DNA of 64,000 bases from Alphaproteobacteria bacterium (GTDB lineage Bacteria > Pseudomonadota > Alphaproteobacteria > Bin65). A model generated the notes under the pieces. It did no database searches. It had not been told where the DNA came from and saw only the letters and a list, made by a program, of their open reading frames with translations. The position numbers were made by a program, and so were the translations under genes. The stretch spans positions 238,848 to 302,847 of the forward strand of contig JAJFFJ010000043.1 of the NCBI GenBank assembly GCA_021776685.1, written 5' to 3'. The stretch's first letter is position 1, and each line of letters starts with the position of its first letter. This document shows, one piece after another, positions 1 through 64,000 of the stretch.

Positions 1-570
1 CGCGCCCATGTTGCAATGGGTCACATAATGGACGTCATACTCATCTTCGAATATGTGGACCGCCTGTGCCTCGCCCGCTTCAAGATCGCCCGCCTTGAAT
101 TCGTGCAACATCGCGATGTTGTCGGGCCGGTCTTCATGAATCACCGGCGCGCCCTCGGCCAGCGCATCTACGGTCTCGAACACCGTCGGCAGGTCTTCGT
201 ATTCGACCTCGATCAAGCGCAGCGCGGCGTCGCATATTTCCTCAGTGTCGGCGGCGACCGCGGCGATCTCATCGCGGATGCAGCGCACCTTGTCGCCTTT
301 GAGCGGCGGGTTGTCCTTGAGAACGCCGATGCCAAACTTCGGTGTGTCAGCGGCAGTAATAACCGCATGGACACCCGGCAACGCCTTTGCCTTCGACGTA
401 TCGATGCTCAAGATGTTCGCGTGCACCCGATCGGTACGCAGCACCTTTGCGTAAAGCATGCGTGGCAGGGTCATGTCGTTGACATAGCGGACGCGGCCGG
501 CAACTTTTTCAGGCGCATCCAGCTTGGTGACGCGTGAGCCGACGATTTCCTTTTTCTCGATGGGGTCCAT
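1..570 (-). CDS. Molybdopterin-binding subunit of a xanthine/CO dehydrogenase-family enzyme (N-terminal part)
   Basis: The minus strand reads open from an ATG at 570 to the window edge, giving the first 190 residues of the large subunit of a molybdenum hydroxylase. The protein opens MDPIEKKEIVGSRV, followed by KLDAPEKVAGRVRYVNDM and LRTDRVHANI, the usual aldehyde oxidase/xanthine dehydrogenase a/b hammerhead start. In this family the subunit carries the Mo-MCD cofactor and the substrate site, neither of which lies in the visible part. It is the last gene of the FAD > 2Fe-2S > Mo order typical of coxMSL, 10 bp after the 2Fe-2S gene. The substrate cannot be inferred because the active-site loop is outside the window. 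Confidence 0.9.
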   Translation of the reverse strand, partial: MDPIEKKEIVGSRVTKLDAPEKVAGRVRYVNDMTLPRMLYAKVLRTDRVHANILSIDTSKAKALPGVHAVITAADTPKFGIGVLKDNPPLKGDKVRCIRDEIAAVAADTEEICDAALRLIEVEYEDLPTVFETVDALAEGAPVIHEDRPDNIAMLHEFKAGDLEAGEAQAVHIFEDEYDVHYVTHCNMGA

Positions 571-580
571 TCTGGTCTCC

Positions 581-1078
581 CTATTCCGCCGCTTCGGCGG
601 TCTTTGTGGCGGCGTCCCGGGACACCTCCATGACGGCGGCGACGATCTTGCTGTAGCCGGTGCAGCGGCAGGTATTTCCTTCCAGGCCGCGGCGCACCTC
701 GGCGTCACTCATCTCAGGTTGCTGTTCGAGCAGATGGGTCGCCTGCATGACCATGCCCGGCGTACAGAAACCGCATTGCACCGCGCCATGGCGCACAAAG
801 GCGTCCTGAACCTTCGAAAGACCATCTCCCTCCCACAGGCCCTCGACGGTGCGCACGATGCGGCCGTCCAGATCCGGCGCCGGCATCAGGCAGGCGTTGA
901 CCGAGATATCATCGACTATGATTGTACAGGCCCCGCATTCACCTTCACCGCAGGCGAGCTTGGCGCCGGCATGATCAAGGCGGTCCCGCAACGTAGTCAG
1001 TGCCGAATCGTGGACAGCCACAGCAAGCGATGTGGTGTGGCCGTTCAGGGTAAAAGTGACATCAACCATCGCGGACAT
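581..1078 (-). CDS. 2Fe-2S subunit of a molybdenum hydroxylase (CoxS type)
   Basis: This 165-residue protein has both cysteine sets of the small electron-transfer subunit: a plant-type ferredoxin set (C43, C48, C51, C63; CGEGECGAC) and the C-terminal helical set (C102, C105, C137, C139; QCGFC and CRC). It passes electrons from the Mo site to FAD. I chose the ATG at 1078 because AGGAG lies 7 bases upstream and the protein then starts just before the ferredoxin fold. The open frame extends to 1180, but that part only overlaps the FAD-subunit gene. The gene overlaps that gene by 17 bp, so translation is probably coupled. Confidence 0.93.
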   Translation of the reverse strand: MSAMVDVTFTLNGHTTSLAVAVHDSALTTLRDRLDHAGAKLACGEGECGACTIIVDDISVNACLMPAPDLDGRIVRTVEGLWEGDGLSKVQDAFVRHGAVQCGFCTPGMVMQATHLLEQQPEMSDAEVRRGLEGNTCRCTGYSKIVAAVMEVSRDAATKTAEAAE

Positions 1079-1949
1079 GGCGAAGCTCCTGTTCCAGGTA
1101 GGTGCGGGCGAGGTGGCGGCGATACCACTCGGACGCCCGGTGGTCGGCAATCGGTGAGATCTCGCCATCCATGGTTTCAAGCGCCCGGGCGATCAGTTCA
1201 TCGTCCAGGGGCTTGCCGTCGATCAGCGCTTCAGTCTGTGTGCAGCGGATAGGCGTGGGCGCGACCGCGCCAAAGGCGATCCGCGGGTTGGTTAGCTTGC
1301 CGCCGGCTGCTTCGCCGGTGATCGCCATAGAGACACGCGCAATTTCAAGCGCCGGGCGGGGGCCGGACTTGCAGAAACCGGCATATCGACCGGGTTGTAT
1401 AGGAACGATGACCGCAGCTACCAATTCATTGGATTCTCGAACGGAACGGCCCGGCCCGGTGAAGAACTCACTGAGCGTCACCTCCCGGGTAGAGATTGCA
1501 CCGCCTTCCTCGCGGGCCAGTTCTACGGCAGCGTCCGCACATAGGAGCGGCGGCATCATGTCGGCGGCAGGGGAGGCGTTGGCCACGTTCCCGCCGATGG
1601 TCGCCGCATTTCTTATTTGAACGCTGGCAAACCGATCCGCCGCAATGGCTAGGATGGGTGCAGCGTCTTTCAGCCGGCCGTCTCCAAGGATTTCGGTCAT
1701 TGTAACAAGGGCGCCGATACGAATGCGGCCGTCGGCCGCTGCGATGCCTTTCAGCTCTGGCACGTTCTTGATGTTGACCAACCTGTCGCCGGCCACTGCA
1801 CCTGGAAGCTCTTTCTGCACCCAGAGGTCAGTCCCGCCGGCGACGGGCGTGCCTTGGCCATCGGCCAATGCGGCCACGGCTGCCGACAGGTCGGTGGCGT
1901 TGACATACTCCTCGAACTGGGGCGCGGCCTGAAATTGTGGGAGCGCCAT
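1062..1949 (-). CDS. FAD-binding subunit of a molybdenum hydroxylase (CoxM type)
   Basis: At 295 residues this is the normal size for the medium, FAD-carrying subunit. It shows the two FAD loops AGGTD (residues 37-41) and TIGGN followed by an AN-SPAADMMP stretch near residues 115-131, and the C-terminal CO-dehydrogenase flavoprotein domain. It would hand electrons from the 2Fe-2S subunit to an acceptor. The start at 1949 has AAAGGA about 8 bases upstream. A 114-bp gap separates it from the mutase gene upstream on the same strand. This gap contains a small inverted repeat (CCCGGA-T-TCCGGG, 1970-1982), so an internal promoter is possible, although all genes point the same way. Confidence 0.92.
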   Translation of the reverse strand: MALPQFQAAPQFEEYVNATDLSAAVAALADGQGTPVAGGTDLWVQKELPGAVAGDRLVNIKNVPELKGIAAADGRIRIGALVTMTEILGDGRLKDAAPILAIAADRFASVQIRNAATIGGNVANASPAADMMPPLLCADAAVELAREEGGAISTREVTLSEFFTGPGRSVRESNELVAAVIVPIQPGRYAGFCKSGPRPALEIARVSMAITGEAAGGKLTNPRIAFGAVAPTPIRCTQTEALIDGKPLDDELIARALETMDGEISPIADHRASEWYRRHLARTYLEQELRHVRDG

Positions 1950-2063
1950 GGGTCTGTCCTTTCGGTTTACCCGGATTCCGGGCCTGGTCCTGTTGTCCGG
2001 TCGCCGGCCCGGATTAACCCCGAGCCTGGATGGTGTCCCTCACTCCTGTTCTACTAGCCGCCA

Positions 2064-3689
2064 CTAGAAGCGGATGGGTTCCTCGAAACGGCCGTAAACC
2101 GACTCCAGTTCATGCCTGATTTCGCCCACGGTGGCGTAGGCAGTAACTGCTTCCATGATCGCCGGCATTGTGTTGGTGCCGTCAACCGCGGCCTGTTTCA
2201 CCTTCGTCAGAGCTGAAGATACTGCGGATTGATCGCGGCTCGCCTTGATCTCATTCAAGCGGCGAACCTGTTCTTCCGTATCCTTGACGTTGTACGGGTG
2301 CATCTCAACCTGCGGGTCTTCTTCTTCAACTTCATGGCAGTTGACGCCGATTTTACGAACTTCGCCGGATTCCAGGTCGCGCTGATGCTGGTAGGCCTGG
2401 CGCGATACGTGCGACTGGAGTTCGCCCTCGGCGATCATCTTGACGATACCGCCCTTTTCCTCGATCTCGTCCATGATCCTGACCATTTCCTCTTCCATCT
2501 CATTGGTCAGGGTCTCTACATAGTAGGAGCCGGCAAGCGGATCGACGGTGTCGGTCAGACCCATCTCCTCGATCAGAAGCTGCATCGTACGGATCGAAAT
2601 TTGTTGCGCGTGGGGCGAGGGGATGGTGTAGGCCTCGTCGTAGCAACACAGCGCGATGGTTTGGGCGCCGGAAAGCGCGCAACCAAGCGCATAATAGGCG
2701 CCGCGCATGATGTTGTTCTCGGGCTGCTCGATGGTCAGCCCCGCGCCGCCGCCGCCGGCGATCATGCGCAGCCACATGGATTTCGGATCCTTGGCGCCAT
2801 ACTTGTTTTTGACGATCTTGGCCCATAGGCGCCGGCCAGCGCGGAATTTACAGATCTGCTCGAAGAACTGGCCAAAAATGTTGTAGTTGAACGACATCCG
2901 GTAGGCGAAATCATCGATGTCGAGGCCGCGTTTCAAAACCTCGTCGAAATAGGCGCTGGCGATTGCAAACCCGTAGGCCATCTCCTCGGTAGGCGTCGCG
3001 CCGGATTCGCGAATGTGATAGCCGCAGACTGACACCGGTGAATAGAACGGAGCGTGCTCGGCGCAATACTCCATGGTGTCGGCCACGAGTTTCACGGACG
3101 GCTCTACTGGATAGATCCAGGTGCCGCGCCCAACGAATTCCTTGAGGATGTCGTTCTGGCAGGTGCCGCGTAGCTTCGTCGTATCAAACCCACGCTTTTC
3201 CGCCATCGCCAGATACATGGCGATCATCGTCGACGCTGAGCCGTTGATGGTCAGCGACACCGTGATGTTCTGGATGTCGATGCCGTCGAAGGCCACTTCC
3301 ATGTCCTTCAGGGTATCGATGGCCATGCCAACCCGTCCGACTTCGCCCGCAGCCAGGGGGTCGTCGCTGTCATGTCCGCATTGGGTCGGCAGGTCAAAGG
3401 CGACATTCAGGCCGGTGTTGCCGGTCTCGATCAGATATTTGAAGCGCTCGTTGGTGTCGGCTGCGTTGGCGAAGCCGGTATACTGCCGCATCGTCCAGGG
3501 GCGCTTGCGGTACATCATGTCGTGAATGCCACGGGTGAAGGGGAACTGCCCTGGCATTCCCACCCCATCGGGCACGCCCGGCTCCTCGATGCGCGACGCA
3601 GCGACATCTTCCGCCGTATAAATCGGCTTGATGGCGATCCCAGATTCGTTGCGGATCTCTGGGATGTCGAACTTACGCTGTTCGTTCAT
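2064..3689 (-). CDS. Adenosylcobalamin-dependent acyl-CoA mutase, large (catalytic) subunit
   Basis: This 541-residue protein is the TIM-barrel half of a methylmalonyl-CoA mutase-family enzyme; the B12 domain is a separate protein encoded just upstream. The start at 3689 has GGGAG upstream, gives a normal N terminus and overlaps the B12 gene by 17 bp. By eye against Propionibacterium methylmalonyl-CoA mutase, Tyr89 corresponds to Tyr70 (RPWTMRQYTGF), Arg207 to Arg188 (VGRGTWIYP) and the Tyr243/His244 pair to Y224/H225 (CGYHIRE). Isobutyryl- and 2-hydroxyisobutyryl-CoA mutases replace the first two. A CoA substrate with a second carboxylate (methylmalonyl-CoA or ethylmalonyl-CoA-like) is therefore the best guess, not proven. 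Confidence 0.9.
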   Translation of the reverse strand: MNEQRKFDIPEIRNESGIAIKPIYTAEDVAASRIEEPGVPDGVGMPGQFPFTRGIHDMMYRKRPWTMRQYTGFANAADTNERFKYLIETGNTGLNVAFDLPTQCGHDSDDPLAAGEVGRVGMAIDTLKDMEVAFDGIDIQNITVSLTINGSASTMIAMYLAMAEKRGFDTTKLRGTCQNDILKEFVGRGTWIYPVEPSVKLVADTMEYCAEHAPFYSPVSVCGYHIRESGATPTEEMAYGFAIASAYFDEVLKRGLDIDDFAYRMSFNYNIFGQFFEQICKFRAGRRLWAKIVKNKYGAKDPKSMWLRMIAGGGGAGLTIEQPENNIMRGAYYALGCALSGAQTIALCCYDEAYTIPSPHAQQISIRTMQLLIEEMGLTDTVDPLAGSYYVETLTNEMEEEMVRIMDEIEEKGGIVKMIAEGELQSHVSRQAYQHQRDLESGEVRKIGVNCHEVEEEDPQVEMHPYNVKDTEEQVRRLNEIKASRDQSAVSSALTKVKQAAVDGTNTMPAIMEAVTAYATVGEIRHELESVYGRFEEPIRF

Positions 3690-4092
3690 CAACTTTCTCC
3701 CGGATAAATGAGACAATGTCGTCCAGTTTGCTGCCCGTGCGGAAAATGCCGTCGACGCCGATCTCTTTCAGCGCCTCGATGTCTTCCTTGGGAATGTTGC
3801 CGCCCACTAGCCAGGCCTTCTGGGACAATTGGTATTCCTCAATCTTCTGTTTCATCGCCTGACACAGCGGAATGTGGCTGCCGGACAGGATCGAGAGCGC
3901 GATCACGTCCGCATCAGTATCCCGCGCCGCCTGGGCAATCTCGTCCGGCGACTTGCGCAGACCGGTGTAGGTAACGTCGAAGCCAGCATCGATCAGCGCG
4001 CGTGCGACCACCTTGACGCCCACATCGTGGCCATCGAGCCCGGGCTTGCCAATTAGTACCTTGATCTTCTCGTTATTTTTTTCTTCCGGCAC
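3673..4092 (-). CDS. Cobalamin-binding small subunit of the acyl-CoA mutase
   Basis: This 139-residue stand-alone B12-binding domain has the base-off/His-on signature: DGHDVG near residues 20-25 (DxHxxG, with the His that ligates cobalt), the SxL element LSILSGSH, and the GG element VGGNIPKED. It is the partner of the large subunit encoded immediately downstream, with which it overlaps by 17 bp. Split large and small subunits are usual for archaeal methylmalonyl-CoA mutases and for isobutyryl- and 2-hydroxyisobutyryl-CoA mutases. The gene starts 17 bp after the acyl-CoA dehydrogenase stop, so it belongs to the same transcript. Confidence 0.93.
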   Translation of the reverse strand: MPEEKNNEKIKVLIGKPGLDGHDVGVKVVARALIDAGFDVTYTGLRKSPDEIAQAARDTDADVIALSILSGSHIPLCQAMKQKIEEYQLSQKAWLVGGNIPKEDIEALKEIGVDGIFRTGSKLDDIVSFIREKVDERTA

Positions 4093-4109
4093 CTGTGTCT
4101 CCTCCCGCC

Positions 4110-5255
4110 TCAGTTGACGCCGGCCGCCGTGGCCATGCCCTTGGCGATGATCAATTTCAGAATCTCGCTGGTGCCGCCGCCGATCAGCGTGAAACGTACA
4201 TCGCGCAGATAGCGTTGCGCCGGATATTCCATCGCATAGCCGTAGGACGCCATCACTCGGGCAGCCTGATCGCAGATGTCCGCCGCGCTTTCACTGGCGA
4301 ACAGCTTGGCCATCGCCGATTCCGTATGATGCGGCCGCCCCTGATCCACCAGCCAGGCGGCGTAGTGCATGTAGCGGGTGGCGACGTCCAGTTGCGTGCC
4401 CATATCGGCGAGCTTGAGTTGGATCGCTTGAAATCGATTGATCGGCTTGCCGAACTGCTTGCGTTCGGATGCATACTGCACGGCAGTGTCTACAGCCGCC
4501 TGGGCAATGCCGATGGCCATGGCTGCGGTGATCACGCGGATCTGGGCGAGCAGGGTGCGCAGGTGCTGTTCGCCTTCGCCTTCAGGGCACAGGCGATGGC
4601 TCTCAGGGACGATGCAGTCGTTGAACGCCACTTCCGATGTGGGTAAGGCCCAGACGCCCATCTTCTCGATAGAGCGGCCGATGTTGAGTCCTTCGAAGTC
4701 CTTTTCCACCAGGAAGATGGTCAAGCCACGTTCCGGCCCCGCCTTGGCGAAGACCGTGAAAAAGTCGGCAACAGGGGCCGACGTGATCCACATCTTCTGG
4801 CCGTTGATCTTGTAGCCGCTGTTGGTGCGTTCGGCGTAGGTGGAGATGCTGTTAAGATCGCTGCCCGAATCCGGCTCGGTCATGCAGATGCCGCCGATCA
4901 GCTTGCCTTCCAGCGCCGGGGCGAACAGCCGTTCCTTGATGTCGTCGTTGCCCAATGCCCAAAGGAAATTGGTGCCCATAAGCGACTGCATGGTAGCGAC
5001 ACCCGCGACGCTCGCCGAGCCACGGGCAATTTCCGTCACCGCCAGGCAGAGGGACAGCAGGTCGAGGCCGGTTCCGCCGGCCTCCTCGGGATAGCGCATG
5101 CCGAAGAAGCCGAGTTCGCCCAGCTGCTCGAACAGCTTTTGCGGAAATGCGTGGGCCTCATCAAGTGCTTCCGCCTGGGGCGCGATCTGCTCGTCGGAGA
5201 AGCGGGCGAACGTCTCCTGGACCACGCGTTGGTCCTCTGTCAGGTCAAAATTCAT
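4110..5255 (-). CDS. Acyl-CoA dehydrogenase-fold flavoprotein lacking both usual catalytic glutamates
   Basis: The 381-residue protein has the normal three-domain acyl-CoA dehydrogenase layout, with the FAD/substrate loop CMTEPDSGSD (residues 124-133) and ERKQFGKPI in the C-terminal helical domain. The usual catalytic Glu of the YEGT position is Gly360 here (IGGGTSEI). The alternative position used by isovaleryl- and long-chain enzymes is Ile239, with Gln238 next to it. The family normally oxidises acyl-CoA to enoyl-CoA. Without a visible base it may do different chemistry; 3-sulfinopropionyl-CoA desulfinase is a known member of this fold without the Glu. It sits between hyuB and the mutase genes, 6 bp from hyuB. 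Confidence 0.85.
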   Translation of the reverse strand: MNFDLTEDQRVVQETFARFSDEQIAPQAEALDEAHAFPQKLFEQLGELGFFGMRYPEEAGGTGLDLLSLCLAVTEIARGSASVAGVATMQSLMGTNFLWALGNDDIKERLFAPALEGKLIGGICMTEPDSGSDLNSISTYAERTNSGYKINGQKMWITSAPVADFFTVFAKAGPERGLTIFLVEKDFEGLNIGRSIEKMGVWALPTSEVAFNDCIVPESHRLCPEGEGEQHLRTLLAQIRVITAAMAIGIAQAAVDTAVQYASERKQFGKPINRFQAIQLKLADMGTQLDVATRYMHYAAWLVDQGRPHHTESAMAKLFASESAADICDQAARVMASYGYAMEYPAQRYLRDVRFTLIGGGTSEILKLIIAKGMATAAGVN

Positions 5256-5261
5256 GGGCGC

Positions 5262-6947
5262 CTAGTCGTCCAGACCGTAAATGGTTTGGGCGGTCTCCTT
5301 CGAGATAAGTTCGTTGCGCAGCTCATCACGCACTTTCTCCTGGTCCCGTTTTTTTGGGTCGCCAAGTCCGCCTCCGCCGCCTGCTTCCTGATAGTAGAGA
5401 GTGCCTTTAGGCACGCCTGTAATCAGGTCCTTGTTTAGCGGGATCATTTCTTCGCCGTCCGGTTTGGTCAGCTTGATGATGTTCAAGGTCCCCTTGCCGC
5501 CGCCGAAGAGGCCAAAGGCAGGCTCGAAATCGCCGTCGCCAAAGGTGACGAGTTGCGTGTCCTCGGAACCGATCCGATACTTGGTGACTGTACCGATGCC
5601 GCCGCGCCATTGGCCGGGACCGGCGGAGTCGGTGAGATATTCGTGCTGGATCAGCGTGTGTGGAGTCTGTTGCTCGAACATCTCGTAGTCCTGATCAAGC
5701 ACGCCACCCGAGGCGTCGATCATGCCAATATGGTCGTAGCCGTCGGTGCCCTGCATGGCGCCCGCGCCGCCCTTCATGCCCATGAAGAAGATGTCGACAT
5801 AGTCGTCATCCTTCTCCTCGTCCCGACCAGTGGTGAGCGAGGAGAGCAGGTTGTTCCAGCCGGCCGTCACCCGATCCGGGATCACGGGGCCGAGCGCGCG
5901 CTGAATCGCGTCCGCGTTCGGCGGGCAGAGGTGGTTGCCGAATGTGGTCGCCGCCGGATAGCCGGCATTCAGGATGGTGCCCTCCGGTATGATGATTTCG
6001 AGCGGTTCGAGCATGCCCTCATTGTGTGGGATATCCGGATTGACCATCTGCAGGAAGGTCAGTGCCGTCGCCGAGGCACTGGAAGTATACGTGCCATTGA
6101 CGAAGCCGTTGGTGCGCCCGTCGGTCTTCGAATAATCGAAGCTGATTGCATCGTCCGTCACCGCGATATCCACGCGGATGGTGTATTTCGAGCCGATGTT
6201 CTTACCGTCGTAGTAGACGTAGCCTTCGCCGGAATAGTTGCCGTTGGGAATCTTGGCAATCTCCGCCTGCATCATTTTCTTGGTCGCGTCGAACAGCGCC
6301 AGTTTGTGCGGCTCAAAGACTTCCATGCCGTATTTTTCCAGCAGAGTGACCACGCGTCGGGCGCCGATATTGGTGGCGCCCATCTGAGCCCGCATGTCTT
6401 CGGCGACAATGTCGAAGCGGATGTTGGCAAAGATCAAGTCCCACACATCCTTGCGGAAGGTGCCACCGTCATAAACCTTGACCGGCGGGATGCGGAGGCC
6501 CTCCTGCCACACCTCGGTGGCATTGGGATTGTAGCCGCCGGCGACATTGCCGCCGATGTCGGCCTGGTGGCCCTTGACCGCGGTCCACGCCACCAGCTTG
6601 TCCTCGAAGAAGATCGGCCGGAATACGGCGACATCGTTGTTCTGGTTGCCCATGGAGAAGACGTCGTTGTGGAAGATGACGTCGCCAGGCTTAAAGTCGC
6701 CCTCGAAATATTTGATGATGTATTTGCACACCGGTGCCAGCGAGAAAGCCAGGATCGGCAGGTTCTCGGTCTGCTCCAGCATGTTGCCTTCGCCATCGTA
6801 GAGGCCGGTGACGAAATCTTTGGCCTCGCAGAGGATTGGCGAGCGCGCTGTCTGCTCCACCGAGATGCTCATCTCGTCGGTGATCGATTTGAAGGCGCGG
6901 GCGAAAACCGACAGCAGGATCTGATCGATTTCTATTTTGCTCATCAC
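5262..6947 (-). CDS. hyuB: Hydantoinase B/oxoprolinase family protein
   Basis: The 561-residue protein is a HyuB-type subunit. It shows the HyuB features: SVEQTARSPILCEAKDF near the start, HNDVFSMGNQNNDVAVFRP, GHQADIGG, and the C-terminal GGGGGLGDP. HyuB subunits pair with HyuA in ATP-dependent lactam/hydantoin hydrolases (hydantoinase, 5-oxoprolinase, caprolactamase) and in acetone/acetophenone carboxylases. Which of these applies cannot be decided from the sequence. Its start codon overlaps the hyuA stop by 4 bp (ATGA), indicating coupled translation and a 1:1 complex. Confidence 0.92.
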   Translation of the reverse strand: MMSKIEIDQILLSVFARAFKSITDEMSISVEQTARSPILCEAKDFVTGLYDGEGNMLEQTENLPILAFSLAPVCKYIIKYFEGDFKPGDVIFHNDVFSMGNQNNDVAVFRPIFFEDKLVAWTAVKGHQADIGGNVAGGYNPNATEVWQEGLRIPPVKVYDGGTFRKDVWDLIFANIRFDIVAEDMRAQMGATNIGARRVVTLLEKYGMEVFEPHKLALFDATKKMMQAEIAKIPNGNYSGEGYVYYDGKNIGSKYTIRVDIAVTDDAISFDYSKTDGRTNGFVNGTYTSSASATALTFLQMVNPDIPHNEGMLEPLEIIIPEGTILNAGYPAATTFGNHLCPPNADAIQRALGPVIPDRVTAGWNNLLSSLTTGRDEEKDDDYVDIFFMGMKGGAGAMQGTDGYDHIGMIDASGGVLDQDYEMFEQQTPHTLIQHEYLTDSAGPGQWRGGIGTVTKYRIGSEDTQLVTFGDGDFEPAFGLFGGGKGTLNIIKLTKPDGEEMIPLNKDLITGVPKGTLYYQEAGGGGGLGDPKKRDQEKVRDELRNELISKETAQTIYGLDD

Positions 6948-9052
6948 GCGGCCTCCAGGATGGGTTTGACCAGCTCTTCCCGGCCCTTTTGATAGACGGC
7001 GAAGGAACCGTACTGGTCGCAGACGCAGTCATATGATGCAGTCACCAGGATCGAAGTGTTTTCCTGCTCGATGATTGCAGGGCCCTTGATTTGATATCCA
7101 TATTTCGTGTTGTGACCGTCATAGACCGGCACAGTTGCCCAGTCGCCTGTCTCCGGCACGATGATTTTGCGCTCGCCTTTCTGGGCGGCGGCAGGGTCGG
7201 CGCCGGCGTAGGTTTCCTGACTGTACTCCGGTTTGTCTGTGATGCCGATGCACTGGACGCGGACGTTGATGATCTCCACATGGGTGCCGACATCTTCCAG
7301 CGAATAGCCGTAGAGACGATTGTGTTCGCCGTGGAACAGGTTTTTGATTGCTTCGCCGTCGCCTGCGGCAACCGCGTCGAGCGGCGCCTCCATGGTCACT
7401 TCGTGATATTGTTTGGCGTAGCGGCAATCCAGGCGCAGCACATAACGGCGCTGATCCTGGGGAATGTTCTCGTTCTCAAGCAGGACGTCGCCCTCGGCCT
7501 TCATGCCATTGATCAGACCGTTCAACCCGTCCCAATTCGCCTCGTCGATGCGTCCCACATAGCTGCGGACAAAGTCATGCTTCAGATCTGACATAAGCAT
7601 GCCGGCCGCGCAGAAGATCGAGGATTCTCGGGGCACGAGCAGAAATGGGATCTCCAGCTCCTGGCCGATCATGCAGGCGTGGTTGGGCCCGGCACCACCG
7701 GCGACCACCATCGGGAATTCGCGCGGGTCCAGGCCGCGCTTGATGGTGATCTCCCGGACGCCCTGGGCCATGTTGTTGTTAATCACCCGGTACATGCCGA
7801 GCGCTGCCTCTTCCACCGTCATGCCGAGGGGTTTGGCGAGTTTTTCGTCGATTGCTTTTCGCGCCGCGTCCACGTCCAGCTTCATGCGTCCGCCGGCGAA
7901 ATAGCCCGGCGATAGATAGCCGAGCACCAGATCCGCGTCCGTACAGGCCGGGTTCTCGCCGCCCTGGCCATAGCAGACCGGGCCGGGGTCGGCGCCCGCG
8001 CTTTGCGGGCCCATGCGCAAGAGGCCGCCTTCGTCTATCCAGCCAATTGAGCCACCGCCGGCGCCGATGGTCACAATGTCCAGCATCGGCAGCGCGATCC
8101 GGTAGCGGTTGATCTCGCCTTCCGTCGCGGTAGTCGGCACGCCGTCGATGACCATGGCCGCGTCGAAGCTGGTGCCGCCCATGTCGACGGTCAGGCAGTT
8201 CCGCTGGCCATGGGCCTCCGCATAGCCAAGGCCTGCAACCGGGCCGGCGGCAGGGCCGGACAGCAGTGTCATGGCCGCGGCTTCCTTCGCGGTTTCAGGC
8301 AGCACAACGCCGCCGTTGGACTGCATGATCAGAAGCACACCGGCGAAGCCGATATCCTGGAGCCTCGCCTGCAGCGCATCCAGATACGCCTTCAGTTTGG
8401 GCCCGTTGTAAGAATTCAGTACCGTCGACGAGACTCGGTTGTAGAAGCGGATCGACGGCAGCAGTTCGGCGGAGACCGTCAGGTAGGCGTCCGGCATGGC
8501 CTTGGCGACCAGCTCTGCCGCCGCTTTTTCGTGCGCGGGATTGGCGAAGCTGTTCATGAAGCAGATGGCGATTGCGTCCACCGCTTCTTCTTTGAAGATG
8601 TCGATGGCCGCTTCCACGTCCGCCATTTCCAGGGCTGCCGTTTCCCGGCCAATGCGGTCGAGCCGTCCCTTGACCGGACGGCGCAGATAGCGCGGCACCA
8701 GCGGCGGCACGTTGGTGTAACGGTTGTTGTATTGCTCTTCGCGGATGCCACGTCGCATTTCCAGCGCGTCACGTACACCTTCTGTCGTCAGCAGGCCGGT
8801 CTTCGCGCCCGTGCGGGTCAGGGTCGCGTTGGTCGTGACCGTCGTGCCGTGGACGATGGTGTCGATGCTAGGGGCGAGTTCCTCCAGCGTCTGTCCGAGC
8901 GATGTGGCGATATCCGTCAGGCCATTGACCAGTCCGATGGACGGATCCTTCGGCGTCGATAGCGTCTTGAATATTTGTGGCTCGGCGTCATCCCGCACGA
9001 GCAGAAAATCGGTGAAGGTGCCCCCCACATCGATGCCGACTTTGAGCGTCAC
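6944..9052 (-). CDS. hyuA: Hydantoinase A/oxoprolinase family ATP-dependent subunit
   Basis: This protein of about 702 residues starts with the sugar-kinase/actin-like phosphate loop GIDVGGTFTD (residues 6-15), followed by the hydantoinase A central domain (LTVDMGGTSFDAAM, GAGGGSIGWIDEGG, VVAGGAGPNHA) and an acetone-carboxylase-like C-terminal domain. It would phosphorylate the substrate or an intermediate with ATP for its HyuB partner. I chose the GTG at 9052 because GGGAGG sits 7 bases before it. That Shine-Dalgarno would lie inside the coding region if the ATG at 9067 were used. It is the first gene of the catabolic operon, opposite the marR gene. Confidence 0.93.
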   Translation of the reverse strand: MTLKVGIDVGGTFTDFLLVRDDAEPQIFKTLSTPKDPSIGLVNGLTDIATSLGQTLEELAPSIDTIVHGTTVTTNATLTRTGAKTGLLTTEGVRDALEMRRGIREEQYNNRYTNVPPLVPRYLRRPVKGRLDRIGRETAALEMADVEAAIDIFKEEAVDAIAICFMNSFANPAHEKAAAELVAKAMPDAYLTVSAELLPSIRFYNRVSSTVLNSYNGPKLKAYLDALQARLQDIGFAGVLLIMQSNGGVVLPETAKEAAAMTLLSGPAAGPVAGLGYAEAHGQRNCLTVDMGGTSFDAAMVIDGVPTTATEGEINRYRIALPMLDIVTIGAGGGSIGWIDEGGLLRMGPQSAGADPGPVCYGQGGENPACTDADLVLGYLSPGYFAGGRMKLDVDAARKAIDEKLAKPLGMTVEEAALGMYRVINNNMAQGVREITIKRGLDPREFPMVVAGGAGPNHACMIGQELEIPFLLVPRESSIFCAAGMLMSDLKHDFVRSYVGRIDEANWDGLNGLINGMKAEGDVLLENENIPQDQRRYVLRLDCRYAKQYHEVTMEAPLDAVAAGDGEAIKNLFHGEHNRLYGYSLEDVGTHVEIINVRVQCIGITDKPEYSQETYAGADPAAAQKGERKIIVPETGDWATVPVYDGHNTKYGYQIKGPAIIEQENTSILVTASYDCVCDQYGSFAVYQKGREELVKPILEAA

Positions 9053-9185
9053 AGTTTCGCCTCCCAATGGCCCGTCGTACCGCGTCCGGCTTTCCGCAAC
9101 TTTGGCGTCACTTGCTCGCGCGCTCTCAGATGCCGGATGGCAAGGGGCAGCTTGCCCCGGTTACCAGGACGTGACGCTAACAAAT

Positions 9186-9209
9186 ATATTGTTGGATATC
9201 AAACAATAT
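9186..9209. promoter_or_regulatory. Probable MarR operator between hyuA and marR
   Basis: Two perfect 8-base arms, ATATTGTT (9186-9193) and AACAATAT (9202-9209), face each other across GGATATCA. The spacing and the TTG...CAA ends fit the sites bound by MarR dimers. It lies in the AT-rich divergent intergenic region and overlaps the predicted marR -35 element. Binding could therefore repress marR itself and, from the other side, the hyuA operon. Confidence 0.65.
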
Positions 9210-9217
9210 TTTATAAT
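9189..9217 (+). promoter_or_regulatory. Predicted marR promoter giving a leaderless transcript
   Basis: TTGTTG (9189-9194), a 17-base spacer and TATAAT (9212-9217) form a good sigma-70-type promoter. The expected start of transcription, seven bases beyond the -10 box, falls on or next to the A of the marR ATG at 9224. No Shine-Dalgarno sequence precedes that ATG, which fits a leaderless mRNA. This is inference from sequence only. Confidence 0.5.
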
Positions 9218-9223
9218 CGACTC

Positions 9224-9769
9224 ATGGACAGCCCAAAACCAAGTGGCTTGCGCGCCAGCACCAATGCGAAATCAGAGAACGGGCAGAACAGGCCCGGCAT
9301 TCGACCTGCCCGCGGCGGTAAAGCGCCCGGAAAAGAAATTGATTTCGGCGAACTGGACGACTTTGTCGGCTTCCAGATGCACAAAATGCGCAACATCCAG
9401 GTCGTCAAGCTGGCGGAGATAATCGCGCCGGAGAGCGCGCCGGGCCACTTCCCGATCCTCTACCTGATTGGCCGCAATCCTGGCTCGACCCAAAGCGCGA
9501 TTGCTGCAGCCGTGGGCCTCGACAGATCTTCACTGGTGCCGATTCTAAATCGATTTGAGGCGAGCGGGTGGCTTCTGCGGGTGCCGGCTAAAACCGACCG
9601 CCGCGCCCATGCCCTTAGTCTGACAGCAGCGGGAAAGTCGAAGCTCAAGGATCTGCAGGAAATCGTCGTTTCTCTGGAAACGCGTATATCAGACGAGTTG
9701 GGCCACCCCGGCCATCGCAGTATGATTGACCAGCTCCATCGCCTACAGCGGGCCTTTGGCGAGGGGTAG
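9224..9769 (+). CDS. MarR-family transcriptional regulator
   Basis: The 181-residue protein has a roughly 45-residue basic tail (lysine/arginine-rich up to GKAPGKEIDFGELDDF), then a MarR winged helix. The recognition helix region reads QSAIAAAVGLDRSSLVPILNRFEASGWL and the wing reads RVPAKTDRRAHALSLTAAGK, the DxR wing motif of the family. MarR proteins are usually repressors released by small aromatic or CoA-type ligands. Its divergent position and the palindrome at 9186-9209 suggest it controls itself and the hyuA-led operon. The frame is open upstream to 8975, but the ATG at 9224 sits just behind the promoter-like element. It ends 20 bp from the convergent oxidoreductase gene. Confidence 0.92.
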   Translation: MDSPKPSGLRASTNAKSENGQNRPGIRPARGGKAPGKEIDFGELDDFVGFQMHKMRNIQVVKLAEIIAPESAPGHFPILYLIGRNPGSTQSAIAAAVGLDRSSLVPILNRFEASGWLLRVPAKTDRRAHALSLTAAGKSKLKDLQEIVVSLETRISDELGHPGHRSMIDQLHRLQRAFGEG

Positions 9770-9789
9770 CATTGCGGCGGATCAGACGC

Positions 9790-11514
9790 TCAGACGCTGG
9801 CGCCCGCGTTGATTAACCCTTCCAGATGTGCGCGTACCTCGCGGCCTTTGAGCCGCGCCTTGGCGTTGGTGGGCGGCAACTCTTCTTCATAAAAGAAGTC
9901 AGGCAACTCGTCGTCCGCGTCGGTGAAGCCAGCTTGGCGGTTGAATTCGGACTCCAGCCGCAAGGTCTCGACACCCACCTTCAAGATAAACGAGGGATCT
10001 ATATCGCAGTTGTGGGCGTCATTGATGCCGTTGGCGATGAGCTCCAGGTTGTCGTCGGTGACTGACCGGCCGAAGACGCAAAGGCCGAATGAATCAGCTA
10101 CAGCGCTATTGACCTGCATCTTAAAGCTTTCGGTCGATAGTTCCTCTATCGACTTGTCCTGGCATTTGTAGGAGGGGTTGTTGCCGGCTGTGTGGTCCGC
10201 CCCCTGCGCGGTGGTCATCATGGAAATACCGGTGACTTCAATGATGCGGGGATCATAGGCGCTAATGGCCTGGCCCTTGATCACTGGAATGCGGGCGACG
10301 TTCAGGGCCTTGCCGGCACGGGCGGTACCCGCCGCGAGCATGCGACCACGCTCATTGCCGGCGCGGATGTCATCCATACAGCTGGACATGAAAATCGTGT
10401 CGCCAAAGTTGCCTTCGCCGGCTTCCATCGCGACCGCAATGGTGGCGCCAAGCTCGATACTGTCCACGCCCAGATCGTTGGCAATTTCGTTCAGGCGCGC
10501 CACGTCGTCGGGCTCCGTGAGTCCACAATTGGTCCCGAGAAGGCCGATGGTTTCATATTCCAGTGGCGAAACCAGCTCGCGGCCAGTGTCGTCCACATAG
10601 ACGTTGCTGCATTTGATCAAGCAGCCGGGCATACACGCATGGGCGATCTCGCCGCCACGGGAGGAATTCAGCTCGCGGATATAGTCGCCGCCCATCTTCA
10701 GCGGACCCTGGTCCGCCGTCGTCAACTGACCAGAGGAGAAATTATTGACCGGCAGGGCGCCCAGGGTATTCGTCAGGTCGGCGACGACTGCTGTGCCAGT
10801 GGTCTCGAACACCTTGATCGCCGGCGTTTCGTTTAGCTTTTTGCCATACTCCTTGACCGCATCCATGACCTTTTTGCGGTCGTGAACAGGTGGCATCTTG
10901 TGCTTGTCGATGACGATGGCCTTGACATTCTTGGCGCCCATTACGGCGCCCACACCGCCACGCGCGGCCAGACGGGACGGGCGATTGTCGGTATCGGAAA
11001 AAGCGATGCCGGCCATCAGGCCCAGGTATTCGCCGACCGGCCCGCACAAGGCGAGCGAGGTCTTGTCGCCATAGACTTCGTGCAGCTTTCGGGCGCAGTC
11101 GAAATTACCAAGACCCATATAGGGGCTGGCGTCTTCGAACGTGATCGCGCCTTCTTTGGGGATGCGGATGACCACCCAATCATCGGATGCGCCGTGTAGC
11201 GTCAGGCCAGCAATTTCCAGTTGGCCCATTGCAAACGCAAAGGTGCCGCCGCTGTTGGCCTCTTTGATGCCGCCGGTGAGGGGGCTTTTGCAGCCTACGC
11301 TCAGGCGGTTGGCGTTGGAGAAATTTGTTCCAGCGAAGGGCCCAGCGGAGAAAATCAGTGGATTATCCGGCGACATCGGGTCGATGCTGGCAATGCCCTG
11401 GTCCAGAAGCGTTCGCGCGATCAGGTAGCGACCCGCTTCGGCGATTTCGCGACCGTGCAGTTCGCGTTGGTCAATGGACTGTGTGCCTAGATCGATGTCG
11501 AGATATTTTCGCAT
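9790..11514 (-). CDS. Aldehyde:ferredoxin oxidoreductase family protein (tungsten/molybdenum bis-pterin)
   Basis: This 574-residue member of the AOR family oxidises aldehydes to acids with ferredoxin or another acceptor in characterised relatives. It starts MRKYLDIDLGTQSI, with pterin-binding stretches FAGTNFSNANRLSVGCKSP and ALCGPVGEYLG. A likely 4Fe-4S set is CMPGCLIKC around residues 294-302, spaced Cx3Cx3C instead of the Cx2Cx3C of the archaeal AOR, with a distal Cys near 479 (FGLCVFG). The start at 11514 has GGGAG 5 bases upstream; the frame extends 18 bases further. It stands alone, convergent with marR, and has a strong palindrome upstream. The substrate is unknown. Confidence 0.9.
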   Translation of the reverse strand: MRKYLDIDLGTQSIDQRELHGREIAEAGRYLIARTLLDQGIASIDPMSPDNPLIFSAGPFAGTNFSNANRLSVGCKSPLTGGIKEANSGGTFAFAMGQLEIAGLTLHGASDDWVVIRIPKEGAITFEDASPYMGLGNFDCARKLHEVYGDKTSLALCGPVGEYLGLMAGIAFSDTDNRPSRLAARGGVGAVMGAKNVKAIVIDKHKMPPVHDRKKVMDAVKEYGKKLNETPAIKVFETTGTAVVADLTNTLGALPVNNFSSGQLTTADQGPLKMGGDYIRELNSSRGGEIAHACMPGCLIKCSNVYVDDTGRELVSPLEYETIGLLGTNCGLTEPDDVARLNEIANDLGVDSIELGATIAVAMEAGEGNFGDTIFMSSCMDDIRAGNERGRMLAAGTARAGKALNVARIPVIKGQAISAYDPRIIEVTGISMMTTAQGADHTAGNNPSYKCQDKSIEELSTESFKMQVNSAVADSFGLCVFGRSVTDDNLELIANGINDAHNCDIDPSFILKVGVETLRLESEFNRQAGFTDADDELPDFFYEEELPPTNAKARLKGREVRAHLEGLINAGASV

Positions 11515-11605
11515 GGCTCTCCCTCTCAGCATGGCGACCGATGCCAGCAGTTGCCGACATCATACACTCTTAAGCCCTCGCTAGTGCCATTCTAGGTCGC
11601 GATTT

Positions 11606-11627
11606 ATTCATTTGTATACAAATGAAT
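11606..11627. promoter_or_regulatory. Perfect 22-bp palindrome upstream of the aldehyde oxidoreductase gene
   Basis: The sequence ATTCATTTGTA is followed directly by its reverse complement TACAAATGAAT. The core TTGTATACAA resembles operators of FCD-type GntR regulators. It sits about 90 bp upstream of the start codon of the oxidoreductase gene, where an operator would be expected. No GntR gene is visible in the window, so the regulator would be encoded elsewhere. Confidence 0.6.
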
Positions 11628-11699
11628 GATGGCGACTCTTGGCCGACCGTTGCAGCAGTGTATTGTTGGGCTTTGCACCAAGTTGGATGAAAACCGGCC

Positions 11700-11893
11700 A
11701 TGACAACTCGTACCGACACATGCCCCAATTGCGGTGGTGTGAACCAGACTGACGGGCACCTGTTCTGGAATGGGCCGGTGCCCTTTTTAAAACTCCAGAT
11801 CAGGGAAGTTTTAAAAAGGGCACCAAAGTTGCCGCTCAGGCCTGCAACGCCTGTGGGCATGTCTCATTGTTTTTGGAAGAATTGCCGGGCTAG
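11700..11893 (+). pseudogene. Zinc-ribbon protein interrupted by a hairpin element and frameshifted
   Basis: From the ATG at 11700 the frame reads MTTRTDTCPNCGG and GHLFWNG, the first half of a small CxxC zinc ribbon. The second half, KGTKVAAQACNACGHVSLFLEELPG with its stop at 11891-11893, is in a different frame. The break coincides with the inverted repeat at 11777-11824. Removing about 41 bases (for example 11775-11815) would restore one protein of roughly 50 residues with paired CPNC and CNAC motifs. The uninterrupted 70-residue frame from the same ATG would lose the second ribbon. A sequencing artefact cannot be excluded. Confidence 0.55.
11777..11824. repeat. 18-bp perfect inverted repeat with 12-base loop
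   Basis: The left arm (11777-11794, GGTGCCCTTTTTAAAACT) and right arm (11807-11824) are exact reverse complements around a 12-base loop. A poly-T follows neither arm directly in the way of a rho-independent terminator; the T5/A5 runs are inside the stem. It lies within the zinc-ribbon frame and causes or marks its frameshift. It could be a palindromic mini-element or an inverted duplication made by hairpin-templated repair. I did not see a second copy in the window. Confidence 0.7.
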
Positions 11894-11905
11894 GGCCCGC
11901 TGGGC

Positions 11906-13798
11906 CTATTGACCTGAATGTTCATCAAGGTAGCCGATAATCTGGTCTGCCATTTGGTCTACATTGTCTTCGCCGGCATTGAGGGTGATCTCGGCGTTCA
12001 TGGGCGTTTCGTAGACGGAGTCGATGCCGGTGAAGTTCTTGAGTTCGCCCGCCCGCGCCTTCTTATAGAGACCCTTGGGGTCGCGGGCCTCACAGATTTC
12101 GAGCGGCGTATCGACAAAGATTTCGACGAATTCGCCTTCGTCCATCATGCCCCGGGCCATCCGCCGTTCTGAACGGAATGGTGAGATGAAGGACACCAGC
12201 ACGATCAGGCCGGCATCCGACATCAGTCGGGCTACTTCAGCGACCCGGCGAATGTTTTCCACCCGGTCCTGGTCGGTGAATCCCAGGTCCTTGTTGAGGC
12301 CATGGCGAACATTGTCGCCGTCCAGCAGATAGGTGCGCCGGCCAAGGGCATGCAGTTTCTGTTCCAGCCGGTCAGCGACGGTAGATTTCCCGGCGCCGGA
12401 AAGGCCGGTGAACCATAGTACTTTGGGCACCTGGTCAAAGGCCTGGGCGCGCAACGCTTTATCCACCTTCATGTGCTGCCAGGTGATGTTGCTGGCGCGG
12501 CGCAACGCGAAGTCGATAACTCCGGCAGCAACGGTCCGGTTGCTGAACTTGTCAATCAGCACAAAGCAGCCGGTATGCCGGTTATCCGCATAGGGGTCGA
12601 GCGCAAGGGGGCGGTCGAGCACGATCTTGCAATAGGCCACGTCATTAAGATCCAGGGTCTTGGCCGCCATATGCTCCAGCGTGTCCACATTTACCCGGTG
12701 AGCCAGATCGGTGACCTGTGCGGTGGCTGTGGCGCCGCCCAAGCGGATCACATAAGGCCTCTCCGGCAGCATTGGCTCGTTGTCCATCCAGACGAGGTGG
12801 GCCGCGAAATGGTCCGCGACGTCTGGAGCCTGATTCGCGTCGGCCAGCAGGTCGCCACGACTGATGTCAATCTCGTCGGCAAGGGTCAGGGTGACCGCCT
12901 GTCCGGCCATCGCTTCATCCAGATCGCCAGATGGTCCTAAAATTCTGTCCACGATGGAGGTCTTGCCCGACAGACTGGCGATCAACTCCATGCCCCGGCT
13001 CACGCGTCCGGAAGCGACGTTGCCGCTGAATCCTCGAAAATCGGAATCCGGTCGATTGACCCACTGGACTGGCATTCGGAAGGCGCCGTTGTCTTCCTCG
13101 TGAACCTGAATGGTCTCAAGAATCTCCATCAACGGTGGGCCGTCATGCCAAGGCATGGCGTCGCCCGCGGCGATGACGTTGTCGCCGGTCAATGCGGACA
13201 GTGGCACGCAGCGGATGTCACCGAGGCCTAACTCTCGGGCGAAGCCGTTATAGTCCGTGACGATGTCATTGAAGACCTGCTGGTCATAGCCGACCAGATC
13301 CATCTTGTTGACGGCCAGAATGACGTGGCGGATGCCGAAAAGGGAAACGATATAGCTGTGCCGCCGGGTCTGGGTCAGGACGCCCTTGCGCGCATCAACC
13401 AAAATCACGGCGAGGTCAGCGCCGGAGGCACCGGTGGCCATATTGCGAGTGTATTGCTCGTGGCCGGGTGTATCGGCGGCGATGAATTTGCGTTTGTCGG
13501 TCTCGAAATAACGATAGGCCACATCGATGGTAATGCCCTGTTCGCGCTCCGCCTGCAGGCCATCTACCAGCAATGCCAAGTCTACTTCGCCGTCCCGGGT
13601 GCCGTATTTGCGGCTTTCGCTCTCGGTGGCGGTGATCTGGTCCTCAAAGACCGTCTTCGAATCATAAAGCAGGCGCCCCAGCAGGGTGGACTTGCCATCA
13701 TCGACCGAGCCGCAGGTGATGAAGCGCAGCTGGTCCTTTGCGTCCTGGCCTGCGAGGAAGGTCTCGATACTGGGTGTCGCAGGGGCGGGGTCGGTCAT
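11906..13798 (-). CDS. cysN: Bifunctional sulfate adenylyltransferase subunit 1/adenylylsulfate kinase
   Basis: The 630-residue protein is a CysN-CysC (NodQ-type) fusion. The N-terminal 430 or so residues are the EF-Tu-like GTPase of ATP sulfurylase: [11 protein letters not shown]-loop, [12 protein letters not shown] and NKMDL. The C-terminal 190 or so residues are APS kinase: [13 protein letters not shown]-loop and [15 protein letters not shown]. It drives APS synthesis with CysD and then makes PAPS. Its ATG overlaps the cysD stop by one base (TGATG), so the two subunits are coupled. The usual fusion order and length are intact. Confidence 0.96.
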
Positions 13799-14700
13799 CA
13801 GAAATAGCCCTCCTGCTTCTTCTTCTCCATAGAGCCGATCTGGTCAGTGTCGATCAGGCGGCCCTGACGCTCCGATGTACGGCTCTGCAAAAGCTCCAGA
13901 ATGATGTCAGATACAGTGGCCGCGTCCGATTCGACGGCACCTGTAAGTGGATAGCAGCCCAGAGTGCGGAAGCGGACCCGCAGCGTTTCCGGCGTCTCGC
14001 CGTCATTGAGCGTCAGGCGATCGTCGTCCACCATGATCAGCATGCCGTCGCGACGCACCACCGGTCGTTCGGCAGCAAAATAGAGCGGCACGATGTCGAT
14101 GCCCTCCCGGTGGATATACTGCCAGACGTCGAGCTCGGTCCAGTTCGACAGGGGGAACACGCGGACACTTTCGCCGGGCGCGACGCGGGTATTGTACAGG
14201 TTCCACAGCTCGGGCCGCTGGTTCTTTGGGTCCCAGCCGTGGGTCTTGCTGCGGAACGAGAAGACGCGTTCCTTGGCGCGGGACTTTTCCTCGTCGCGGC
14301 GGGCGCCGCCAAAGGCAGCGTCGAAGCCGTGTTTGTCCAGCGCCTGCTTCAGGGCCTCGGTCTTCATCACGTCGGTGTGGACCTTGGAGCCGTGGCTGAC
14401 CGGGCCAACGCCGCGCGCGACGCCGTCCTGGTTGGTGTGCACGATCAGGTTGAGGCCCAGGCGGGCGACGGTCTCGTCGCGAAACCGGATCATGTCCTGA
14501 AACTTCCAGGTCGTGTCCACGTGCATCAACGGGAATGGAGGCTTGCCGGGGGCAAAGGCCTTCATCGCCAGGTGCAGCATGACGGCCGAATCCTTGCCGA
14601 TCGAATACAGCATGACCGGATTGCGGAATTCGGCTGCAACCTCGCGGATGATGTGGATGCTCTCGGATTCGAGCCGGTCCAGATGGGTCAGGACGCTCAC
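13798..14700 (-). CDS. cysD: Sulfate adenylyltransferase subunit 2
   Basis: This catalytic ATP-sulfurylase subunit has the PP-loop [33 protein letters not shown] and the [16 protein letters not shown] stretch of CysD. With the GTG at 14700 it has 300 residues, matching the family's roughly 302. The open frame continues to a TTG at 14739, but the extra residues are not family-like, and an AAGG lies 10 bases before the GTG. It forms the heterodimer with CysN to make APS from sulfate and ATP. The gene diverges from an acyl-CoA dehydrogenase across 133 bp in which I see no clear operator. Confidence 0.95.
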
Positions 14701-14833
14701 GTGAAAATCGCCTTGGGGCCTGCTGTCAGGGACACGCAATGTAAGCGCGTTTTGGTGAAATCAAACCGGTCGCGTTGGCACAAGTGGTGCGTCATAGTTG
14801 AGCGCTCCTGAACTAAGGGACAATCTTCATCCC

Positions 14834-15988
14834 ATGAAAAACCCATTCGAAACCGAGGAGCGGCGCGCGTTCCGCGAAACCGTTGCCCGCTTTGTCGAGG
14901 CCGAGATCAAGCCCTTTGCCGACCAGTGGGACGAGGACGGCGAAATACCCTGGGAACTCCATGAAAAGGTCGGGGCTCTGGGCGCATTCGGCTTCGGCAT
15001 TGACGAGGCCTATGGCGGGCTCGGCTTCGATGACTGTTTCATGCGTGCGGCTTATTGGGAGGAAATGGGCAGATGCGGCGCCGGCGGCGTGCCAGCGGCC
15101 ATGGGGGGACGAAACATTTCGGTCGCGCCAATCCACGATCTGGGAAACGAAGACCTGAAGATGCGGGTGCTACCCAACGTCATTGCCGGGCGCACGGGCT
15201 CGAGCCTGGCGATCACAGAGCCGGGTGGTGGATCCGATGTGGCCAATCTGAAGACCCAGGCCCGGCAGGACGGCAACCACTGGGTGTTGAATGGCTCGAA
15301 GACCTTCATCACGGGCGGCATGAAGAGCGACCACATCGTCGTTGCGGCGCGGACCGGCGGCGAGGGGCTGACCGGCGTCTCGCTTTTCCTCGTCGACCAT
15401 GATTCGCCCGGCTTTTCGCGGACGCCGCTCGACCGCAAGATGGGCTGGTGGTGCTCCGACCAGGCAACGCTCTATTTCGACGATTGCCGGGTACCAGCCA
15501 CCAATATGCTGGGCGAGCAGGATCGGGGGTTCATCGCGGTCATGAACAATTTTAATCTGGAGCGGATCGGTCTGGTCGCCCAGTGCCTTGGCATGATGAA
15601 GTTGTGCCTGGCAGAATCGATCGCTTGGGCGCAACAGCGCGAGACCTTCGGCAAGCCGATGATCAGGCACCAGGTGATCCGCCACAAAATTGCTGACATG
15701 TCTGCGCGGATCGATGCGCTGGAAGCGCTGGTGAACCAAATTTGCTGGGCGGTGAACGAGTCGGCAAATGGGGACGACATGCCGGTTGCGGAAATCTCGA
15801 AGGCCAAGTTCCATGCTACCAAGGCGCTGGAATTCTGCGCCAGCGAGGCGATGCAGATCATGGGCGGCGCCGGCTACTTGCGCGGCAACGCCGTCGAGCG
15901 CACCTACCGGGAGGTGAAGGTGATGGCGATTGGCGGTGGCTCTGAGGAGATCATGCGCGACTTGGCCGTGCGGCAGATGGGGCTTTAG
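14834..15988 (+). CDS. Acyl-CoA dehydrogenase
   Basis: The 384-residue protein is a complete acyl-CoA dehydrogenase: SLAITEPGGGSDVANL for FAD/substrate binding, WVLNGSKTFITGG, and RETFGKP in the helical domain. The catalytic base is probably Glu243 (NFNLERIGL), the position used by isovaleryl-type enzymes, because the other position is a glycine (AIGGGSEEI). It therefore looks active, unlike the protein at 4110-5255. The ATG at 14834 is used because the longer frame begins with TTG. It is convergent with legB, with 11 bp between the stops, and is apparently monocistronic. Chain-length specificity cannot be read. Confidence 0.92.
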   Translation: MKNPFETEERRAFRETVARFVEAEIKPFADQWDEDGEIPWELHEKVGALGAFGFGIDEAYGGLGFDDCFMRAAYWEEMGRCGAGGVPAAMGGRNISVAPIHDLGNEDLKMRVLPNVIAGRTGSSLAITEPGGGSDVANLKTQARQDGNHWVLNGSKTFITGGMKSDHIVVAARTGGEGLTGVSLFLVDHDSPGFSRTPLDRKMGWWCSDQATLYFDDCRVPATNMLGEQDRGFIAVMNNFNLERIGLVAQCLGMMKLCLAESIAWAQQRETFGKPMIRHQVIRHKIADMSARIDALEALVNQICWAVNESANGDDMPVAEISKAKFHATKALEFCASEAMQIMGGAGYLRGNAVERTYREVKVMAIGGGSEEIMRDLAVRQMGL

Positions 15989-15999
15989 GCCGGTGGGTT

Positions 16000-17007
16000 C
16001 TAGGTGGCGTAGCCAGTGCCCGGGCGGACCTGGCCTCCGGCGATCCGGTCGCGCCACCAATCGATCGTCTGGCCGAGACCGTTCTCGAAGTCCGTGGACG
16101 GAGTCCAGCCGGTCAGGTCGATCAGCCGGCTGGCGTCGGCCAGCAATAGTCGTACCTCGGATTTCTCCGGCCGTTTGCGGTCAGTGCTCGTCTTCACCGG
16201 CTTATTGGCGCCAGTGATCTTCTGCACCGCCTCCACCATATCGCCGATTGTGTGGGCAGCGCCGCTCCCGGCATTGTACACCGCCCCCGCGGGAGCGTCC
16301 TCGCAGGCAGCCAAAGCCAGGTAAGCGGCGACTGTATCGGCGACATAGTTGAAGTCACGCTCGGGAGCGAGATCGCCGACCTCTATTGCGTCGCAGGCGG
16401 GATCGAGCGCCTGGCGGATGACGGTCGGAATCACCGCTCGCTCGCTCTGGCGCGGCCCGTATGTGTTGAAAGGACGGAGCGTCACGACCGGCAGGTCAAA
16501 GGAGCGCGCATAGGCCTCCGTCATCATGTCCGCGGCGATCTTGGTGGCGGAATAAGGCGACTGTCCCTGCAGCGGGTGGTCCTCGGTGATGGGCGTAGTG
16601 ATCGCCGTGCCATAGACTTCGCTGGTTGAGGTCTGGATGACGCGCCCGACGCCGTGGCGGCGTGCGGCCTCGAGCATATTTAGGGTGCCGGTGACATTAG
16701 TGTCCACGTAGGTCTGCGGTGCCACATAGGAGAATGGAATGGCGATCAAGGCCGCTAGGTGGAAGATGACTTCCTGGTCTTGGCACATGCCGTCGACAAA
16801 ACTGGCATCCCGGATGTCGCCGCGGAACAGGAGCAGGGCGTCGCGCGTAGCCGCCGGCAGATCGTCCAGCCAGCCGTGGCTGTCGAAAGCATTATATTGA
16901 GCCAACGCAGTCACGTCCGCGCCCGCGGCGACCAGTGCTTCCACCAAGTGCGAGCCGATGAAGCCATCGGCGCCGGTGACCAGAACTTTACGGGAAATAG
17001 ATGTCAC
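16000..17007 (-). CDS. legB: NAD-dependent sugar-nucleotide 4,6-dehydratase, LegB-like
   Basis: This 335-residue extended short-chain dehydrogenase has TGADGFIGSHL at residues 11-21 and the YSATK active site (TSTSEVYGTA upstream of it). The QYNAFDSHGWLDDL stretch after the Rossmann start is close to the YNSFNSWGWLD pattern of LegB. LegB converts GDP-GlcNAc to the 4-keto-6-deoxy sugar in legionaminic acid synthesis. The start is GTG with a weak ribosome site. It follows the aldo/keto reductase gene by 77 bp on the same strand and is opposite the legC-led operon. A UDP-sugar substrate is the alternative. Confidence 0.82.
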   Translation of the reverse strand: MTSISRKVLVTGADGFIGSHLVEALVAAGADVTALAQYNAFDSHGWLDDLPAATRDALLLFRGDIRDASFVDGMCQDQEVIFHLAALIAIPFSYVAPQTYVDTNVTGTLNMLEAARRHGVGRVIQTSTSEVYGTAITTPITEDHPLQGQSPYSATKIAADMMTEAYARSFDLPVVTLRPFNTYGPRQSERAVIPTVIRQALDPACDAIEVGDLAPERDFNYVADTVAAYLALAACEDAPAGAVYNAGSGAAHTIGDMVEAVQKITGANKPVKTSTDRKRPEKSEVRLLLADASRLIDLTGWTPSTDFENGLGQTIDWWRDRIAGGQVRPGTGYAT

Positions 17008-17084
17008 ACTGGGTCTTTCGCTGTTGGGCCTGTAGTTGAGGTGCCGGCCGGCGAAGGGCTAATGCCACGCAGATCGGCCGCCCA

Positions 17085-17996
17085 TCAGGCCGGCCAGTTG
17101 CGCGGGTCCAGGCAGTCCGGCGGGATGTCCCCAGCGATGTCAATCGCTGCGTCGATGACGGCGGCATCAAGCATCGGCTTCGTTGCGGCGTCAACTATCT
17201 CTTGCAATTGTCTGACACCCTGAACGCCCACAATTACCGAGTCCACTTGGGGCAGGATCATTACTGCACAAAGCAACAGCTGCAGCATCGATGCGCTGGC
17301 CTCATCGGCAACGGCTGACAAGCGGGTCAGCACGGACGCTAGCGGCGACAGGTGATCCGGCAGTTCTTGCGGCAACATGAGCAACGCCCCCTGGAGAAAA
17401 ACACTGCGGGCGAAAACCGTGGTTCCGGCGGCGTGGCAGGCGTCAAGGGTACCGTCTTGAAGCATACGGCGGTCGACCATGCTCACTGGTATTTGGATCA
17501 TGTCGGGCGGTGCGTGAACCAGCGCCTGTCTAACCTCGTCCGCTGTGTAGGCTGAAAGCCCGAATGCGTCGATCTTGCCTGTGTCCCGAAGTTGATAAAG
17601 GGCCGCAATAACATCGGTCCTTAGGTAATCGGCGGCGCGGTGTGTCAGGCAGCCATCCAGCCTCCGTTCGCGGAGCGCTGTCTGCGATGTGATGACAGAT
17701 GCCTGAATGGCAGTCGCGGCGTCGCCGTCCGGCGTCGCACTCATGCTCGGCAATTTGGTGACGACAACGGGCTGCCGATTTGTGTCCGTTGCCCAGTCGC
17801 CGATCCGGCGTTCAGCCTCACCATACGCAAGGGCGGTATCGAAGCAGCGCAGTCCGGCCTGCCAGGCTTCCGACATGATGGCGGCGGCCGCATCTTCCGC
17901 CAGAGGGGCACCGTCACCCGCGATGCCATAGGCCATGCCCAGAGATGCGGTGCCGAGCGTAAGCCGAGAAATGCCGTTCCGGGAAGGGAGAGCCAT
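17085..17996 (-). CDS. Aldo/keto reductase
   Basis: The 303-residue protein is an NADPH-type aldo/keto reductase barrel with the complete catalytic tetrad: D53 and Y58 (CFDTALAYGE), K81 (VVTKL) and H119 (CLTHRAADYL). The frame stays open far upstream to 18848, but that part is antisense to legC. The ATG at 17996 gives the normal start RLTLGTASLGMAYG. It leads a two-gene minus-strand unit with legB, which suggests a sugar ketone or aldehyde reduction in the glycan pathway. The substrate is not evident. Confidence 0.85.
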   Translation of the reverse strand: MALPSRNGISRLTLGTASLGMAYGIAGDGAPLAEDAAAAIMSEAWQAGLRCFDTALAYGEAERRIGDWATDTNRQPVVVTKLPSMSATPDGDAATAIQASVITSQTALRERRLDGCLTHRAADYLRTDVIAALYQLRDTGKIDAFGLSAYTADEVRQALVHAPPDMIQIPVSMVDRRMLQDGTLDACHAAGTTVFARSVFLQGALLMLPQELPDHLSPLASVLTRLSAVADEASASMLQLLLCAVMILPQVDSVIVGVQGVRQLQEIVDAATKPMLDAAVIDAAIDIAGDIPPDCLDPRNWPA

Positions 17997-18054
17997 GGCG
18001 CGTTTGGGGCTGTTGCAGGCCGTTTGGCGCGCCCGAACCTTGAGGGCGGCGCAA

Positions 18055-18080
18055 TCATATTGACATATACGTTCATATGA
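18055..18080. promoter_or_regulatory. AT-rich imperfect palindrome in the divergent legB/legC promoter region
   Basis: The 253-bp gap between the divergent glycan units holds an AT-rich patch with a 26-bp imperfect palindrome (TCATAT...ATATGA; 10 of 13 positions paired by eye) and an overlapping GTTCAT-ATG-ATGAAC repeat at 18071-18085. A TTGACA at 18060-18065 has no convincing -10 box at normal spacing. It may be an operator for both directions, but no regulator is encoded next to it. Confidence 0.3.
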
Positions 18081-18249
18081 TGAACAACAACCTTGTTGGC
18101 GCTGGTAAAGCGCTGGCGATGCTGGGTGAAGCGCCGGAAAGGCCGATTCACCCGCACTGCGGTAGCGTGGAAGCACCGCACCTATTCCAGACCATGAATA
18201 GCCCGAAAACCCTGCAATACATACGAGGCTCGCTCGTGCCGGAGGCGGC

Positions 18250-19371
18250 GTGAGCGGTCGCATCCCATTGGCGGTGCCTGACCTGGGCGCGGCCGAGGCG
18301 CGCGCCCTTGCCCAGTGTGTTGAGGACAACTGGGTGTCGTCAGCGGGCCCGGATGTGACGGCGTTCGAGGCTGCCATCGCCGATCTTGCCGGGGTTGACC
18401 ATGGGGTCGCCGTTGTAAATGGCACGGCCGCGCTGCATCTGGCGTTGCTGATCGCGGGCGTCAAGCCCGGCGACCGCGTCATCGTCCCGGACTGGACTTT
18501 CGTGGCGACCGCCAACGCGGTTCGCCACGCTGGCGCGACACCCGTGTTTGTGGATGTAACAGCCGAGAGCTGGACCCTGGACCCTGCGCTGTTGTCCGAT
18601 GCCATCAAGGCAGAGACGCCTGCTGCGATCGTGGCCGTGCATGCCCTGGGCCACCCGGCTGATATGGATGCAATCAACGATGTGGCTCGTGAACGCGATG
18701 TGCAGGTAATCGAAGACGCTGCCGGTGCGATCGGCGCTGCGTTCGGCGACAGGCCGGTGGGCGGTCTGGGCGACGCGGCAATCTTCAGCTTCAACGGTAA
18801 TAAGACAGTGACCGCGGGCGGCGGCGGCGCGATTGTGACCCGGCACAAGGACTGGGCGGTCCGGGCCCGGCATTTGTCGACCCAGGCGCGGACCGGGGCG
18901 GCCTATCAGCATGACATTGCCGGGTTCAACTACCGGATGCCGAACCTTAACGCCGCCCTCGGGCTGGCCCAACTTGGGCGCCTGCCGGAGATGCTGGCCG
19001 CGAAACGGGCGATTGCGGCCCGCTACGATGCGGCCTTTGCCGGGCGTGGCGACCTCTTGACCATGCCGCGCTGTGGCTGGTCCGAAAGCGCATGCTGGCT
19101 ATATTCGGTCCGGTGCGCGAAACGCACCGCTGCTGTGGATCTGATCGAGCATGTCGGGCGAGCCGGGGCCGAGGCACGCCTCTTCTGGGAGGCGCTGTCG
19201 GATCAAGATCCTTATTTGGATTTTCCGAGTTTCGGCACCGGTGTTGCGGCATCGCTGTCCGGCACGGTTGTGTCGCTACCTTGCTCGAGTTCGCTTTCCG
19301 GGGATGACCAGATGCGCGTGATCGACGCGGTCGCTGGTTGGCGCGGCGCGGACCTGAAGGATGCCGCGTGA
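18250..19371 (+). CDS. legC: LegC-family sugar aminotransferase (PLP)
   Basis: This 373-residue DegT/DnrJ/EryC1/StrS aminotransferase has the PLP lysine at K185 in SFNGNKTVTAGGGGA and the cofactor Asp in VIEDAAGA. The NGNK context and the VSSAGPDVTAFE opening match LegC, which aminates the 4-keto sugar made by LegB. The start is a GTG with GGAGG 5 bases upstream. It opens a chain of seven genes with overlapping ends that runs to legF and the radical SAM gene. Its partner legB is divergent. Confidence 0.86.
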   Translation: MSGRIPLAVPDLGAAEARALAQCVEDNWVSSAGPDVTAFEAAIADLAGVDHGVAVVNGTAALHLALLIAGVKPGDRVIVPDWTFVATANAVRHAGATPVFVDVTAESWTLDPALLSDAIKAETPAAIVAVHALGHPADMDAINDVARERDVQVIEDAAGAIGAAFGDRPVGGLGDAAIFSFNGNKTVTAGGGGAIVTRHKDWAVRARHLSTQARTGAAYQHDIAGFNYRMPNLNAALGLAQLGRLPEMLAAKRAIAARYDAAFAGRGDLLTMPRCGWSESACWLYSVRCAKRTAAVDLIEHVGRAGAEARLFWEALSDQDPYLDFPSFGTGVAASLSGTVVSLPCSSSLSGDDQMRVIDAVAGWRGADLKDAA

Positions 19372-19967
19372 AGTTGCTGATGGTCGGGGCGGGTGGACAT
19401 GCCCGCGTGGTTGCTGACACGGCCCGCTGCTGTGGACATGAGATCGTTGCTTATGCAGCGCCCGAGAAAAGCCGTTGGCTGGACGCGCCGCGTGTGGCGG
19501 ACGGTGATGCCAAGCCGGAAGACTATGACGGATTTTTGCTGGGTATAGGTGGCGCCACAGGCGAAGCGCTTGTTGCCCGCTGGCGATTACACGCGAGCTA
19601 CCTTGAACAGGGGTTTAACGCGGTCTCACTGATTCATCCGCGGGCGGTGGTTTCTGATATCGCCGCTGTCGCGCATGGCGCCATGGTCCTGCCAGGCGCC
19701 ACGCTGAACGCCGGGGCGCAGATAGACGAGGCGGCGATTGTAAACACCGGCGCCATTGTTGAGCATGACGCCCGGATCGGTTCCGGCGCTCACGTGGCCC
19801 CCGGCGCCATCGTTCTGGGCGGCGCACAAGTGGGCGAGAGGGCGATGGTTGGCGCCGGCAGTGTGGTGCTGCCAGGCAGCGTGGTAGCGGCGGAAGCGCT
19901 GGTTCGGGCGCAGACCCTGCATGGCGCCGCGAAGGGCCTAAACCGGCGCAATGAGGCCGGATCTTGA
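19368..19967 (+). CDS. legH: NeuD/PglD-family sugar N-acetyltransferase (LegH-like)
   Basis: With the GTG that overlaps the legC stop (GTGA, 19368) the protein has 199 residues. It has an N-terminal Rossmann-like part (LLMVGAGGHARVVADTA) and a C-terminal left-handed beta-helix of hexapeptide repeats (GAMVLPGATLNAGAQIDEAAIVN and following, residues 106-185). This is the NeuD/PglD layout. In the legionaminic pathway this step acetylates the 4-amino group after LegC. The acceptor is inferred from gene order. A longer frame from 19338 would only add residues antisense-like to legC. Confidence 0.83.
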   Translation: MKLLMVGAGGHARVVADTARCCGHEIVAYAAPEKSRWLDAPRVADGDAKPEDYDGFLLGIGGATGEALVARWRLHASYLEQGFNAVSLIHPRAVVSDIAAVAHGAMVLPGATLNAGAQIDEAAIVNTGAIVEHDARIGSGAHVAPGAIVLGGAQVGERAMVGAGSVVLPGSVVAAEALVRAQTLHGAAKGLNRRNEAGS

Positions 19968-19995
19968 CGCTCCTGGCCTTGAGGCACAATTCGCT

Positions 19996-21009
19996 GTGAG
20001 CAACCTGCTCGTGATTGCCGAGGCCGGCGTCAACCACAACGGCGATCTGGGCCGGGCGCTGGAGATGGTATCCGCCGCCGCCGCCGCCGGTGCGGACTAC
20101 GTCAAATTCCAGGCATTTACTGCCGCCGAACTGGTCGCGGCCGGCACGGGCACCGCAGCTTATCAGGGAGCGAACACCGGCGAAGCCGACCAGGCGGCGC
20201 TGCTGCGCGGGTTGGAGCTGTCGGTCGAAGCATTCGGTGAGATCGCGTCGGCGTGCCGGGCGCAGGGCATCGGGTTTTTGTGTACTGCCTTCGACGCCAA
20301 TGTGATCAACGCGCTAATCGATTTCGGCATGGACCGGATCAAGGTGGCCTCGGGCGAGCTGACCAACACACCGGCACTGCAGCGCTTCGCCGTGCTGGGC
20401 CTGCCGATCCTGCTGTCGACAGGGATGGCGACGCTTGGTGAGGTTGGAAACGCTGTTGATGATCTCAAGGGCGCGGGTGCCACGGATATTACACTCTTGC
20501 ACTGCACCTCGCTCTACCCGGCGGCGCCAGAGAGCCTGAATTTGCGCGCGATGGCGACGATCGCTGACGCCTTCGGTCTGCCGGTCGGCTATTCCGATCA
20601 CAGCCTGGGCGACCACGCTTCGGTCGCGGCGGTTGCCTTGGGCGCGAGGGTAATCGAGAAGCATTTCACCCTCGATCGGTGCCTGCCGGGACCGGACCAC
20701 AAGGCTTCGCTGGAGACCGATGAACTGGCGGCTATGATCGTTCGCCTGCGCCAGACCGTGGCGATGTTGGGCGATGCCGAGAAGAAGCCGGCACCGGGCG
20801 AAACCGAGACCGCGGCGTTGGTACGCCGGTCTTGGCACGCCCTGCGTGATATGCCCGCGGGCGCGGTGGTGGGCGCGGCGGACGTCGTGCTCAAACGACC
20901 CGCCGATGGCCTTCCACCGGCTCAGTCGCCGGCCGGCAAGAGGTTGAGCACCGCTGTCAAGGCTGATGCGCCAGTGCGGGCCTCCGATCTGGCGGGAGCG
21001 GCGGGGTGA
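19996..21009 (+). CDS. legI: N-acetylneuraminate/legionaminate synthase family enzyme
   Basis: The 337-residue protein is a NeuB-family synthase that condenses PEP with a six-carbon 2,4-diacetamido sugar. It has IAEAGVNHNGDL, ASGELTNTPAL, LSTGMATLGEV, VGYSDHSLG, EKHFTLDRCLPGPDHKAS and a C-terminal SAF (antifreeze-like) domain with ALRDMPAGAVVGAADVV. The GPDHKAS and GYSDH motifs are NeuB/LegI-like, not PseI-like. I prefer the GTG at 19996, where the family's usual start begins, although the frame is open to an ATG at 19951 that overlaps legH by 17 bp. The next gene overlaps by 4 bp. Confidence 0.88.
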   Translation: MSNLLVIAEAGVNHNGDLGRALEMVSAAAAAGADYVKFQAFTAAELVAAGTGTAAYQGANTGEADQAALLRGLELSVEAFGEIASACRAQGIGFLCTAFDANVINALIDFGMDRIKVASGELTNTPALQRFAVLGLPILLSTGMATLGEVGNAVDDLKGAGATDITLLHCTSLYPAAPESLNLRAMATIADAFGLPVGYSDHSLGDHASVAAVALGARVIEKHFTLDRCLPGPDHKASLETDELAAMIVRLRQTVAMLGDAEKKPAPGETETAALVRRSWHALRDMPAGAVVGAADVVLKRPADGLPPAQSPAGKRLSTAVKADAPVRASDLAGAAG

Positions 21010-22151
21010 GCCGGGTGCTGTCCGTATCGTCCAGTCGCGCCGACGTCGGTATCCTCGGTCCCGTTTGGGCCGCCCTTGCTTCACATGACGACGTGGAACC
21101 ACACGTGTTTCTGACTGGTATGCATCGGGCCGTGGACGCACCGGCGGTAGAGACTGTCCCGGCCGGCGTCACCGTCCACGAGGGCGGCGCCGATCTGGGT
21201 GGCGGTACCGGCCCCGATGCCGCCGACGCGATGGCCTCGATCACCCGAGCGGCGGGCGACATTTACGCCAACGTGGTGCCCGACCTGGTGCTTGTCACTG
21301 GTGACAGGCTGGACATGCTGCCGGCCGCGGCGGCTACCTTGCCGTTCAACATCCCGCTCGCTCATCTCCATGGCGGTGAAGTCACCGAGGGCGCGATTGA
21401 CGACCGGGTCCGTCACGCGATCACGAAGCTGGCCCACCTGCACTGCGTCTCGTCCGGGCGCGCGCGCGACCGGTTGCTCGCGCTGGGCGAGGAAGAATGG
21501 CGAATCACTGTTACCGGCGCACCGGGACTCGATACGCTCAAGGGCGCGCCGGTGATGTCATTGGACGAGTTGGCCGCCGCGTTGGAAATACCCGATATCG
21601 CCGGCCTGCGTCTGGTCACCGTCCATCCGGAGACCAACGCCGAAGATCCGCTCGCGCCGCTCGACGCTTTGCTCGTCGCGCTCGCGGCGCGACCGGCGCC
21701 AACCCTGATCACGGCGCCGAACAGCGATCCGGGCGGGGCCGAGATGCGGCGGCGGATCGAGGCGTTCGTCGCGGCCAACGACTGGGCTCATTTCCGCGAC
21801 ACGCTCGGCAGCCGGCTCTATCCCAACGCCCTGCGCCAGGCAGTGCTGATGGCCGGTAATTCTTCGAGTGGCATCATCGAGGCCGGCCTGTTCGGCATGC
21901 CGGTGGTCAATATCGGCGACCGCCAAAAGGGCCGCGAGCGCGGCGACAACGTCGTCGATGTACCCAATGATCCCGAGGCAGTGGTGACGGCGATCGACCG
22001 GTTCGGTACGGAACCCTATTTTCGCTTTCCGACCGGCACGCCCTATGGCGACGGCGCGGCGGGGCCGAAGGTCGCGGCAGCGATCACTGTCGAGAATGAT
22101 CGTGCTCGCCTGCTTATGAAGCCGCATCCAGCCGCTGTTGGCTGCCGATGA
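21006..22151 (+). CDS. legG: NDP-N-acetylhexosamine 2-epimerase (hydrolysing), NeuC/LegG type
   Basis: This 381-residue GT-B-fold protein has the NeuC/LegG signature: VTGDRLDMLPAA, HLHGGEVTEGAIDDRVRHAITKLAHLH and GNSSSGIIEAGLFGMPVVNIGDRQKGR. The reaction releases the nucleotide and inverts C2, giving the free mannose-configured sugar used by the synthase encoded just upstream. The start is a GTG overlapping the legI stop (GTGA). Whether it acts on a GDP- or UDP-sugar cannot be read. The PtmE-like gene at 28529 favours GDP. Confidence 0.87.
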   Translation: MSRVLSVSSSRADVGILGPVWAALASHDDVEPHVFLTGMHRAVDAPAVETVPAGVTVHEGGADLGGGTGPDAADAMASITRAAGDIYANVVPDLVLVTGDRLDMLPAAAATLPFNIPLAHLHGGEVTEGAIDDRVRHAITKLAHLHCVSSGRARDRLLALGEEEWRITVTGAPGLDTLKGAPVMSLDELAAALEIPDIAGLRLVTVHPETNAEDPLAPLDALLVALAARPAPTLITAPNSDPGGAEMRRRIEAFVAANDWAHFRDTLGSRLYPNALRQAVLMAGNSSSGIIEAGLFGMPVVNIGDRQKGRERGDNVVDVPNDPEAVVTAIDRFGTEPYFRFPTGTPYGDGAAGPKVAAAITVENDRARLLMKPHPAAVGCR

Positions 22152-23140
22152 GCTTGCGTCCTGCCATCGTCGGCCTCGGACAAGTGGCTTGGCGGTTCGA
22201 CGAGGAGCCGGGGCGGACGAAAATATGGACGCATGCCGGCGCATATCAAGCGGCCGGATACGAGCCGCCCGTTGCCTACGATCCTGACGAAACCGCTCGA
22301 GCCGCATTCGTTTCCCGCTACCCAGGCGCGCGGGCCTTCGATTCCCTCGACGCCGTGGTGGACGCCGCCCCGGACGTTGTCAGCGTATGCACGCCAAACG
22401 ACCGACACGCTGAGACGGTGGCGGCGGTGCTCGCTGGAACGCCACGCGCGATCTGGTGCGAAAAGCCGCTCGCGACGGATTTGGACGATGCGCGTCGTGT
22501 CGTGACAGCTTGCGGAGAAAGGAATATCCCGCTGTTCGTATCCCATGTTCGGCGTTGGGTCCCAGCCTGGCAGCGACTCAAGACCCGATTGAATTCCGGT
22601 GAGATCGGCGCGCCGCTCAGCATCCGTGTCGCGATGCCCAATCGGCTTTGGAGCGTCGGCAGCCACGCGGTCGACTTGCTGACGTGGCTCGGCGGGCCCG
22701 TCACTTCGCTGCGCCGTTTTGATATTCCGGAGCTTCACGAAGGCGGCGAACCGGCCCGCGCGGCGCTGCTCGCGTTCGCGTCCGGCGCGACCGGCTATCT
22801 TCAGGTGACTGGCAGAAAAGCGAACCTGGTGGTCGAGGTCGAAGTGATCGGCGAAGACGGCCGCCTCACTATGTCGGAACGGGACATGGTTGTCCGTTTG
22901 GAGCGGTTCGAGACCAGCGATCGTTTCGACGGATATCGCGAGCTTGGTGCGGCGGCAGTCGATTGCGCCGCGACGGCAGAAGACCTCTCTCCGTTCACGG
23001 CGATCGCGAAGGAGATAGCCCTACAGGTTTCAAGCGGAACGGGGACGCCGACCTGCAGTGGCGCCGATGCCTTGGGCGTCCAGGAAATCCTTTCTGCTCT
23101 GGCAGAGAATGACAACGCAGAGATGCAGGTCGCCATATGA
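22148..23140 (+). CDS. Gfo/Idh/MocA-family oxidoreductase
   Basis: The 330-residue protein has an N-terminal NAD(P) Rossmann fold (PAIVGLGQVAWRFDEEPG) and the conserved EKPLATD motif, whose lysine serves catalysis in the family, followed by the VSHVRRWVPAWQRLK segment. It would oxidise or reduce a sugar hydroxyl or ketone. It is not part of the known minimal legionaminic pathway. Its place between legG and legF, joined by ATGA overlaps on both sides, points to an extra modification of the nonulosonate or of a partner sugar, together with the aminotransferase that follows. Confidence 0.82.
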   Translation: MSLRPAIVGLGQVAWRFDEEPGRTKIWTHAGAYQAAGYEPPVAYDPDETARAAFVSRYPGARAFDSLDAVVDAAPDVVSVCTPNDRHAETVAAVLAGTPRAIWCEKPLATDLDDARRVVTACGERNIPLFVSHVRRWVPAWQRLKTRLNSGEIGAPLSIRVAMPNRLWSVGSHAVDLLTWLGGPVTSLRRFDIPELHEGGEPARAALLAFASGATGYLQVTGRKANLVVEVEVIGEDGRLTMSERDMVVRLERFETSDRFDGYRELGAAAVDCAATAEDLSPFTAIAKEIALQVSSGTGTPTCSGADALGVQEILSALAENDNAEMQVAI

Positions 23141-24585
23141 CCGATACACTGGCGATCTTCGGTGGCAGTCCGGTTCGCACCGCGCCTTTCCTGGTCGAGC
23201 CCATGGTCGATGCCGAAGAGGAGCGCATGGTCCTGGAGGCGGTGCGCGAAAAGAACTTCTCCCGCTACATCGGCTCGACCGAACCAAACATCGAGACGGT
23301 GCTACGCCTGACGAGCGCGGAGGCAGCGGCGCTTGAAGATTACTGGCATTTCCTCGGCGGCACCAACGTCCGCGCATTCGCTGCCGAATTCGCGGACATG
23401 GTCGGAGCGCGCTTCGCCGTTCCGATCAATGCGGCAACCACGGGCCTGTCCGTCGCCCTTGCCTCCGCCGGTGTCGGGCCGGGCGACGAGGTGATCGTGC
23501 CCGCCATGTCCTTCACTGCAACGGCAAGCGCTGTCTTACTGTTTAATTCTATTCCGGTTTTCGTCGACGTTGATCCCAATAGCTTCTGCATCGATCCGTC
23601 TCTCATTGAAGCTGCGATCACGCCGCGCACCCGGGCGATCATGCCCGTCCACCTGACCGGCAACGTCGCCGATATGGATGCCATTCTGTCGATCGCCGAG
23701 CGCCACGGCCTGGCTGTCATAGAGGACGCGGCGCAAGCGCCTGGGGCGAAATGGCGAGGTCGCCATGTCGGCACCCTCGGCGACGTCGGGGTGTTCAGCT
23801 TCCAGCAATCCAAGAACATCATGACCGGCGAAGGTGGCATGATCGTCACTGACGACGCCGAGATCGCGAGGCGCTGCCGCCTGATTCTGAACCACGGCGA
23901 GGTGGTGTTCGACGAAACGCACTCGCCAGACGAACTCGCCAACATCATCGGCTGCAATTTCCGCATGCCAGAGCTGTGCGCTGCAGTCGGTCGGGCCCAG
24001 TTGAAGAAGCTCGACGCCGTCAACGCGTGGCGCACCCGCAATGCGGATATCCTTCGGGAGGAACTCGCCAATCTGCCGGGCCTGCGTCTGCCGCCATCGC
24101 AGCGCCACGGCAACACCCCGGCCGAGGACGTGCCGCACCTTTTTGTGGCCCTGTATGAGGCCGCGACCATGGGCGCGCCGCGTTCGGCCTTTATCGCGGC
24201 TCTACGTGCCGAGGGCGTGCCGGTCGGCACTGGTTATGTGCGTCCGATGTATGCCAATCCGACTTTTCTGCACCAGGTCGCTTTTGGATCGGAGGGCTGT
24301 CCCTGGTCGTGCCGGCGCGACGGTGCTGCTGTTGCGGAACCCCCTCGATACGCGGAGGGCATGTGCCCGGTTTCGGAACGGCTGCTCAACGAAGAATTCC
24401 TGTGGTTCTACCATATCGCCCATGCCTCGACGGAGGCGGACATGCACGATATCGGCCGCGCCGTGCGCAAAGTCGTCGAGCATCGGTCGGAACTGTCCGA
24501 TCTTGATGAGATCGCGCTGTCCGGGCTCGGAGGCAAGGGGCAGGGCCGAATCGGCACCGGTCCGAAGGTAGAGCCAAGCGCATGA
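23137..24585 (+). CDS. DegT/DnrJ/EryC1/StrS aminotransferase, enlarged
   Basis: This PLP aminotransferase opens FGGSPVRTAPF and has the PLP lysine at K226 (SFQQSKNIMTGEGG) with Asp in VIEDAAQAPGA. At 482 residues it is about 100 longer than most family members. Extra material lies near residues 48-75 and in the C-terminal 110 residues, which carry two Cys in GCPWSCRRD. The opening resembles scyllo-inosose- and AHBA-type aminotransferases. Directly after a Gfo/Idh oxidoreductase it probably aminates the ketone that enzyme makes. The sugar concerned is unknown. It overlaps both neighbours by 4 bp. Confidence 0.85.
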   Translation: MTDTLAIFGGSPVRTAPFLVEPMVDAEEERMVLEAVREKNFSRYIGSTEPNIETVLRLTSAEAAALEDYWHFLGGTNVRAFAAEFADMVGARFAVPINAATTGLSVALASAGVGPGDEVIVPAMSFTATASAVLLFNSIPVFVDVDPNSFCIDPSLIEAAITPRTRAIMPVHLTGNVADMDAILSIAERHGLAVIEDAAQAPGAKWRGRHVGTLGDVGVFSFQQSKNIMTGEGGMIVTDDAEIARRCRLILNHGEVVFDETHSPDELANIIGCNFRMPELCAAVGRAQLKKLDAVNAWRTRNADILREELANLPGLRLPPSQRHGNTPAEDVPHLFVALYEAATMGAPRSAFIAALRAEGVPVGTGYVRPMYANPTFLHQVAFGSEGCPWSCRRDGAAVAEPPRYAEGMCPVSERLLNEEFLWFYHIAHASTEADMHDIGRAVRKVVEHRSELSDLDEIALSGLGGKGQGRIGTGPKVEPSA

Positions 24586-25367
24586 CCAGCCTCGGCGTTG
24601 TTCTGGCGCGGGGCGGGTCGAAGCGGCTGCCGCGCAAAAACGTGCTCGAATTGGCCGGAACCCCTTTGGTCGCGTGGACTTGTCGCGCCGCTCTTGCGAG
24701 CCATATAGACCGGGTCATTCTGTCGACCGAAGACAGCGAAATCGCCGAGATTGGTCTCGAAGCCGGAATTGACGTACCCTTTGCGCGCCCCGCCGAACTG
24801 GCCCAGGACTTTGCGCGGGACGTCGATATCGTGTTGCACGCAGTGGATGCCGCACAGGCGCATTACCGTGAGGAATACGATGTCGTGGTGATGATTCAAG
24901 CGACCACCCCCTTCGTGCGACCGGAGCATTTCAACGCCGCGCTGGACCGGCTGCAGGATGGCGACTGCGCGTGCGTCTTCACGGCGCGTAAGGCTGAGGA
25001 TCACCCACGCTGGACGTGGCGGGTCCTGGAAAATGGCCACGCCGAACCCTATCTCGGTACGGCGCTGACTGCAGATGAACAGCATGGCCAGAATCTGCCG
25101 CCGGCCTACTACCCGAGCGGCGCGGCTTGGGCCGTACGGATCTCGGAAATGCGCAAGCAGGACGCGGTCTATTGCACGCCGCTGGGGCTGGTCGAAATGC
25201 CCTGGCACTTTGCGGTCGATATCGACGACGAGCGAGATTGGGCGATCGCCGAGACGGTCGCACGGCAGTTCGAGATAGGGCCGGTCGCGCCACGGGCGGC
25301 TGGACCGCTCCCTCGAAAAACTAGCTGGCGAAATCCAGCGGAAACGGACGAATTCGATGTCAGGTGA
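24582..25367 (+). CDS. legF: CMP-nonulosonate cytidylyltransferase (LegF/NeuA type)
   Basis: The 261-residue protein has the NeuA nucleotide-binding start LGVVLARGGSKRLPRKNVLELAG, then STEDSEIAEI, and VMIQATTPFVRPEH, a variant of the LQPTSPLR-type motif. It activates the nonulosonic acid with CTP so that a glycosyltransferase can use it. The flanking legI/legG genes make CMP-legionaminate the likely product. The C-terminal tail (after VDIDDERDWAIAE) is about 40 residues. It overlaps the radical SAM gene by 11 bp. Confidence 0.85.
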   Translation: MTSLGVVLARGGSKRLPRKNVLELAGTPLVAWTCRAALASHIDRVILSTEDSEIAEIGLEAGIDVPFARPAELAQDFARDVDIVLHAVDAAQAHYREEYDVVVMIQATTPFVRPEHFNAALDRLQDGDCACVFTARKAEDHPRWTWRVLENGHAEPYLGTALTADEQHGQNLPPAYYPSGAAWAVRISEMRKQDAVYCTPLGLVEMPWHFAVDIDDERDWAIAETVARQFEIGPVAPRAAGPLPRKTSWRNPAETDEFDVR

Positions 25368-26430
25368 AATTTCCCGCAAGGGCTATCTTGGATCGCAGGT
25401 GGAACGACGTCTCGATATTGGCGGGCGCGAAAGCGTGACCCCTCCGCTCCCTGAGAAGATTGGGATCGAAATCAACAATTCCTGCAATCACAAATGCTAC
25501 TTCTGTCCGAACCCAACGATGGAACGCGTGCGCAGCGTCATGGACGACGACATGGTCCTCCGCGTCACTCGGGAAGCCTACGAAGCGGGAATTCGCCAGA
25601 TATCCTTCTACAGCGGTGGAGAGCCGTTTCTAAACAAGGGGCTCGCCAGATACGTTGCCTATGCCAAGGAGCTGGGCTTCGACTACTGCTATCTCTCGTC
25701 GAACGGCGGAAAAGTCGTTACTCCGCATTTGATGGCCGTGCTGGACGCCGGCCTGGACAGCCTGAAATTCTCCATCAATGCCGGCGACCGGGAGAGCTAT
25801 GCGCTGGTGCACGGCCATGACGAGTTCGAGGACGTCATCCGCAACGTCGAGTTCGTCGCCGACTATCGGCAGAAGCACCGGCCGGACATGAAGCTGTTTG
25901 TCAGTTTCGTGGAAACGAAACTCAGCGAAGGCGGGTTCGAAACGCTGAAGGAACGGATCGGCCACCTGGTTGACGAGGTCGTGGTCTATCCCTTCGTTGT
26001 CATTGGCACGCCGCTCAAGCAGCGCGTGGAGCCGGACGGCACAGAGAGACCCTTTATCGGCTATGACGATACTAACCGTCGCGAAAGCTGGAACGCGAAG
26101 CGGCTGCGGCTGCCCTGCTACCAGCTATGGAGCTATTTGAACGTGACGATGGAGGGATATCTGTCCGCCTGCTGCAGCGACTACAACAACGATCTGGTGG
26201 TGGGAAACCTGCACACCGCCAGCCTGCAGGAGGCGTGGCATTCACCGGAATTTCAGGAACAGCGCCGCAAACACATTGCCGGCGATGTTCGGGGAACCTT
26301 GTGTGAGGGCTGCATCTTGCAGCAGGACAAGCCCTACCAGCCGATCAATCAGCATCTGCGCACGCATGATCGAGGCGCTCCCCGGGGCGCTCCACAGGGC
26401 GCATCGTTGGCGCTCGGTTCCGACGCCTAG
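25357..26430 (+). CDS. Radical SAM protein with SPASM-like C-terminal cysteines
   Basis: The 357-residue protein has the radical SAM cluster motif CNHKCYFC (C43, C47, C50) after EINNS, and the SAM-binding FYSGGEPFLNKGL. The C-terminal third contains CCSDYNND near residue 271 and LCEGC near residue 316, as in SPASM proteins that bind extra Fe-S clusters. The last 25 residues are Arg/Gly-rich and look unstructured. It is transcribed with the legionaminic genes, overlapping legF by 11 bp, so it may carry out a radical modification (dehydrogenation, epimerisation or deoxygenation) of the sugar. The substrate is not known. Confidence 0.85.
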   Translation: MSGEISRKGYLGSQVERRLDIGGRESVTPPLPEKIGIEINNSCNHKCYFCPNPTMERVRSVMDDDMVLRVTREAYEAGIRQISFYSGGEPFLNKGLARYVAYAKELGFDYCYLSSNGGKVVTPHLMAVLDAGLDSLKFSINAGDRESYALVHGHDEFEDVIRNVEFVADYRQKHRPDMKLFVSFVETKLSEGGFETLKERIGHLVDEVVVYPFVVIGTPLKQRVEPDGTERPFIGYDDTNRRESWNAKRLRLPCYQLWSYLNVTMEGYLSACCSDYNNDLVVGNLHTASLQEAWHSPEFQEQRRKHIAGDVRGTLCEGCILQQDKPYQPINQHLRTHDRGAPRGAPQGASLALGSDA

Positions 26431-26468
26431 AGTCACACCGTACGCGTCTATCGAAAGCCGATCCGACC

Positions 26469-27020
26469 ATGCTCCAATTGGAAGGCCGGACGCTGGCATT
26501 GCGCAGCTTCGATGCTCGGCAGATACACGACAGGTATCTCGCCTGGCTAAGTGACCCGGTGATCAACGCGCATTCGCGCCGCACTGCGGGCAAGCCGATT
26601 TCCGCGCGGGAAGCCAAGGCGTATCTCGAGGCTTTGGGGCCCGACGAAACAGTTCTTGGCATTCACCTGTCGGACCTTGGTCACGTCGGCAACGTGAAGT
26701 TCGGCCCCATTGATCGGGACAACAGCCGCGCCGACATCTCCATTCTTGTCGGTGAATCGTCGGTCTGGGGACGCGGCGTCGGCAAGGAAGCCGTCTACCT
26801 CGTGACGAAACACCTCTTCGATGATCACGGCCTGAACCGCGTCGACGCCGGGAGCAGCAATCCGGCCTTCCTGAAGTTGGTCGCGGATCTCGGATGGCAG
26901 GTAGAGGGCGTCCTGCGCCAGCGAGCCCGATTTGACGACGGCTTTCGGGATCATACTCTCGTAGCGCTTTTGCGCGAAGAGTTCCGCCGACGCCCAGACC
27001 TTGAGCCCAACGAGAATTGA
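26469..27020 (+). CDS. GNAT-family N-acetyltransferase
   Basis: The 183-residue protein is a RimJ/RimL-like GNAT: LEGRTLALRSFDARQIHDRYLAWLSDP at the start and the acetyl-CoA loop VWGRGVGKEAVYLVTKHLFD, followed by LNRVDAGSSNPAFLKLVADLGWQVEGVLR. The pattern is close to N-acetyltransferases acting on amino sugars in glycan loci, including PseH-type enzymes. A true pseH-like gene occurs at 33737, so this one may act on the amino group installed by the aminotransferase at 23137. It lies 15 bp before the next gene. The substrate is inferred only from position. Confidence 0.8.
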   Translation: MLQLEGRTLALRSFDARQIHDRYLAWLSDPVINAHSRRTAGKPISAREAKAYLEALGPDETVLGIHLSDLGHVGNVKFGPIDRDNSRADISILVGESSVWGRGVGKEAVYLVTKHLFDDHGLNRVDAGSSNPAFLKLVADLGWQVEGVLRQRARFDDGFRDHTLVALLREEFRRRPDLEPNEN

Positions 27021-27035
27021 CGGGAAAGCCAGTCG

Positions 27036-28532
27036 ATGACGAGTGCATTCCACAGCATCGCCTATTACTCCGCGCCGCAAAGCAAGTTCCTGATTATGGA
27101 TACCTTGCGCCGGGTGAAAGCGGTTACAGGCGCTCTGATCCACCTGTATTGCAACACGCAGCAGGATGTCGATTTCTATCGCAGCCAGAATTCCGACGAC
27201 TTGTTCGACTCTATGTCCATCTGCCGGACGCTCAACGGGGCATTCGCGGAACCGATCACCGAATTGGAAGGGGAAATCCAGGAGCGGGCCCAAGCCTGGG
27301 AGCTGCGTCTGGGCACCACCTATAATTTCCTGTCCGTCGCCAATCGGCACCTCGGCCGCGGGTATGCGCTGGGTGGGCCGGGCCATCCCCGCTCGAAGCT
27401 ATCCACCGAGACGACCTACCTGCAAATGCTCGCCGCCTACAACCGGACCTTCGACTACTGGCAAGACGAGATCGATACTAAAGGGCTCACCCTGTTTGTC
27501 GGCGGCGCCCGCGAGGTGTCGGCAATCGCGCAGGCGAACGGGATCCCCTATCGCCGACTGGTCGGCGCTAAGCACAAGAATCTCCACTATTGGGGCGAGA
27601 ACGAGTTCAACGAAACGGCGCAAATCGAATCGGCGTTCCAACACACCGCCGTAGCGCTCGATGAGGCAGAGAATGTGACCGAGGCCTACTCGCTCGTGTC
27701 CGCCATCGCCGAAAAATACAAGTCCTTTGGATCGCCGGTTTCGATGGTGAAACAAATTGGCCTGAATCTTGCGATCCGGGGGTATTGGCGGCTGCGGGGC
27801 TACGAAAAGGCCAAGAACTATTTCGGCGCCGATGAACGACGCATGCTCTATCGGACGTGGCGGGACTTTCGCCGCATGACCGCGTCGAAAACGGTCCGGC
27901 TCAGCGCCCTCGAAGGCAGCCCTTTCGTGTTCTTCCCCCTCCAGACCGAGCCTGAGCTCTCGCTTCAGGGAGTGTCGCCAGAATTCTTCTTTCAGCACGC
28001 GGCCATCGCCGCGCTGTCGAGGGACCTGCCCGCCGGCGTGCGCCTTGCGGTGAAGGAAACCGTTGTCGGCGTGGGCCGCCGCCCCGCCGGCTTCTACCAA
28101 CAGATCGCCGATCTGAAGAACGTCGTCTGGTTGAACATGCTGGAACCGGGAATCGACGTGGTCCTGAAATCTGCTGCAGTTGCGGTCGTGTCGGGAACGC
28201 CCGGCTTCGAGGCAGCAGTGAACGGCATTCCCGTGATCTCGTTCGGAAAGCACAATGCCTACAATTTCCTGCCACACGTGCACTACACGAGCGACCTTGC
28301 GTCCCTGTCGGCGCCGGTCCAGCGCATTTTCCAGGGCCAGTTCGACCGTGACCAGGCGCGTATCGACGGCGCCCGGTACTTGAAAGCGGTGAAGGACATT
28401 TCCTTCGATCTCGGGTCGCACAGCCATCTCAGTCCGAGAGACTATGGCGAGGACATCGTCGATGGTGCCGCCACCGCCCTGCTTGATGGCTTGGGTGTGT
28501 CCGAGACACCGGCCAAGGCGGCCGCACAATGA
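27036..28532 (+). CDS. Putative surface-glycan glycosyltransferase (capsule-synthesis-like)
   Basis: The 498-residue protein has no signal peptide or membrane segment. The C-terminal half resembles the capsule polysaccharide synthesis/Kdo-transferase-like GT-B group: FVFFPLQTEPELS, FFQHAAIAALSRDLPAGVRLAVKE, and AVVSGTPGFEAAVNGIPVISFGK near residues 385-410. The N-terminal 200 residues are not recognised. It lies between the GNAT and the CBS-nucleotidyltransferase and overlaps the latter by 4 bp. A role as the transferase that uses CMP-activated nonulosonate is plausible but not shown. Confidence 0.6.
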   Translation: MTSAFHSIAYYSAPQSKFLIMDTLRRVKAVTGALIHLYCNTQQDVDFYRSQNSDDLFDSMSICRTLNGAFAEPITELEGEIQERAQAWELRLGTTYNFLSVANRHLGRGYALGGPGHPRSKLSTETTYLQMLAAYNRTFDYWQDEIDTKGLTLFVGGAREVSAIAQANGIPYRRLVGAKHKNLHYWGENEFNETAQIESAFQHTAVALDEAENVTEAYSLVSAIAEKYKSFGSPVSMVKQIGLNLAIRGYWRLRGYEKAKNYFGADERRMLYRTWRDFRRMTASKTVRLSALEGSPFVFFPLQTEPELSLQGVSPEFFFQHAAIAALSRDLPAGVRLAVKETVVGVGRRPAGFYQQIADLKNVVWLNMLEPGIDVVLKSAAVAVVSGTPGFEAAVNGIPVISFGKHNAYNFLPHVHYTSDLASLSAPVQRIFQGQFDRDQARIDGARYLKAVKDISFDLGSHSHLSPRDYGEDIVDGAATALLDGLGVSETPAKAAAQ

Positions 28533-29608
28533 TCGCGCTGCGCGAGCTTGCGGATTACCTGTCGTGGCCCAGCCTGCCGATCAGGGAGGTTATGGCTCGC
28601 ATCAACGGCACCCGGCACCTGTTTCAACTCATCGTCGACGACGACGGCCGAGTTCTCGGCACGGTGACAGACGGCGACATCCGCCGCGCACTTCTGCAAG
28701 GCACGTCGCTCGAGGATGAGGTCCGGGAATGCATGCAGACTGAATTCGTTGCCAAACATCAGCACGACGCACAGCAATCGCACGAGGGAGCCAAGCGGGC
28801 CGTGACCTTCGTGCCGATCGTCGACGACGATGGCCGCGTCGTCGAGGTTCTGGTGCGCAGCCCGGAAGCGGCCGGAATCGGTCAGGCACTGGTGATGGCT
28901 GGCGGTTTCGGCCGCCGGCTGGGTGCACGCACGTCCTCAACGCCCAAGCCGCTTCTCCAGGTCGGCGACCGACCGCTCCTGGATCATGTTCTGAGCGCGC
29001 TGGAAGAGGCAGGTGTCGGCCGGGTACATGTTGCCGTGCACTATCTGGCTGACCAGATCAGGGGCTTCGTCGCCGATCGGGATAACCGGGCCCATGTGGG
29101 CATAATCGAGGAGGAGACGCCACTCGGCACGGCCGGCGCGCTCGGCAGCCTCGACGGCGAGATCGCGGGACCGATATTGATCGTCAACGGCGACGTGTTG
29201 ACCCGTGTGGATCTCGCCGCCCTGCACGAGTTCCACCAGCGCCACGGGCTGGATGGCACCATCGCCGTCGCCCGGCATGACCTTGAAGTGCCGTTCGGCG
29301 TGGTCCGCTACGACGAGGACGGCCTCTTCGAATCGATCGAGGAGAAGCCGCGGATCAGCAATTTTATCGCGGCGGGTGTCTACTATCTCGGACCCGAATT
29401 CACCGCCCTCGTACCTCGGGCCACCCCTATGGACATGCCGGAGCTGCTTACCCTCGGGCGGACGATCGGACTCAAGATCGGGCTTTTCCCCATTCACGAA
29501 TATTGGACTGACGTCGGCCAGCCGGACGATCTCGATGCCGCCAACCGAATGCACTCTGCCTCCCGGCCGGCCGCACCCGACGCGAAGAAAGCGGGCGGCT
29601 CGAGATGA
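28529..29608 (+). CDS. CBS-domain sugar-phosphate nucleotidyltransferase (PtmE-like)
   Basis: The 359-residue protein joins a CBS pair (residues 1-110; VMARINGTRHLFQLIVDDDGRVLGTVTDGDIRRAL) to a nucleotidyltransferase with VMAGGFGRRLGARTSSTPKPLLQVGDRPLLDH and the metal-binding IVNGDVLTRVDL. This is the domain order of Campylobacter PtmE, the glucosamine-1-phosphate guanylyltransferase that starts legionaminic acid synthesis. The same role here would give GDP-GlcN for LegB after acetylation. The CBS pair may sense nucleotides. A mannose- or glucose-1-phosphate substrate is the alternative. It overlaps both neighbours by 4 bp. Confidence 0.78.
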   Translation: MIALRELADYLSWPSLPIREVMARINGTRHLFQLIVDDDGRVLGTVTDGDIRRALLQGTSLEDEVRECMQTEFVAKHQHDAQQSHEGAKRAVTFVPIVDDDGRVVEVLVRSPEAAGIGQALVMAGGFGRRLGARTSSTPKPLLQVGDRPLLDHVLSALEEAGVGRVHVAVHYLADQIRGFVADRDNRAHVGIIEEETPLGTAGALGSLDGEIAGPILIVNGDVLTRVDLAALHEFHQRHGLDGTIAVARHDLEVPFGVVRYDEDGLFESIEEKPRISNFIAAGVYYLGPEFTALVPRATPMDMPELLTLGRTIGLKIGLFPIHEYWTDVGQPDDLDAANRMHSASRPAAPDAKKAGGSR

Positions 29609-31428
29609 TCCTTAGGGTCTTTCGCGATGCCGGTCGGTTCCAGATGCCGGGTTTCGCCATTGTGGCGCTGTTGTTCTTCCAGCTCGCCAGCACGGCGATG
29701 GAGCTGGCAGGGCTGGCCGCTCTCGTTCCGGTGGTGCAGTTCATCCAGGCCGGCGGCGACGTGGCCAAGCTGGTCGCAGACTATCGCTGGTGGCAGTACC
29801 TGGTCGACGTCTACGCCGCCCTTGGCCTCACCGTCTCGCTCGGATGGCTGCTGGCGACCAGCATGGTGCTGCTGCTGCTCCGGCAAGGTTTCGTCTTCGC
29901 ACGGTTGCGCTACCAGGCCTGGGTCAAAGAAGGCGTCATCGCCCGGACCCGCGCCCTGGGATTCGCCGCCTACGTCCGGGCTGACATCAACTATCAAGAC
30001 CGCTACGGCGCCGGGCAGGTGGTCAACGACCTAACCACGGAACTCGCACGGGCGGTCCAGTACGTCTTTAGTGCAATCACGCTGATCGGTGTCGGCGTGA
30101 TCTTCCTGTCTTACCTGGTCGTGCTTTTCGGTATCTCGGTCCAGCTCACCCTGATCGCATTGGCGATATTCGCCGTCGCCGTGTTTGCGATGCGTGGTCA
30201 ACTCAGCAAGACCGGACCGGTCAGCCGCGAGATCGTAGAAGCGAACCAGAACATGTCTGCGTTTCTCGTCGAGCGACTCAAGCATGCGCGCCTCATCCGG
30301 CTGGCCGGCAGCGAAGGGGCGGAGATAGAGCAAATGGCGACGCTGACCGAGCGGCAGCGCAACCGCATGGTCCGCATCTTCAACCTGCTCGCTAGTCTGG
30401 AGATTATCGTCGAGCCGATCGTCATCGGCGCCGCGCTTGTGTTCATCTATGTCAGCGTCGCAGTTTTCGAGCTTCAACTCGAGTTCATCGGCCTTTTCCT
30501 CGTCCTCATCATTCGCTTGCTCCCGGTATTGAAAGAGGCGGCGCGTACCCGCCAGTCCAAGCGCGGGACCGAAGCCTCGTTTCATGCCGTGGCCGACCGG
30601 ATCGGAGAAATGACCGAAGCACGTGAACGCGGCATCGGTACCAAAACGTTCGAGGGTGTGAACGACGGAATCGCGTTCAACGAGGTCAGCTTTTCATATG
30701 CGGATCGCTCGGCGGCCCCGGCACTTGAATCGGTGTCCACGCTGTTCGAGGCCGGGCGGATTACTGCATTGGTAGGGCCCTCTGGTGCGGGCAAGTCCAC
30801 CTTGTTCGACATGCTTCCCCGCCTCCGTCGTCCGGCGGCCGGACAAATCCTGATCGATGGCACCGATATTGAAGCGTTCGACCTGGACAGCCTGCGCACC
30901 GGAATCGCGTACGCGCCTCAGACGCCCCAGGTGTTCAACGTTCCGTTGATCGAACACATTCGCTACGGCAGGCAGGCGGCCACGCTGGAAGACGTACGCA
31001 AGGCCGCTGAACTGGCCAATGCGGCGTCCTTCATCGAGGCGTTGCCTGATGGCTACGACACGCTTGCTGGCGATGCGGGGTCCCACGTTTCCGGTGGGCA
31101 GAGACAGCGCCTGGATCTCGCGCGGGCCTTGGTGCGGCGTGCGCCCATCCTGCTGCTCGACGAACCGACCAGCAGTCTCGACGCGGATTCCGAGGCTCTG
31201 CTTCGCGATTCGCTGGCCCGCATCCGTGCGGAGACGAATACGACCCTGATTGTGATTGCGCACCGCCTGTCGACCGTGACAATGGCCGACAAGATCGTGG
31301 TTATGCAGAACGGTCGCATTGTGGGCGAAGGTACACACGATCAGTTGGTAGGCGCCGGCGGCTGGTATGCCGATGCCTTCGCCAAACAAAGCGGTTCTCG
31401 CACTCCCCTGAACGTCGCGGCGCATTAG
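29605..31428 (+). CDS. ABC exporter, fused permease and ATPase (MsbA/PglK type)
   Basis: The 607-residue half-transporter has hydrophobic segments near residues 10-30, 58-82, 150-190 and 262-305, then an ATPase domain with GPSGAGKST (about 391-399), the signature VSGGQRQR (about 495) and the Walker B ILLLDEPTSSLD (about 515-526). Such proteins work as homodimers in the inner membrane and flip lipid-linked oligosaccharides or lipids. Its coupling to the nonulosonate genes (4-bp overlap with the nucleotidyltransferase gene) makes it the likely flippase for the glycan. The cargo is an inference. Confidence 0.88.
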   Translation: MILRVFRDAGRFQMPGFAIVALLFFQLASTAMELAGLAALVPVVQFIQAGGDVAKLVADYRWWQYLVDVYAALGLTVSLGWLLATSMVLLLLRQGFVFARLRYQAWVKEGVIARTRALGFAAYVRADINYQDRYGAGQVVNDLTTELARAVQYVFSAITLIGVGVIFLSYLVVLFGISVQLTLIALAIFAVAVFAMRGQLSKTGPVSREIVEANQNMSAFLVERLKHARLIRLAGSEGAEIEQMATLTERQRNRMVRIFNLLASLEIIVEPIVIGAALVFIYVSVAVFELQLEFIGLFLVLIIRLLPVLKEAARTRQSKRGTEASFHAVADRIGEMTEARERGIGTKTFEGVNDGIAFNEVSFSYADRSAAPALESVSTLFEAGRITALVGPSGAGKSTLFDMLPRLRRPAAGQILIDGTDIEAFDLDSLRTGIAYAPQTPQVFNVPLIEHIRYGRQAATLEDVRKAAELANAASFIEALPDGYDTLAGDAGSHVSGGQRQRLDLARALVRRAPILLLDEPTSSLDADSEALLRDSLARIRAETNTTLIVIAHRLSTVTMADKIVVMQNGRIVGEGTHDQLVGAGGWYADAFAKQSGSRTPLNVAAH

Positions 31429-31472
31429 AGCCGGGGCTTCCGATTCTCACGTCGACCAAACAACGGAATTAG

Positions 31473-32498
31473 ATGCGTAGATTTATCGATCCTAAGCCCG
31501 ACCTCGACGGCGCCAACATCCTGGTGACCGGAGGAACGGGGTCGTTCGGCAAGGCCTTCATTCGGCATGTTCTCGAATACCATTCGCCGCGTCGCGTCGT
31601 GGTCTTCTCGCGCGACGAGCTCAAGCAATACGAGATGGAGCAGGAGATTTCGGCGGAGCATCGCAACAAGGTCCGCTTTTTCATCGGTGATGTCCGCGAC
31701 GGCGACCGGTTGGAACTTGCGATGCGGGAAGTCGACGTTGTGGTACACGCCGCTGCGCTGAAACACGTACCGGCTGCGGAGTACAATCCGTTCGAGTGTG
31801 TCAAAACTAACATTCATGGTGCGGAGAACGTGGTCACCGCCGCGTTAAGGTCTGGAGTTCGCAGGGTTCTGGCGCTCTCGACCGACAAGGCGGCCAGCCC
31901 AATCAATCTGTACGGAGCGAGCAAGCTCGCCGCCGACAAAATCTTCGTCGCGGCGAACAACCTATCGGGTCGGCAGGATATCCGCTTCTCGGTTGTCAGG
32001 TACGGCAACGTTCTGGGATCCCGGGGAAGCGTCGTCCCGTTCTTCCAGCGTCTGATCCGCGACGGCGCAACCACGCTGCCGATCACGCATCCCGACATGA
32101 CGCGCTTCTGGATCACATTGAATCAGGGCGTCAATTTCGTGCTGTCGTCTCTCGCGCTGATGACGGGTGGCGAAATATTCATTCCCAAGATACCGAGCAT
32201 GCGGGTCGTCGACGTCGCACTCGCACTGGCGCCCGGCCTGCCGCACGACGTGGTCGGCATCCGCCCGGGCGAGAAGCTGCACGAACTGATGATCACGCTC
32301 GACGACGCCCGAACGACCCTTGAAATCGAAGACCGTTACATCATCGAACCGGCCTTTGCCTTCTGGTCGAACGAGCATCTCGTGGGTAAGGGTGCGAGTA
32401 AGGTAGCGGACGAATTCGAATATGCCAGCAACCGCAATGACGAGTGGCTGGATGAGCCTGCGCTCATGGAAATGATGCGTGAAAGCGAGCTGGTTTAG
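31473..32498 (+). CDS. pseB: UDP-N-acetylglucosamine 4,6-dehydratase (inverting), PseB
   Basis: The 341-residue short-chain dehydrogenase has VTGGTGSFGKAF (residues 18-29), HAAALKHVPAAEYNP, and the catalytic STDKAASPINLYGASK with D138, K139, Y147 and K151, all typical of PseB. It performs C4 oxidation, 4,6-dehydration and C5 inversion of UDP-GlcNAc, the first step to pseudaminic acid. It follows the ABC exporter by 44 bp and is followed by pseC-, pseH- and pseG-like genes in pathway order. Confidence 0.92.
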   Translation: MRRFIDPKPDLDGANILVTGGTGSFGKAFIRHVLEYHSPRRVVVFSRDELKQYEMEQEISAEHRNKVRFFIGDVRDGDRLELAMREVDVVVHAAALKHVPAAEYNPFECVKTNIHGAENVVTAALRSGVRRVLALSTDKAASPINLYGASKLAADKIFVAANNLSGRQDIRFSVVRYGNVLGSRGSVVPFFQRLIRDGATTLPITHPDMTRFWITLNQGVNFVLSSLALMTGGEIFIPKIPSMRVVDVALALAPGLPHDVVGIRPGEKLHELMITLDDARTTLEIEDRYIIEPAFAFWSNEHLVGKGASKVADEFEYASNRNDEWLDEPALMEMMRESELV

Positions 32499-32511
32499 CC
32501 CCAATGCCAGG

Positions 32512-33708
32512 ATGACTTCGTTTCTTCCATATGGACGGCAGACTGTTGACGAGGCCGATGTCGCGGCCGTTGTCGACGTCCTGCGCGGCGATTGGCTGAC
32601 GACCGGACCGGCGATTGAAGCCTTTGAAACGGATTTCGCCGCCGCGACCGGCGCGGTGCACGCCGTCGCCTGCGCGAATGGAACCGCGGCGCTCCATCTT
32701 GCCGCACTGGCCTTGGGACTCGGTCCAGATGACAGGGTTGTGGTTCCCGCTGTCACGTTTCTGGCGACGGCGAACGCTGCCCGTTACGTCGGCGCGGAGG
32801 TAGTCTTCGCCGACGTCGATCCCGATACAGGCCTGATGACGCCGGATATGCTTTCGGCTGCGCTCGATCGTGCCGACGGGACCGTTCGTGCCGTATTCCC
32901 GGTGCACCTAGCGGGCCAGTGCGAGGATATTGACGCGCTAGGCAAGATCGCTGCCGACGTCGGAGCGGTGATGGTCGAGGATGCCTGCCATGGCATTGGT
33001 GGCCGCGACCGCGCCGGGCGCCGGGTTGGAAGCTGTGCGATCGGCGCAATGGCGACTTTTTCCCTGCATCCGGTCAAGACCATCGCCGCGGGTGAAGGCG
33101 GGGTCGTCACAACCAATGACGACGACATCGCCACGATGTTGCGGCGGTTGCGCAACCACGGGATGGTCCGATCCGACTTCCGCGTTCTCGATCAGGCGTT
33201 CGATCCTGCCGGACAGCCCAATCCTTGGTACTATGAGATGCCCGAACCTGGCTTCAATTACCGCATGTCGGATATCCACGCCGCGCTGGCGCGCAGTCAA
33301 TTGAGCAAGCTCGATGCCTTCGTAGATCGCCGGCGCGCGCTCGTTGAGCTCTATGATTCGCTTATGGCGCCTTTGGCGCCGGCAATCCGGCCAAGTGCGC
33401 GCACCGAGGGCGCGACTGCCTGGCACCTGTATGTCGCTCTGATCGATTTTAAGGCGCTTGGGATCGACCGCGCGACGGTGATGCGTCGACTCGCGGACCA
33501 AGATGTGGGAACCCAGGTGCACTATCTGCCCCTGAACCGTCAGCCCTACTACATCGACCGTTATGGAACCCAGAGCATGCCGGGGGCGGACGGTTGGTAT
33601 GACCGGGCACTGAGCCTGCCGCTGTTTCCGGCAATGGCGGACGCCGATGTGCACCGAGTCGTTTCGGCGCTTCACAAAGCCTGTTTCGGCGGTGACGCGG
33701 AGCTGTGA
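32512..33708 (+). CDS. pseC: UDP-4-amino-4,6-dideoxy-N-acetyl-beta-L-altrosamine transaminase, PseC
   Basis: With the ATG at 32512 the protein has 398 residues and starts SFLPYGRQTVDEADV, the usual PseC opening. An in-frame ATG at 32479 would overlap pseB by 20 bp. It is a DegT-family PLP enzyme with the lysine at K189 (FSLHPVKTIAAGEGG) and Asp in MVEDACHGIGG. PseC transfers an amino group to C4 of the PseB product. The C-terminal GTQVHYLPLNRQPYY matches PseC-type active-site loops. Confidence 0.91.
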   Translation: MTSFLPYGRQTVDEADVAAVVDVLRGDWLTTGPAIEAFETDFAAATGAVHAVACANGTAALHLAALALGLGPDDRVVVPAVTFLATANAARYVGAEVVFADVDPDTGLMTPDMLSAALDRADGTVRAVFPVHLAGQCEDIDALGKIAADVGAVMVEDACHGIGGRDRAGRRVGSCAIGAMATFSLHPVKTIAAGEGGVVTTNDDDIATMLRRLRNHGMVRSDFRVLDQAFDPAGQPNPWYYEMPEPGFNYRMSDIHAALARSQLSKLDAFVDRRRALVELYDSLMAPLAPAIRPSARTEGATAWHLYVALIDFKALGIDRATVMRRLADQDVGTQVHYLPLNRQPYYIDRYGTQSMPGADGWYDRALSLPLFPAMADADVHRVVSALHKACFGGDAEL

Positions 33709-33736
33709 CAGTGTTCGTAGCGACACCAGTATCGCC

Positions 33737-34294
33737 ATGTCAGGTGGTCGGACCTTGCGACACGCTGCGACGCTGACCGACGCCGACTTGGTTTTGGCAC
33801 CGATGGACGTTGACGACGTTAGCCAAGACTATGTCGATTGGCTCAACGATCCAGAGGTCGTTGCTCAAACGGAGCAAGCCGGGGCGCGTCATACGATTGA
33901 CTCCGTGCAAGCCTATGTCGATTCCACGTTGCGGGCCCCGGATGCGGCTATGTGGAGGATTCTGCTGTCGGGCACCCATGTCGGTAATGTCCGGCTGTCC
34001 AGCATCAACAGGGTGCACCGGCGGGCCGGTCTTGGCCTGATCATCGGTGCCGGCGACGCACGCAGAAAGGGGCTCGGTCCCCGGGCAATCGAGCTGGCAA
34101 CTGCGCATGCATTCCGTGGACTTGAGCTAAACAAGGTATTCGCTGGCATGTTCGCGTCGAACGAAGCAAGCCGGCGGGCGTTCGAAAAAGCCGGGTATGT
34201 TATCGAAGCGACCTTGCAGCGCCACGCTTGGCACGAGGGCAATTTCGTCGACGTTCATATGATGGCGCGGTTTTGCCCACCGGAGTCGGCGTGA
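33737..34294 (+). CDS. pseH: GNAT acetyltransferase, probable PseH
   Basis: The 185-residue GNAT protein contains DYVDWLNDPEVVAQTEQ, HVGNVRLSSINRVHRRAGLGLIIG, a shortened acetyl-CoA loop RRKGLGPRAIELATAHAF, and NKVFAGMFASNEASRRAFEKAGYVIE. Position between pseC and pseG makes 4-N-acetylation of the altrosamine intermediate the likely reaction. The frame opens at 33647 inside pseC, but the ATG at 33737 gives a normal N terminus. Its stop overlaps the pseG start by one base (TGATG). Confidence 0.82.
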   Translation: MSGGRTLRHAATLTDADLVLAPMDVDDVSQDYVDWLNDPEVVAQTEQAGARHTIDSVQAYVDSTLRAPDAAMWRILLSGTHVGNVRLSSINRVHRRAGLGLIIGAGDARRKGLGPRAIELATAHAFRGLELNKVFAGMFASNEASRRAFEKAGYVIEATLQRHAWHEGNFVDVHMMARFCPPESA

Positions 34295-35277
34295 TGGCCG
34301 AAAGCTGGCTGTTCCGCGTTGCCTCCCGTCCCGAATTCGGCGGCGGGCATGTGAAACGTTGCCTTGTCCTGGCAGCCGCGATGGGGCCGTCCACTTCGGT
34401 GCGTTTCTTGCTCGATTCCGGGGGTGAGGCGTGGGCTCCCACCGTTACAAAGGCCGGGCACGCGGTTTCGTTGGACGGTGACTGGCCTCGGTCCTCCATC
34501 GACGGCGTTGTGCTGGACCACCACGACACCGAGGCAGCCGATGTAGAACCATGGCGCAGTATAGCGCGCCGGGTGGTTGCATTTCGAGACGGCGGCCGAC
34601 CCGTCCCGGGAGCTGATATTGAGATATGCCAGTGGGAGTCGCGGGGCCGTGATCCGGAGGGCCGCCTCCTCCGTGGTCTGGACTATGCGATAGTCGACCG
34701 TTCCTATATCGCGATTTCGAAGACGCCTATCAAGGACCTCCCAGAGCGGGTATTGGTCGCCTTCGGCTATCGCGATTCGCCCGACGCGACTGCGCATGTG
34801 CTTGAGGCGCTTGATCGGCTCGGCGCCCAGTGGAACCCGACGGTCACCGTTGCTCTGGGTGCGAATGCGCCCAACCTGAAGCACGTCGAAGCGGCATGTG
34901 ACCGGCTTGGCACGCGGGCGATGCTAGTGGTTGACTCGGTTGGCCTCCAGAATTTGATCTCGGATTGCGACTTCGCCGTCGGTGCTGGTGGGGTGTCCGC
35001 AGTGGAGCGGGCCGCGGCGGGCCGGCCATCGTTGACAATCGCCCTGAATGCTTTGCAGGTCCCTGCCTCTAGGGCATTGGCGCAGGCGGGGGCGACGGCG
35101 GATTGTGGTCTGCTCGCGTCACTTTCGGCTGAGAAACTCGATACGGCGCTGATGTCGCTCGCCAGGGACAGAAGCGCGCGCGCGTCAATGGCCAGGTCCG
35201 GTCGCCGGGTCGTCGATGGACGCGGGGCGGAGCGGGTCGCGCAACGCTTGCTCCAGCAAGCGGCGGTCGGCGGATGA
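34294..35277 (+). CDS. pseG: UDP-2,4-diacetamido-2,4,6-trideoxy-beta-L-altropyranose hydrolase, PseG
   Basis: The 327-residue protein starts FRVASRPEFGGGHVKRCLVLA, which contains the GHxxRC site with the catalytic His of PseG, and has the nucleotide-binding AVGAGGVSAVERAAAGRPSLTIAL near residue 235. PseG removes UDP from the diacetamido-altrose. The usual GLGH is GGGH and the GAGGSTSWER motif reads GAGGVSAVER, so it is somewhat diverged. The product should feed a PEP-dependent synthase, but no typical pseI follows. Confidence 0.85.
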   Translation: MAESWLFRVASRPEFGGGHVKRCLVLAAAMGPSTSVRFLLDSGGEAWAPTVTKAGHAVSLDGDWPRSSIDGVVLDHHDTEAADVEPWRSIARRVVAFRDGGRPVPGADIEICQWESRGRDPEGRLLRGLDYAIVDRSYIAISKTPIKDLPERVLVAFGYRDSPDATAHVLEALDRLGAQWNPTVTVALGANAPNLKHVEAACDRLGTRAMLVVDSVGLQNLISDCDFAVGAGGVSAVERAAAGRPSLTIALNALQVPASRALAQAGATADCGLLASLSAEKLDTALMSLARDRSARASMARSGRRVVDGRGAERVAQRLLQQAAVGG

Positions 35278-37145
35278 GCGTTCCCCTGTCGGAAATTCCC
35301 GTCGCATATTGCGACAGCCTAGAGGCTCTGCGGCAGGCATGGAAAGAAGGCCTGCCGAGAGACGCCCGAATCCGGACGGCGTCGCCGGCGGTCCACAGTG
35401 CGGGCATCAATACGGTTGAGTCACTCGAAGCGGCGCCTCGGAAAATCGACCTGTCCGAATATTGGGAGGGCGGTTCTGATCTGACCCGCGAGGCGTTTCA
35501 GGCGCTATCCGGCCAAGTTGACACGGCTGAGATCGCGCTTCTTGGTGCGCGGTCGATGCTCTTCGTGCATCGGGCGCTGCAGAAGGCTACGCGCCTTGAT
35601 GCCGACGATTTTACACAGCCGCGCGCGGCGCTGTTGGTCGACGCTCCGTCGACTCAGCTCGACGCGCTGCTCAACGGGCCGTGGCCGGCTTTCTTTGTTG
35701 AGCACGAGCGCTATGCGGAACGCCGCTACGCGGTTCATCTCGCGCCCCAGCCGGAGGTAGTCGCTCCCCCCCTTCGGCTTAAGCTTCGACAGATTGACCT
35801 GCCGCGGCTGTTCTATTTCGCCGGGATACGCCTGAAAGGGAGACTTGCCGCACTCACAGGCCGACGCGCCCTGATTTTCCGCGAGAATGAACTGGTCGAG
35901 GATGTCGTCTGCTCTCTAATGCGCCACGGCTACACGCCGCTGCGCCTCGACAACGTGAATACCGTCGCCGACGCGGAACCAAAGCTGCTCGACCGCGCCG
36001 AAGCCGTTCTGCGGCCCACGATCGACCGCTTTCTTGATCGCTGGTTCGTTCGGGAAGTCCACGGCGCAGCTCGGCGAATGGTGCGGACGGAAATGTCCCG
36101 CTTCCTCGGCACCCACGCCGCGACTCGCGTTGCTTGGCGCGGTCAATTGCGCGGACTGAGAACCCGACGGACCGTTCTGGTCACGAACTTCCCCGGAGGT
36201 CCGGAAGGTGTTTCGCTCGCGGAAACCTGCCGGGAGATGGGCATTTCTTTCATCGTTGCCCAGCACGGCGTCACGCGCGAGATCAGCGATACGCACCGGC
36301 CCATCGAGGTTTACTTCGAGAACGGCACATCCGACCTGTTCCTGACTTTCAACCAGCGGGCTCAGGAACTGACGGAGGCTTCCCCGTTTGCCAGGGGCCA
36401 TGTTCGCACCGTGGGGTTGCCGAGGGCCTATCGACGGCTGTCCCGCCGCCAGGGACAGAACAGGGACTTCCCTATCCTTTACATTTCCACAGCCCTGATG
36501 AAGGGCAACGTCAACCTCGCGACCGGCGGCGCCAGCGACATCGACCGAGTGGTGCGCGAACGTGCGATCGTCAACAACGTGCTGGCACACCTTCCGCAGA
36601 AGGTCCTCTACAAGACTTATCCGTCGCGGGACCGCTACGTCGATACCGATCCCCTGTATGATGACCTGGAGCGGCATGCCAACGTTGGCGTGTTCCGGCA
36701 CAATGTGGACCTCAGGTATTTCATCCGAGAACACCAGGTTCTCATCGCTTCCCGGGCAACCAGTACGATCGGGTGGTGCCTGATGGCGGATCGGCCTCTC
36801 GTATTCATTAATTTTCCCGATGACTCGCCGCTTTCACCGGACGCACGGGCGGCATTCGAGGCAGGCGTGTTTGTCTTCGATTGGACGAGCTCGGACATGC
36901 TGGACGATCTGCGCGCATTTCTGTCGCGGCCGATCGAGATGATTCGCGCAGACTGGCAGGCGAAGGCTCGGAAGCGCGAACAGCTGATCCGGGACTTCAT
37001 AACGCCCTATCGCAGCGGCGCTGGCCGGCGTGGCGCGGCAGCCGTTCTCGAAGCATCAAGCAATGGTGGCGGAAGGGACGGCCCGGCCTGTCACAAACCG
37101 CAGCCCAATCGCGCCTCTTTGGAGGCCAATCAATGGACGAAATGA
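35274..37145 (+). CDS. Unrecognised 623-residue protein, possibly a GT-B surface-glycan transferase
   Basis: I do not recognise this protein. It has no signal peptide or clear membrane segment. The C-terminal 330 residues alternate in a GT-B-like way (VLVTNFPGGPEGVSLAETCREMGISFIVAQHGV, VLYKTYPSRDRYVDTD, VLIASRATSTIGWCLMADRPLVFINFPDD), recalling CDP-glycerol/capsule-type transferases. The N-terminal half is rich in Arg and Leu. It overlaps pseG by 4 bp and is followed 1 bp later by an oxygenase, so it belongs to the glycan operon. A nonulosonate transferase role is a guess. Confidence 0.55.
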   Translation: MSVPLSEIPVAYCDSLEALRQAWKEGLPRDARIRTASPAVHSAGINTVESLEAAPRKIDLSEYWEGGSDLTREAFQALSGQVDTAEIALLGARSMLFVHRALQKATRLDADDFTQPRAALLVDAPSTQLDALLNGPWPAFFVEHERYAERRYAVHLAPQPEVVAPPLRLKLRQIDLPRLFYFAGIRLKGRLAALTGRRALIFRENELVEDVVCSLMRHGYTPLRLDNVNTVADAEPKLLDRAEAVLRPTIDRFLDRWFVREVHGAARRMVRTEMSRFLGTHAATRVAWRGQLRGLRTRRTVLVTNFPGGPEGVSLAETCREMGISFIVAQHGVTREISDTHRPIEVYFENGTSDLFLTFNQRAQELTEASPFARGHVRTVGLPRAYRRLSRRQGQNRDFPILYISTALMKGNVNLATGGASDIDRVVRERAIVNNVLAHLPQKVLYKTYPSRDRYVDTDPLYDDLERHANVGVFRHNVDLRYFIREHQVLIASRATSTIGWCLMADRPLVFINFPDDSPLSPDARAAFEAGVFVFDWTSSDMLDDLRAFLSRPIEMIRADWQAKARKREQLIRDFITPYRSGAGRRGAAAVLEASSNGGGRDGPACHKPQPNRASLEANQWTK

Positions 37146-37146
37146 G

Positions 37147-37956
37147 ATGGTGATCGACCCAAACACTGTCATGGCGACCCTGCGTGCCGACGGACTGGCT
37201 GTTGTTCCCGGCGTTCTGGACATCGCTACCTGCAGCGACGTTGTCGCCCGGCTGGAGGACGTCCTGGTACGGCGCAGTGAGCAGGGAATGTTTTGCGGAA
37301 ATGCCGAGTATCAGGTCCTCTACAACTACTTTATGGAGGACCGGGCGCTCTTGCCGCTCATCGCACCGGATATCGTCGACCAGGTGATGAAGGCGGCAAT
37401 CGATGACGACTATGTCCTGATTTCACCGAGTGCGCGAAACCGGCAAAGAAGGACGGATTTTCAGGCTACAAGCGCCACCTCAGGAATCGGGTGGCACATC
37501 GATTCTCGCCGGGTTGGTGGCATGGATCCGGTTGTTTTGCGTCCGAGCCCGATATTTTTCGCAATTGTGGTCCTTGACCCGCTGGGGCCAAAGAATGGGG
37601 CAACCGAGTACCTGGTGGGGTCTCACCTGCGCTACGAGCGACCGCCTGACCGGGACGCAAAGCATGAGGACCGGCGTGTGCTGGAAGCTGAACCTGGTAC
37701 GATCGTGTTTATGGATTCAGCTTTATGGCATCGCGTTGGACCGCCATCCACGGAGCGACGGTGGACTTTGTTCAACATGTATGGCCCTTGGTTCATGAAG
37801 CCATATTTTGATTTTTCGACCATGTTTTCTTCTGATGAGGCGGATCGCATGCCGCCCAAATATCAGCAACTTCTTCACTACGACTCACGACCGCCGCGGG
37901 ACCACACCGAAAGCACAATCACCTTGCGACGTGTGCGGGAAGCGGAAGGCCTGTGA
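37147..37956 (+). CDS. Phytanoyl-CoA dioxygenase (PhyH)-family Fe(II)/2-oxoglutarate oxygenase
   Basis: The 269-residue protein has the metal triad H117/D119 (GWHIDSR) and H195 (ALWHRVG) plus an Arg in ERRWTLFNMYG for 2-oxoglutarate. The ATG at 37147, right after the previous stop, gives the usual N terminus; the frame is open further upstream within the preceding gene. PhyH enzymes hydroxylate many small molecules. In this locus a hydroxylation or oxidative modification of the glycan or its precursor is likely. The substrate cannot be read. Confidence 0.84.
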   Translation: MVIDPNTVMATLRADGLAVVPGVLDIATCSDVVARLEDVLVRRSEQGMFCGNAEYQVLYNYFMEDRALLPLIAPDIVDQVMKAAIDDDYVLISPSARNRQRRTDFQATSATSGIGWHIDSRRVGGMDPVVLRPSPIFFAIVVLDPLGPKNGATEYLVGSHLRYERPPDRDAKHEDRRVLEAEPGTIVFMDSALWHRVGPPSTERRWTLFNMYGPWFMKPYFDFSTMFSSDEADRMPPKYQQLLHYDSRPPRDHTESTITLRRVREAEGL

Positions 37957-38723
37957 TGTCGGAGAAGCCCGTTTCCGCCAGTGAGGTGCCGGACGGTACC
38001 CGGGGGGGGGATCCAGCCCTGACGGAGAACATCCGGCGGAATTCGCTCCGCTCATATCAACAAAACCGACTGTCGAAGTTGGGCAATGACGCGGGCACCC
38101 AGCATCGCCTGAAGCGGCGCGTTTTCGAAACCTTTGATGCATTGCTTCGACATCTCGAACGGCCCGGCTTGACCGCCGGCCAAGTACTCATAGACCTTGG
38201 TGCCGGTGATGGCGCTTTTGCAAAGGTTGCAGCGGATGCCGGACTAGATGCGACCGGCTTGGATGCGAGTGATGGGATCGATCTGGAATCGGATCAACTT
38301 CCGTTGGAAGATCATTCGGTAGACATTGTCACCGGCATTTCGGTGATTGAGCATGTTCGGGATCCGTCCGTTATGCTCGCGGAAACCCGTAGAGTGCTGC
38401 GACCGGGTGGCTCCATCATTCTCGTCACCCCGAATTGGCAATATAGCCAGCACGATTTCTACGATGATCCGACGCACGTACATCCGTACACGCCTGTTTC
38501 AATCGCAGCGGCTCTGCAGAACAACGGTTTCGAACAGGTCTATGTCGGGCCGTGGGTGGTCAAGAAACCAGCGTGGCTTTGGGCATTGTCGTGGCGGTTT
38601 TTCTATGCCCGGTGGTTCCTACCGTTTCGCGGTGACGCGCCCCGGTGGATCCCTGGTATTCTCAAGGGGAAAAGCCGTTCACTCCTGGCGACGGCGGTCG
38701 CTCCCCTTGCGGAGCTGGACTAA
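37956..38723 (+). CDS. Class I SAM-dependent methyltransferase with a poly-G tract
   Basis: The 255-residue protein has the SAM-binding LIDLGAGDGAFAKVA (about residues 73-87), VTGISVIEHVRDP and RVLRPGGSIILVTPNW, then YDDPTHVHPYTP and a hydrophobic aromatic-rich C-terminal segment that may touch the membrane. Its ATG overlaps the oxygenase stop by one base. A run of nine G near codon 16 would shift the frame if it changed length. A sugar O- or N-methylation is likely; the substrate is unknown. Confidence 0.8.
   Translation: MSEKPVSASEVPDGTRGGDPALTENIRRNSLRSYQQNRLSKLGNDAGTQHRLKRRVFETFDALLRHLERPGLTAGQVLIDLGAGDGAFAKVAADAGLDATGLDASDGIDLESDQLPLEDHSVDIVTGISVIEHVRDPSVMLAETRRVLRPGGSIILVTPNWQYSQHDFYDDPTHVHPYTPVSIAAALQNNGFEQVYVGPWVVKKPAWLWALSWRFFYARWFLPFRGDAPRWIPGILKGKSRSLLATAVAPLAELD
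38002..38010 (+). repeat. Run of nine G inside the methyltransferase gene
   Basis: Nine consecutive G follow ACCC about 46 bases after the start codon, encoding Arg-Gly-Gly in the present frame. The gene reads full length with nine. Loss or gain of one G would end translation early. Tracts of this length switch surface-glycan genes on and off in Campylobacter. I noticed no equally long homopolymer in the neighbouring glycan genes. Confidence 0.75.
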
Positions 38724-38877
38724 TTCCAACCGGAATTTTCGGTGAGAATAGAGCTGCGAAGGCAACGTAAATGCTTGGCATAACATTGGGTTATTTGCGA
38801 GCGAGAATGTCGGAAAAGACAAAATCGAACGCGATCAGATCAGGGACTTTTTTTGTCCCATCAGCCTTGCCAGAAGG

Positions 38878-39957
38878 ATGCAAAATGAATTGGGGAATAC
38901 CCGTTCGATCGCGAAAAACATGATGCCAGATGGATCCTTTCAAATTGGATCAAGTCGCATCGGTCCAGGTGGCCCGGTGTGGATCATCGCCGAAATCGGC
39001 ATCAATCACGGTGGCGATGAGGCTCGTTGTGCCAAGCTGATTGATGCCGCGGCCGACAGTGGTGCGGATGCGGTTAAATTGCAGACGGTCACACCGGAAG
39101 AGAGCTACCACCCGGACACCGAGAGCTATGGTTTGTTTTTAGATGCCGATCTTTCGGTCGAAGCTTTGCGTCGTTTGTCGGGGCAGGCTGCCGATAGAGG
39201 GATGGTGCTATTCTCAACGCCCGGCGACATCACTGCTCTACGCAAACTCCTCTCGGTCAATGTGCCAGTCATAAAAATTTCATCCGGCCTGCTGACAAAT
39301 CTGCCGTTGATTGCTGCTGCATCCAAGAGCGGATTGCCGCTTATTCTCTCGACAGGCATGGCTCATCTGAAGGAAGTCGAAACGGCTGTGTCGGTTGCCC
39401 GCACGAACGGAGCAACTGATATCGCCGTCCTTCAATGCACGTCCCTCTATCCGGCGCCTACTAACACGCTCAATTTAAGGGCAATGGAAACACTTCGCTC
39501 GGTCCTGGAAACTCCCGTCGGCTATTCTGACCACCATGTCGGTACTTTGGCCTGCGTCGCGGCGGTCGCGGCGGGAGCTTCCGTGATTGAGAAGCATTTC
39601 TCATTGAATCGCAGCGAGATGGGCGCCGATCACGCAATTTCCTCAGAGCCCGCTGAGTTTCGTGAAATGGTCGATTTGGTTCGGGAAGTTGAAGAAATGC
39701 GCGGGTCTCCGGTCAAGGAGCCGACCAGCGAAGAGGCCCGGTTCAGAGACGGGCGACATCGCCTTCTGGTTGCTTCCAGGGACATCGCTGCCGGTGAACG
39801 AATTGACGCCGCCGACATTTATCTGATGCGCATGCCGCACGGCACCTCCGCTTTGCCCGCAGGAGAACTACCGAACATCGTTGGAATGCGTGCGATCGCT
39901 GCAATTCCAAGGCTGACCGGTTTGACCCGCAAAATGCTGGATCACAACGATACCTAG
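38878..39957 (+). CDS. NeuB-family nonulosonate synthase, second and divergent copy
   Basis: The 359-residue protein has IIAEIGINHGGDE, VKLQTVTPEE, KISSGLLTNLPLI, LSTGMAHLKEV, VGYSDHHVG, EKHFSLNRSEMGADHAIS and a C-terminal SAF domain (LVASRDIAAGERID). SSGLLTNLPL and GYSDH resemble NeuB/LegI, whereas PseI has ASFEITDIPL- and GLSDH-type motifs. The GPDHKAS motif is changed to GADHAIS. It may serve the pseudaminic branch or make a third nonulosonate. The start at 38878 has AGAAGG directly against it; ATGs at 38920 and 38923 are alternatives. The surrounding DNA is less GC-rich than the rest. A 154-bp gap precedes it. Confidence 0.82.
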   Translation: MQNELGNTRSIAKNMMPDGSFQIGSSRIGPGGPVWIIAEIGINHGGDEARCAKLIDAAADSGADAVKLQTVTPEESYHPDTESYGLFLDADLSVEALRRLSGQAADRGMVLFSTPGDITALRKLLSVNVPVIKISSGLLTNLPLIAAASKSGLPLILSTGMAHLKEVETAVSVARTNGATDIAVLQCTSLYPAPTNTLNLRAMETLRSVLETPVGYSDHHVGTLACVAAVAAGASVIEKHFSLNRSEMGADHAISSEPAEFREMVDLVREVEEMRGSPVKEPTSEEARFRDGRHRLLVASRDIAAGERIDAADIYLMRMPHGTSALPAGELPNIVGMRAIAAIPRLTGLTRKMLDHNDT

Positions 39958-39960
39958 CGA

Positions 39961-41007
39961 ATGACTCGTATCCTGGTCACCGCAGTTGGTGGCGCGCTCG
40001 CGCCACTCAATATCCGGCTCCTGAAGGGCGGGCTGAGACATCCGGCCTGGGTGCTGGGGGTAGACGAGCGGGAGGATGCGACAGGTCGATATTTTTGCGA
40101 CAGGTTCGAGACAGTTCCGAATGGCGGATCTTCCAGCTACCCGGCGCGAATCAGATCGCTGATCGACACATACGAGATCGATGTTGTTTTGCCCTGGTCC
40201 GATGAGGAAGCGCTTGCTCTGGCTGAAAATCGGGAGATGCTCGAAAGCGGGTCTACTACTTTGGCATGCGCCAATTTCGAGACTCTAAAGACCATGAACG
40301 ACAAAGCTGCCAGCTATGAATTGCTGGCAGCTCACGGAATACGTACGCCCGCCTATGCTGTCGCCAGTAATTTTGAAGAGTTCGATGCCGCAATCGAGCG
40401 CTTGTCTGTTCGCGGCGACGGATTTGCGGTCAAACCATGTGCGAGCCGTGGAAATCGCGGCGTCATCCTCGTTCGTGACGACGTAGAAGGGCAAAGCCGC
40501 TATTCCGGCTCCCGCGAACTACATATGGACCACGCGACTTTCCTGGAAAAGTACCGGACGGAATACGCAGATGAATTTCCCCTGATAGTTTCAGAGCGCC
40601 TTTATCCACCAGCCTATGACATTGATGTTTTAGCCAAGGGAGGTGAGGTGCTTCGCGCAATGCCGCGGGAACGATTAAATCCTGCCGGTGTTCCGTTTAC
40701 GGGTGGGATTTTGAGGCCGACCGATGAACTTCTGGAACTTGCAAAGGATATAACGCGGGTCCTGGATCTAGATTGGCTCTATGACTACGACATCATGCGA
40801 TCGGCTGAGGGCGAAGCGGTCGTGCTGGAACTGAATCCTCGCCCATCGGGAAGCATCGCGGCGGCAATCATGGCAGGTGTGCCATTCTATGATGACCTGA
40901 TCTCGCTTCTGAATGGTGACCCGCTTCCGCCGGTTGAATTGCCGTCAAATGTCACGGTGGTGCCATACACCGATTGCCACACAGTGCCACTCGCAGAACT
41001 GCTTTAG
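39961..41007 (+). CDS. ATP-grasp ligase (first of two in the glycan locus)
   Basis: The 348-residue protein has the carbamoyl-phosphate-synthase-like ATP-grasp layout: N-terminal Rossmann-like domain (ILVTAVGGALAPLNIRLLK), central FAVKPCASRGNRGVILVRD for ATP binding, and C-terminal EAVVLELNPRPSGSIAAAI with the metal-binding Glu and Asn. Such enzymes join a carboxylate to an amine through an acyl-phosphate. It follows the NeuB-like synthase by 3 bp and precedes the SpsF-like gene. It could link an amino acid to an amino sugar, or amidate the nonulosonate carboxyl. The substrate is unknown. Confidence 0.8.
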   Translation: MTRILVTAVGGALAPLNIRLLKGGLRHPAWVLGVDEREDATGRYFCDRFETVPNGGSSSYPARIRSLIDTYEIDVVLPWSDEEALALAENREMLESGSTTLACANFETLKTMNDKAASYELLAAHGIRTPAYAVASNFEEFDAAIERLSVRGDGFAVKPCASRGNRGVILVRDDVEGQSRYSGSRELHMDHATFLEKYRTEYADEFPLIVSERLYPPAYDIDVLAKGGEVLRAMPRERLNPAGVPFTGGILRPTDELLELAKDITRVLDLDWLYDYDIMRSAEGEAVVLELNPRPSGSIAAAIMAGVPFYDDLISLLNGDPLPPVELPSNVTVVPYTDCHTVPLAELL

Positions 41008-41021
41008 AAATTGGTTGATTG

Positions 41022-41732
41022 ATGAACACCGTCGCCATCATCCAGGCGCGCATGACATCGACACGGTTGCCGGGAAAGGTGCTTGCTGATATCTGCGGAA
41101 AGCCTGCATTGCAGCGGCTGATCGAGCGGCTGCAGCCGTCCGCGCTGCTGGATGAAATTACCGTGGCGACCACAGCGCTCGACACGGATAACCCGATTGA
41201 AGACCTATGCCGATCCCTCGGCATCCGCAGTTTCCGCGGTGACGAGATGGATGTACTCGGTCGGTATGTGGCAGCCGCCGCTGCGTTTGGGGCGGACGTG
41301 ATCGTTCGAGTTACAGCTGATTGCCCTATGCATGATGCGAGCGTCGTGGATGACGCTATTCGCCTTTTCCGTCAGGGCGATTTCGATCATGTGTCGAACG
41401 CGGTCGTTCGGACCTATCCAGATGGTCTTGACGTCGAGGTGATGTCGAGAGACGCGCTTGAACGCACCGCTTCCGAGGCAGAGGCCCCCTTTTTGCGTGA
41501 ACATGTGACCACCTATATCCGTGGCTCCCGAAAGGATTTGGCTGTGGGTGACTTTCGCCTTGGCCATCTGACCAATGCCGAAGATCTCAGCCATCTAAGA
41601 TGGACCGTCGACTATCCGGAAGATCTCGAGCGGGTGCGCCGCTATTTCGCCGTGCTGCCCGAAGGCTTCGGCTGGCGGGAGGCGCTCGCCGTCGGTGAGA
41701 TGACGGAACCCGCCCCGGAGCCCAACACGTGA
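41022..41732 (+). CDS. SpsF-like cytidylyltransferase
   Basis: The 236-residue protein begins NTVAIIQARMTSTRLPGKVLADICGKP, the SpsF-family nucleotide-binding loop, and continues with GDEMDVLGRYVAAAAAFGADVIVRVTADCP and TYPDGLDVEV. SpsF proteins are related to CMP-Kdo synthetases and occur beside NeuB-like SpsE in spore-coat and flagellar glycan loci. It probably activates the product of the synthase at 38878. The ATG at 41022 is used because 41019 is a TTG just before it. The stop overlaps the next gene (GTGA). Confidence 0.82.
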   Translation: MNTVAIIQARMTSTRLPGKVLADICGKPALQRLIERLQPSALLDEITVATTALDTDNPIEDLCRSLGIRSFRGDEMDVLGRYVAAAAAFGADVIVRVTADCPMHDASVVDDAIRLFRQGDFDHVSNAVVRTYPDGLDVEVMSRDALERTASEAEAPFLREHVTTYIRGSRKDLAVGDFRLGHLTNAEDLSHLRWTVDYPEDLERVRRYFAVLPEGFGWREALAVGEMTEPAPEPNT

Positions 41733-43018
41733 TCAACCGGTTCGAGCGCTCTGACATCCTGTGGCAGCGGGCCAGCCAGATCATTCCGCTTGCGTCGCAG
41801 ACCTTCTCAAAGTCCCATCAGCAGTGGGTCAGGGGCGCGGCCCCGCTTTTTCTTTCCTCCGGAAGCGGCTGCCGGGTGACCGATCCCGACGGTAATGTTT
41901 ACATCGATTATCTGCAGGGCCTGATGACGAATATCCTCGGCTATGCGGACCCGGACGTCGACAACGCCGTGCGCCGCCAGCTTGTGAGGGGTGTGAGTTT
42001 CTCCCTGCCGACACCGCTTGAGGCAGACCTCGCGGAAAGGCTGGTCGAAGATATTCCCTGCGCCGAGATGATTCGGTTTGGAAAGAACGGCTCCGATGCG
42101 ACAACGGCCTCTATCCGTCTTGCACGGGCGCACACTGGTCGCGACCGCATTGCGGTCTGCGGCTACCATGGCTGGCACGACTGGTATATCGGCACCACGA
42201 CCCGGTCTGCTGGTGTGCCGGAAGCAATCCGCAACCTGTCCGATACCTTCGCCTTCGGCAATATGGAGGAGTTGACGGATCACCTGACCCGGCACAGCGA
42301 CGCTTACGCCGCCGTGATCCTGGAGCCGGCCGGTACGGCTATGCCGGATCCGACCTTTCTTCCCGCACTGCGTGCCCTTTGCGACCGGGAAGGTGTGCTG
42401 CTTATTTTCGATGAAATCGTCACCGGCTTCCGGATGGGGCCGGGCGGTGCGCAGGAACATTACGGTGTCACTCCCGATCTCGCCTGTTTCGGCAAGGCAA
42501 TGGCCAACGGCCTGCCGATCTCCGCCGTGGTTGGCCGCCGCGAGATCATGACGGGGATGGAGGAAATCTTCTTTTCCGGCACCTACGGCGGGGAAGCCCT
42601 GTCTCTGGCTGCTGCGATTGCCACGCTGGATAAGCTGAAGGCAGAGAATGTGGCGCCCCGGCTTTGGACCCTTGGCGAATCGCTGATGGCCCGCAGCAAC
42701 GACGTGATCGGCATAGCAGGGCTTGGCGAGTTTCTTGCGTTCGGCGGCGATGGCTGGTGGCCGCGCCTGAGGATCGAGGATCCGCCGGTGGATCAGCTGT
42801 TGCTCGTCAGCCTGCTACGTCAGGAGTTTATTGCCGCCGGCCTTATTCTGGCCAGCAGCTACAACCTTTGCCTCCCCCACGAAGACGACAAGGTTCAGGA
42901 CGAAACCATCGAGGGCCTGGCCGCTGCGCTGTCAGAGGTGCGGCGCCATCTGGAAAGTCCGGACCCTGCGGCGGCACTCCGCGGAGCGCAGGTGCAACCA
43001 ACCTTTAGCGTGCGATGA
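41729..43018 (+). CDS. Class III aminotransferase, glutamate-1-semialdehyde aminomutase-like
   Basis: The 429-residue PLP enzyme has GKNGSDATTASIRLARAHTGRD, GYHGWHDWYIG, the Asp in LIFDEIVTGFRMG and the PLP lysine K256 in CFGKAMANGLPISA, followed by TYGGEALSLAAA. This is the pattern of glutamate-1-semialdehyde aminomutase and related enzymes found in natural-product and glycan clusters. Here it would move or install an amino group on a nonulosonate or its precursor. It is not likely to be hemL, because it is embedded in the glycan operon with GTGA/ATGA overlaps on both sides. Confidence 0.87.
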   Translation: MINRFERSDILWQRASQIIPLASQTFSKSHQQWVRGAAPLFLSSGSGCRVTDPDGNVYIDYLQGLMTNILGYADPDVDNAVRRQLVRGVSFSLPTPLEADLAERLVEDIPCAEMIRFGKNGSDATTASIRLARAHTGRDRIAVCGYHGWHDWYIGTTTRSAGVPEAIRNLSDTFAFGNMEELTDHLTRHSDAYAAVILEPAGTAMPDPTFLPALRALCDREGVLLIFDEIVTGFRMGPGGAQEHYGVTPDLACFGKAMANGLPISAVVGRREIMTGMEEIFFSGTYGGEALSLAAAIATLDKLKAENVAPRLWTLGESLMARSNDVIGIAGLGEFLAFGGDGWWPRLRIEDPPVDQLLLVSLLRQEFIAAGLILASSYNLCLPHEDDKVQDETIEGLAAALSEVRRHLESPDPAAALRGAQVQPTFSVR

Positions 43019-43485
43019 GGGCTGGGCAGAACACCATGGACGTCACTTCCCTTCGCCCGGCGACGATGGAGGACGCCCGGCGGCTGTTCGATTGGGTCAA
43101 CGACCCTGCGGTATTGGAGACCAAGGCTGATACGAACAGCAAGATCGACTGGAATGTGCATTGCACCTGGCTGTCCGCGCGCCTTACCGACCCGGATACC
43201 TACCTCGCCATCATTGAAGTGTCCGGTGCTGCTGTTGGGCAGGTTCGCCTGCAACCGGGGCCCGGAGGCAGGCATATAGATATCTTCGTCGCTCCCGGCC
43301 ATCGGGGCCGGGGCATCGCCCGTGCGGCCGTTGCCCACGCACTGTCAGAAATCGACGAGCGGCCGGTGATTGCAGTGGTGTTGGATGGCAACCAGGGCTC
43401 ACACGCGCTCTTCCTGTCATTGGGATTCGCCGTGAAGGCCAAGGAAGAGGGCAGGACGATCTATGAGTTCGGGGACGCGCCATGA
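43015..43485 (+). CDS. GNAT-family N-acetyltransferase
   Basis: The 156-residue protein has LRPATMEDARRLFDWVNDPAV, the beta-strand YLAIIEVSGAAVGQVRLQP, the acetyl-CoA loop GHRGRGIARAAVAHALSE, and NQGSHALFLSLGFAVKAKEEG. The WVNDPAV opening recurs in GNATs of nonulosonate loci. It directly follows the class III aminotransferase (4-bp overlap), so acetylation of the amine made there is the natural inference. The third GNAT gene of the locus. Confidence 0.85.
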   Translation: MRAGQNTMDVTSLRPATMEDARRLFDWVNDPAVLETKADTNSKIDWNVHCTWLSARLTDPDTYLAIIEVSGAAVGQVRLQPGPGGRHIDIFVAPGHRGRGIARAAVAHALSEIDERPVIAVVLDGNQGSHALFLSLGFAVKAKEEGRTIYEFGDAP

Positions 43486-44165
43486 GTGACTCAAAGACCA
43501 TTGCCGCCGTCTTCGCCCACCCGGACGATGAGGTCCTTGGCTGCGGCGCCAGCCTCGCCCGTCACGCCGCCGGAGGCGAAACCGTTCGCATCCTAATTCT
43601 TGCGACGGGCCTGGCGTCACGCGGGAAGGCGGAGGCCGCCGAATTAGGGGCCTTGCAGGACCAGGCCCGACGGGCGGCCGGTATCCTGGGCGCTGCCCAC
43701 ATTGCTTTCGGCGAAATGCTGGACAATCAGATGGATACGGTCTCTCTGCTGTCTGTGGTTCAGGTCGTCGAAGAATTTTTCGCCGAGGCGCCGCCAGCGG
43801 TCGTCTACACCCATCACGCTGGCGATCTCAACGTCGATCATCGTGTCACCCACCAGGCCGTGCTGACCGCCCTTCGGCCGCAGCCTGGCACACCCTCCCA
43901 CGAAATTAGGTCCTGCGAGGTCAACAGCGCTACTGAATGGAGCGGCCCGTCGTTCCAGCCTTTCGTTCCGACAATATTTGCGGACATCACCGGTACGTTG
44001 GAGAAAAAGCTGGAGGCGTTGCGATGCTACGCTGGCGAACTTCGAGACTGGCCGCATCCCCGGTCTGAAGTGGGCGTTGAGACCCTGGCCCGCTGGCGCG
44101 GCGCTCAATGCGGTCATGAGGCGGCAGAAGCGTTCGCGCTTGTGAGACGGGTCAGTGGCGCATGA
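43482..44165 (+). CDS. PIG-L family deacetylase
   Basis: The 227-residue protein opens with the metal site AHPDDEVLGCGASLARHA (AHPDDE, residues 12-17) and has THHAGDLNVDHRVTHQAV (about 107-124) with the further metal-binding His, as in LmbE/PIG-L zinc deacetylases. These remove acetyl groups from N-acetylglucosaminyl compounds. In this position it could free an amino group for the GNAT or ATP-grasp enzyme encoded nearby. It overlaps both neighbours by 4 bp. Confidence 0.88.
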   Translation: MSDSKTIAAVFAHPDDEVLGCGASLARHAAGGETVRILILATGLASRGKAEAAELGALQDQARRAAGILGAAHIAFGEMLDNQMDTVSLLSVVQVVEEFFAEAPPAVVYTHHAGDLNVDHRVTHQAVLTALRPQPGTPSHEIRSCEVNSATEWSGPSFQPFVPTIFADITGTLEKKLEALRCYAGELRDWPHPRSEVGVETLARWRGAQCGHEAAEAFALVRRVSGA

Positions 44166-46006
44166 CCGGTATAGCCTTCGTATCCGATCCGGAGCGCGCC
44201 TGCGCGGCCCTCCAACAGATTCTTCCTTCTGAAGATGATCGACCGGTCCACACCGAAGCACTTGACTCTGGCGCGCGGATCGCGGGATGGGGTCGATTGA
44301 ACGGGCAGGGCGGTCCGGAGCCCCGCTGCTTCAGGGATCACTTGTGGATCGCTGTCGACGGCGAAATCTACGGAGAGGTGGATGCGGACCGCGGGCCGCT
44401 CGCCGCTCCCGCTGACCTGATCGCCGACGCTTTGCTCGCGGGCCGACCAGAGGAAATCTACCAACTGAATGGCACCTTTGCGGCCCTTGCTTGGGACGCA
44501 CGAGAGAAACGTCTGACGCTGATTGCCGACCGCCTCAGCACCCGGCTGCTCTATTTCTGGACCGATGGGTACAGGATCGCCGCCGCCAGCCGATTGGAAG
44601 CGTTGGTACAGGACGCACGCATCCCGCGGTCCCTCGACCCGGACGCGGTGCTCCAATCCTTGGTCCACCAGCGGCCGTTTGCCGGGCGAACATTCTATAC
44701 CGGCGTCGAAGGGCTTTCCTGTGGCGAGATGGTAACAATTGCCGGCGGCCGGGTTGAGCGGCGGCAGGTCTGGCGGCCAGCCTGGACCGGCGAGCTCACC
44801 GACCGGCGGCAGATCGCCGGAGAACTGGCCGATCGTACTCGCGCCGCGGTCCGCCGCCGCTTACCTGCTGCGGGTGGACGTCCGGGGATACTGCTCTCCG
44901 GCGGCCTGGATTCACGCATGGTGCTGGCTGCCGCGGGCGACGACGCATCGCGTTTTCATTGCGCCACGGTCTCGGCTTGGGAGAATGCGGAAACTGATAC
45001 GGCCCGGTTGGTGGCCGACGCGGCCGGCGCGCCCTTCACTCTCTTCGAGAGCAAGCCTGGTGATTTTCATACACTGCTGCCGGAAGCGACTCGACTGGTT
45101 GACGGCATGTTGCCGGCGCCCCTGTCGATGTCGGGAAACTATCCTGAGATTGGGGCCTGCATGGACGCGGCGTTTTCCGGCCACTTCCTGGATGTCATGT
45201 TCCGCGGTACCTATCAGCCGAAGGCCTATGTCAATCTGATCCGGGGTAAAGCTGCCCTGCCGAAGCACCGCCCTATCGCCGACGCCCGGCCGGAGACGAT
45301 TTCCCGCGAACATCACATTCAGTCAGAAATCCGGGCCCATACCGAGATCCTGTCAGATGCCGGCCGGGCGCAGATGGAAGAGGCGGCGGTGGAAGGTGTG
45401 CGCGGGGCCTTGGCGCTGGCCGACTTCGACGATCGGTACGATGCTTTCGACATCTTTTGCCTGCATGCCCAGGGCCGGCATCATTCCAACACCGACTTCC
45501 TGAGCCTTGTGCCATGGGCCGAATACCGAATTCCGGCATTGGACAGGGATTTGTTCGACCTCTACCTGCAGATTCCGGCACATCTGCGGGTTGGTCAGGA
45601 CATAGCATTGCGGGCGATGGAGATGCTATCGCCAGGCCTGTTTGCCCTGCCGGATGCGGGCACCGGCAAGCGTGGCACCACCGGCCCTCGGACACGGATA
45701 TTCTGGGCGCTCTGGTCCGCAGCGAAGCGACGGGCGGGCCTCACCCGCCGGCGGCAGGGGCCTCAACCTTGGTTAACTGAAGGTTCGTGGGTAAACTGGC
45801 CGGTTTGGTTTCGTCAGGAGCCAAATATCCGGCGCTTGGCGGAAGCTCTGCCGGACTCGCCGCGCCTCATGGATCTCGGATTATTCGACCGAGCTGGCCT
45901 CCGAAAGGCCATCGAGGGATATATGGCCGGCAACGCGAGCATCACCAAATTGCTGCGCCAGCTTCTGACGCTGGACTCTTGGCTGGCGCAATACCCGACC
46001 AAATGA
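44162..46006 (+). CDS. Asparagine synthase-like protein without the N-terminal cysteine
   Basis: The 614-residue protein has an N-terminal Ntn-type domain (WGRLNGQGGPEPRCF, DGEIYGE, YQLNGTFAALAWD) and a C-terminal ATP-pyrophosphatase domain with the PP-loop ILLSGGLDSRMVLAAA (about 243-258). Glutamine-dependent enzymes start Met-Cys-Gly; here the start is MTGIAF, so the cysteine that releases ammonia from glutamine is missing and Thr takes its place. It may use free ammonia or another amine, as beta-lactam-synthetase-like relatives do. A role in amide formation on a uronic or nonulosonic acid is likely. Confidence 0.83.
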   Translation: MTGIAFVSDPERACAALQQILPSEDDRPVHTEALDSGARIAGWGRLNGQGGPEPRCFRDHLWIAVDGEIYGEVDADRGPLAAPADLIADALLAGRPEEIYQLNGTFAALAWDAREKRLTLIADRLSTRLLYFWTDGYRIAAASRLEALVQDARIPRSLDPDAVLQSLVHQRPFAGRTFYTGVEGLSCGEMVTIAGGRVERRQVWRPAWTGELTDRRQIAGELADRTRAAVRRRLPAAGGRPGILLSGGLDSRMVLAAAGDDASRFHCATVSAWENAETDTARLVADAAGAPFTLFESKPGDFHTLLPEATRLVDGMLPAPLSMSGNYPEIGACMDAAFSGHFLDVMFRGTYQPKAYVNLIRGKAALPKHRPIADARPETISREHHIQSEIRAHTEILSDAGRAQMEEAAVEGVRGALALADFDDRYDAFDIFCLHAQGRHHSNTDFLSLVPWAEYRIPALDRDLFDLYLQIPAHLRVGQDIALRAMEMLSPGLFALPDAGTGKRGTTGPRTRIFWALWSAAKRRAGLTRRRQGPQPWLTEGSWVNWPVWFRQEPNIRRLAEALPDSPRLMDLGLFDRAGLRKAIEGYMAGNASITKLLRQLLTLDSWLAQYPTK

Positions 46007-46278
46007 ATCTCGAATTTACCCCAGATTCCTATGAAGCCGTGACCCCGGACCCGCTTGGCGGCGGGTACGAACCGATTGGCTTCGAGTCAGGCGCCCCGGC
46101 GGTGCGGAATCTGTTCGAACGCACTTATCTTGATTACCGGTGTGCGGAGACCCTCACTTGCGCGGCATGGCTCTTTTCGAGAGTCGTGTTCGATCGGCGC
46201 AGCCACCGCAATGCATTCCGTTTGCACGTTGCCAAATACCGGGAAAACAAGGAATTGCACTGGGATGGTAGCCGGTGA
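46003..46278 (+). CDS. Small 91-residue protein of unknown function
   Basis: I do not recognise this protein (MNLEFTPDSYEAVTPDPLGGGYEP). It is rich in Arg, Tyr and acidic residues, has two Cys (YRCAETLTCAAW) and no membrane segment or signal peptide. It looks real because it starts in an ATGA overlap with the AsnB-like gene and ends in a GTGA overlap with the deacetylase-like gene. Its size suits an accessory or carrier protein, but it shows no phosphopantetheine site. Confidence 0.6.
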   Translation: MNLEFTPDSYEAVTPDPLGGGYEPIGFESGAPAVRNLFERTYLDYRCAETLTCAAWLFSRVVFDRRSHRNAFRLHVAKYRENKELHWDGSR

Positions 46279-47012
46279 ACATGGCATTTACCCCGAACAA
46301 CTATATCGACCTGGTGCAGACGATCATCGGGCGCGGTTATGCAATCGTCGACTTCGCGACGGCGGATCCAAAACGGAAGCACCTCCTTTTGCGACACGAC
46401 ATTGATATGTCGATTCAAGCGGCAGTGGAGATGGCCGAGGCTGAAGCCGCTGCAGGCCTGAAAAGCACCTATTTCGTCTTGATGCGCAGCGAATTCTATA
46501 ATCCTTGGGCGCCGGAAAGCTGGAGCGGCTTACGGAGGATTTCAGGTCTTGGTCATGATGTTGGTTTGCATCTCGACGCGGCACTTTATCGCGATGTCGA
46601 CGAAGCCCTGGAAGTTGCAGCACTACGCGAATGCTCACAGCTCGAAGGACTACTCGAACAGCCGGTCACGTCGATCAGTTTCCACAGACCGGCAAAACGT
46701 CTGTTAGGCCGGGAAGGGCGATTAGCCGGGCGACAGCACGCCTACCAACCTCGTTTTTTCTCTGACATGGGTTATTGCTCAGACAGTCGCGGTGGCTGGC
46801 ATCAGGGCCCGCCACTTGAGCATCCGGCATTGAACGATGGGCGCGCGCTGCAGTTATTGACCCATCCTATATGGTGGACCGGCGGGGACGCCCCGCCTGC
46901 GAATCGATTGTCTCGGTTCGTGACAACACGACAATCGGTTCTCGATCGAGAACTCGCCAAACACTGCAGCATCTACGTTGCGAACGACTCCGCTGGAGCA
47001 ACCGATGAGTGA
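46275..47012 (+). CDS. Polysaccharide deacetylase-like protein
   Basis: The 245-residue protein (GTG overlapping the previous stop; an ATG at 46281 is possible) has the NodB-type motif LLLRHDIDMSIQAA (D42, D44), STYFVLMRSEFYN and HDVGLHLDAALY, and a late SISFHRPAKRLLGREG corresponding to the RxP-type motif. This pattern is common in polysaccharide deacetylase-like proteins of O-antigen loci, where the true reaction is often untested. It overlaps the WbpB-like gene by 8 bp. Confidence 0.75.
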   Translation: MNMAFTPNNYIDLVQTIIGRGYAIVDFATADPKRKHLLLRHDIDMSIQAAVEMAEAEAAAGLKSTYFVLMRSEFYNPWAPESWSGLRRISGLGHDVGLHLDAALYRDVDEALEVAALRECSQLEGLLEQPVTSISFHRPAKRLLGREGRLAGRQHAYQPRFFSDMGYCSDSRGGWHQGPPLEHPALNDGRALQLLTHPIWWTGGDAPPANRLSRFVTTRQSVLDRELAKHCSIYVANDSAGATDE

Positions 47013-48000
47013 TCCTGTGCCCACTATCGCTGCGGTCGGACTCGGCCACTGGGGCAAGAACATCGTTCGCAATCTGGACGCCATTGGCGCCCTACATACG
47101 ATTTTCGATAACCAGGTCGAGACGCGTGCCGCCATCGCGCAGCTATATCCGAATGCACGGGTTGCGGAGAGTTACGACGCGCTCCTGGCCGATAAGGATA
47201 TCGACGCCGTGATGATCGCGACACCTGCGGTAACCCATGGGGCATTGGCTGATGCTGCGCTTGATGCCGGCAAGCACGTCTTTGTGGAGAAGCCAATTTG
47301 CTTGAATCTTGAGGAAGCTGAACGGCTGAATGCGAAGGCCGCAGCCAACGACCTTACCCTCATGGTTGGGCATCTCCTGCACTACCACCCCGCGTTTCAG
47401 GCTCTTCTTTCGCTGATCCAGACAGGTCGCCTCGGTAGGCTCCGCTATGTCTACTCGAACCGCGCTAGTCTTGGCAGAATCCGGCGGGAGGAGAACGCGC
47501 TGTGGTCGTTCGCGCCACACGATATATCAATGATTCTGGCTATCGTTGGACGAATGCCGGAGAACGTCGTGGCCAATGGCGGAACATATTTGTCCAGCGG
47601 CGTTGCCGATACGACCCTAAGTCACATCGAGTTCAGCGAGGGAGTGCAGGCACACATTTTCGTATCCTGGCTCCATCCTTACAAGGATCAACGCCTGGTG
47701 GTTATTGGTGAGGATGCCATGTGCGTCTTCAATGATGTCGTTCCAGGAGAAGACAAACTTGTCCTTTACTCACACAAAGCGGGCTGGGACGGCGCGGTTT
47801 CGTATGTCGCAAAAGCAGAGCCAGAGCCGATCCCTTATGGAGATGGTGAACCCTTGGAGGCAGAATGCCGGGCATTCATAGGCGCGGTTACGGGGCGTGC
47901 TGTTCCGCCTTCAGATGCTGCTGAAGGCATCAGGGTGTTGCGTGTTCTGGATGCGTGCCAGCGCTCGCTCAGTTCCGGCGCGCCGGTCCCATTGACATGA
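47005..48000 (+). CDS. Gfo/Idh/MocA oxidoreductase, WbpB/WlbA-like
   Basis: The 331-residue protein has TIAAVGLGHWGKNIVRNLDAIG (NAD fold), VEKPICLNLEEAERL with the family Lys, and VGHLLHYHPAFQALLSLI. It is followed by an acetyltransferase and a WbpE-like aminotransferase, together matching the set that turns UDP-GlcNAcA into the 2,3-diacetamido uronic acid: C3 oxidation, amination, acetylation. GGAG 7 bases before 47005 fixes the start; the frame opens at a TTG at 46978. The 6-dehydrogenase for UDP-GlcNAcA is not in the window, so a non-uronic 3-acetamido sugar is also possible. Confidence 0.84.
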   Translation: MSDPVPTIAAVGLGHWGKNIVRNLDAIGALHTIFDNQVETRAAIAQLYPNARVAESYDALLADKDIDAVMIATPAVTHGALADAALDAGKHVFVEKPICLNLEEAERLNAKAAANDLTLMVGHLLHYHPAFQALLSLIQTGRLGRLRYVYSNRASLGRIRREENALWSFAPHDISMILAIVGRMPENVVANGGTYLSSGVADTTLSHIEFSEGVQAHIFVSWLHPYKDQRLVVIGEDAMCVFNDVVPGEDKLVLYSHKAGWDGAVSYVAKAEPEPIPYGDGEPLEAECRAFIGAVTGRAVPPSDAAEGIRVLRVLDACQRSLSSGAPVPLT

Positions 48001-48563
48001 ACATGACTGAATTTTTCGTCCACGAAACGGCCATTGTCGACGACGGGGTCGAAATTGGCCCGGGCTCAAAAATCTGGCACTTTAGCCACATTCTTTCGGG
48101 AACCCGGCTTGGGACGAACTGTACGGTTGGCCAGAACGCGATGATAGGTCCGCGTGTCGTCGTCGGCGACAATTGTAAGATCCAAAACAATGTGTCGATT
48201 TATGAAGCGGTGTTTCTGGAGGAAGAAGTATTCTGTGGGCCTTCCTGTGTTTTCACCAACGTGTTGACGCCGCGGGCGTTTGTTGAACGGAAGCATGAAT
48301 TCGCGCCAACCCGTGTGAAGCGGGGCGCGACTATTGGCGCCAACGCAACCATCGTTTGCGGCGTAACGATCGGGCGATATGCCATGGTCGGCGCTGGCTC
48401 TGTCGTAACCAAGGACATAAAGGACCATCAACTCGTGGTCGGAAACCCTTCCCGCCCCAGCGGGTGGGTTAGCCGCACCGGCGAGCGCCTCGATGAGGAC
48501 CTCGTTTGTCCAAGAACTGGAGAAGTCTATCGTGAAACTGATGCCGGCCTTGCGGTCATCTGA
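47997..48563 (+). CDS. Hexapeptide-repeat N-acetyltransferase, WbpD/WlbB-like
   Basis: The 188-residue protein is a left-handed beta-helix acyltransferase: HETAIVDDGVEIGPGSKIWHFSHI, NCTVGQNAMIGPRVVVG, IQNNVSIYEAVFLEEEVFCGPSCVFTNV and GATIGANATIVCGVTIGRYAMVGAGSVVTKDI. These motifs (IWHF, NVSIYE, GPSCVFTNV) are those of the UDP-sugar 3-N-acetyltransferases WbpD/WlbB. The ATG overlaps the oxidoreductase stop by 4 bp. The last 20 residues (GERLDEDLVCPRTGEVY) match the conserved tail of the family. Confidence 0.88.
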   Translation: MNMTEFFVHETAIVDDGVEIGPGSKIWHFSHILSGTRLGTNCTVGQNAMIGPRVVVGDNCKIQNNVSIYEAVFLEEEVFCGPSCVFTNVLTPRAFVERKHEFAPTRVKRGATIGANATIVCGVTIGRYAMVGAGSVVTKDIKDHQLVVGNPSRPSGWVSRTGERLDEDLVCPRTGEVYRETDAGLAVI

Positions 48564-48567
48564 AGAT

Positions 48568-49728
48568 ATGGGGAGTTTCTCACTCCCAGACGCTGAAGTG
48601 CCGGAGTTAGAATTCGCAGGCATTAAGGCACAGTATGCAGCGCTCAAGAGCTCGATTGCGCCTCGCCTCGCAAAGGTATTTGAACATGGCCGCTTCATCA
48701 TGGGGCCAGAGATCGAGGAACTCGAAGCGGCACTCACCGAGTTTGCCGGTGTTGAACACGCCGTAGGCCTGTCGAGCGGCACCGACGCGTTAATAGCGCC
48801 GATGATGGCGATGGGCGTCGGACCGGGCGACGCGATCTTCATGCCTGCTTTCACCTTCACCGCCACCGCGGAAGTGCCGATTTTGCTGGGAGCTTCCCCG
48901 GTCTTTGTCGATGTCGAGCCACGCACCTTCAATATTGATCCCGCCGACTTGGCAGCGAAGATCGATGCGGTGAAGAAAGCCGGTGTCCTTCGACCGAAAG
49001 CGATCGTACCGGTGGATCTTTTTGGATTGCCTGCAAACTATGCAGCGATAGGGGAGATCGGGAACCGCGAAGGTATTGATGTCTTAGCGGACGCCGCCCA
49101 GAGCTTCGGTGCTTCACAAAACGACCAGCGTGTTGGTTCGCTCGCGAGAGTGACCGCCACCAGTTTTTTTCCGGCCAAACCGCTTGGCTGCTACGGCGAT
49201 GGCGGCGCTATCTTCACAGACGACGGGGATTTGGCTGATCAAATCAAATCGGTGCGCGTCCATGGTCAGGGCAAAGAGAAGTACGCGGTCGATCGAATCG
49301 GGTTGAATGCCCGGCTCGACACGCTTCAGGCAGCTATTCTCATCGCCAAACTCCCCAGGCTGGCATCGGAAATTGATGCGCGTAACGCGTTGGCAGATCT
49401 CTACGATAGCCATTTGTCGGACATTTGCGTGACGCCACTGCGGGATCCGAACGCACAATGCGCCTTTGCGCAGTATTGCATTCTGGTTGAGGGCCGGGAC
49501 GAGGTTCAGCAGCGACTGCAAGAAGCCGGCGTGCCGACGGCAATCTACTATCCTAGGCCGATGCACTTCCAAGCGCCCTATGAACAATATGGGGACGGTC
49601 CAGGGTCGCTCTCTGTCAGCGAAGAGTTGGCAGGAAAGATTCTCGCATTACCAATGCACGGCTATATGCAAGAGCACGTCGCCGATCGCATCGGCAAGGC
49701 TGTCCGCGCGGCAATTGAAAGCGTATGA
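48568..49728 (+). CDS. DegT-family sugar 3-aminotransferase, WbpE/WlbC-like
   Basis: The 386-residue PLP enzyme closely resembles Pseudomonas WbpE: GRFIMGPEIEELE, SGTDALIAPMMAMGVGPGD, ADAAQSFGAS and SFFPAKPLGCYGDGGAIF with the PLP lysine at K204. It aminates the 3-keto sugar made by the WbpB-like enzyme, using glutamate in the known case. I chose the ATG at 48568, five bases after the previous stop; in-frame ATGs at 48493 and 48541 would overlap the acetyltransferase gene. The next gene overlaps by 4 bp. Confidence 0.9.
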   Translation: MGSFSLPDAEVPELEFAGIKAQYAALKSSIAPRLAKVFEHGRFIMGPEIEELEAALTEFAGVEHAVGLSSGTDALIAPMMAMGVGPGDAIFMPAFTFTATAEVPILLGASPVFVDVEPRTFNIDPADLAAKIDAVKKAGVLRPKAIVPVDLFGLPANYAAIGEIGNREGIDVLADAAQSFGASQNDQRVGSLARVTATSFFPAKPLGCYGDGGAIFTDDGDLADQIKSVRVHGQGKEKYAVDRIGLNARLDTLQAAILIAKLPRLASEIDARNALADLYDSHLSDICVTPLRDPNAQCAFAQYCILVEGRDEVQQRLQEAGVPTAIYYPRPMHFQAPYEQYGDGPGSLSVSEELAGKILALPMHGYMQEHVADRIGKAVRAAIESV

Positions 49729-50789
49729 GCGCTTTACGAAAAATCATGCTGACCGCGGCGGGCGCGCCGCAAACGCCAACGCTGATTCGGCATTTGCGCC
49801 AGAACTCAGATGAAATGCCCGTCGAAATCGTCGCCCTGGATATGAACCCTGAAGCGGTCGGCCGATTTTTTGCCGATCGCTTCTATCCAATTCCGCAGGC
49901 TGGCGGCGAAGGCTATCGGGAGCGCATTTTGGAGCTCGTTGGGTCTGAACGCCCTGATGCTTTTCTGAATGTTTCTGGCAATGACGTTCCACACATCGCT
50001 CGCATGAAGCCGGAACTCGAAACGCTCGGTACCGCCGTCCTGTGCAGCGATCATGACGATATCGAGTTAGTGAATAACAAGTACCGACTCTATGAGCACT
50101 TTAGCGACGATCCGGACGTGCCTGTTCCGAAGTTCGGCTGGCCGAAGTCGCTCGATGAGTTCCTCCTGCTGGCTAAAGAAATGGGGTATCCGGAACGTGA
50201 TGTTTGCTTCAAGCCGCACGTGGGGAAAGGAAGCCGTGGCTTTCGCATTTTGTCAGAGAGATTTGATCGGCGCGACCTGCTGCTAAACCACAAGCCTATC
50301 TCGCGGTACATGACGCTCGAGGATTTCGTGAGCATCTTCGATGACGTGGATGACTTTCCAGAGTTGATGCTGATGGAAGTGGCTGCCGGCGAAGAAATAG
50401 ATGCCATGACAATCGGCTGGGACGGTGAGGCGTTGCTCACCACCTGTAAATCGCGGGAGAGCAATCGGTGGGGTGTCATCGACCTCGGTGCTCATGTCGA
50501 TCGGCCCGAGATCATAAAGAGTGTGGCTGCGATCTGCCGCCGCGTGCCTTTGAAATACAATTTTTCGATTCAGTTCATCGGCGGGAAGCTGATCGAAATC
50601 AACCCGAGAACAAGCACCTTCATATTTCAGGATGATTTGAATGAGCCGTGGTTAGCGCTGAAGCTGGCGATGGGATTGATCACGCCGCAGGAAGTCGAAT
50701 CGCATCAGTCGAACGTACGAATTGGACGTCGGATGGTGCGCTATATGGACCAAATATTCTTCGAGCCTGATGGCACATGGCAGATGTGA
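49725..50789 (+). CDS. ATP-grasp ligase (second of two in the glycan locus)
   Basis: The 354-residue protein has an N-terminal Rossmann-like domain (MLTAAGAPQTPTLIRHLRQ), ATP-binding DVCFKPHVGKGSRGFRIL, LMEVAAGEEIDAMTIG and KLIEINPRTSTFIFQ with the metal-binding Glu/Asn. It is related in layout to the ATP-grasp protein at 39961 but clearly not a recent duplicate. It overlaps the WbpE-like gene by 4 bp and the glycosyltransferase by 13 bp. It may attach an amino acid or amine to the sugar. The substrate is unknown. Confidence 0.8.
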   Translation: MSALRKIMLTAAGAPQTPTLIRHLRQNSDEMPVEIVALDMNPEAVGRFFADRFYPIPQAGGEGYRERILELVGSERPDAFLNVSGNDVPHIARMKPELETLGTAVLCSDHDDIELVNNKYRLYEHFSDDPDVPVPKFGWPKSLDEFLLLAKEMGYPERDVCFKPHVGKGSRGFRILSERFDRRDLLLNHKPISRYMTLEDFVSIFDDVDDFPELMLMEVAAGEEIDAMTIGWDGEALLTTCKSRESNRWGVIDLGAHVDRPEIIKSVAAICRRVPLKYNFSIQFIGGKLIEINPRTSTFIFQDDLNEPWLALKLAMGLITPQEVESHQSNVRIGRRMVRYMDQIFFEPDGTWQM

Positions 50790-51985
50790 GTGCGTCTCTC
50801 GCGCACGAGCCTGTGGGCCTCTTGTATCTTGATAATGACGGCGGCTGGGGTGGCTCCGCCCGGTCGCTTGGCTACCTGCTTGAGTCGTTGGATCGGACGA
50901 AGTTCGCGCCTGTTGTGGTGTCGCGGAAAGCCGGCCCGATTGCGGAACGGTGCGAGAGGCTCGACATTCCATTCCATCAAATCGGTGCGATCCCTACATT
51001 CCGCCCAGCAGATCGAAAAAACTTCATTGCCTACGGGCTCTATTTGTCACGCCGAATTCGTTGGGGACGACACCGGAGCAAGCTTGATCGGATCGTTCGG
51101 GGCAATCGGATCAAGATCATTCACGTCAATCACGAAAGCCTCGCCCTATCAGGGATGGCGCTTGCGAATCGGCACGGCTTACCCTGGGTCCAGCACCTTC
51201 GCACACAGCTTAGGCCTGGGTATTTTTCTCGCTGGCTCTGTCGGCGGATAAATCGGGGCGCTGCCGCCTTGGTCTGTATCGCGGAGCCGGTCAGGGACCA
51301 CGTTGCTGATCTTGTCGGGTTGGGCCTTAATAACAAAAAGGTGCACGTCGTAAACAACACGGCACCCCGCATATCCGGGATCGATCCACTCCCGGAATTG
51401 CTCGAGCCTCCGAATCGATTTCGGGTTTTGTCTCTAGCCAACTTTTCGCCAAACCGAGGTATCGACCGCGTCGTTGACGTGGCTGCTGAATTGAAGGCGC
51501 GAGGCGAAACAGGTTTTGCGTTTTATCTATGCGGCCGTCCCGCGAACAGACACGCCTTGACCGGAAGAGTCGCGCCCTACTACGACACTGTGATCGAACG
51601 GGTGCGCATGCTTGGGCTTCAAGGGATGGTGTTCTTTCCCGGACACACTTCAGAACCGGAGCGGGCACTTGCGGCATGTGACTGTTTGATCAAGCTGACG
51701 CGCCAGTCAAACCCATGGGGGCGAGACATCATGGAGGCGCTTGCCGCGGGTATTCCCGTGATTACCATCGGCGTTTTCCAAGGATTTGTGGAGGATGGTG
51801 TTAATGGCTTCGTCGACGAGACGTTTGACGTCGCCCAGATAGCCGACCACCTCTGCGCCCTTGCCGGCGACCCGGAACGGCGGATGGCAATTGCAACAGA
51901 GAACCGCGCCAAGGCCCGGCGAATGTTCGATGGATCCGCCCGCGCCCGCGATATTGAAGCGATTTACGAGCAAATTCTTGACTAA
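50777..51985 (+). CDS. Glycosyltransferase, GT4-like (GT-B fold)
   Basis: The 402-residue protein has a GT4-type N-terminal LYLDNDGGWGGSARSLGYLLESL, IIHVNHESLALSGMALANRHG and HLRTQLRPGY, and the C-terminal donor-binding FRVLSLANFSPNRGIDRVVDVAAEL, VFFPGHTSEPERALAACDCLIKLTRQSNPWGRDIMEALAAGIPVIT with the E of the GT4 EX7E-type region. It is cytoplasmic or membrane-associated and would add one sugar to the lipid-linked glycan. Donor and acceptor are unknown. Confidence 0.86.
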   Translation: MADVSASLAHEPVGLLYLDNDGGWGGSARSLGYLLESLDRTKFAPVVVSRKAGPIAERCERLDIPFHQIGAIPTFRPADRKNFIAYGLYLSRRIRWGRHRSKLDRIVRGNRIKIIHVNHESLALSGMALANRHGLPWVQHLRTQLRPGYFSRWLCRRINRGAAALVCIAEPVRDHVADLVGLGLNNKKVHVVNNTAPRISGIDPLPELLEPPNRFRVLSLANFSPNRGIDRVVDVAAELKARGETGFAFYLCGRPANRHALTGRVAPYYDTVIERVRMLGLQGMVFFPGHTSEPERALAACDCLIKLTRQSNPWGRDIMEALAAGIPVITIGVFQGFVEDGVNGFVDETFDVAQIADHLCALAGDPERRMAIATENRAKARRMFDGSARARDIEAIYEQILD

Positions 51986-53045
51986 CGCGACCATCGAAAT
52001 ATTCCGGCTGCTTCAGCCGCTTAAGACACCCTATCGCCTGTCTTTCGGCACATTGGACGCCTTCGATACAATTGTTGTGGCGTTGGAGGTTGACGGGCGG
52101 CGGGGGCTGGGCGAGGCGACACCGCTTCCCGGCTACAGCGATGAAACTGTTGAAGGAGTGCTCGCTGCGCTTTTCCGGTTTCGCAATTTTATTGAAGCCG
52201 GTACGCCATTCGATGAAGCGGCAATGGCCCTAGTGGCTGATGACCCCATGACGGCGAGCGCGCTCATCTGTGCAAAAGAAACCTGTGCCGATGGGGAAGT
52301 AAGGGCGTTCGAAAATGCGGTGTCGCCGTCACTTCCGTTGGCCGCGCTGTGCGATGGGGCGTCGCCACAGGAAGCAGCGGAGCGGGCGCAGGCGCTGCTG
52401 GCCATGGGGTATTCTCATCTGAAGCTCAAAGTTGGCGGCGGCAATCTCGACGCCGACATCGCGCTCATGAAGTCTGTGACTGATGTGTTGGAGAACGGCG
52501 CCGCCGTTAGCATCGATGCAAACCAACGGCTCAGCTTCAACGATGCAGAAACGCTGTGCCGGGCTGTGGCGGGTCGTCCGGTCAGCTTCCTTGAGCAACC
52601 ATTCCCACCCAAGGAATGGGATGCTTTTGCCCGACTCGCAAAAGGCAGCCCTGTGCCCCTCATGCTCGACGAATCAATCTGGTCAGAGGCCGACATCGAT
52701 CACGCGGCCGAAGTCGGCGCCGATTGGGTGAAGCTCAAGCTTTGCAAGCATCCGGGCATGACGGCGAACCTGGCGATGATTGATCGAGCCCGCGCCCACG
52801 GGATGAATGTGGTCTACGGCAACGGCGTACAGGGAGCGATTGGCAACCATCTTGAAGCGCGCGTGTTTTCCCAGGCGAGATTGGAGTCGCCAGGGGAATT
52901 CAATGGGGTGTTGAAGGTGGCAGAAGACCTATTTGCCAGCGAATTGTCGATCCAAGATGGGCATTTGAACGTGGGTGGATTACGCCGCATCGATGCTGCA
53001 CTTTCCGAAGCGGACCGAATTGATCATTTTGCGTTCATCTTATGA
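51978..53045 (+). CDS. Enolase-superfamily enzyme (muconate-lactonizing/dipeptide-epimerase group)
   Basis: Numbered from a TTG at 51978, the 355-residue barrel has the complete catalytic set: K149 and K151 (LKLKVGGG), metal ligands D180 (SIDANQ), E206 (FLEQPFPP) and D231 (MLDES), and the opposite K252/K254 (WVKLKLCK). The N terminus EIFRLLQPLKTPYRLSFGTL resembles dipeptide epimerases and muconate cycloisomerases. The start is uncertain: TTG at 51978 fits the family, and ATG at 51930 lies within the glycosyltransferase gene. Next to two ATP-grasp genes, epimerisation of an amino-acid substituent is an attractive but unproven idea. Confidence 0.82.
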   Translation: MTNATIEIFRLLQPLKTPYRLSFGTLDAFDTIVVALEVDGRRGLGEATPLPGYSDETVEGVLAALFRFRNFIEAGTPFDEAAMALVADDPMTASALICAKETCADGEVRAFENAVSPSLPLAALCDGASPQEAAERAQALLAMGYSHLKLKVGGGNLDADIALMKSVTDVLENGAAVSIDANQRLSFNDAETLCRAVAGRPVSFLEQPFPPKEWDAFARLAKGSPVPLMLDESIWSEADIDHAAEVGADWVKLKLCKHPGMTANLAMIDRARAHGMNVVYGNGVQGAIGNHLEARVFSQARLESPGEFNGVLKVAEDLFASELSIQDGHLNVGGLRRIDAALSEADRIDHFAFIL

Positions 53046-53138
53046 ACAAGGTGCTTGAGAAATGCTTTCGCCTTTGGCACTGTGGTGCCCATATTGCAAT
53101 GCAGCATGCTATTCTAAGGAAATCGAGGAGATTTTCTG

Positions 53139-54674
53139 ATGCCTAGACCACATATTCTCGGCCTGTCGGCCAGTCTTCGCAACGCGCGTTCAAAGGCCGG
53201 TTCCGCCAATCTGGCGGCTGAACTTGATGACATTCACAACCGAGAAGATCTGGATGCATATATTGAAGACCAAGCGCAGATTCATCTTGATCAGTTCATT
53301 GATGCGGGCCGTGCTGAGGGCAAGGCGTTTGACGAGCTCTATCGCGCGCTGCAAAAAACAGGCGGCCTGAGGGGGCTGTCGAACAGTGAGGTTTGCCTTG
53401 TCGCCGCCATGTGGGAAGCGCGGGAAAAGGGCTGCACGGTGGAGCATGTTGCTCTAGCAGACCACTTTCCGGCAAACGGCATAGACGTGGATCTTGAGGC
53501 GTTGAAGACGAAGTTGCGTGAGGCCGATGGGTTCTTGCTCTCCAGCCCGGTCTATTTCGGCGACCGTTCTTCCATCTCCCACAAATTCATCGATATGATT
53601 CGCGCCGATAGTGATCTTCGCGATGACCTGGCAGGCAAGCTGTACGCCGGCCTCGCCGTTGGCGCCAAACGCAATGGTGGTCAAGAAACGACGTTGATCT
53701 ACCAAATGCTGGATTTGATCAATTTGGACTTGCTGGCCGTTGGCAATGATTCTGATACGACATCGCAGTATGGCGGCACCGCCCATGCAGGCGATATTGG
53801 CACCATCCCGAAGGACGAATACGGCATTAACACCTGTTTGGGCACTGGCCGCCGCATTGGCCGTGTCGCCGCGGAACTGGCGCTCGGCAAGGAGAGCCGT
53901 TTAGCCGACCCGCTCCGGCTTGGCATGTGGGTGTTGCAGGATAGGAACGACGAAGTGGCCAAGATGGCTATGCCCTTCCTGCAGGAACTGGACAATGTTG
54001 ACCTGCGTGCCACAAACCTAACTGGCTATCGCATCCGGCCGTGCCTGGCCTGCGATATTTGCCCCACCCATGTGGGACCAGATCAGGAATACCGCTGCAT
54101 CATTGCACGCCGCGACGACGGCATGAAGCAGCTGCATGATGATCTGCTCTGGCCTGATGTGCTGGTGCCAGCTCTCTATTCGCCACGCGACCGACAAGGG
54201 CTCGACAGCGTTTACCAACAGTTCATGGAGCGCACCCGGTATCTGCGCCGGGGCGACTATGTTTATACGGACCGGTTGGTCGTGCCTCTGGTGTTCGAGG
54301 AGGTGGGCGCGAACGAGCACTTCGATATCCGCATGATGACCTCTTTCATCCGACATCATACGGTTATGTCAAAGCCGGTTGTGGGGCTCATCCACAATGG
54401 GGTCCTGATCAACGCGGAAGATGTTAAGCGTGATTTGGCGTTGGCAGTGCGTCACGGCAGGCGCTTGGCACAAGGGCGGCTGTCGGCCGCGAATATCGGT
54501 GCGGACGCTACTCAATACAATCCGGTGGGTTATGTGCTTTCAGCGGCCAAGGACAAAGAAGCCGCCACCATGTCGGCCCGGGAGCAGGCAACGGCCCAGC
54601 GGCATACCGAGATGGTTGACGAAGCCCAGGCACGTCTCGTGTCGATAGACGAAAAGCGGGCAATCGCTCAATAG
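53139..54674 (+). CDS. Tandem flavodoxin-like (iron-sulfur flavoprotein-type) reductase
   Basis: The 511-residue protein looks like two NADPH-dependent FMN reductase-like domains in one chain. The first starts ILGLSASLRNARSKAGSANLA and includes DGFLLSSPVYFGDRSSISHKFIDMI (about 130-155). The second, after residue 275, starts GMWVLQDRNDEVAKMA and carries the cysteine set CLACDIC plus a later C (about 303-322), resembling the cluster of iron-sulfur flavoproteins. AGGAG 9 bases upstream supports the start. A redox role in a late sugar modification, or an unrelated role, are both possible. It is 93 bp from the previous gene, so it may have its own promoter. Confidence 0.75.
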   Translation: MPRPHILGLSASLRNARSKAGSANLAAELDDIHNREDLDAYIEDQAQIHLDQFIDAGRAEGKAFDELYRALQKTGGLRGLSNSEVCLVAAMWEAREKGCTVEHVALADHFPANGIDVDLEALKTKLREADGFLLSSPVYFGDRSSISHKFIDMIRADSDLRDDLAGKLYAGLAVGAKRNGGQETTLIYQMLDLINLDLLAVGNDSDTTSQYGGTAHAGDIGTIPKDEYGINTCLGTGRRIGRVAAELALGKESRLADPLRLGMWVLQDRNDEVAKMAMPFLQELDNVDLRATNLTGYRIRPCLACDICPTHVGPDQEYRCIIARRDDGMKQLHDDLLWPDVLVPALYSPRDRQGLDSVYQQFMERTRYLRRGDYVYTDRLVVPLVFEEVGANEHFDIRMMTSFIRHHTVMSKPVVGLIHNGVLINAEDVKRDLALAVRHGRRLAQGRLSAANIGADATQYNPVGYVLSAAKDKEAATMSAREQATAQRHTEMVDEAQARLVSIDEKRAIAQ

Positions 54675-54848
54675 AATGGCCGCAATCTAACCGGTGTCCT
54701 GAGCTCAGGGTGTAGGTGCGTGCAGCACGAGGTCTTTATCGACCGGGTCCATCATGCTGAATGGGCGCGCGAGGATATTCCCCTCAGATCGCATGCTACC
54801 TAGTTTGCACTTTTTCCAGCAAGTGACCCTCAAATAACGAAGTCATCT

Positions 54849-55580
54849 ATGTCAAATATCATGAAATTATTGAGGGGTCGGCACGGGTCGATTAAATATC
54901 GATTTTGGTCTGTTCCCCTTCAGTATTTAAAATACGGCTTTCATCGTGCTTTCGGAGGCACGTGGATTGGATATTATTCAAAACATATTGATAGCCACCA
55001 CAGCGAGAAACTCGAGAACAGTACGGAATACCTGGATACCGGCGCTGATTTTCTAGAATTTTTGCAAAGTGAAGGGTTATCGCCACATCACCGGTTGCTT
55101 GACTATGGCTGCGGAATATTGCGCGGCGGCCTTCATTTCATCCCATTTCTCAACTCAGGGAACTACGTTGGTGTCGACATCTCTGCTCAGCGCCTTGAGC
55201 AAGGTCAGGCTCTAATTGACTCTGCTGGGATCGATCGGGGTCGCTATCACACGAGCCTGGTTAAGGATTGCGAACTTAAAGAACTTGGTGACAGGAAATT
55301 TGATTATGTCTGGGCGCATGCTGTTCTCATGCATATGCCGGAAAACGACATTCGAACCTTGCTCGAATCCCTTAAGCGACACCTCGAGGATGATGGTTGT
55401 TTTTACTTCACCTTTTTTCCAAGCGAGAAATTGGGGGCAGACAAGACGGTTCGTGATCAATTCAGAGATTTCTATTATCCGACAGATCATTTGAATAAAA
55501 TATTCGATGATGCTGGGTATACATTTGATATTTTCGAAGGAAATTACCAAAAAAAATTGGGGTGTTCGTGTAAAATCTAG
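54849..55580 (+). CDS. Class I SAM-dependent methyltransferase, AT-rich
   Basis: The 243-residue protein has the SAM loop LLDYGCGILRGGLHFI, VGVDISAQRLEQGQALID, and FDYVWAHAVLMHMPENDI. The C-terminal FYYPTDHLNKIFDDAGYTFDIFEGNYQKK matches methyltransferase domain proteins of surface-glycan loci. The gene and the 100 bp after it are much richer in A and T than the neighbours, and codons such as AAA, ATT and AAT are frequent, which suggests recent acquisition. The 174-bp gap before it holds only a 12-bp palindrome (CCTGAGCTCAGG, 54698-54709). Confidence 0.8.
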   Translation: MSNIMKLLRGRHGSIKYRFWSVPLQYLKYGFHRAFGGTWIGYYSKHIDSHHSEKLENSTEYLDTGADFLEFLQSEGLSPHHRLLDYGCGILRGGLHFIPFLNSGNYVGVDISAQRLEQGQALIDSAGIDRGRYHTSLVKDCELKELGDRKFDYVWAHAVLMHMPENDIRTLLESLKRHLEDDGCFYFTFFPSEKLGADKTVRDQFRDFYYPTDHLNKIFDDAGYTFDIFEGNYQKKLGCSCKI

Positions 55581-55905
55581 TATAATTGATAGAGATATTA
55601 TTTCATAAGTTTTTTGGATTACTTATTAATTAGTTGATATTTTGTATTATTAATTGGAGTTATTTGTTACATGGCCCGTGAGTCGAGATTTGACATTTGA
55701 GGTAAGATCCTATTCTCGCTGAAAGGTCCATTTCTGATTCCAGGGTCAATGTGACCGCCAAGCGGGATCATGACCATGCTTGGCATCCCAAGGGACGGAG
55801 GAGTCTGGGAGGTGCCTTGGGTGAGCTTCATCTGAAGTTGGCCATGCGAGGGGTGGATGCAGGGATGGCTCCGGCTGGTCCTGGTCGCAATTTTGGCGCC
55901 ATACA
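55581..55905. other. Non-coding gap: AT-rich half, then GC-normal half
   Basis: No gene is supported in these 325 bp. The first 90 bases are very AT-rich (for example TTATTAATTAG) and continue the composition of the methyltransferase gene. From about 55670 the composition returns abruptly to normal. A minus-strand open frame (55667-55906, 79 residues, many Pro/Ser/Met) has no visible ribosome site, and I cannot assign it. The boundary near 55670 looks like the end of a transferred segment. Confidence 0.4.
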
Positions 55906-56991
55906 TTGATTGATGTCGCTTTCATCCTGCCTTCGTTCGCCGGCGGTGGAGCGGAACGCGTTGTATTGCAAATTGCCGGGGCGTTGGAAAAAGACCGGTT
56001 TAGATCCCGCCTGATTACGCTGGACGCTACTGGACCGTTGGCCGGTCATCTTCCGGACGGCCTGCCGCTGACTGATCTTGCGCGGCCACGGGTGCGGAAC
56101 GCGCTGCCGGCCCTAGGTCGGGAGTTGCGCGCACAGACGCCGGATATCGTATTTTCGACGATGGCGCATCTCAATCAGGGTGTGTTGGCGGTCAATCGTC
56201 GGTTGCCCAATAGTGTGCAAGTCATTGTGCGCGAGGCCAATATGCCGCTCAGCGGTGTTGGGGGTGTCAAGCGGCTCCTTGTGGGTTTCGGGTATCGTCG
56301 CCTGTATCCGGGCGCAGCTGCAATTGTCTGTCCTGCGCAAGTGGTCGCCGACGAGCTTGAGCGGCGGTATCATTTTGCCCCCAGCCAGGTACGCGTAATC
56401 TTCAACCCCGTGGATGTTGATCATCTACGGGAGCAAGCGTTGCGCCCTGAAAGGAAAGAAGGGGACGGACTGCGCCTGGTTGCGAGCGGCCGGCTTACAA
56501 CGCAAAAAGGATTCGACCGGGCTCTTGATGCCTTCGCCCGGCTTCCTGAAAATGCGCACTTGTCAATTCTCGGCGATGGGCCGCAAAAGGACGTATTGAA
56601 GGCGAAGGCCAAGGCCCTTCGTATTGATGAACGGGTCTGGTTTGGTGGGTATCAACACAATCCATGGGCCCATTACGCCGGAGCAGATGTCTTTTTGTTG
56701 CCATCCAGATGGGAAGGTATGCCGAACGCAGCGCTGGAAAGCCTTGCCTGCGGCACGCCAGTCGTTGCTACGCCGGATGCTGGTGGCATCGACGATATTG
56801 CTCGACGTGCGTCCAGCGCGGCGGTCAAAATTGCGCATCCGGGGAATGAGTTTGTCGGGGCGGTTTGTTCATTTAGTCCGGTTCCGACTGCGTCGCTCCG
56901 GCCCAGCCTGTTGCCGAAGCAGTTTCTGAAAGCCCAAGTGGTCAGCGACTACGAAAGACTGTTTACGCAGGTCCATGAGCACAAAGTGTGA
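55906..56991 (+). CDS. Glycosyltransferase, GT4
   Basis: The 361-residue protein has the GT4 opening VAFILPSFAGGGAERVVLQIAGAL, IVREANMPLSGVGGVKRLL, and the C-terminal LRLVASGRLTTQKGFDRALDAF, ADVFLLPSRWEGMPNAALESLACGTPVVATPDAGG with the EX7E motif. The start is a TTG with no strong ribosome site, because no ATG or GTG lies further upstream in frame. It adds a sugar to a growing glycan; donor unknown. The preceding non-coding stretch separates it from the AT-rich methyltransferase. Confidence 0.88.
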   Translation: MIDVAFILPSFAGGGAERVVLQIAGALEKDRFRSRLITLDATGPLAGHLPDGLPLTDLARPRVRNALPALGRELRAQTPDIVFSTMAHLNQGVLAVNRRLPNSVQVIVREANMPLSGVGGVKRLLVGFGYRRLYPGAAAIVCPAQVVADELERRYHFAPSQVRVIFNPVDVDHLREQALRPERKEGDGLRLVASGRLTTQKGFDRALDAFARLPENAHLSILGDGPQKDVLKAKAKALRIDERVWFGGYQHNPWAHYAGADVFLLPSRWEGMPNAALESLACGTPVVATPDAGGIDDIARRASSAAVKIAHPGNEFVGAVCSFSPVPTASLRPSLLPKQFLKAQVVSDYERLFTQVHEHKV

Positions 56992-57046
56992 GCAACGCCA
57001 GCGGTGTTATCGTGAGCGGTCCTTGTACCAAGCGGGTGGGTGCTAA

Positions 57047-58444
57047 ATGAGAAGTGCACTGACCATCCCAGCGTTGTTTCAGCCGACCAGCACCAGATTT
57101 CTGGTGCTGCTTTTCCTGCTCGCCTTGGCCTTTCGCATTTTAAATCTCCTGACTTTGTCGGGCGACGAGAAGATGTTCCAGATCGGGGACAGTGCGGGAT
57201 ACCTGAAGGAGGCAGCCGCCTGGATCGCTCGGGGGAGTTTTGCCGGGTATCTGAATGGCGAAATAGTTTTGCCGATGGAACGTATGCCAGGCTATCTCTG
57301 GATTTTGGCAGGTATACGCGCCGCCTTCGGTGGTACGCCAGTTGCGATTGCAGCGGTACAGAGCGTGGCCGACGCAGGAACCTGTGTCCTGATTGCTCTG
57401 CTTGCCGTCCGGGTTCACGAAGACTTTGGGCGGGTTGCCGGCATTTGTGCTGCCGTGTGGCCCAATCTAATTATTCATGCAAACCTGGTGCTCCAGGACA
57501 CCCTGTTCCTGTTCCTTTTTGCGGCGTGGATGCTGGCCGTGGCTCGCTTTGCCGATACGCCTCGATTGCGCCTGGCGTTGATGGCGGGTTTTCTGTTCGG
57601 TGCCGCCCTCATGGTTCGATCTGTGATCCAGTTCGGCGTGCCGTTGGCAGTGTTGCTAATGATCTTTCTTGCCGCGCGGGGACGTGCCGGCGCTGTCGGG
57701 GTGGCGGCAGCGCCTGTCGTTTTTCTGCTTGCGGTCCTGGTGCCGCTGACTCCGGTCCTGTACCGGAATATCACCAACTTTGGCACCATGTCGCTGACGA
57801 CCCAGACTGGGCTTCATGCACTGTTTTGGACAACAACCTTGGTTCGAATGGACCAGAAAGGTACCGACTTCGACACTGAGGTGAAGGTAGTACAGGCTGA
57901 ATTCGAGGCACGCCTCAAGGCGCGTGGAATCAAAAAGACAGACCTCAATCCGTTTGAAGTTGATGGGTTGCGGCAAGAAATGGCGACTGAGGAACTGCTG
58001 GCGACGCCTGTGTGGCGCTTGGCAAAAGTGTGGACCCAGGGGGCCGTGATTACCTTATTTTCACCCGCGGTGTTGTTCGACAAAAGGGTGCGGTCGTTGC
58101 CTCGCCCCAGCTTTTATGCGACCGCCGGAACGAACCTTCCAGAAAGGATCTGGCGCTATTTCTTCGAAGACCCAGGCTGGTTCCAAGTCATTATCGGTTT
58201 GGCGCTGTTAGTCGGATTGGGCTTGGCCGTGGTTCAATTTGTCGGGCTTTGGCAGATGCTGCGTGGCTGGCCACTGGCGACCTTGGGCATCGCTATCCTG
58301 GTCTTCTATTTCCTTGCGGTCAGCGGGCCCACCGCCGGCCCGAAATACCGCATGCCCTTCGAACCCATAATGGTGCTTTTGTTTTCGATTGGTGTGGCGT
58401 GGCTGCTGGGTTGGCGCCGCCCGCCTGCGGGCGTGCCTCGCTAG
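57047..58444 (+). CDS. Polytopic membrane glycosyltransferase-like protein (GT39/ArnT-like)
   Basis: The 465-residue protein has many hydrophobic segments (residues about 18-38, 100-130, 140-165, 175-195, 200-240, 380-410, 420-450) and an N-terminal loop with ILNLLTLSGDEKMFQIGDSAGYLKEAAAWI. This fits the GT39/PMT group, which has acidic residues in the first periplasmic loop and uses polyprenyl-phosphate sugars. An extended non-hydrophobic loop follows residue 260. It may transfer a sugar in the periplasm. The exact family is not certain. Confidence 0.75.
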   Translation: MRSALTIPALFQPTSTRFLVLLFLLALAFRILNLLTLSGDEKMFQIGDSAGYLKEAAAWIARGSFAGYLNGEIVLPMERMPGYLWILAGIRAAFGGTPVAIAAVQSVADAGTCVLIALLAVRVHEDFGRVAGICAAVWPNLIIHANLVLQDTLFLFLFAAWMLAVARFADTPRLRLALMAGFLFGAALMVRSVIQFGVPLAVLLMIFLAARGRAGAVGVAAAPVVFLLAVLVPLTPVLYRNITNFGTMSLTTQTGLHALFWTTTLVRMDQKGTDFDTEVKVVQAEFEARLKARGIKKTDLNPFEVDGLRQEMATEELLATPVWRLAKVWTQGAVITLFSPAVLFDKRVRSLPRPSFYATAGTNLPERIWRYFFEDPGWFQVIIGLALLVGLGLAVVQFVGLWQMLRGWPLATLGIAILVFYFLAVSGPTAGPKYRMPFEPIMVLLFSIGVAWLLGWRRPPAGVPR

Positions 58445-58456
58445 GTCGAGCACACG

Positions 58457-59551
58457 ATGAAAGTGATGCACGTAATCGCGGGCCTTGGTACAGGCGGCGC
58501 GGAAACCCAACTGGTCAATCTTGTCACTTCCGCGTGCCCGGACGGGCCCGAAAGCATCGTCGTCAACTTGCTGGCGATAGGTTCTGGTCCGAACACCCGG
58601 CGCTTGAAAGATGCAGGAATCGAAGTCCATCATCTCGGGCTTTCCGGTATCGGGAACCTCATCGGTACGCGCAACCGCCTGACCCGGCTGATACGTTCAA
58701 GCAAACCGGATATTGTTCAGAGCTGGATGTACTACGGGGATTTTCTTTCCTATTCGGCGATCCGCAAGGGAGGACTTCTCGGTCGCGTCCAGCACTTTTG
58801 GAACATTCGCTGTTCCGACATGGACCTTCAAAGATATTCGCGCCGACTTCGCTGGGTGGTGAAGTTTTGTGCGGCGCACAGCGGCAAACTCAGCGGCATT
58901 GTTGTAAACTCCTTAGCCGGCCAGGAGGTGCATCGTCGCGCAGGGTTTCGGCCTCGCGCCTGGCATTTGATCGACAACGGTATCGACACCGACCATTTTT
59001 CGCCTGGCGATAAGCACATGGCCCGGCGGGCGGTTGGTTTTCCCCAAGACCGGCCGATTGCAATTCACATTGCGCGGCTGGATCCGATGAAAGATCACGA
59101 TACGCTGATCCAGGTTGCCGCCGAAGCGCCGCAATGGCTTTTCGTCGCCGTTGGCGCCGGCACCGAAAAGCTAAATGGACCGCCAAATCTTGTGGGTCAG
59201 GGCAGGCGTGACGATGTTGATCGCCTGGCCCAGGCAGCGGATGTGGTCCTGTCGACTTCCGCGTTTGGCGAAGGTTTTTCCAACGCCCTGGCAGAAGGTA
59301 TGGCCTGTGGTCTTTTGCCAATATCGACTGATGTGGGAGACAGCGCCCGGCTCATCGATACTGCCGGGTGGGTCGTTCCCCCGCAATCGCCGGACCATAT
59401 AGTCGACGCATTGAATGAGATCGTAACATTCGACGTAGCTGAACATGCCCGGCGAAGTGCAGTTGCCCGCGATCGCATCGTCACCGAATTTGGCATTGAC
59501 CGGATGGTGGATCGGTACAATTCGCTCTACCGTCAGGCAGTCGCCAGCTAA
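58457..59551 (+). CDS. Glycosyltransferase, GT4
   Basis: The 364-residue protein has the GT4 opening VMHVIAGLGTGGAETQLVNLVTSA, IVQSWMYYGDFLSYSAIRKG, HLIDNGIDTDHFSPGDK, and the donor-site GFxxALAEGMACGLLPISTDVGD around residues 278-300 (FGEGFSNALAEGMACG). It is the last gene of the glycan locus and lies 12 bp after the membrane glycosyltransferase gene, so the two are co-transcribed. It is convergent with the next gene, with 16 bp between the stops and no visible terminator hairpin. Confidence 0.89.
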   Translation: MKVMHVIAGLGTGGAETQLVNLVTSACPDGPESIVVNLLAIGSGPNTRRLKDAGIEVHHLGLSGIGNLIGTRNRLTRLIRSSKPDIVQSWMYYGDFLSYSAIRKGGLLGRVQHFWNIRCSDMDLQRYSRRLRWVVKFCAAHSGKLSGIVVNSLAGQEVHRRAGFRPRAWHLIDNGIDTDHFSPGDKHMARRAVGFPQDRPIAIHIARLDPMKDHDTLIQVAAEAPQWLFVAVGAGTEKLNGPPNLVGQGRRDDVDRLAQAADVVLSTSAFGEGFSNALAEGMACGLLPISTDVGDSARLIDTAGWVVPPQSPDHIVDALNEIVTFDVAEHARRSAVARDRIVTEFGIDRMVDRYNSLYRQAVAS

Positions 59552-59567
59552 GGCCGCAAAACAAAGC

Positions 59568-60401
59568 CTACCAGAACACCAGCGCACGCATTTCGATGCT
59601 TTCGCGCTCCGGCGCATTTGGCCGGGGGCTAGGGTGGTCAAATGCGGTATGGCCGGTGTATCGCGCACGGCCGTCACGTTCTGACTCCCAGACCTTGAAG
59701 ACATAGGCTTCCTCCCGGGTCATGTCGGGCAGGTAGTACCAGACGTGATCCGGGCTATAGACGAACTGCATGACCTCTCCAACGCGGTCCACATAACGCA
59801 GCTCGGTCAGCCTTGTGTCTTTCTCCGAGATGGTTTGGGCATCGCAGATCGCCAGCGGGGTTTTTTCTACCGGCGGGCCGAATGGCCGCCACACCTGCAT
59901 GATGCCGTAGCGGCGCTGGATCAGCTCTTCGGCGTCGTCCGGCAACAGGTCTCGTACCCGCCGCGGGGCGGATGTGTCGGTATAGTCGTTGTGTACAGTC
60001 CGCACCGGTTCCCGAACGGCCTTGTCCTGCTGCACGCGCTCATCGTTGGCGCGCAGCGTGTGGTCAAATACATGCACACGTCGTGCGCCGGCCTCAGCCA
60101 GCAGCAGTTTTTCGATCTCCGGGTAGTAGACGGCCTTGATTTCGTCGTCGTCATAGAAATCTTTGACGGCAGTATCGTGACGAATGATCGCGAAGCCGTT
60201 GGCGTCCAGCGTGAACCGGTCAGCTATCGGGCGTGCATCATTGATTGTGACCTGTCGCGCTTCGAACTTTCCCGTACGGAGAGATTGACGGGTACCGGGC
60301 ACGGCCAGATCGGTAACCGGCTTTTCTCCGGTCTCGATCATGTAATTGAGCTCAGCCTGTATTTTTGTGTCTTGGCTCACCTGCGCGCCATCTGCTGCCA
60401 T
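59568..60401 (-). CDS. CmcJ/NvfI-family oxidoreductase (2OG-oxygenase-like)
   Basis: The 277-residue protein carries family landmarks: DFYDDDEIKAVYYPEIEKLLL, VHVFDHTLRAND, VHNDYTDTSAPRRVRDLL, QVWRPFGPPVEKTPLAICDA, HVWYYLPDM, and DGRARYTGHTAFDHP ending in ESIEMRALVFW. The HND...H pattern could bind iron as in 2-oxoglutarate enzymes. GGAG 8 bases before the ATG at 60401 supports the start; the frame is open to 60473. The substrate is unknown. It diverges from the QueG-like genes across 187 bp, where TTGGTA (60518) and TACAGT (60542), 18 bases apart, form a weak promoter for the plus strand. Confidence 0.85.
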   Translation of the reverse strand: MAADGAQVSQDTKIQAELNYMIETGEKPVTDLAVPGTRQSLRTGKFEARQVTINDARPIADRFTLDANGFAIIRHDTAVKDFYDDDEIKAVYYPEIEKLLLAEAGARRVHVFDHTLRANDERVQQDKAVREPVRTVHNDYTDTSAPRRVRDLLPDDAEELIQRRYGIMQVWRPFGPPVEKTPLAICDAQTISEKDTRLTELRYVDRVGEVMQFVYSPDHVWYYLPDMTREEAYVFKVWESERDGRARYTGHTAFDHPSPRPNAPERESIEMRALVFW

Positions 60402-60588
60402 GGGGGTACTCCGTCGCTGGATCGGTGTCTGGTCTAACGTTGGATTGCATACCGAAAAAGGCAATCCGCGCATCAGTTGGCGCGAAGATCAATGGCCGCC
60501 ACGCAGTGTGTCGGTGCTTGGTATTGTCGCTGAGAATTTTTTACAGTAACGTCAAAAATCTAGATGCGGCTGGAATTCGGAACACCCT

Positions 60589-61620
60589 ATGGCGCGAACG
60601 CCTTTGACCTCGGAAGATGTGAAGCAGATGGCCCGCGACCTGGGCGCGGACCTCGTGGGTATCGCCTCTGCCGATGTGATGAACGCTTTTCCGCCGGACC
60701 CGTTGTGGCCACAGACTCCTGAGGCCATCACCCCCCTCTGCCGCAGCGTTATCGTGATCGCGCTGAATATTCCCGTGGCGGTTCTGCGCACAAAGCTTTC
60801 CATCGTCGTGCAGGTGATGGATCAGCTGGTGCTGCGCCGCCTCGATCGGGTCGCCCACAAGCTGGCGCGTGAACTGGAAAAAAAGGGCTGGCCAAGCTTC
60901 ATCACCATGGGCCAGGAAACCGACCTTCGCCTGAAAAACGGCAGTTATGGCCGGCTATCAACTCGTCATGCCGGGATCGAGGCTGGCCTCGGCACCTTGG
61001 GCCTGGACGTCAATATCCTGACGCCGGAATACGGCCCTCGGGTCTATCTCACCTGTATCCTGACAGAGCTGGAGCTTGAGCCCGATCATCCGATGACCGA
61101 GCAGGTCTGCATCGGCGAATCCTGTTCCAGATGTCTGCATTCCTGTCCGACAGACGCCGTGCTGCATTTCGGCCTGGACAAGCGCGCGTGCGCGCAGGCG
61201 GCGCAGGAGTTTGGCTACTCAGTCTCCACCAACTTCCTTGGCGACTATTTTCAGGTGGACAACGAGGGCAAGAAAGACCGGCTCAAGGACCGCAACATCT
61301 TTGGCCTGTGGCAAGGACTGTTGCGGGTGGCGGGATCATTCGGCGATTGCCCCCGTTGCATGGCGGTGTGCCCGGTGGGTAACGACTATCATGCGTTCCT
61401 GGCCGGGCCGCAAAAGCAGATCCCGGAAAAGACCGACGAAAAGGTCGCCAAGGGAAAGAGCTACAAAGCCGTGCGCGCGGAAGGTGGCGACGCACCGGGC
61501 CTGAACGACTGGAATGTCCGATGGGTGGGACCCGAGGGCTATCAGGGCATGGTCGCCCGCCAGCTCCAGGAATTCAAAAAACTACAGCGCGAGCGGGAAA
61601 CCGCTGACAAAGAGGAATAA
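60589..61620 (+). CDS. QueG-like 4Fe-4S protein (first of a tandem pair)
   Basis: The 343-residue protein has an N-terminal QueG/reductive-dehalogenase-like domain (ARDLGADLVGIASADVMNAFPPD, RHAGIEAGLGTLGLDVNILTPEYGPRVYLTCILT) and two Fe-S motifs: CIGESCSRCLHSCPTDA (about 174-190) and CPRCMAVCPVG (about 254-264). QueG needs cobalamin for epoxyqueuosine reduction. The paralogue following and the lack of other queuosine genes suggest a different reductive reaction here. No signal peptide or Tat motif is visible, so it should be cytoplasmic. Confidence 0.82.
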   Translation: MARTPLTSEDVKQMARDLGADLVGIASADVMNAFPPDPLWPQTPEAITPLCRSVIVIALNIPVAVLRTKLSIVVQVMDQLVLRRLDRVAHKLARELEKKGWPSFITMGQETDLRLKNGSYGRLSTRHAGIEAGLGTLGLDVNILTPEYGPRVYLTCILTELELEPDHPMTEQVCIGESCSRCLHSCPTDAVLHFGLDKRACAQAAQEFGYSVSTNFLGDYFQVDNEGKKDRLKDRNIFGLWQGLLRVAGSFGDCPRCMAVCPVGNDYHAFLAGPQKQIPEKTDEKVAKGKSYKAVRAEGGDAPGLNDWNVRWVGPEGYQGMVARQLQEFKKLQRERETADKEE

Positions 61621-61627
61621 ACCTTCA

Positions 61628-62617
61628 ATGGTCTCCATGTTTCAAACCCCGCTGACGGCGGCAGAGATCAAGGAAAAGGCTCTGTCCTTGGGCGCGGATA
61701 TTGTTGGCATCGCTGATGGCGCCGTCATGAACGCGAATCCGCCCAACCCTGATGACCCGCAAATACCCAGTGACGTGACCGACCACGACGCTGACCGGGT
61801 GATCGTCATCGGACAACGGGTCAGCCTCGGCGCGGCGCGTATTCTCGATTGGTCCGACCGGCACAAGTATGTGAATGACGAGTTGACCATCACGGCGTTG
61901 GAAGAGATCGCCCTCGATCTGGTGCGATGGCTGGAGAAAAGCGGTTACCCTGCGCTTGTGGTACCCACCACCCACGTCGACCCGTGGCGGTATGACGGCA
62001 ACCCGGAGACCCACATCCGCCCGCCGATTTCCCACGAGCATGCCGCCGTGGAGGCCGGGCTCGGTACCCTGGGCTTGAACCTGCAATTGCTGACGCCGGA
62101 ATATGGGCCGAGGGTGCAACTGACCGCGGTGCTGAGCTCCGTCCCCGTCGAGCCCGACAGCCGGATGGAGGAAAGCCTTTGCCTGGGGCCCGAGTGTGGG
62201 CGGTGCCTGTCGGCCTGTCCGGGGGACGCCATTAAGCAGTGGGACCGGGACTGGGCTGCCTGCAACGAGCATCGCCAACCGCACAGCTTCAAGGAGATGA
62301 GCCGATACCTTGAAAGCGTGATCGACGAGCCGGATCCTGAAGTCCAGAAAAAGATGCTCCGCAACGAAGACAGCTTCTACCTGTGGACCAGCATTTTGCG
62401 AGGTGCGGGGGTCGTTACGGGCTGCCGACGTTGCCAGGATGTGTGCCCCGTTGGCGCTGACTATGAAGATCTGCTGAAAGACGCGCTGGATCACATTTCG
62501 GAAGATACAGCAGTCAAGCAAACCCGGCTGGCCAGCATCCAGGCTGACGAAGCGGCCGGCAATCGGGGCGATGCCTATCCGGCACAGGCCCGTTGGATCG
62601 GCAAATTCACCGATTAA
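61628..62617 (+). CDS. QueG-like 4Fe-4S protein (second of a tandem pair)
   Basis: The 329-residue protein is a diverged paralogue of the one just upstream (7-bp gap): LSLGADIVGIADGAVMNANPPNPDD, HAAVEAGLGTLGLNLQLLTPEYGPRVQLTAVLS, CLGPECGRCLSACPGDAI (about 187-204) and CRRCQDVCPVGADY. Both proteins have the same two 4Fe-4S sites, and the pair could form a heteromer. The ATG at 61628 is used; the longer frame from 61514 overlaps the first gene. The reaction is unknown. Confidence 0.82.
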   Translation: MVSMFQTPLTAAEIKEKALSLGADIVGIADGAVMNANPPNPDDPQIPSDVTDHDADRVIVIGQRVSLGAARILDWSDRHKYVNDELTITALEEIALDLVRWLEKSGYPALVVPTTHVDPWRYDGNPETHIRPPISHEHAAVEAGLGTLGLNLQLLTPEYGPRVQLTAVLSSVPVEPDSRMEESLCLGPECGRCLSACPGDAIKQWDRDWAACNEHRQPHSFKEMSRYLESVIDEPDPEVQKKMLRNEDSFYLWTSILRGAGVVTGCRRCQDVCPVGADYEDLLKDALDHISEDTAVKQTRLASIQADEAAGNRGDAYPAQARWIGKFTD

Positions 62618-62736
62618 CCTTGTATTTTGCTCGGCCTTCCGTGCCGTGCCGGGCCGGGGTATCATCTTCACGAGCGAAATTTGGGGGAGGGGATCGCCAA
62701 AGGCGGCCCTGCGCCTCTTGTTGAGGAGAAAAAAAC

Positions 62737-63183
62737 ATGCTTTTCCGTACGATTCCATTTCTCGGCCTGGTTATGGTCGTCTACGCCATCTTCCTTTACG
62801 GCGGGAGCGTGTTTGGCTCCGGTCCGTTCGCGATGGAGCCGTTCCTGCGTGGCTCGCTGTGGACGATCACGCTATCGTCGGGCGATCCCTGGGTCATGAC
62901 CAATGGAGATGTCTTCGTCATCGTCGGTCTGTTCATGCTTGGGATCGAGGGACTCAAGTCCACCGCAACGGGCAAGACGTCGATGATCAATCACATGTTG
63001 TCGATGCTTGTTTTTATCGCCGCATTTGTGCTTTTCCTGCTGGTGAAAGGTTTCGGCACGACCACGTTCTTCATGCTGGCGGTCATGGCGCTGATCGACA
63101 CGATGGTCGGAATGCTGACCTCGATCGTCACCGCGCGGCGTGACTTCGGTGTAGCTTCGCCGGGAATCATCCCGTCGAACTAA
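62737..63183 (+). CDS. Small integral membrane protein of unknown function
   Basis: The 148-residue protein has four hydrophobic segments (about residues 5-24, 58-74, 86-105 and 108-128: PFLGLVMVVYAIFLYGG, VFVIVGLFMLGIEG, MLSMLVFIAAFVLFLLV, FFMLAVMALIDTMVG). AGGAG lies 9 bases before the ATG. I do not recognise a functional motif. It stands alone, 119 bp after the second QueG-like gene, and is followed by a strong terminator. Confidence 0.8.
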   Translation: MLFRTIPFLGLVMVVYAIFLYGGSVFGSGPFAMEPFLRGSLWTITLSSGDPWVMTNGDVFVIVGLFMLGIEGLKSTATGKTSMINHMLSMLVFIAAFVLFLLVKGFGTTTFFMLAVMALIDTMVGMLTSIVTARRDFGVASPGIIPSN

Positions 63184-63209
63184 TCTGAAAGATTTGATAT
63201 CGGGAAAAG

Positions 63210-63231
63210 GGCGGCTCTGGCCGCCTTTTTT
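63210..63231 (+). terminator. Rho-independent terminator
   Basis: GGCGGC (63210-63215) and GCCGCC (63220-63225) form a six-pair GC stem with the four-base loop TCTG, followed directly by TTTTTT. It lies 27 bp after the stop of the small membrane protein gene and should end that transcript. Confidence 0.88.
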
Positions 63232-63339
63232 CTTGCTGGCTGGTTTTCTGACCATCAGTCCTGAAGGACGCCTGAGTCGGTTGGCGCGCATCTATGAAAG
63301 CTGCTAGACACTGGCCGGTGTTAATCCCCGCGGCAGCCC

Positions 63340-63795
63340 ATGACAGAAAACAACACATCCTCATCGAACCCGCCTGACGGGCAAAAACCATCGTCGCCGG
63401 CCGAACAGGTCGCCGTCTTTATCGGTGCGGCGATACTCTCCGGATTTGTCATGTATGTCGGTCAGCGGTCACTGCTGCCGCAATTGGCGAGGACCCGGGC
63501 GGATATGGGAGAGGTCCTGACGATCCTGCCGATCTTCCTGAGCCTGCTCGGTACCGCGATCTGGATCGGCATCTATACGGTCTTTCCCGCCGCACCAGTA
63601 AAGCCGGCAATACCGTTCATATGGGCGGTCGGCGGCCTTTACGTTGCAGCCGAAATTCTTATGCTATCGCAGGCGCTGGCGCGGATTGGGATGCAGCCAC
63701 CTATCGGCTACTACATCAGCATTACGGGCGGCATGGTTGCTCTGGTCCTGATTTTCCAGCACTGGTTCCGGAAGAAGGGCCGAATCCCGGAGTAA
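63340..63795 (+). CDS. Small integral membrane protein of unknown function
   Basis: The 151-residue protein has a polar N-terminal tail (TENNTSSSNPPDGQKPSS), then four hydrophobic segments (about residues 25-42, 61-80, 88-108 and 122-140: VAVFIGAAILSGFVMYVG, LPIFLSLLGTAIWIGIYTV, IPFIWAVGGLYVAAEILML, YYISITGGMVALVLIF). No motif is recognised. It is convergent with the gene cut by the right edge, with 18 bp between the two stops. Confidence 0.75.
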   Translation: MTENNTSSSNPPDGQKPSSPAEQVAVFIGAAILSGFVMYVGQRSLLPQLARTRADMGEVLTILPIFLSLLGTAIWIGIYTVFPAAPVKPAIPFIWAVGGLYVAAEILMLSQALARIGMQPPIGYYISITGGMVALVLIFQHWFRKKGRIPE

Positions 63796-63813
63796 GGCGT
63801 CGCGTAGTATCCG

Positions 63814-64000
63814 CTATCCGCCTTGTTCGAGCCAGTCTTGGGCAACTGACGCCGGGACGATGCGCTTGCGAAACTGGCTGCGCACGTCCGTCCAGCGAAA
63901 GCGGATAGAGTTGGTGACGATTTCGTCGTCAAGCTTCTTGTATTCGTCGATCACTGGCGCAAAGCGAATCAGGTCCGTCTCGCTGCCCAGAAAGGCCGCC
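63814..64000 (-). CDS. C-terminal part of an unidentified protein
   Basis: A minus-strand frame is open from the window edge to a TAG at 63814-63816 and gives 61 residues (AAFLGSETDLIRFAPVIDEYKKLDDE... ending DWLEQGG). The composition (charged, regular) and the convergent layout support a real gene. It is too short to assign to a family. Confidence 0.6.
   Translation of the reverse strand, partial: AAFLGSETDLIRFAPVIDEYKKLDDEIVTNSIRFRWTDVRSQFRKRIVPASVAQDWLEQGG

Follow-up and report, generated by a model that had tools for sequence, protein, structure and literature searches.

Many bacteria coat their flagella, capsules, and lipopolysaccharide with nonulosonic acids, whose N-acyl groups shape the surface. 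Here we investigated which sugar could be made by a run of eight genes on a 64,000-nt stretch of an alphaproteobacterial contig (the window; Table 1), and whether the eight form one unit. A preliminary description had read the run as one system in which a nonulosonic acid is made by a divergent synthase, its amino group is moved and freed, and an acyl or amino-acid group is joined to it.

Table 1. Features of the window discussed in the text
Feature	Position	Strand	Basis and remarks
Aldo/keto reductase, candidate redox partner of AT3	17085..17996	-	PF00248 111.2 bits
PseB, PseC, PseH-like, PseG-like	31473..35277	+	profile scores
GTy, GT-B-fold protein	35274..37145	+	likely glycosyltransferase of module
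PhyH-type dioxygenase	37030..37956	+	PF05721
NeuB2, nonulosonate synthase	38878..39957	+	PF03102 240.7 bits, SAF; tree; residue Gly137
ATP-grasp ligase, PylC-like N-terminal domain	39961..41007	+	PF21360; predicted to acylate sugar amine
SpsF-type CMP-sugar synthetase	41022..41732 (ORF from 41019; ATG at 41022)	+	PF02348 99.4 bits
AT3, SpsF-linked class III PLP aminotransferase	41729..43018	+	PF00202; tree; Lys motif FGKAMANG
GNAT acetyltransferase, PseH-like	43015..43485	+	PseH score 21.4, under cut-off 93.1
PIG-L de-N-acetylase	43482..44165	+	PF02585 84.3 bits; predicted to free N-acetylated sugar amine
AsnB-like protein without Cys2	44162..46006	+	PF00733 66.6 bits; border of module
Small protein, 91 aa	46003..46278	+	no family match; 53% relative in L026
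Polysaccharide-deacetylase-like protein (presumed)	46275..47012	+	RHDID, SFHRP by eye; start of downstream group
WbpB-, WbpD-, WbpE-like genes (presumed)	46978..49728	+	Gfo/Idh 46978, acyltransferase 47955, DegT 48493

A six-gene module in a larger pse locus

All eight open reading frames were confirmed on the plus strand between 38878 and 46278, consecutive and with mostly overlapping ends as first described: of the seven inner junctions, the first two leave 3 and 11 bp between the genes, and the remaining five are 4-bp overlaps. Pfam and NCBIfam profiles confirmed the family assignment of seven of the eight proteins and gave no match for the small one. NeuB2 may alternatively start at a later in-frame ATG at residue 15, and no sigma-70 match was found at 38600–39000. 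The run continues past 46278, with the small-protein gene overlapping its downstream neighbor by another 4 bp; this neighbor, which we take to be polysaccharide-deacetylase-like, gave no Pfam or NCBIfam match and has relatives in loci L023, L026, L031, and L143, and is followed by genes that, partly from similarity, we presume to be WbpB/WbpD/WbpE-like. The run is embedded in a larger pse locus, with PseB (31473; 517.2 bits, cut-off 407.75) and PseC (32479; 455.7, cut-off 423.5) passing their equivalog cut-offs about 7 kb upstream of the module, accompanied by PseH-like (33704; 47.4 of 93.1) and PseG-like (34228; 92.8 of 153.55) proteins that score under theirs. A Leg-type gene set lies at 16000–29608 in the same window, with its own synthase (19951) and CMP-transferase (24582).

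To describe recurrence, we divided 105 AT3 loci into the 18 that share the AT3 clade of the window and the remaining 87, and counted genes on the same stretch. The ATP-grasp relative accompanied AT3 in 14/18 clade loci versus 2/87 others, the PIG-L relative in 12/18 versus 7/87, and the GNAT relative in 12/18 versus 16/87; the seeds of the profiles came from the window or from its clade, which favors detection in close relatives. Among control loci, taken from 40 of the 51 genomes that were PseB-positive but had no close AT3, ATP-grasp relatives were present in 3/40 and PIG-L in 0/40. The 87 include the loci with a transketolase gene that were omitted from the trees (every fourth such locus is represented in the AT3 tree and every sixth in the NeuB tree). 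L127 and L129, copies of L022 and L023, were dropped from the trees, linkage counts, and residue reading but kept in the oxidoreductase test. The core genes, whose scattering in relatives had been named as evidence against a common system, therefore stay together, and synthase, ATP-grasp, SpsF, AT3, GNAT, and PIG-L constitute a module also found repeatedly in other alphaproteobacteria. At least 27 of the 120 ATP-grasp matches listed, counted by eye, agree in the length of the longest contig with one of the 120 AT3 matches listed; L026, a genome of the same family, has AT3 and PIG-L without the ATP-grasp gene.

The other two genes of the run are only occasional neighbors of this module, so that the eight genes are not one unit, and of the proposed single system only the stretch from synthase to PIG-L stood. 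The AsnB-like protein has close relatives in just three other AT3 loci of 105 (L031, L143, and L145; in the first two beside a deacetylase-like gene) and the small protein has a relative in one, and both were rejected as core components. Glutamine-dependent AsnB enzymes use an N-terminal Cys nucleophile. The window protein starts MTGI and its relatives MIGL (L145), VIGL (L143), and MIGI (L031), none with Cys2, whereas the AsnB proteins of L130 and L186 do have MCG. The idea of two amide-forming enzymes in one pathway is accordingly not upheld. L026 holds a further Asn_synthase protein, and since such a protein lies directly 3' of PIG-L or AT3 in L026 and L031, the AsnB-like and small proteins could nonetheless work on the same glycan.

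A separate synthase lineage

NeuB2 scored 288.4 on the NeuB_NnaB profile (cut-off 399.65) and 238.6 on the PseI profile (cut-off 340.25), and SpsF scored 28.8 on the PseF profile (cut-off 205.7), bearing out the description of both as divergent. NeuB1, the synthase of the Leg-type set, was also under the PseI cut-off (239.9), and the best match to PseF in the window is the 24582 protein of that set, likewise below the cut-off (137.1). In a NeuB tree, which leaves out matches shorter than 220 residues (L132), NeuB2 falls in a 12-row clade (SH-aLRT 99) whose remaining rows all come from loci of the window's AT3 clade, a lineage separate from ordinary PseI. All 10 other AT3-clade loci with an ATP-grasp match and a synthase in the tree have their synthase in this clade; L135 has a synthase of the NeuB2 lineage but no ATP-grasp match.

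The C2-specificity position of such synthases is reported to be Gly in the Neu/Leg type and Phe in the Pse type (PMC7371886). By our own mapping of this position to the fifth residue of KxxSx, NeuB2 carries Gly137 (KISSG) and lacks the Phe of Pse synthases. The 12-row clade has Gly in nine rows and Ser in three, and the NeuB fragment of L132, outside the tree, also reads KISSG, while L026 and L133 have Phe; residues were read by pattern, with L213 and L222 counted among the AT3 loci, and a small number of fallback matches are clear errors (e.g. L037).

These data bear on two other accounts of the synthase. The first is that the locus is an ordinary pseudaminic acid operon, in which NeuB2, SpsF, and GNAT are simply PseI, PseF, and PseH and the other genes add minor decorations. 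The frame PseB-PseC-CTP-PseG-GNAT-NeuB in several control pse operons and the PseB and PseC scores agree with this account, and PseB, PseC, and the operon frame are what the window shares with the PseBCHGIF pathway. The window differs from that pathway in the sub-cut-off synthase and CMP-transferase and in the additional ATP-grasp, AT3, and PIG-L genes; furthermore, the NeuB2 lineage is separate with Gly for Phe, and L026 and L133, which are without ATP-grasp, retain a synthase inside the ordinary group. We therefore regard an ordinary operon as unlikely. The second account assigns NeuB2 a manno-configured acceptor of the Leg/Neu-like type, drawn from the Leg-type genes (16–29 kb) or from an unknown sugar, with the pse genes serving another glycan. 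Since Gly is the state of Neu/Leg synthases, the acceptor could indeed be manno- rather than altro-configured, and NeuB2 scores higher on NeuB_NnaB than on PseI; against this, three clade members have Ser, the Leg-type set already includes a synthase and a CMP-transferase, PseB and PseG occur in 7/18 and 9/18 clade relatives, a LegB-like best match was found among these relatives only in L026 (26%), and PseB and PseC would be left without any synthase. Two NeuB genes are present in the genome, both of them within the window, and because the other one sits in the Leg-type set, the PseB/PseC product is more likely to be used by NeuB2, leaving a manno-type acceptor with a similarly low probability.

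The SpsF-linked aminotransferase

AT3 scored 362.9 on the PRK06209 profile (cut-off 486) and 240.2 on the HemL profile TIGR00713 (cut-off 527.3). The AT3 tree, built by a quick method without bootstrap, places the window in a 19-row clade (SH-aLRT 99) inside a 48-row branch (94) that holds Aeromonas proteins, and AT3 and SpsF form a single polypeptide in 86 of 120 homologues among the matches listed (counted by eye); AT3 thus shares both clade and CMP-transferase linkage with the Aeromonas-type enzymes. An oxidoreductase of the AKR or Gfo/Idh type is found no more than 3 kb away from AT3 in 17/27 class loci, compared with 6/23 control pse loci in which the distance was taken from the CMP-transferase (p 0.012, descriptive only because the clades hold near-copies, L045/L151 and L139/L140); the 23 controls are those with a CMP-transferase, leaving out L213 and L222 with their weak AT3. 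This proximity fits oxidation followed by transamination rather than an aminomutase, and the original suggestion that the amino group is moved is not supported: AT3 is far under the HemL cut-off and accompanies SpsF and, in many sister loci, an oxidoreductase.

Within the window's own clade, an AKR on the same stretch was not enriched (6/18 versus 15/87, p 0.19). The window AKR is closest (40%) to the AT3-adjacent AKR of L133; it has a LegB-like gene next to it and is separated from AT3 by about 24 kb. The extra-amine step is consequently weakest in this window. PhyH was present in 7/18 clade loci versus 2/87 others, and an HMGL-like gene, none of which was found in the window, in 8/18 versus 0/87; PhyH as the oxidant for AT3 was set aside, since six of the eight HMGL-like loci also have a PhyH match.

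Class III aminotransferases accept many small keto acids and aldehydes as substrates, and AT3 might instead make an amino acid or amine building block for the ATP-grasp enzyme. This range and the unenriched AKR are consistent with such a role, while the fusion of AT3 to the CMP-sugar synthetase and the presence of AT3 in pse operons without an ATP-grasp match (L034 from Nostoc, L038 from Algicola, and Aeromonas, PMC7874193) argue for the sugar amine and make the building-block role quite improbable.

Proposed product and related systems

The ATP-grasp protein exceeds the PF21360 cut-off (33.3 of 27), scores under the cut-offs of the PRK12767 profiles, and has a predicted fold that matches 2pn1 and PylC among the matches listed; it thus combines the PylC-like N-terminal domain and ATP-grasp fold of PylC-like/PRK12767 ligases. 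We tentatively predict that the synthase-to-PIG-L module makes a CMP-nonulosonic acid whose C5 amine is likely acylated with a non-acetyl group and which likely bears an extra amine; as originally suggested, the best reading is still that the nonulosonic acid is modified and carries an amide substituent. In the reaction order that we propose, PseB and PseC would form a UDP-4-amino-4,6-dideoxy sugar that a GNAT would acetylate, and PseG would release UDP. PIG-L would then take off the GlcNAc-derived N-acetyl group at C2 (C5 of the product), and the freed amine would be re-acylated by the ATP-grasp enzyme with another acid, which in relatives HMGL-like and PhyH enzymes may build. NeuB2, with Gly (Ser in some relatives) for Phe in its pocket, would join the altered hexose to PEP, and SpsF would make the CMP-sugar. 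An oxidoreductase could provide a sugar carbonyl for transamination by AT3, with C8 as the most likely position if EpaA/EpaB are a guide, and GTy may transfer the product.

A more specific possibility, which we consider rather doubtful, is a 5,7,8-triamino nonulosonic acid class defined by PIG-L stripping the C5 acetyl, ATP-grasp adding a purpose-built acid, a dedicated synthase lineage, and the SpsF-AT3 hallmark of a third amine. The O-antigen of Flexibacter (Tenacibaculum) maritimum contains an 8-amino-3,5,7,8,9-pentadeoxynonulosonic acid whose third amine and 3-hydroxybutyryl amide are of the kind predicted here; the cited passages name no genes (PMC3210612). If the triamino reading is true, this sugar would gain genes; the module would supply candidates where none were found named in the literature, and our search of the open-licence PMC literature found no paper on T. 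maritimum genes for the 8-amino sugar. The combination of SpsF-AT3, ATP-grasp, and NeuB2 would, if our prediction holds, also be a genetic signature from which unusual nonulosonate derivatives could be predicted. A non-acetyl acyl group on N5 is likewise known from the 5-N-lactoyl Pse of the Psychrobacter marincola capsule, for which the cited passages give the structure only, without a third amine (PMC7281560).

The earlier statement that no described pathway has this set needs correction in one respect: class III aminotransferases of pse operons have been described, together with an aldo/keto reductase, in the Aeromonas flagellin glycosylation island group I, although the cited passages give no product (PMC7874193). 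A. cavernicola P0142, presumably an aminotransferase of this kind, is 48% identical to AT3; a term search of the text of that paper found no mention of ATP-grasp. We found no paper assigning a product to the present gene set in the open-licence PMC literature. EpaA (a CTP_transf_3-AKR fusion) and EpaB (an SDR) together epimerize Pse at C8 (PMC12053666); they resemble the window in coupling an SpsF-type CMP-transferase to redox chemistry on the sugar, and differ in using AKR and SDR without an aminotransferase. The window SpsF stands alone and is followed by AT3 rather than fused to an AKR with an adjacent SDR, whereas L217 has the EpaA-type architecture in a pse operon without AT3. Shewanella SfmABCDE also combines NeuB-type with ATP-grasp proteins in the synthesis of a flagellin glycan, but has a TPP enzyme and an SDR for AT3, and its added moiety is reported as nitrogen-free (PMC3765264). 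A 274-Da sugar of Shewanella oneidensis has two nitrogens, which, should that species carry AT3, may count against an extra amine.

The flagellin glycan of Aeromonas hydrophila AH-1, a strain presumed to have AT3 from the description of its island group, has a mass of 403 Da and an oxonium ion at m/z 404 (PMC4691044), an even value that, under the nitrogen rule, points to an odd nitrogen count. By mass arithmetic, 403 Da is matched by 8-amino-Pse bearing either two hydroxybutyryl groups or a glyceroyl plus two acetyls, and equally by Pse5Ac7Ac with serine. We do not take this fit as evidence, because the authors' top formula, C19H32O9, contains no nitrogen (PMC4691044) and neither the 8-amino-Pse nor the Pse-serine formulae account for the difference of 31 that separates the reported ions 404 and 373.

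The aminotransferase family is common, with at least 7996 relatives at E 1e-30 (7996 of 7999 candidates scored), so that one AT3 enzyme assay would inform many genomes. In phage records, no match was found for the CTP-AKR fusion, and the AT3 matches (67 records) were all below 60% identity. In the phylum of L081, a Bacteroidetes record, 48 of 395 genomes hold an AT3 relative at E 1e-100.

Gene run and its surroundings

The preliminary description placed eight genes at 38878..46278; all eight open reading frames lie there, and family matches confirmed seven of the family names. The operon-like packing also held, with gaps of 3 and 11 bp at the first two junctions and 4-bp overlaps at the next five; a sixth overlap connects the interval to a ninth gene. 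An unbroken continuation 3' of the run encodes a deacetylase-like protein, then WbpB-, WbpD- and WbpE-like proteins. A second ATP-grasp protein, PRK12767-like with scores below cut-offs, follows 3' of the WbpE-like gene and belongs to the same broad family as the first.

The genome (4.54 Mb, 158 contigs) has two NeuB genes, both inside the window: NeuB1 at ~20 kb, in a Leg-type set (LegB-like, 411.4 of 475; LegC-like, 363.9 of 420), and NeuB2, which opens the run. On the 5' side of the run, PseB and PseC scored above curated cut-offs, and PseH-like and PseG-like proteins below. The other synthase being part of the Leg-type set, the PseB/PseC product would most naturally go to NeuB2. The case for SpsF, the CMP-sugar synthetase, is less clear than that for NeuB2: with the PseF profile, the Leg-type set protein at 24582 scored 137.1 bits versus 28.8 for SpsF, both below the cut-off of 205.7. 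The Leg-type set stands beside a pse-type module, and the organism therefore probably makes two nonulosonic acids.

Coordinates of features in the window and in compared loci
Feature	Position	Remarks
Leg-type nonulosonate set	16000-29608	LegB-like, LegC-like, NeuB1, PseF/NeuA-like; NeuC- and PtmE-like by eye
GTy, GT-B-fold protein	35274-37145	
NeuB2 synthase	38878-39957	
ATP-grasp	39961-41007	
SpsF	41022-41732	
AT3, class III aminotransferase	41729-43018	
GNAT	43015-43485	
PIG-L	43482-44165	
AsnB-like	44162-46006	
Second ATP-grasp	49725-50789	
CTP_transf_3-AKR fusion, then SDR	L217:9441-16647	541-aa ORF; alphaproteobacterial pse operon
Related class III aminotransferase	L257:6956-8296	Natronosalvus

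The AT3 clade, its linked genes and NeuB2

Relatives of AT3 number in the thousands, and among the 120 listed, 86 (counted by eye) carry a CMP-transferase domain in the same polypeptide, a strong sign from sequence that the two would act on one sugar. We compared the best 80 of at least 584 relatives in named genomes, and 27 additional loci (two being copies) from 385 genomes of the class, with 40 control PseB loci drawn from 51 genomes with PseB and without a close AT3. Arrangement (a), PseB-PseC-[AKR or Gfo/Idh]-SpsF-AT3-PseG-NeuB, occurred in alphaproteobacteria, Nostoc, Algicola and others; arrangement (b), the window's type, reads NeuB-ATP-grasp-SpsF-AT3-GNAT-PIG-L with some variation in order; arrangement (c) is a separate module that combines transketolase halves with an SDR and has no PseB/PseC nearby.

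In the AT3 tree (80 rows including four outgroup rows; quick method, no bootstrap), the window protein fell in a 19-row clade (SH-aLRT 99), whose sister of 29 rows (92) comes mostly from pse-type loci and includes two Aeromonas proteins. Linkage was counted at 105 AT3 loci, copies removed, for genes anywhere on the stretch at hand, up to ~10 kb each side. ATP-grasp was found with 14 of the 18 other clade members versus 2 of the 87 remaining loci (Fisher p 3.7e-12; p-values here are descriptive, given the relatedness of the loci and the use of the window or its clade as profile seed). The corresponding counts were 12/18 versus 7/87 for PIG-L, 12/18 versus 16/87 for GNAT, 7/18 versus 0/87 for GTy, and, for the candidate acid-building enzymes, 8/18 versus 0/87 (HMGL-like) and 7/18 versus 2/87 (PhyH). 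For AKR they were 6/18 versus 15/87 (p 0.19), for Gfo/Idh 5/18 versus 15/87 (p 0.33), for PseB 7/18 versus 16/87 and for PseG 9/18 versus 21/87. Control pse loci held ATP-grasp relatives in 3/40 cases and PIG-L relatives in 0/40.

The NeuB tree (85 proteins) places NeuB2 in a 12-row clade (99), distinct from the control pse operon synthases and those of arrangement (a); the remaining rows of this 12-row clade all come from loci of the AT3/ATP-grasp clade. Every other AT3-clade locus with an ATP-grasp match and a synthase in the tree (10/10) falls there. Four AT3-clade loci have no ATP-grasp match: the synthases of L026 and L133 lie within the ordinary group, L135 has two synthases, one inside and one outside the NeuB2 lineage, and L021, a contig of 4 kb, has none. 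One synthase position is Gly in Neu/Leg and Phe in Pse enzymes (PMC7371886, in excerpt); we mapped it to the fifth residue of KxxSx, residue 133 of the 1xuu chain, the excerpt giving 132. Phe occupies it in 13/24 control synthases and, among synthases of other AT3 loci (arrangement (c) left out), in 22/33. Both sets include non-Pse enzymes that are second synthases of their loci, which account for only part of the remainder. The L026 and L133 synthases have Phe, and all 12 NeuB2-clade rows have Gly (9) or Ser (3); window NeuB2 has Gly, as does NeuB1.

Proposed acyl exchange and extra amine

PIG-L enzymes, such as MshB and BshB, deacetylate GlcNAc-type amines; the window protein scored 47.1 bits with the BshB1 model, below the cut-off of 182.5. 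PIG-L and an amide ligase occur together with acid-making enzymes and a synthase whose C2-pocket residue is smaller; the simplest explanation would be that another acyl group takes the place of the N-acetyl at C2 (C5 of the product) ahead of the NeuB2 step. Pse bearing a non-acetyl acyl group on N5, lactoyl, is known (PMC7281560, in excerpt).

The putative AT3 role is modelled on EpaA/EpaB, a CMP-transferase-AKR fusion and an SDR that give 8-epi-Pse (PMC12053666, in excerpt). The same architecture in L217, in a pse operon without AT3, suggests 8-epipseudaminic acid outside Acinetobacter prophages. In arrangement (a), AT3 occupies the position of the EpaA/EpaB-type SDR, as if a transaminase had been swapped in for the reductase. 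Flexibacter maritimus has a known 8-amino nonulosonic acid bearing amide-linked acetyl and 3-hydroxybutyryl groups (PMC3210612, in excerpt). AKR or Gfo/Idh lay within 3 kb of AT3 in 17/27 class loci; in the controls, where the same distance was taken from the CMP-transferase, the count was 6/23 (p 0.012). This extra-amine step is the weakest part of the model, since the window AKR lies ~24 kb from AT3.

AT3 with AKR has been described in Aeromonas pse operons, no product being given in the excerpt of PMC7874193, which places A. cavernicola in the group with these operons; an A. cavernicola protein is 48% identical to window AT3. An SpsF-AKR fusion was noted in a Vibrio pse cluster (PMC7371886, in excerpt). 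Our searches of open-licence PMC literature found no description of the ATP-grasp/NeuB2 arrangement.

AsnB-like proteins and a transketolase-type module

The AsnB-like protein, counted in the preliminary description as part of the system, turns up at too few AT3 loci to count as core. It forms a subfamily with its three close relatives in L031, L143 and L145, all lacking the Cys2 nucleophile, and is not an ordinary glutamine amidotransferase; L130 and L186 encode AsnB proteins beginning with MCG. Its gene follows PIG-L in L026, as in the window, and at L031 and L143 it is located ahead of the gene for the deacetylase-like protein; in these two loci and the window it adjoins or lies near a polysaccharide-deacetylase-like protein without a Pfam match.

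A related class III aminotransferase is encoded on a haloarchaeal plasmid (L257), with no annotated NeuB within 7 kb in a possibly incomplete gene table. The arrangement (c) module was present in 45 of the best 80 of at least 584 AT3 loci (L046-L100, e.g. L049, L074, L088), mostly in Bacteroidota, Ignavibacteria and Chloroflexota, and in L256, a Methylomagnum plasmid. Within 3 kb of AT3, PseB, PseC or PseG occurred in 0/45 of these loci, SDR in 41/45, CMP-transferase in 41/45 and NeuB in 38/45. The order is GT (PF04464-like)-SpsF-transketolase N half-transketolase C half-class III aminotransferase-SDR-NeuB, often with a fatty acid hydroxylase. The gene content suggests an undescribed route to an ulosonic acid that relies on a TPP enzyme; the nearest described set found is Shewanella SfmABC.
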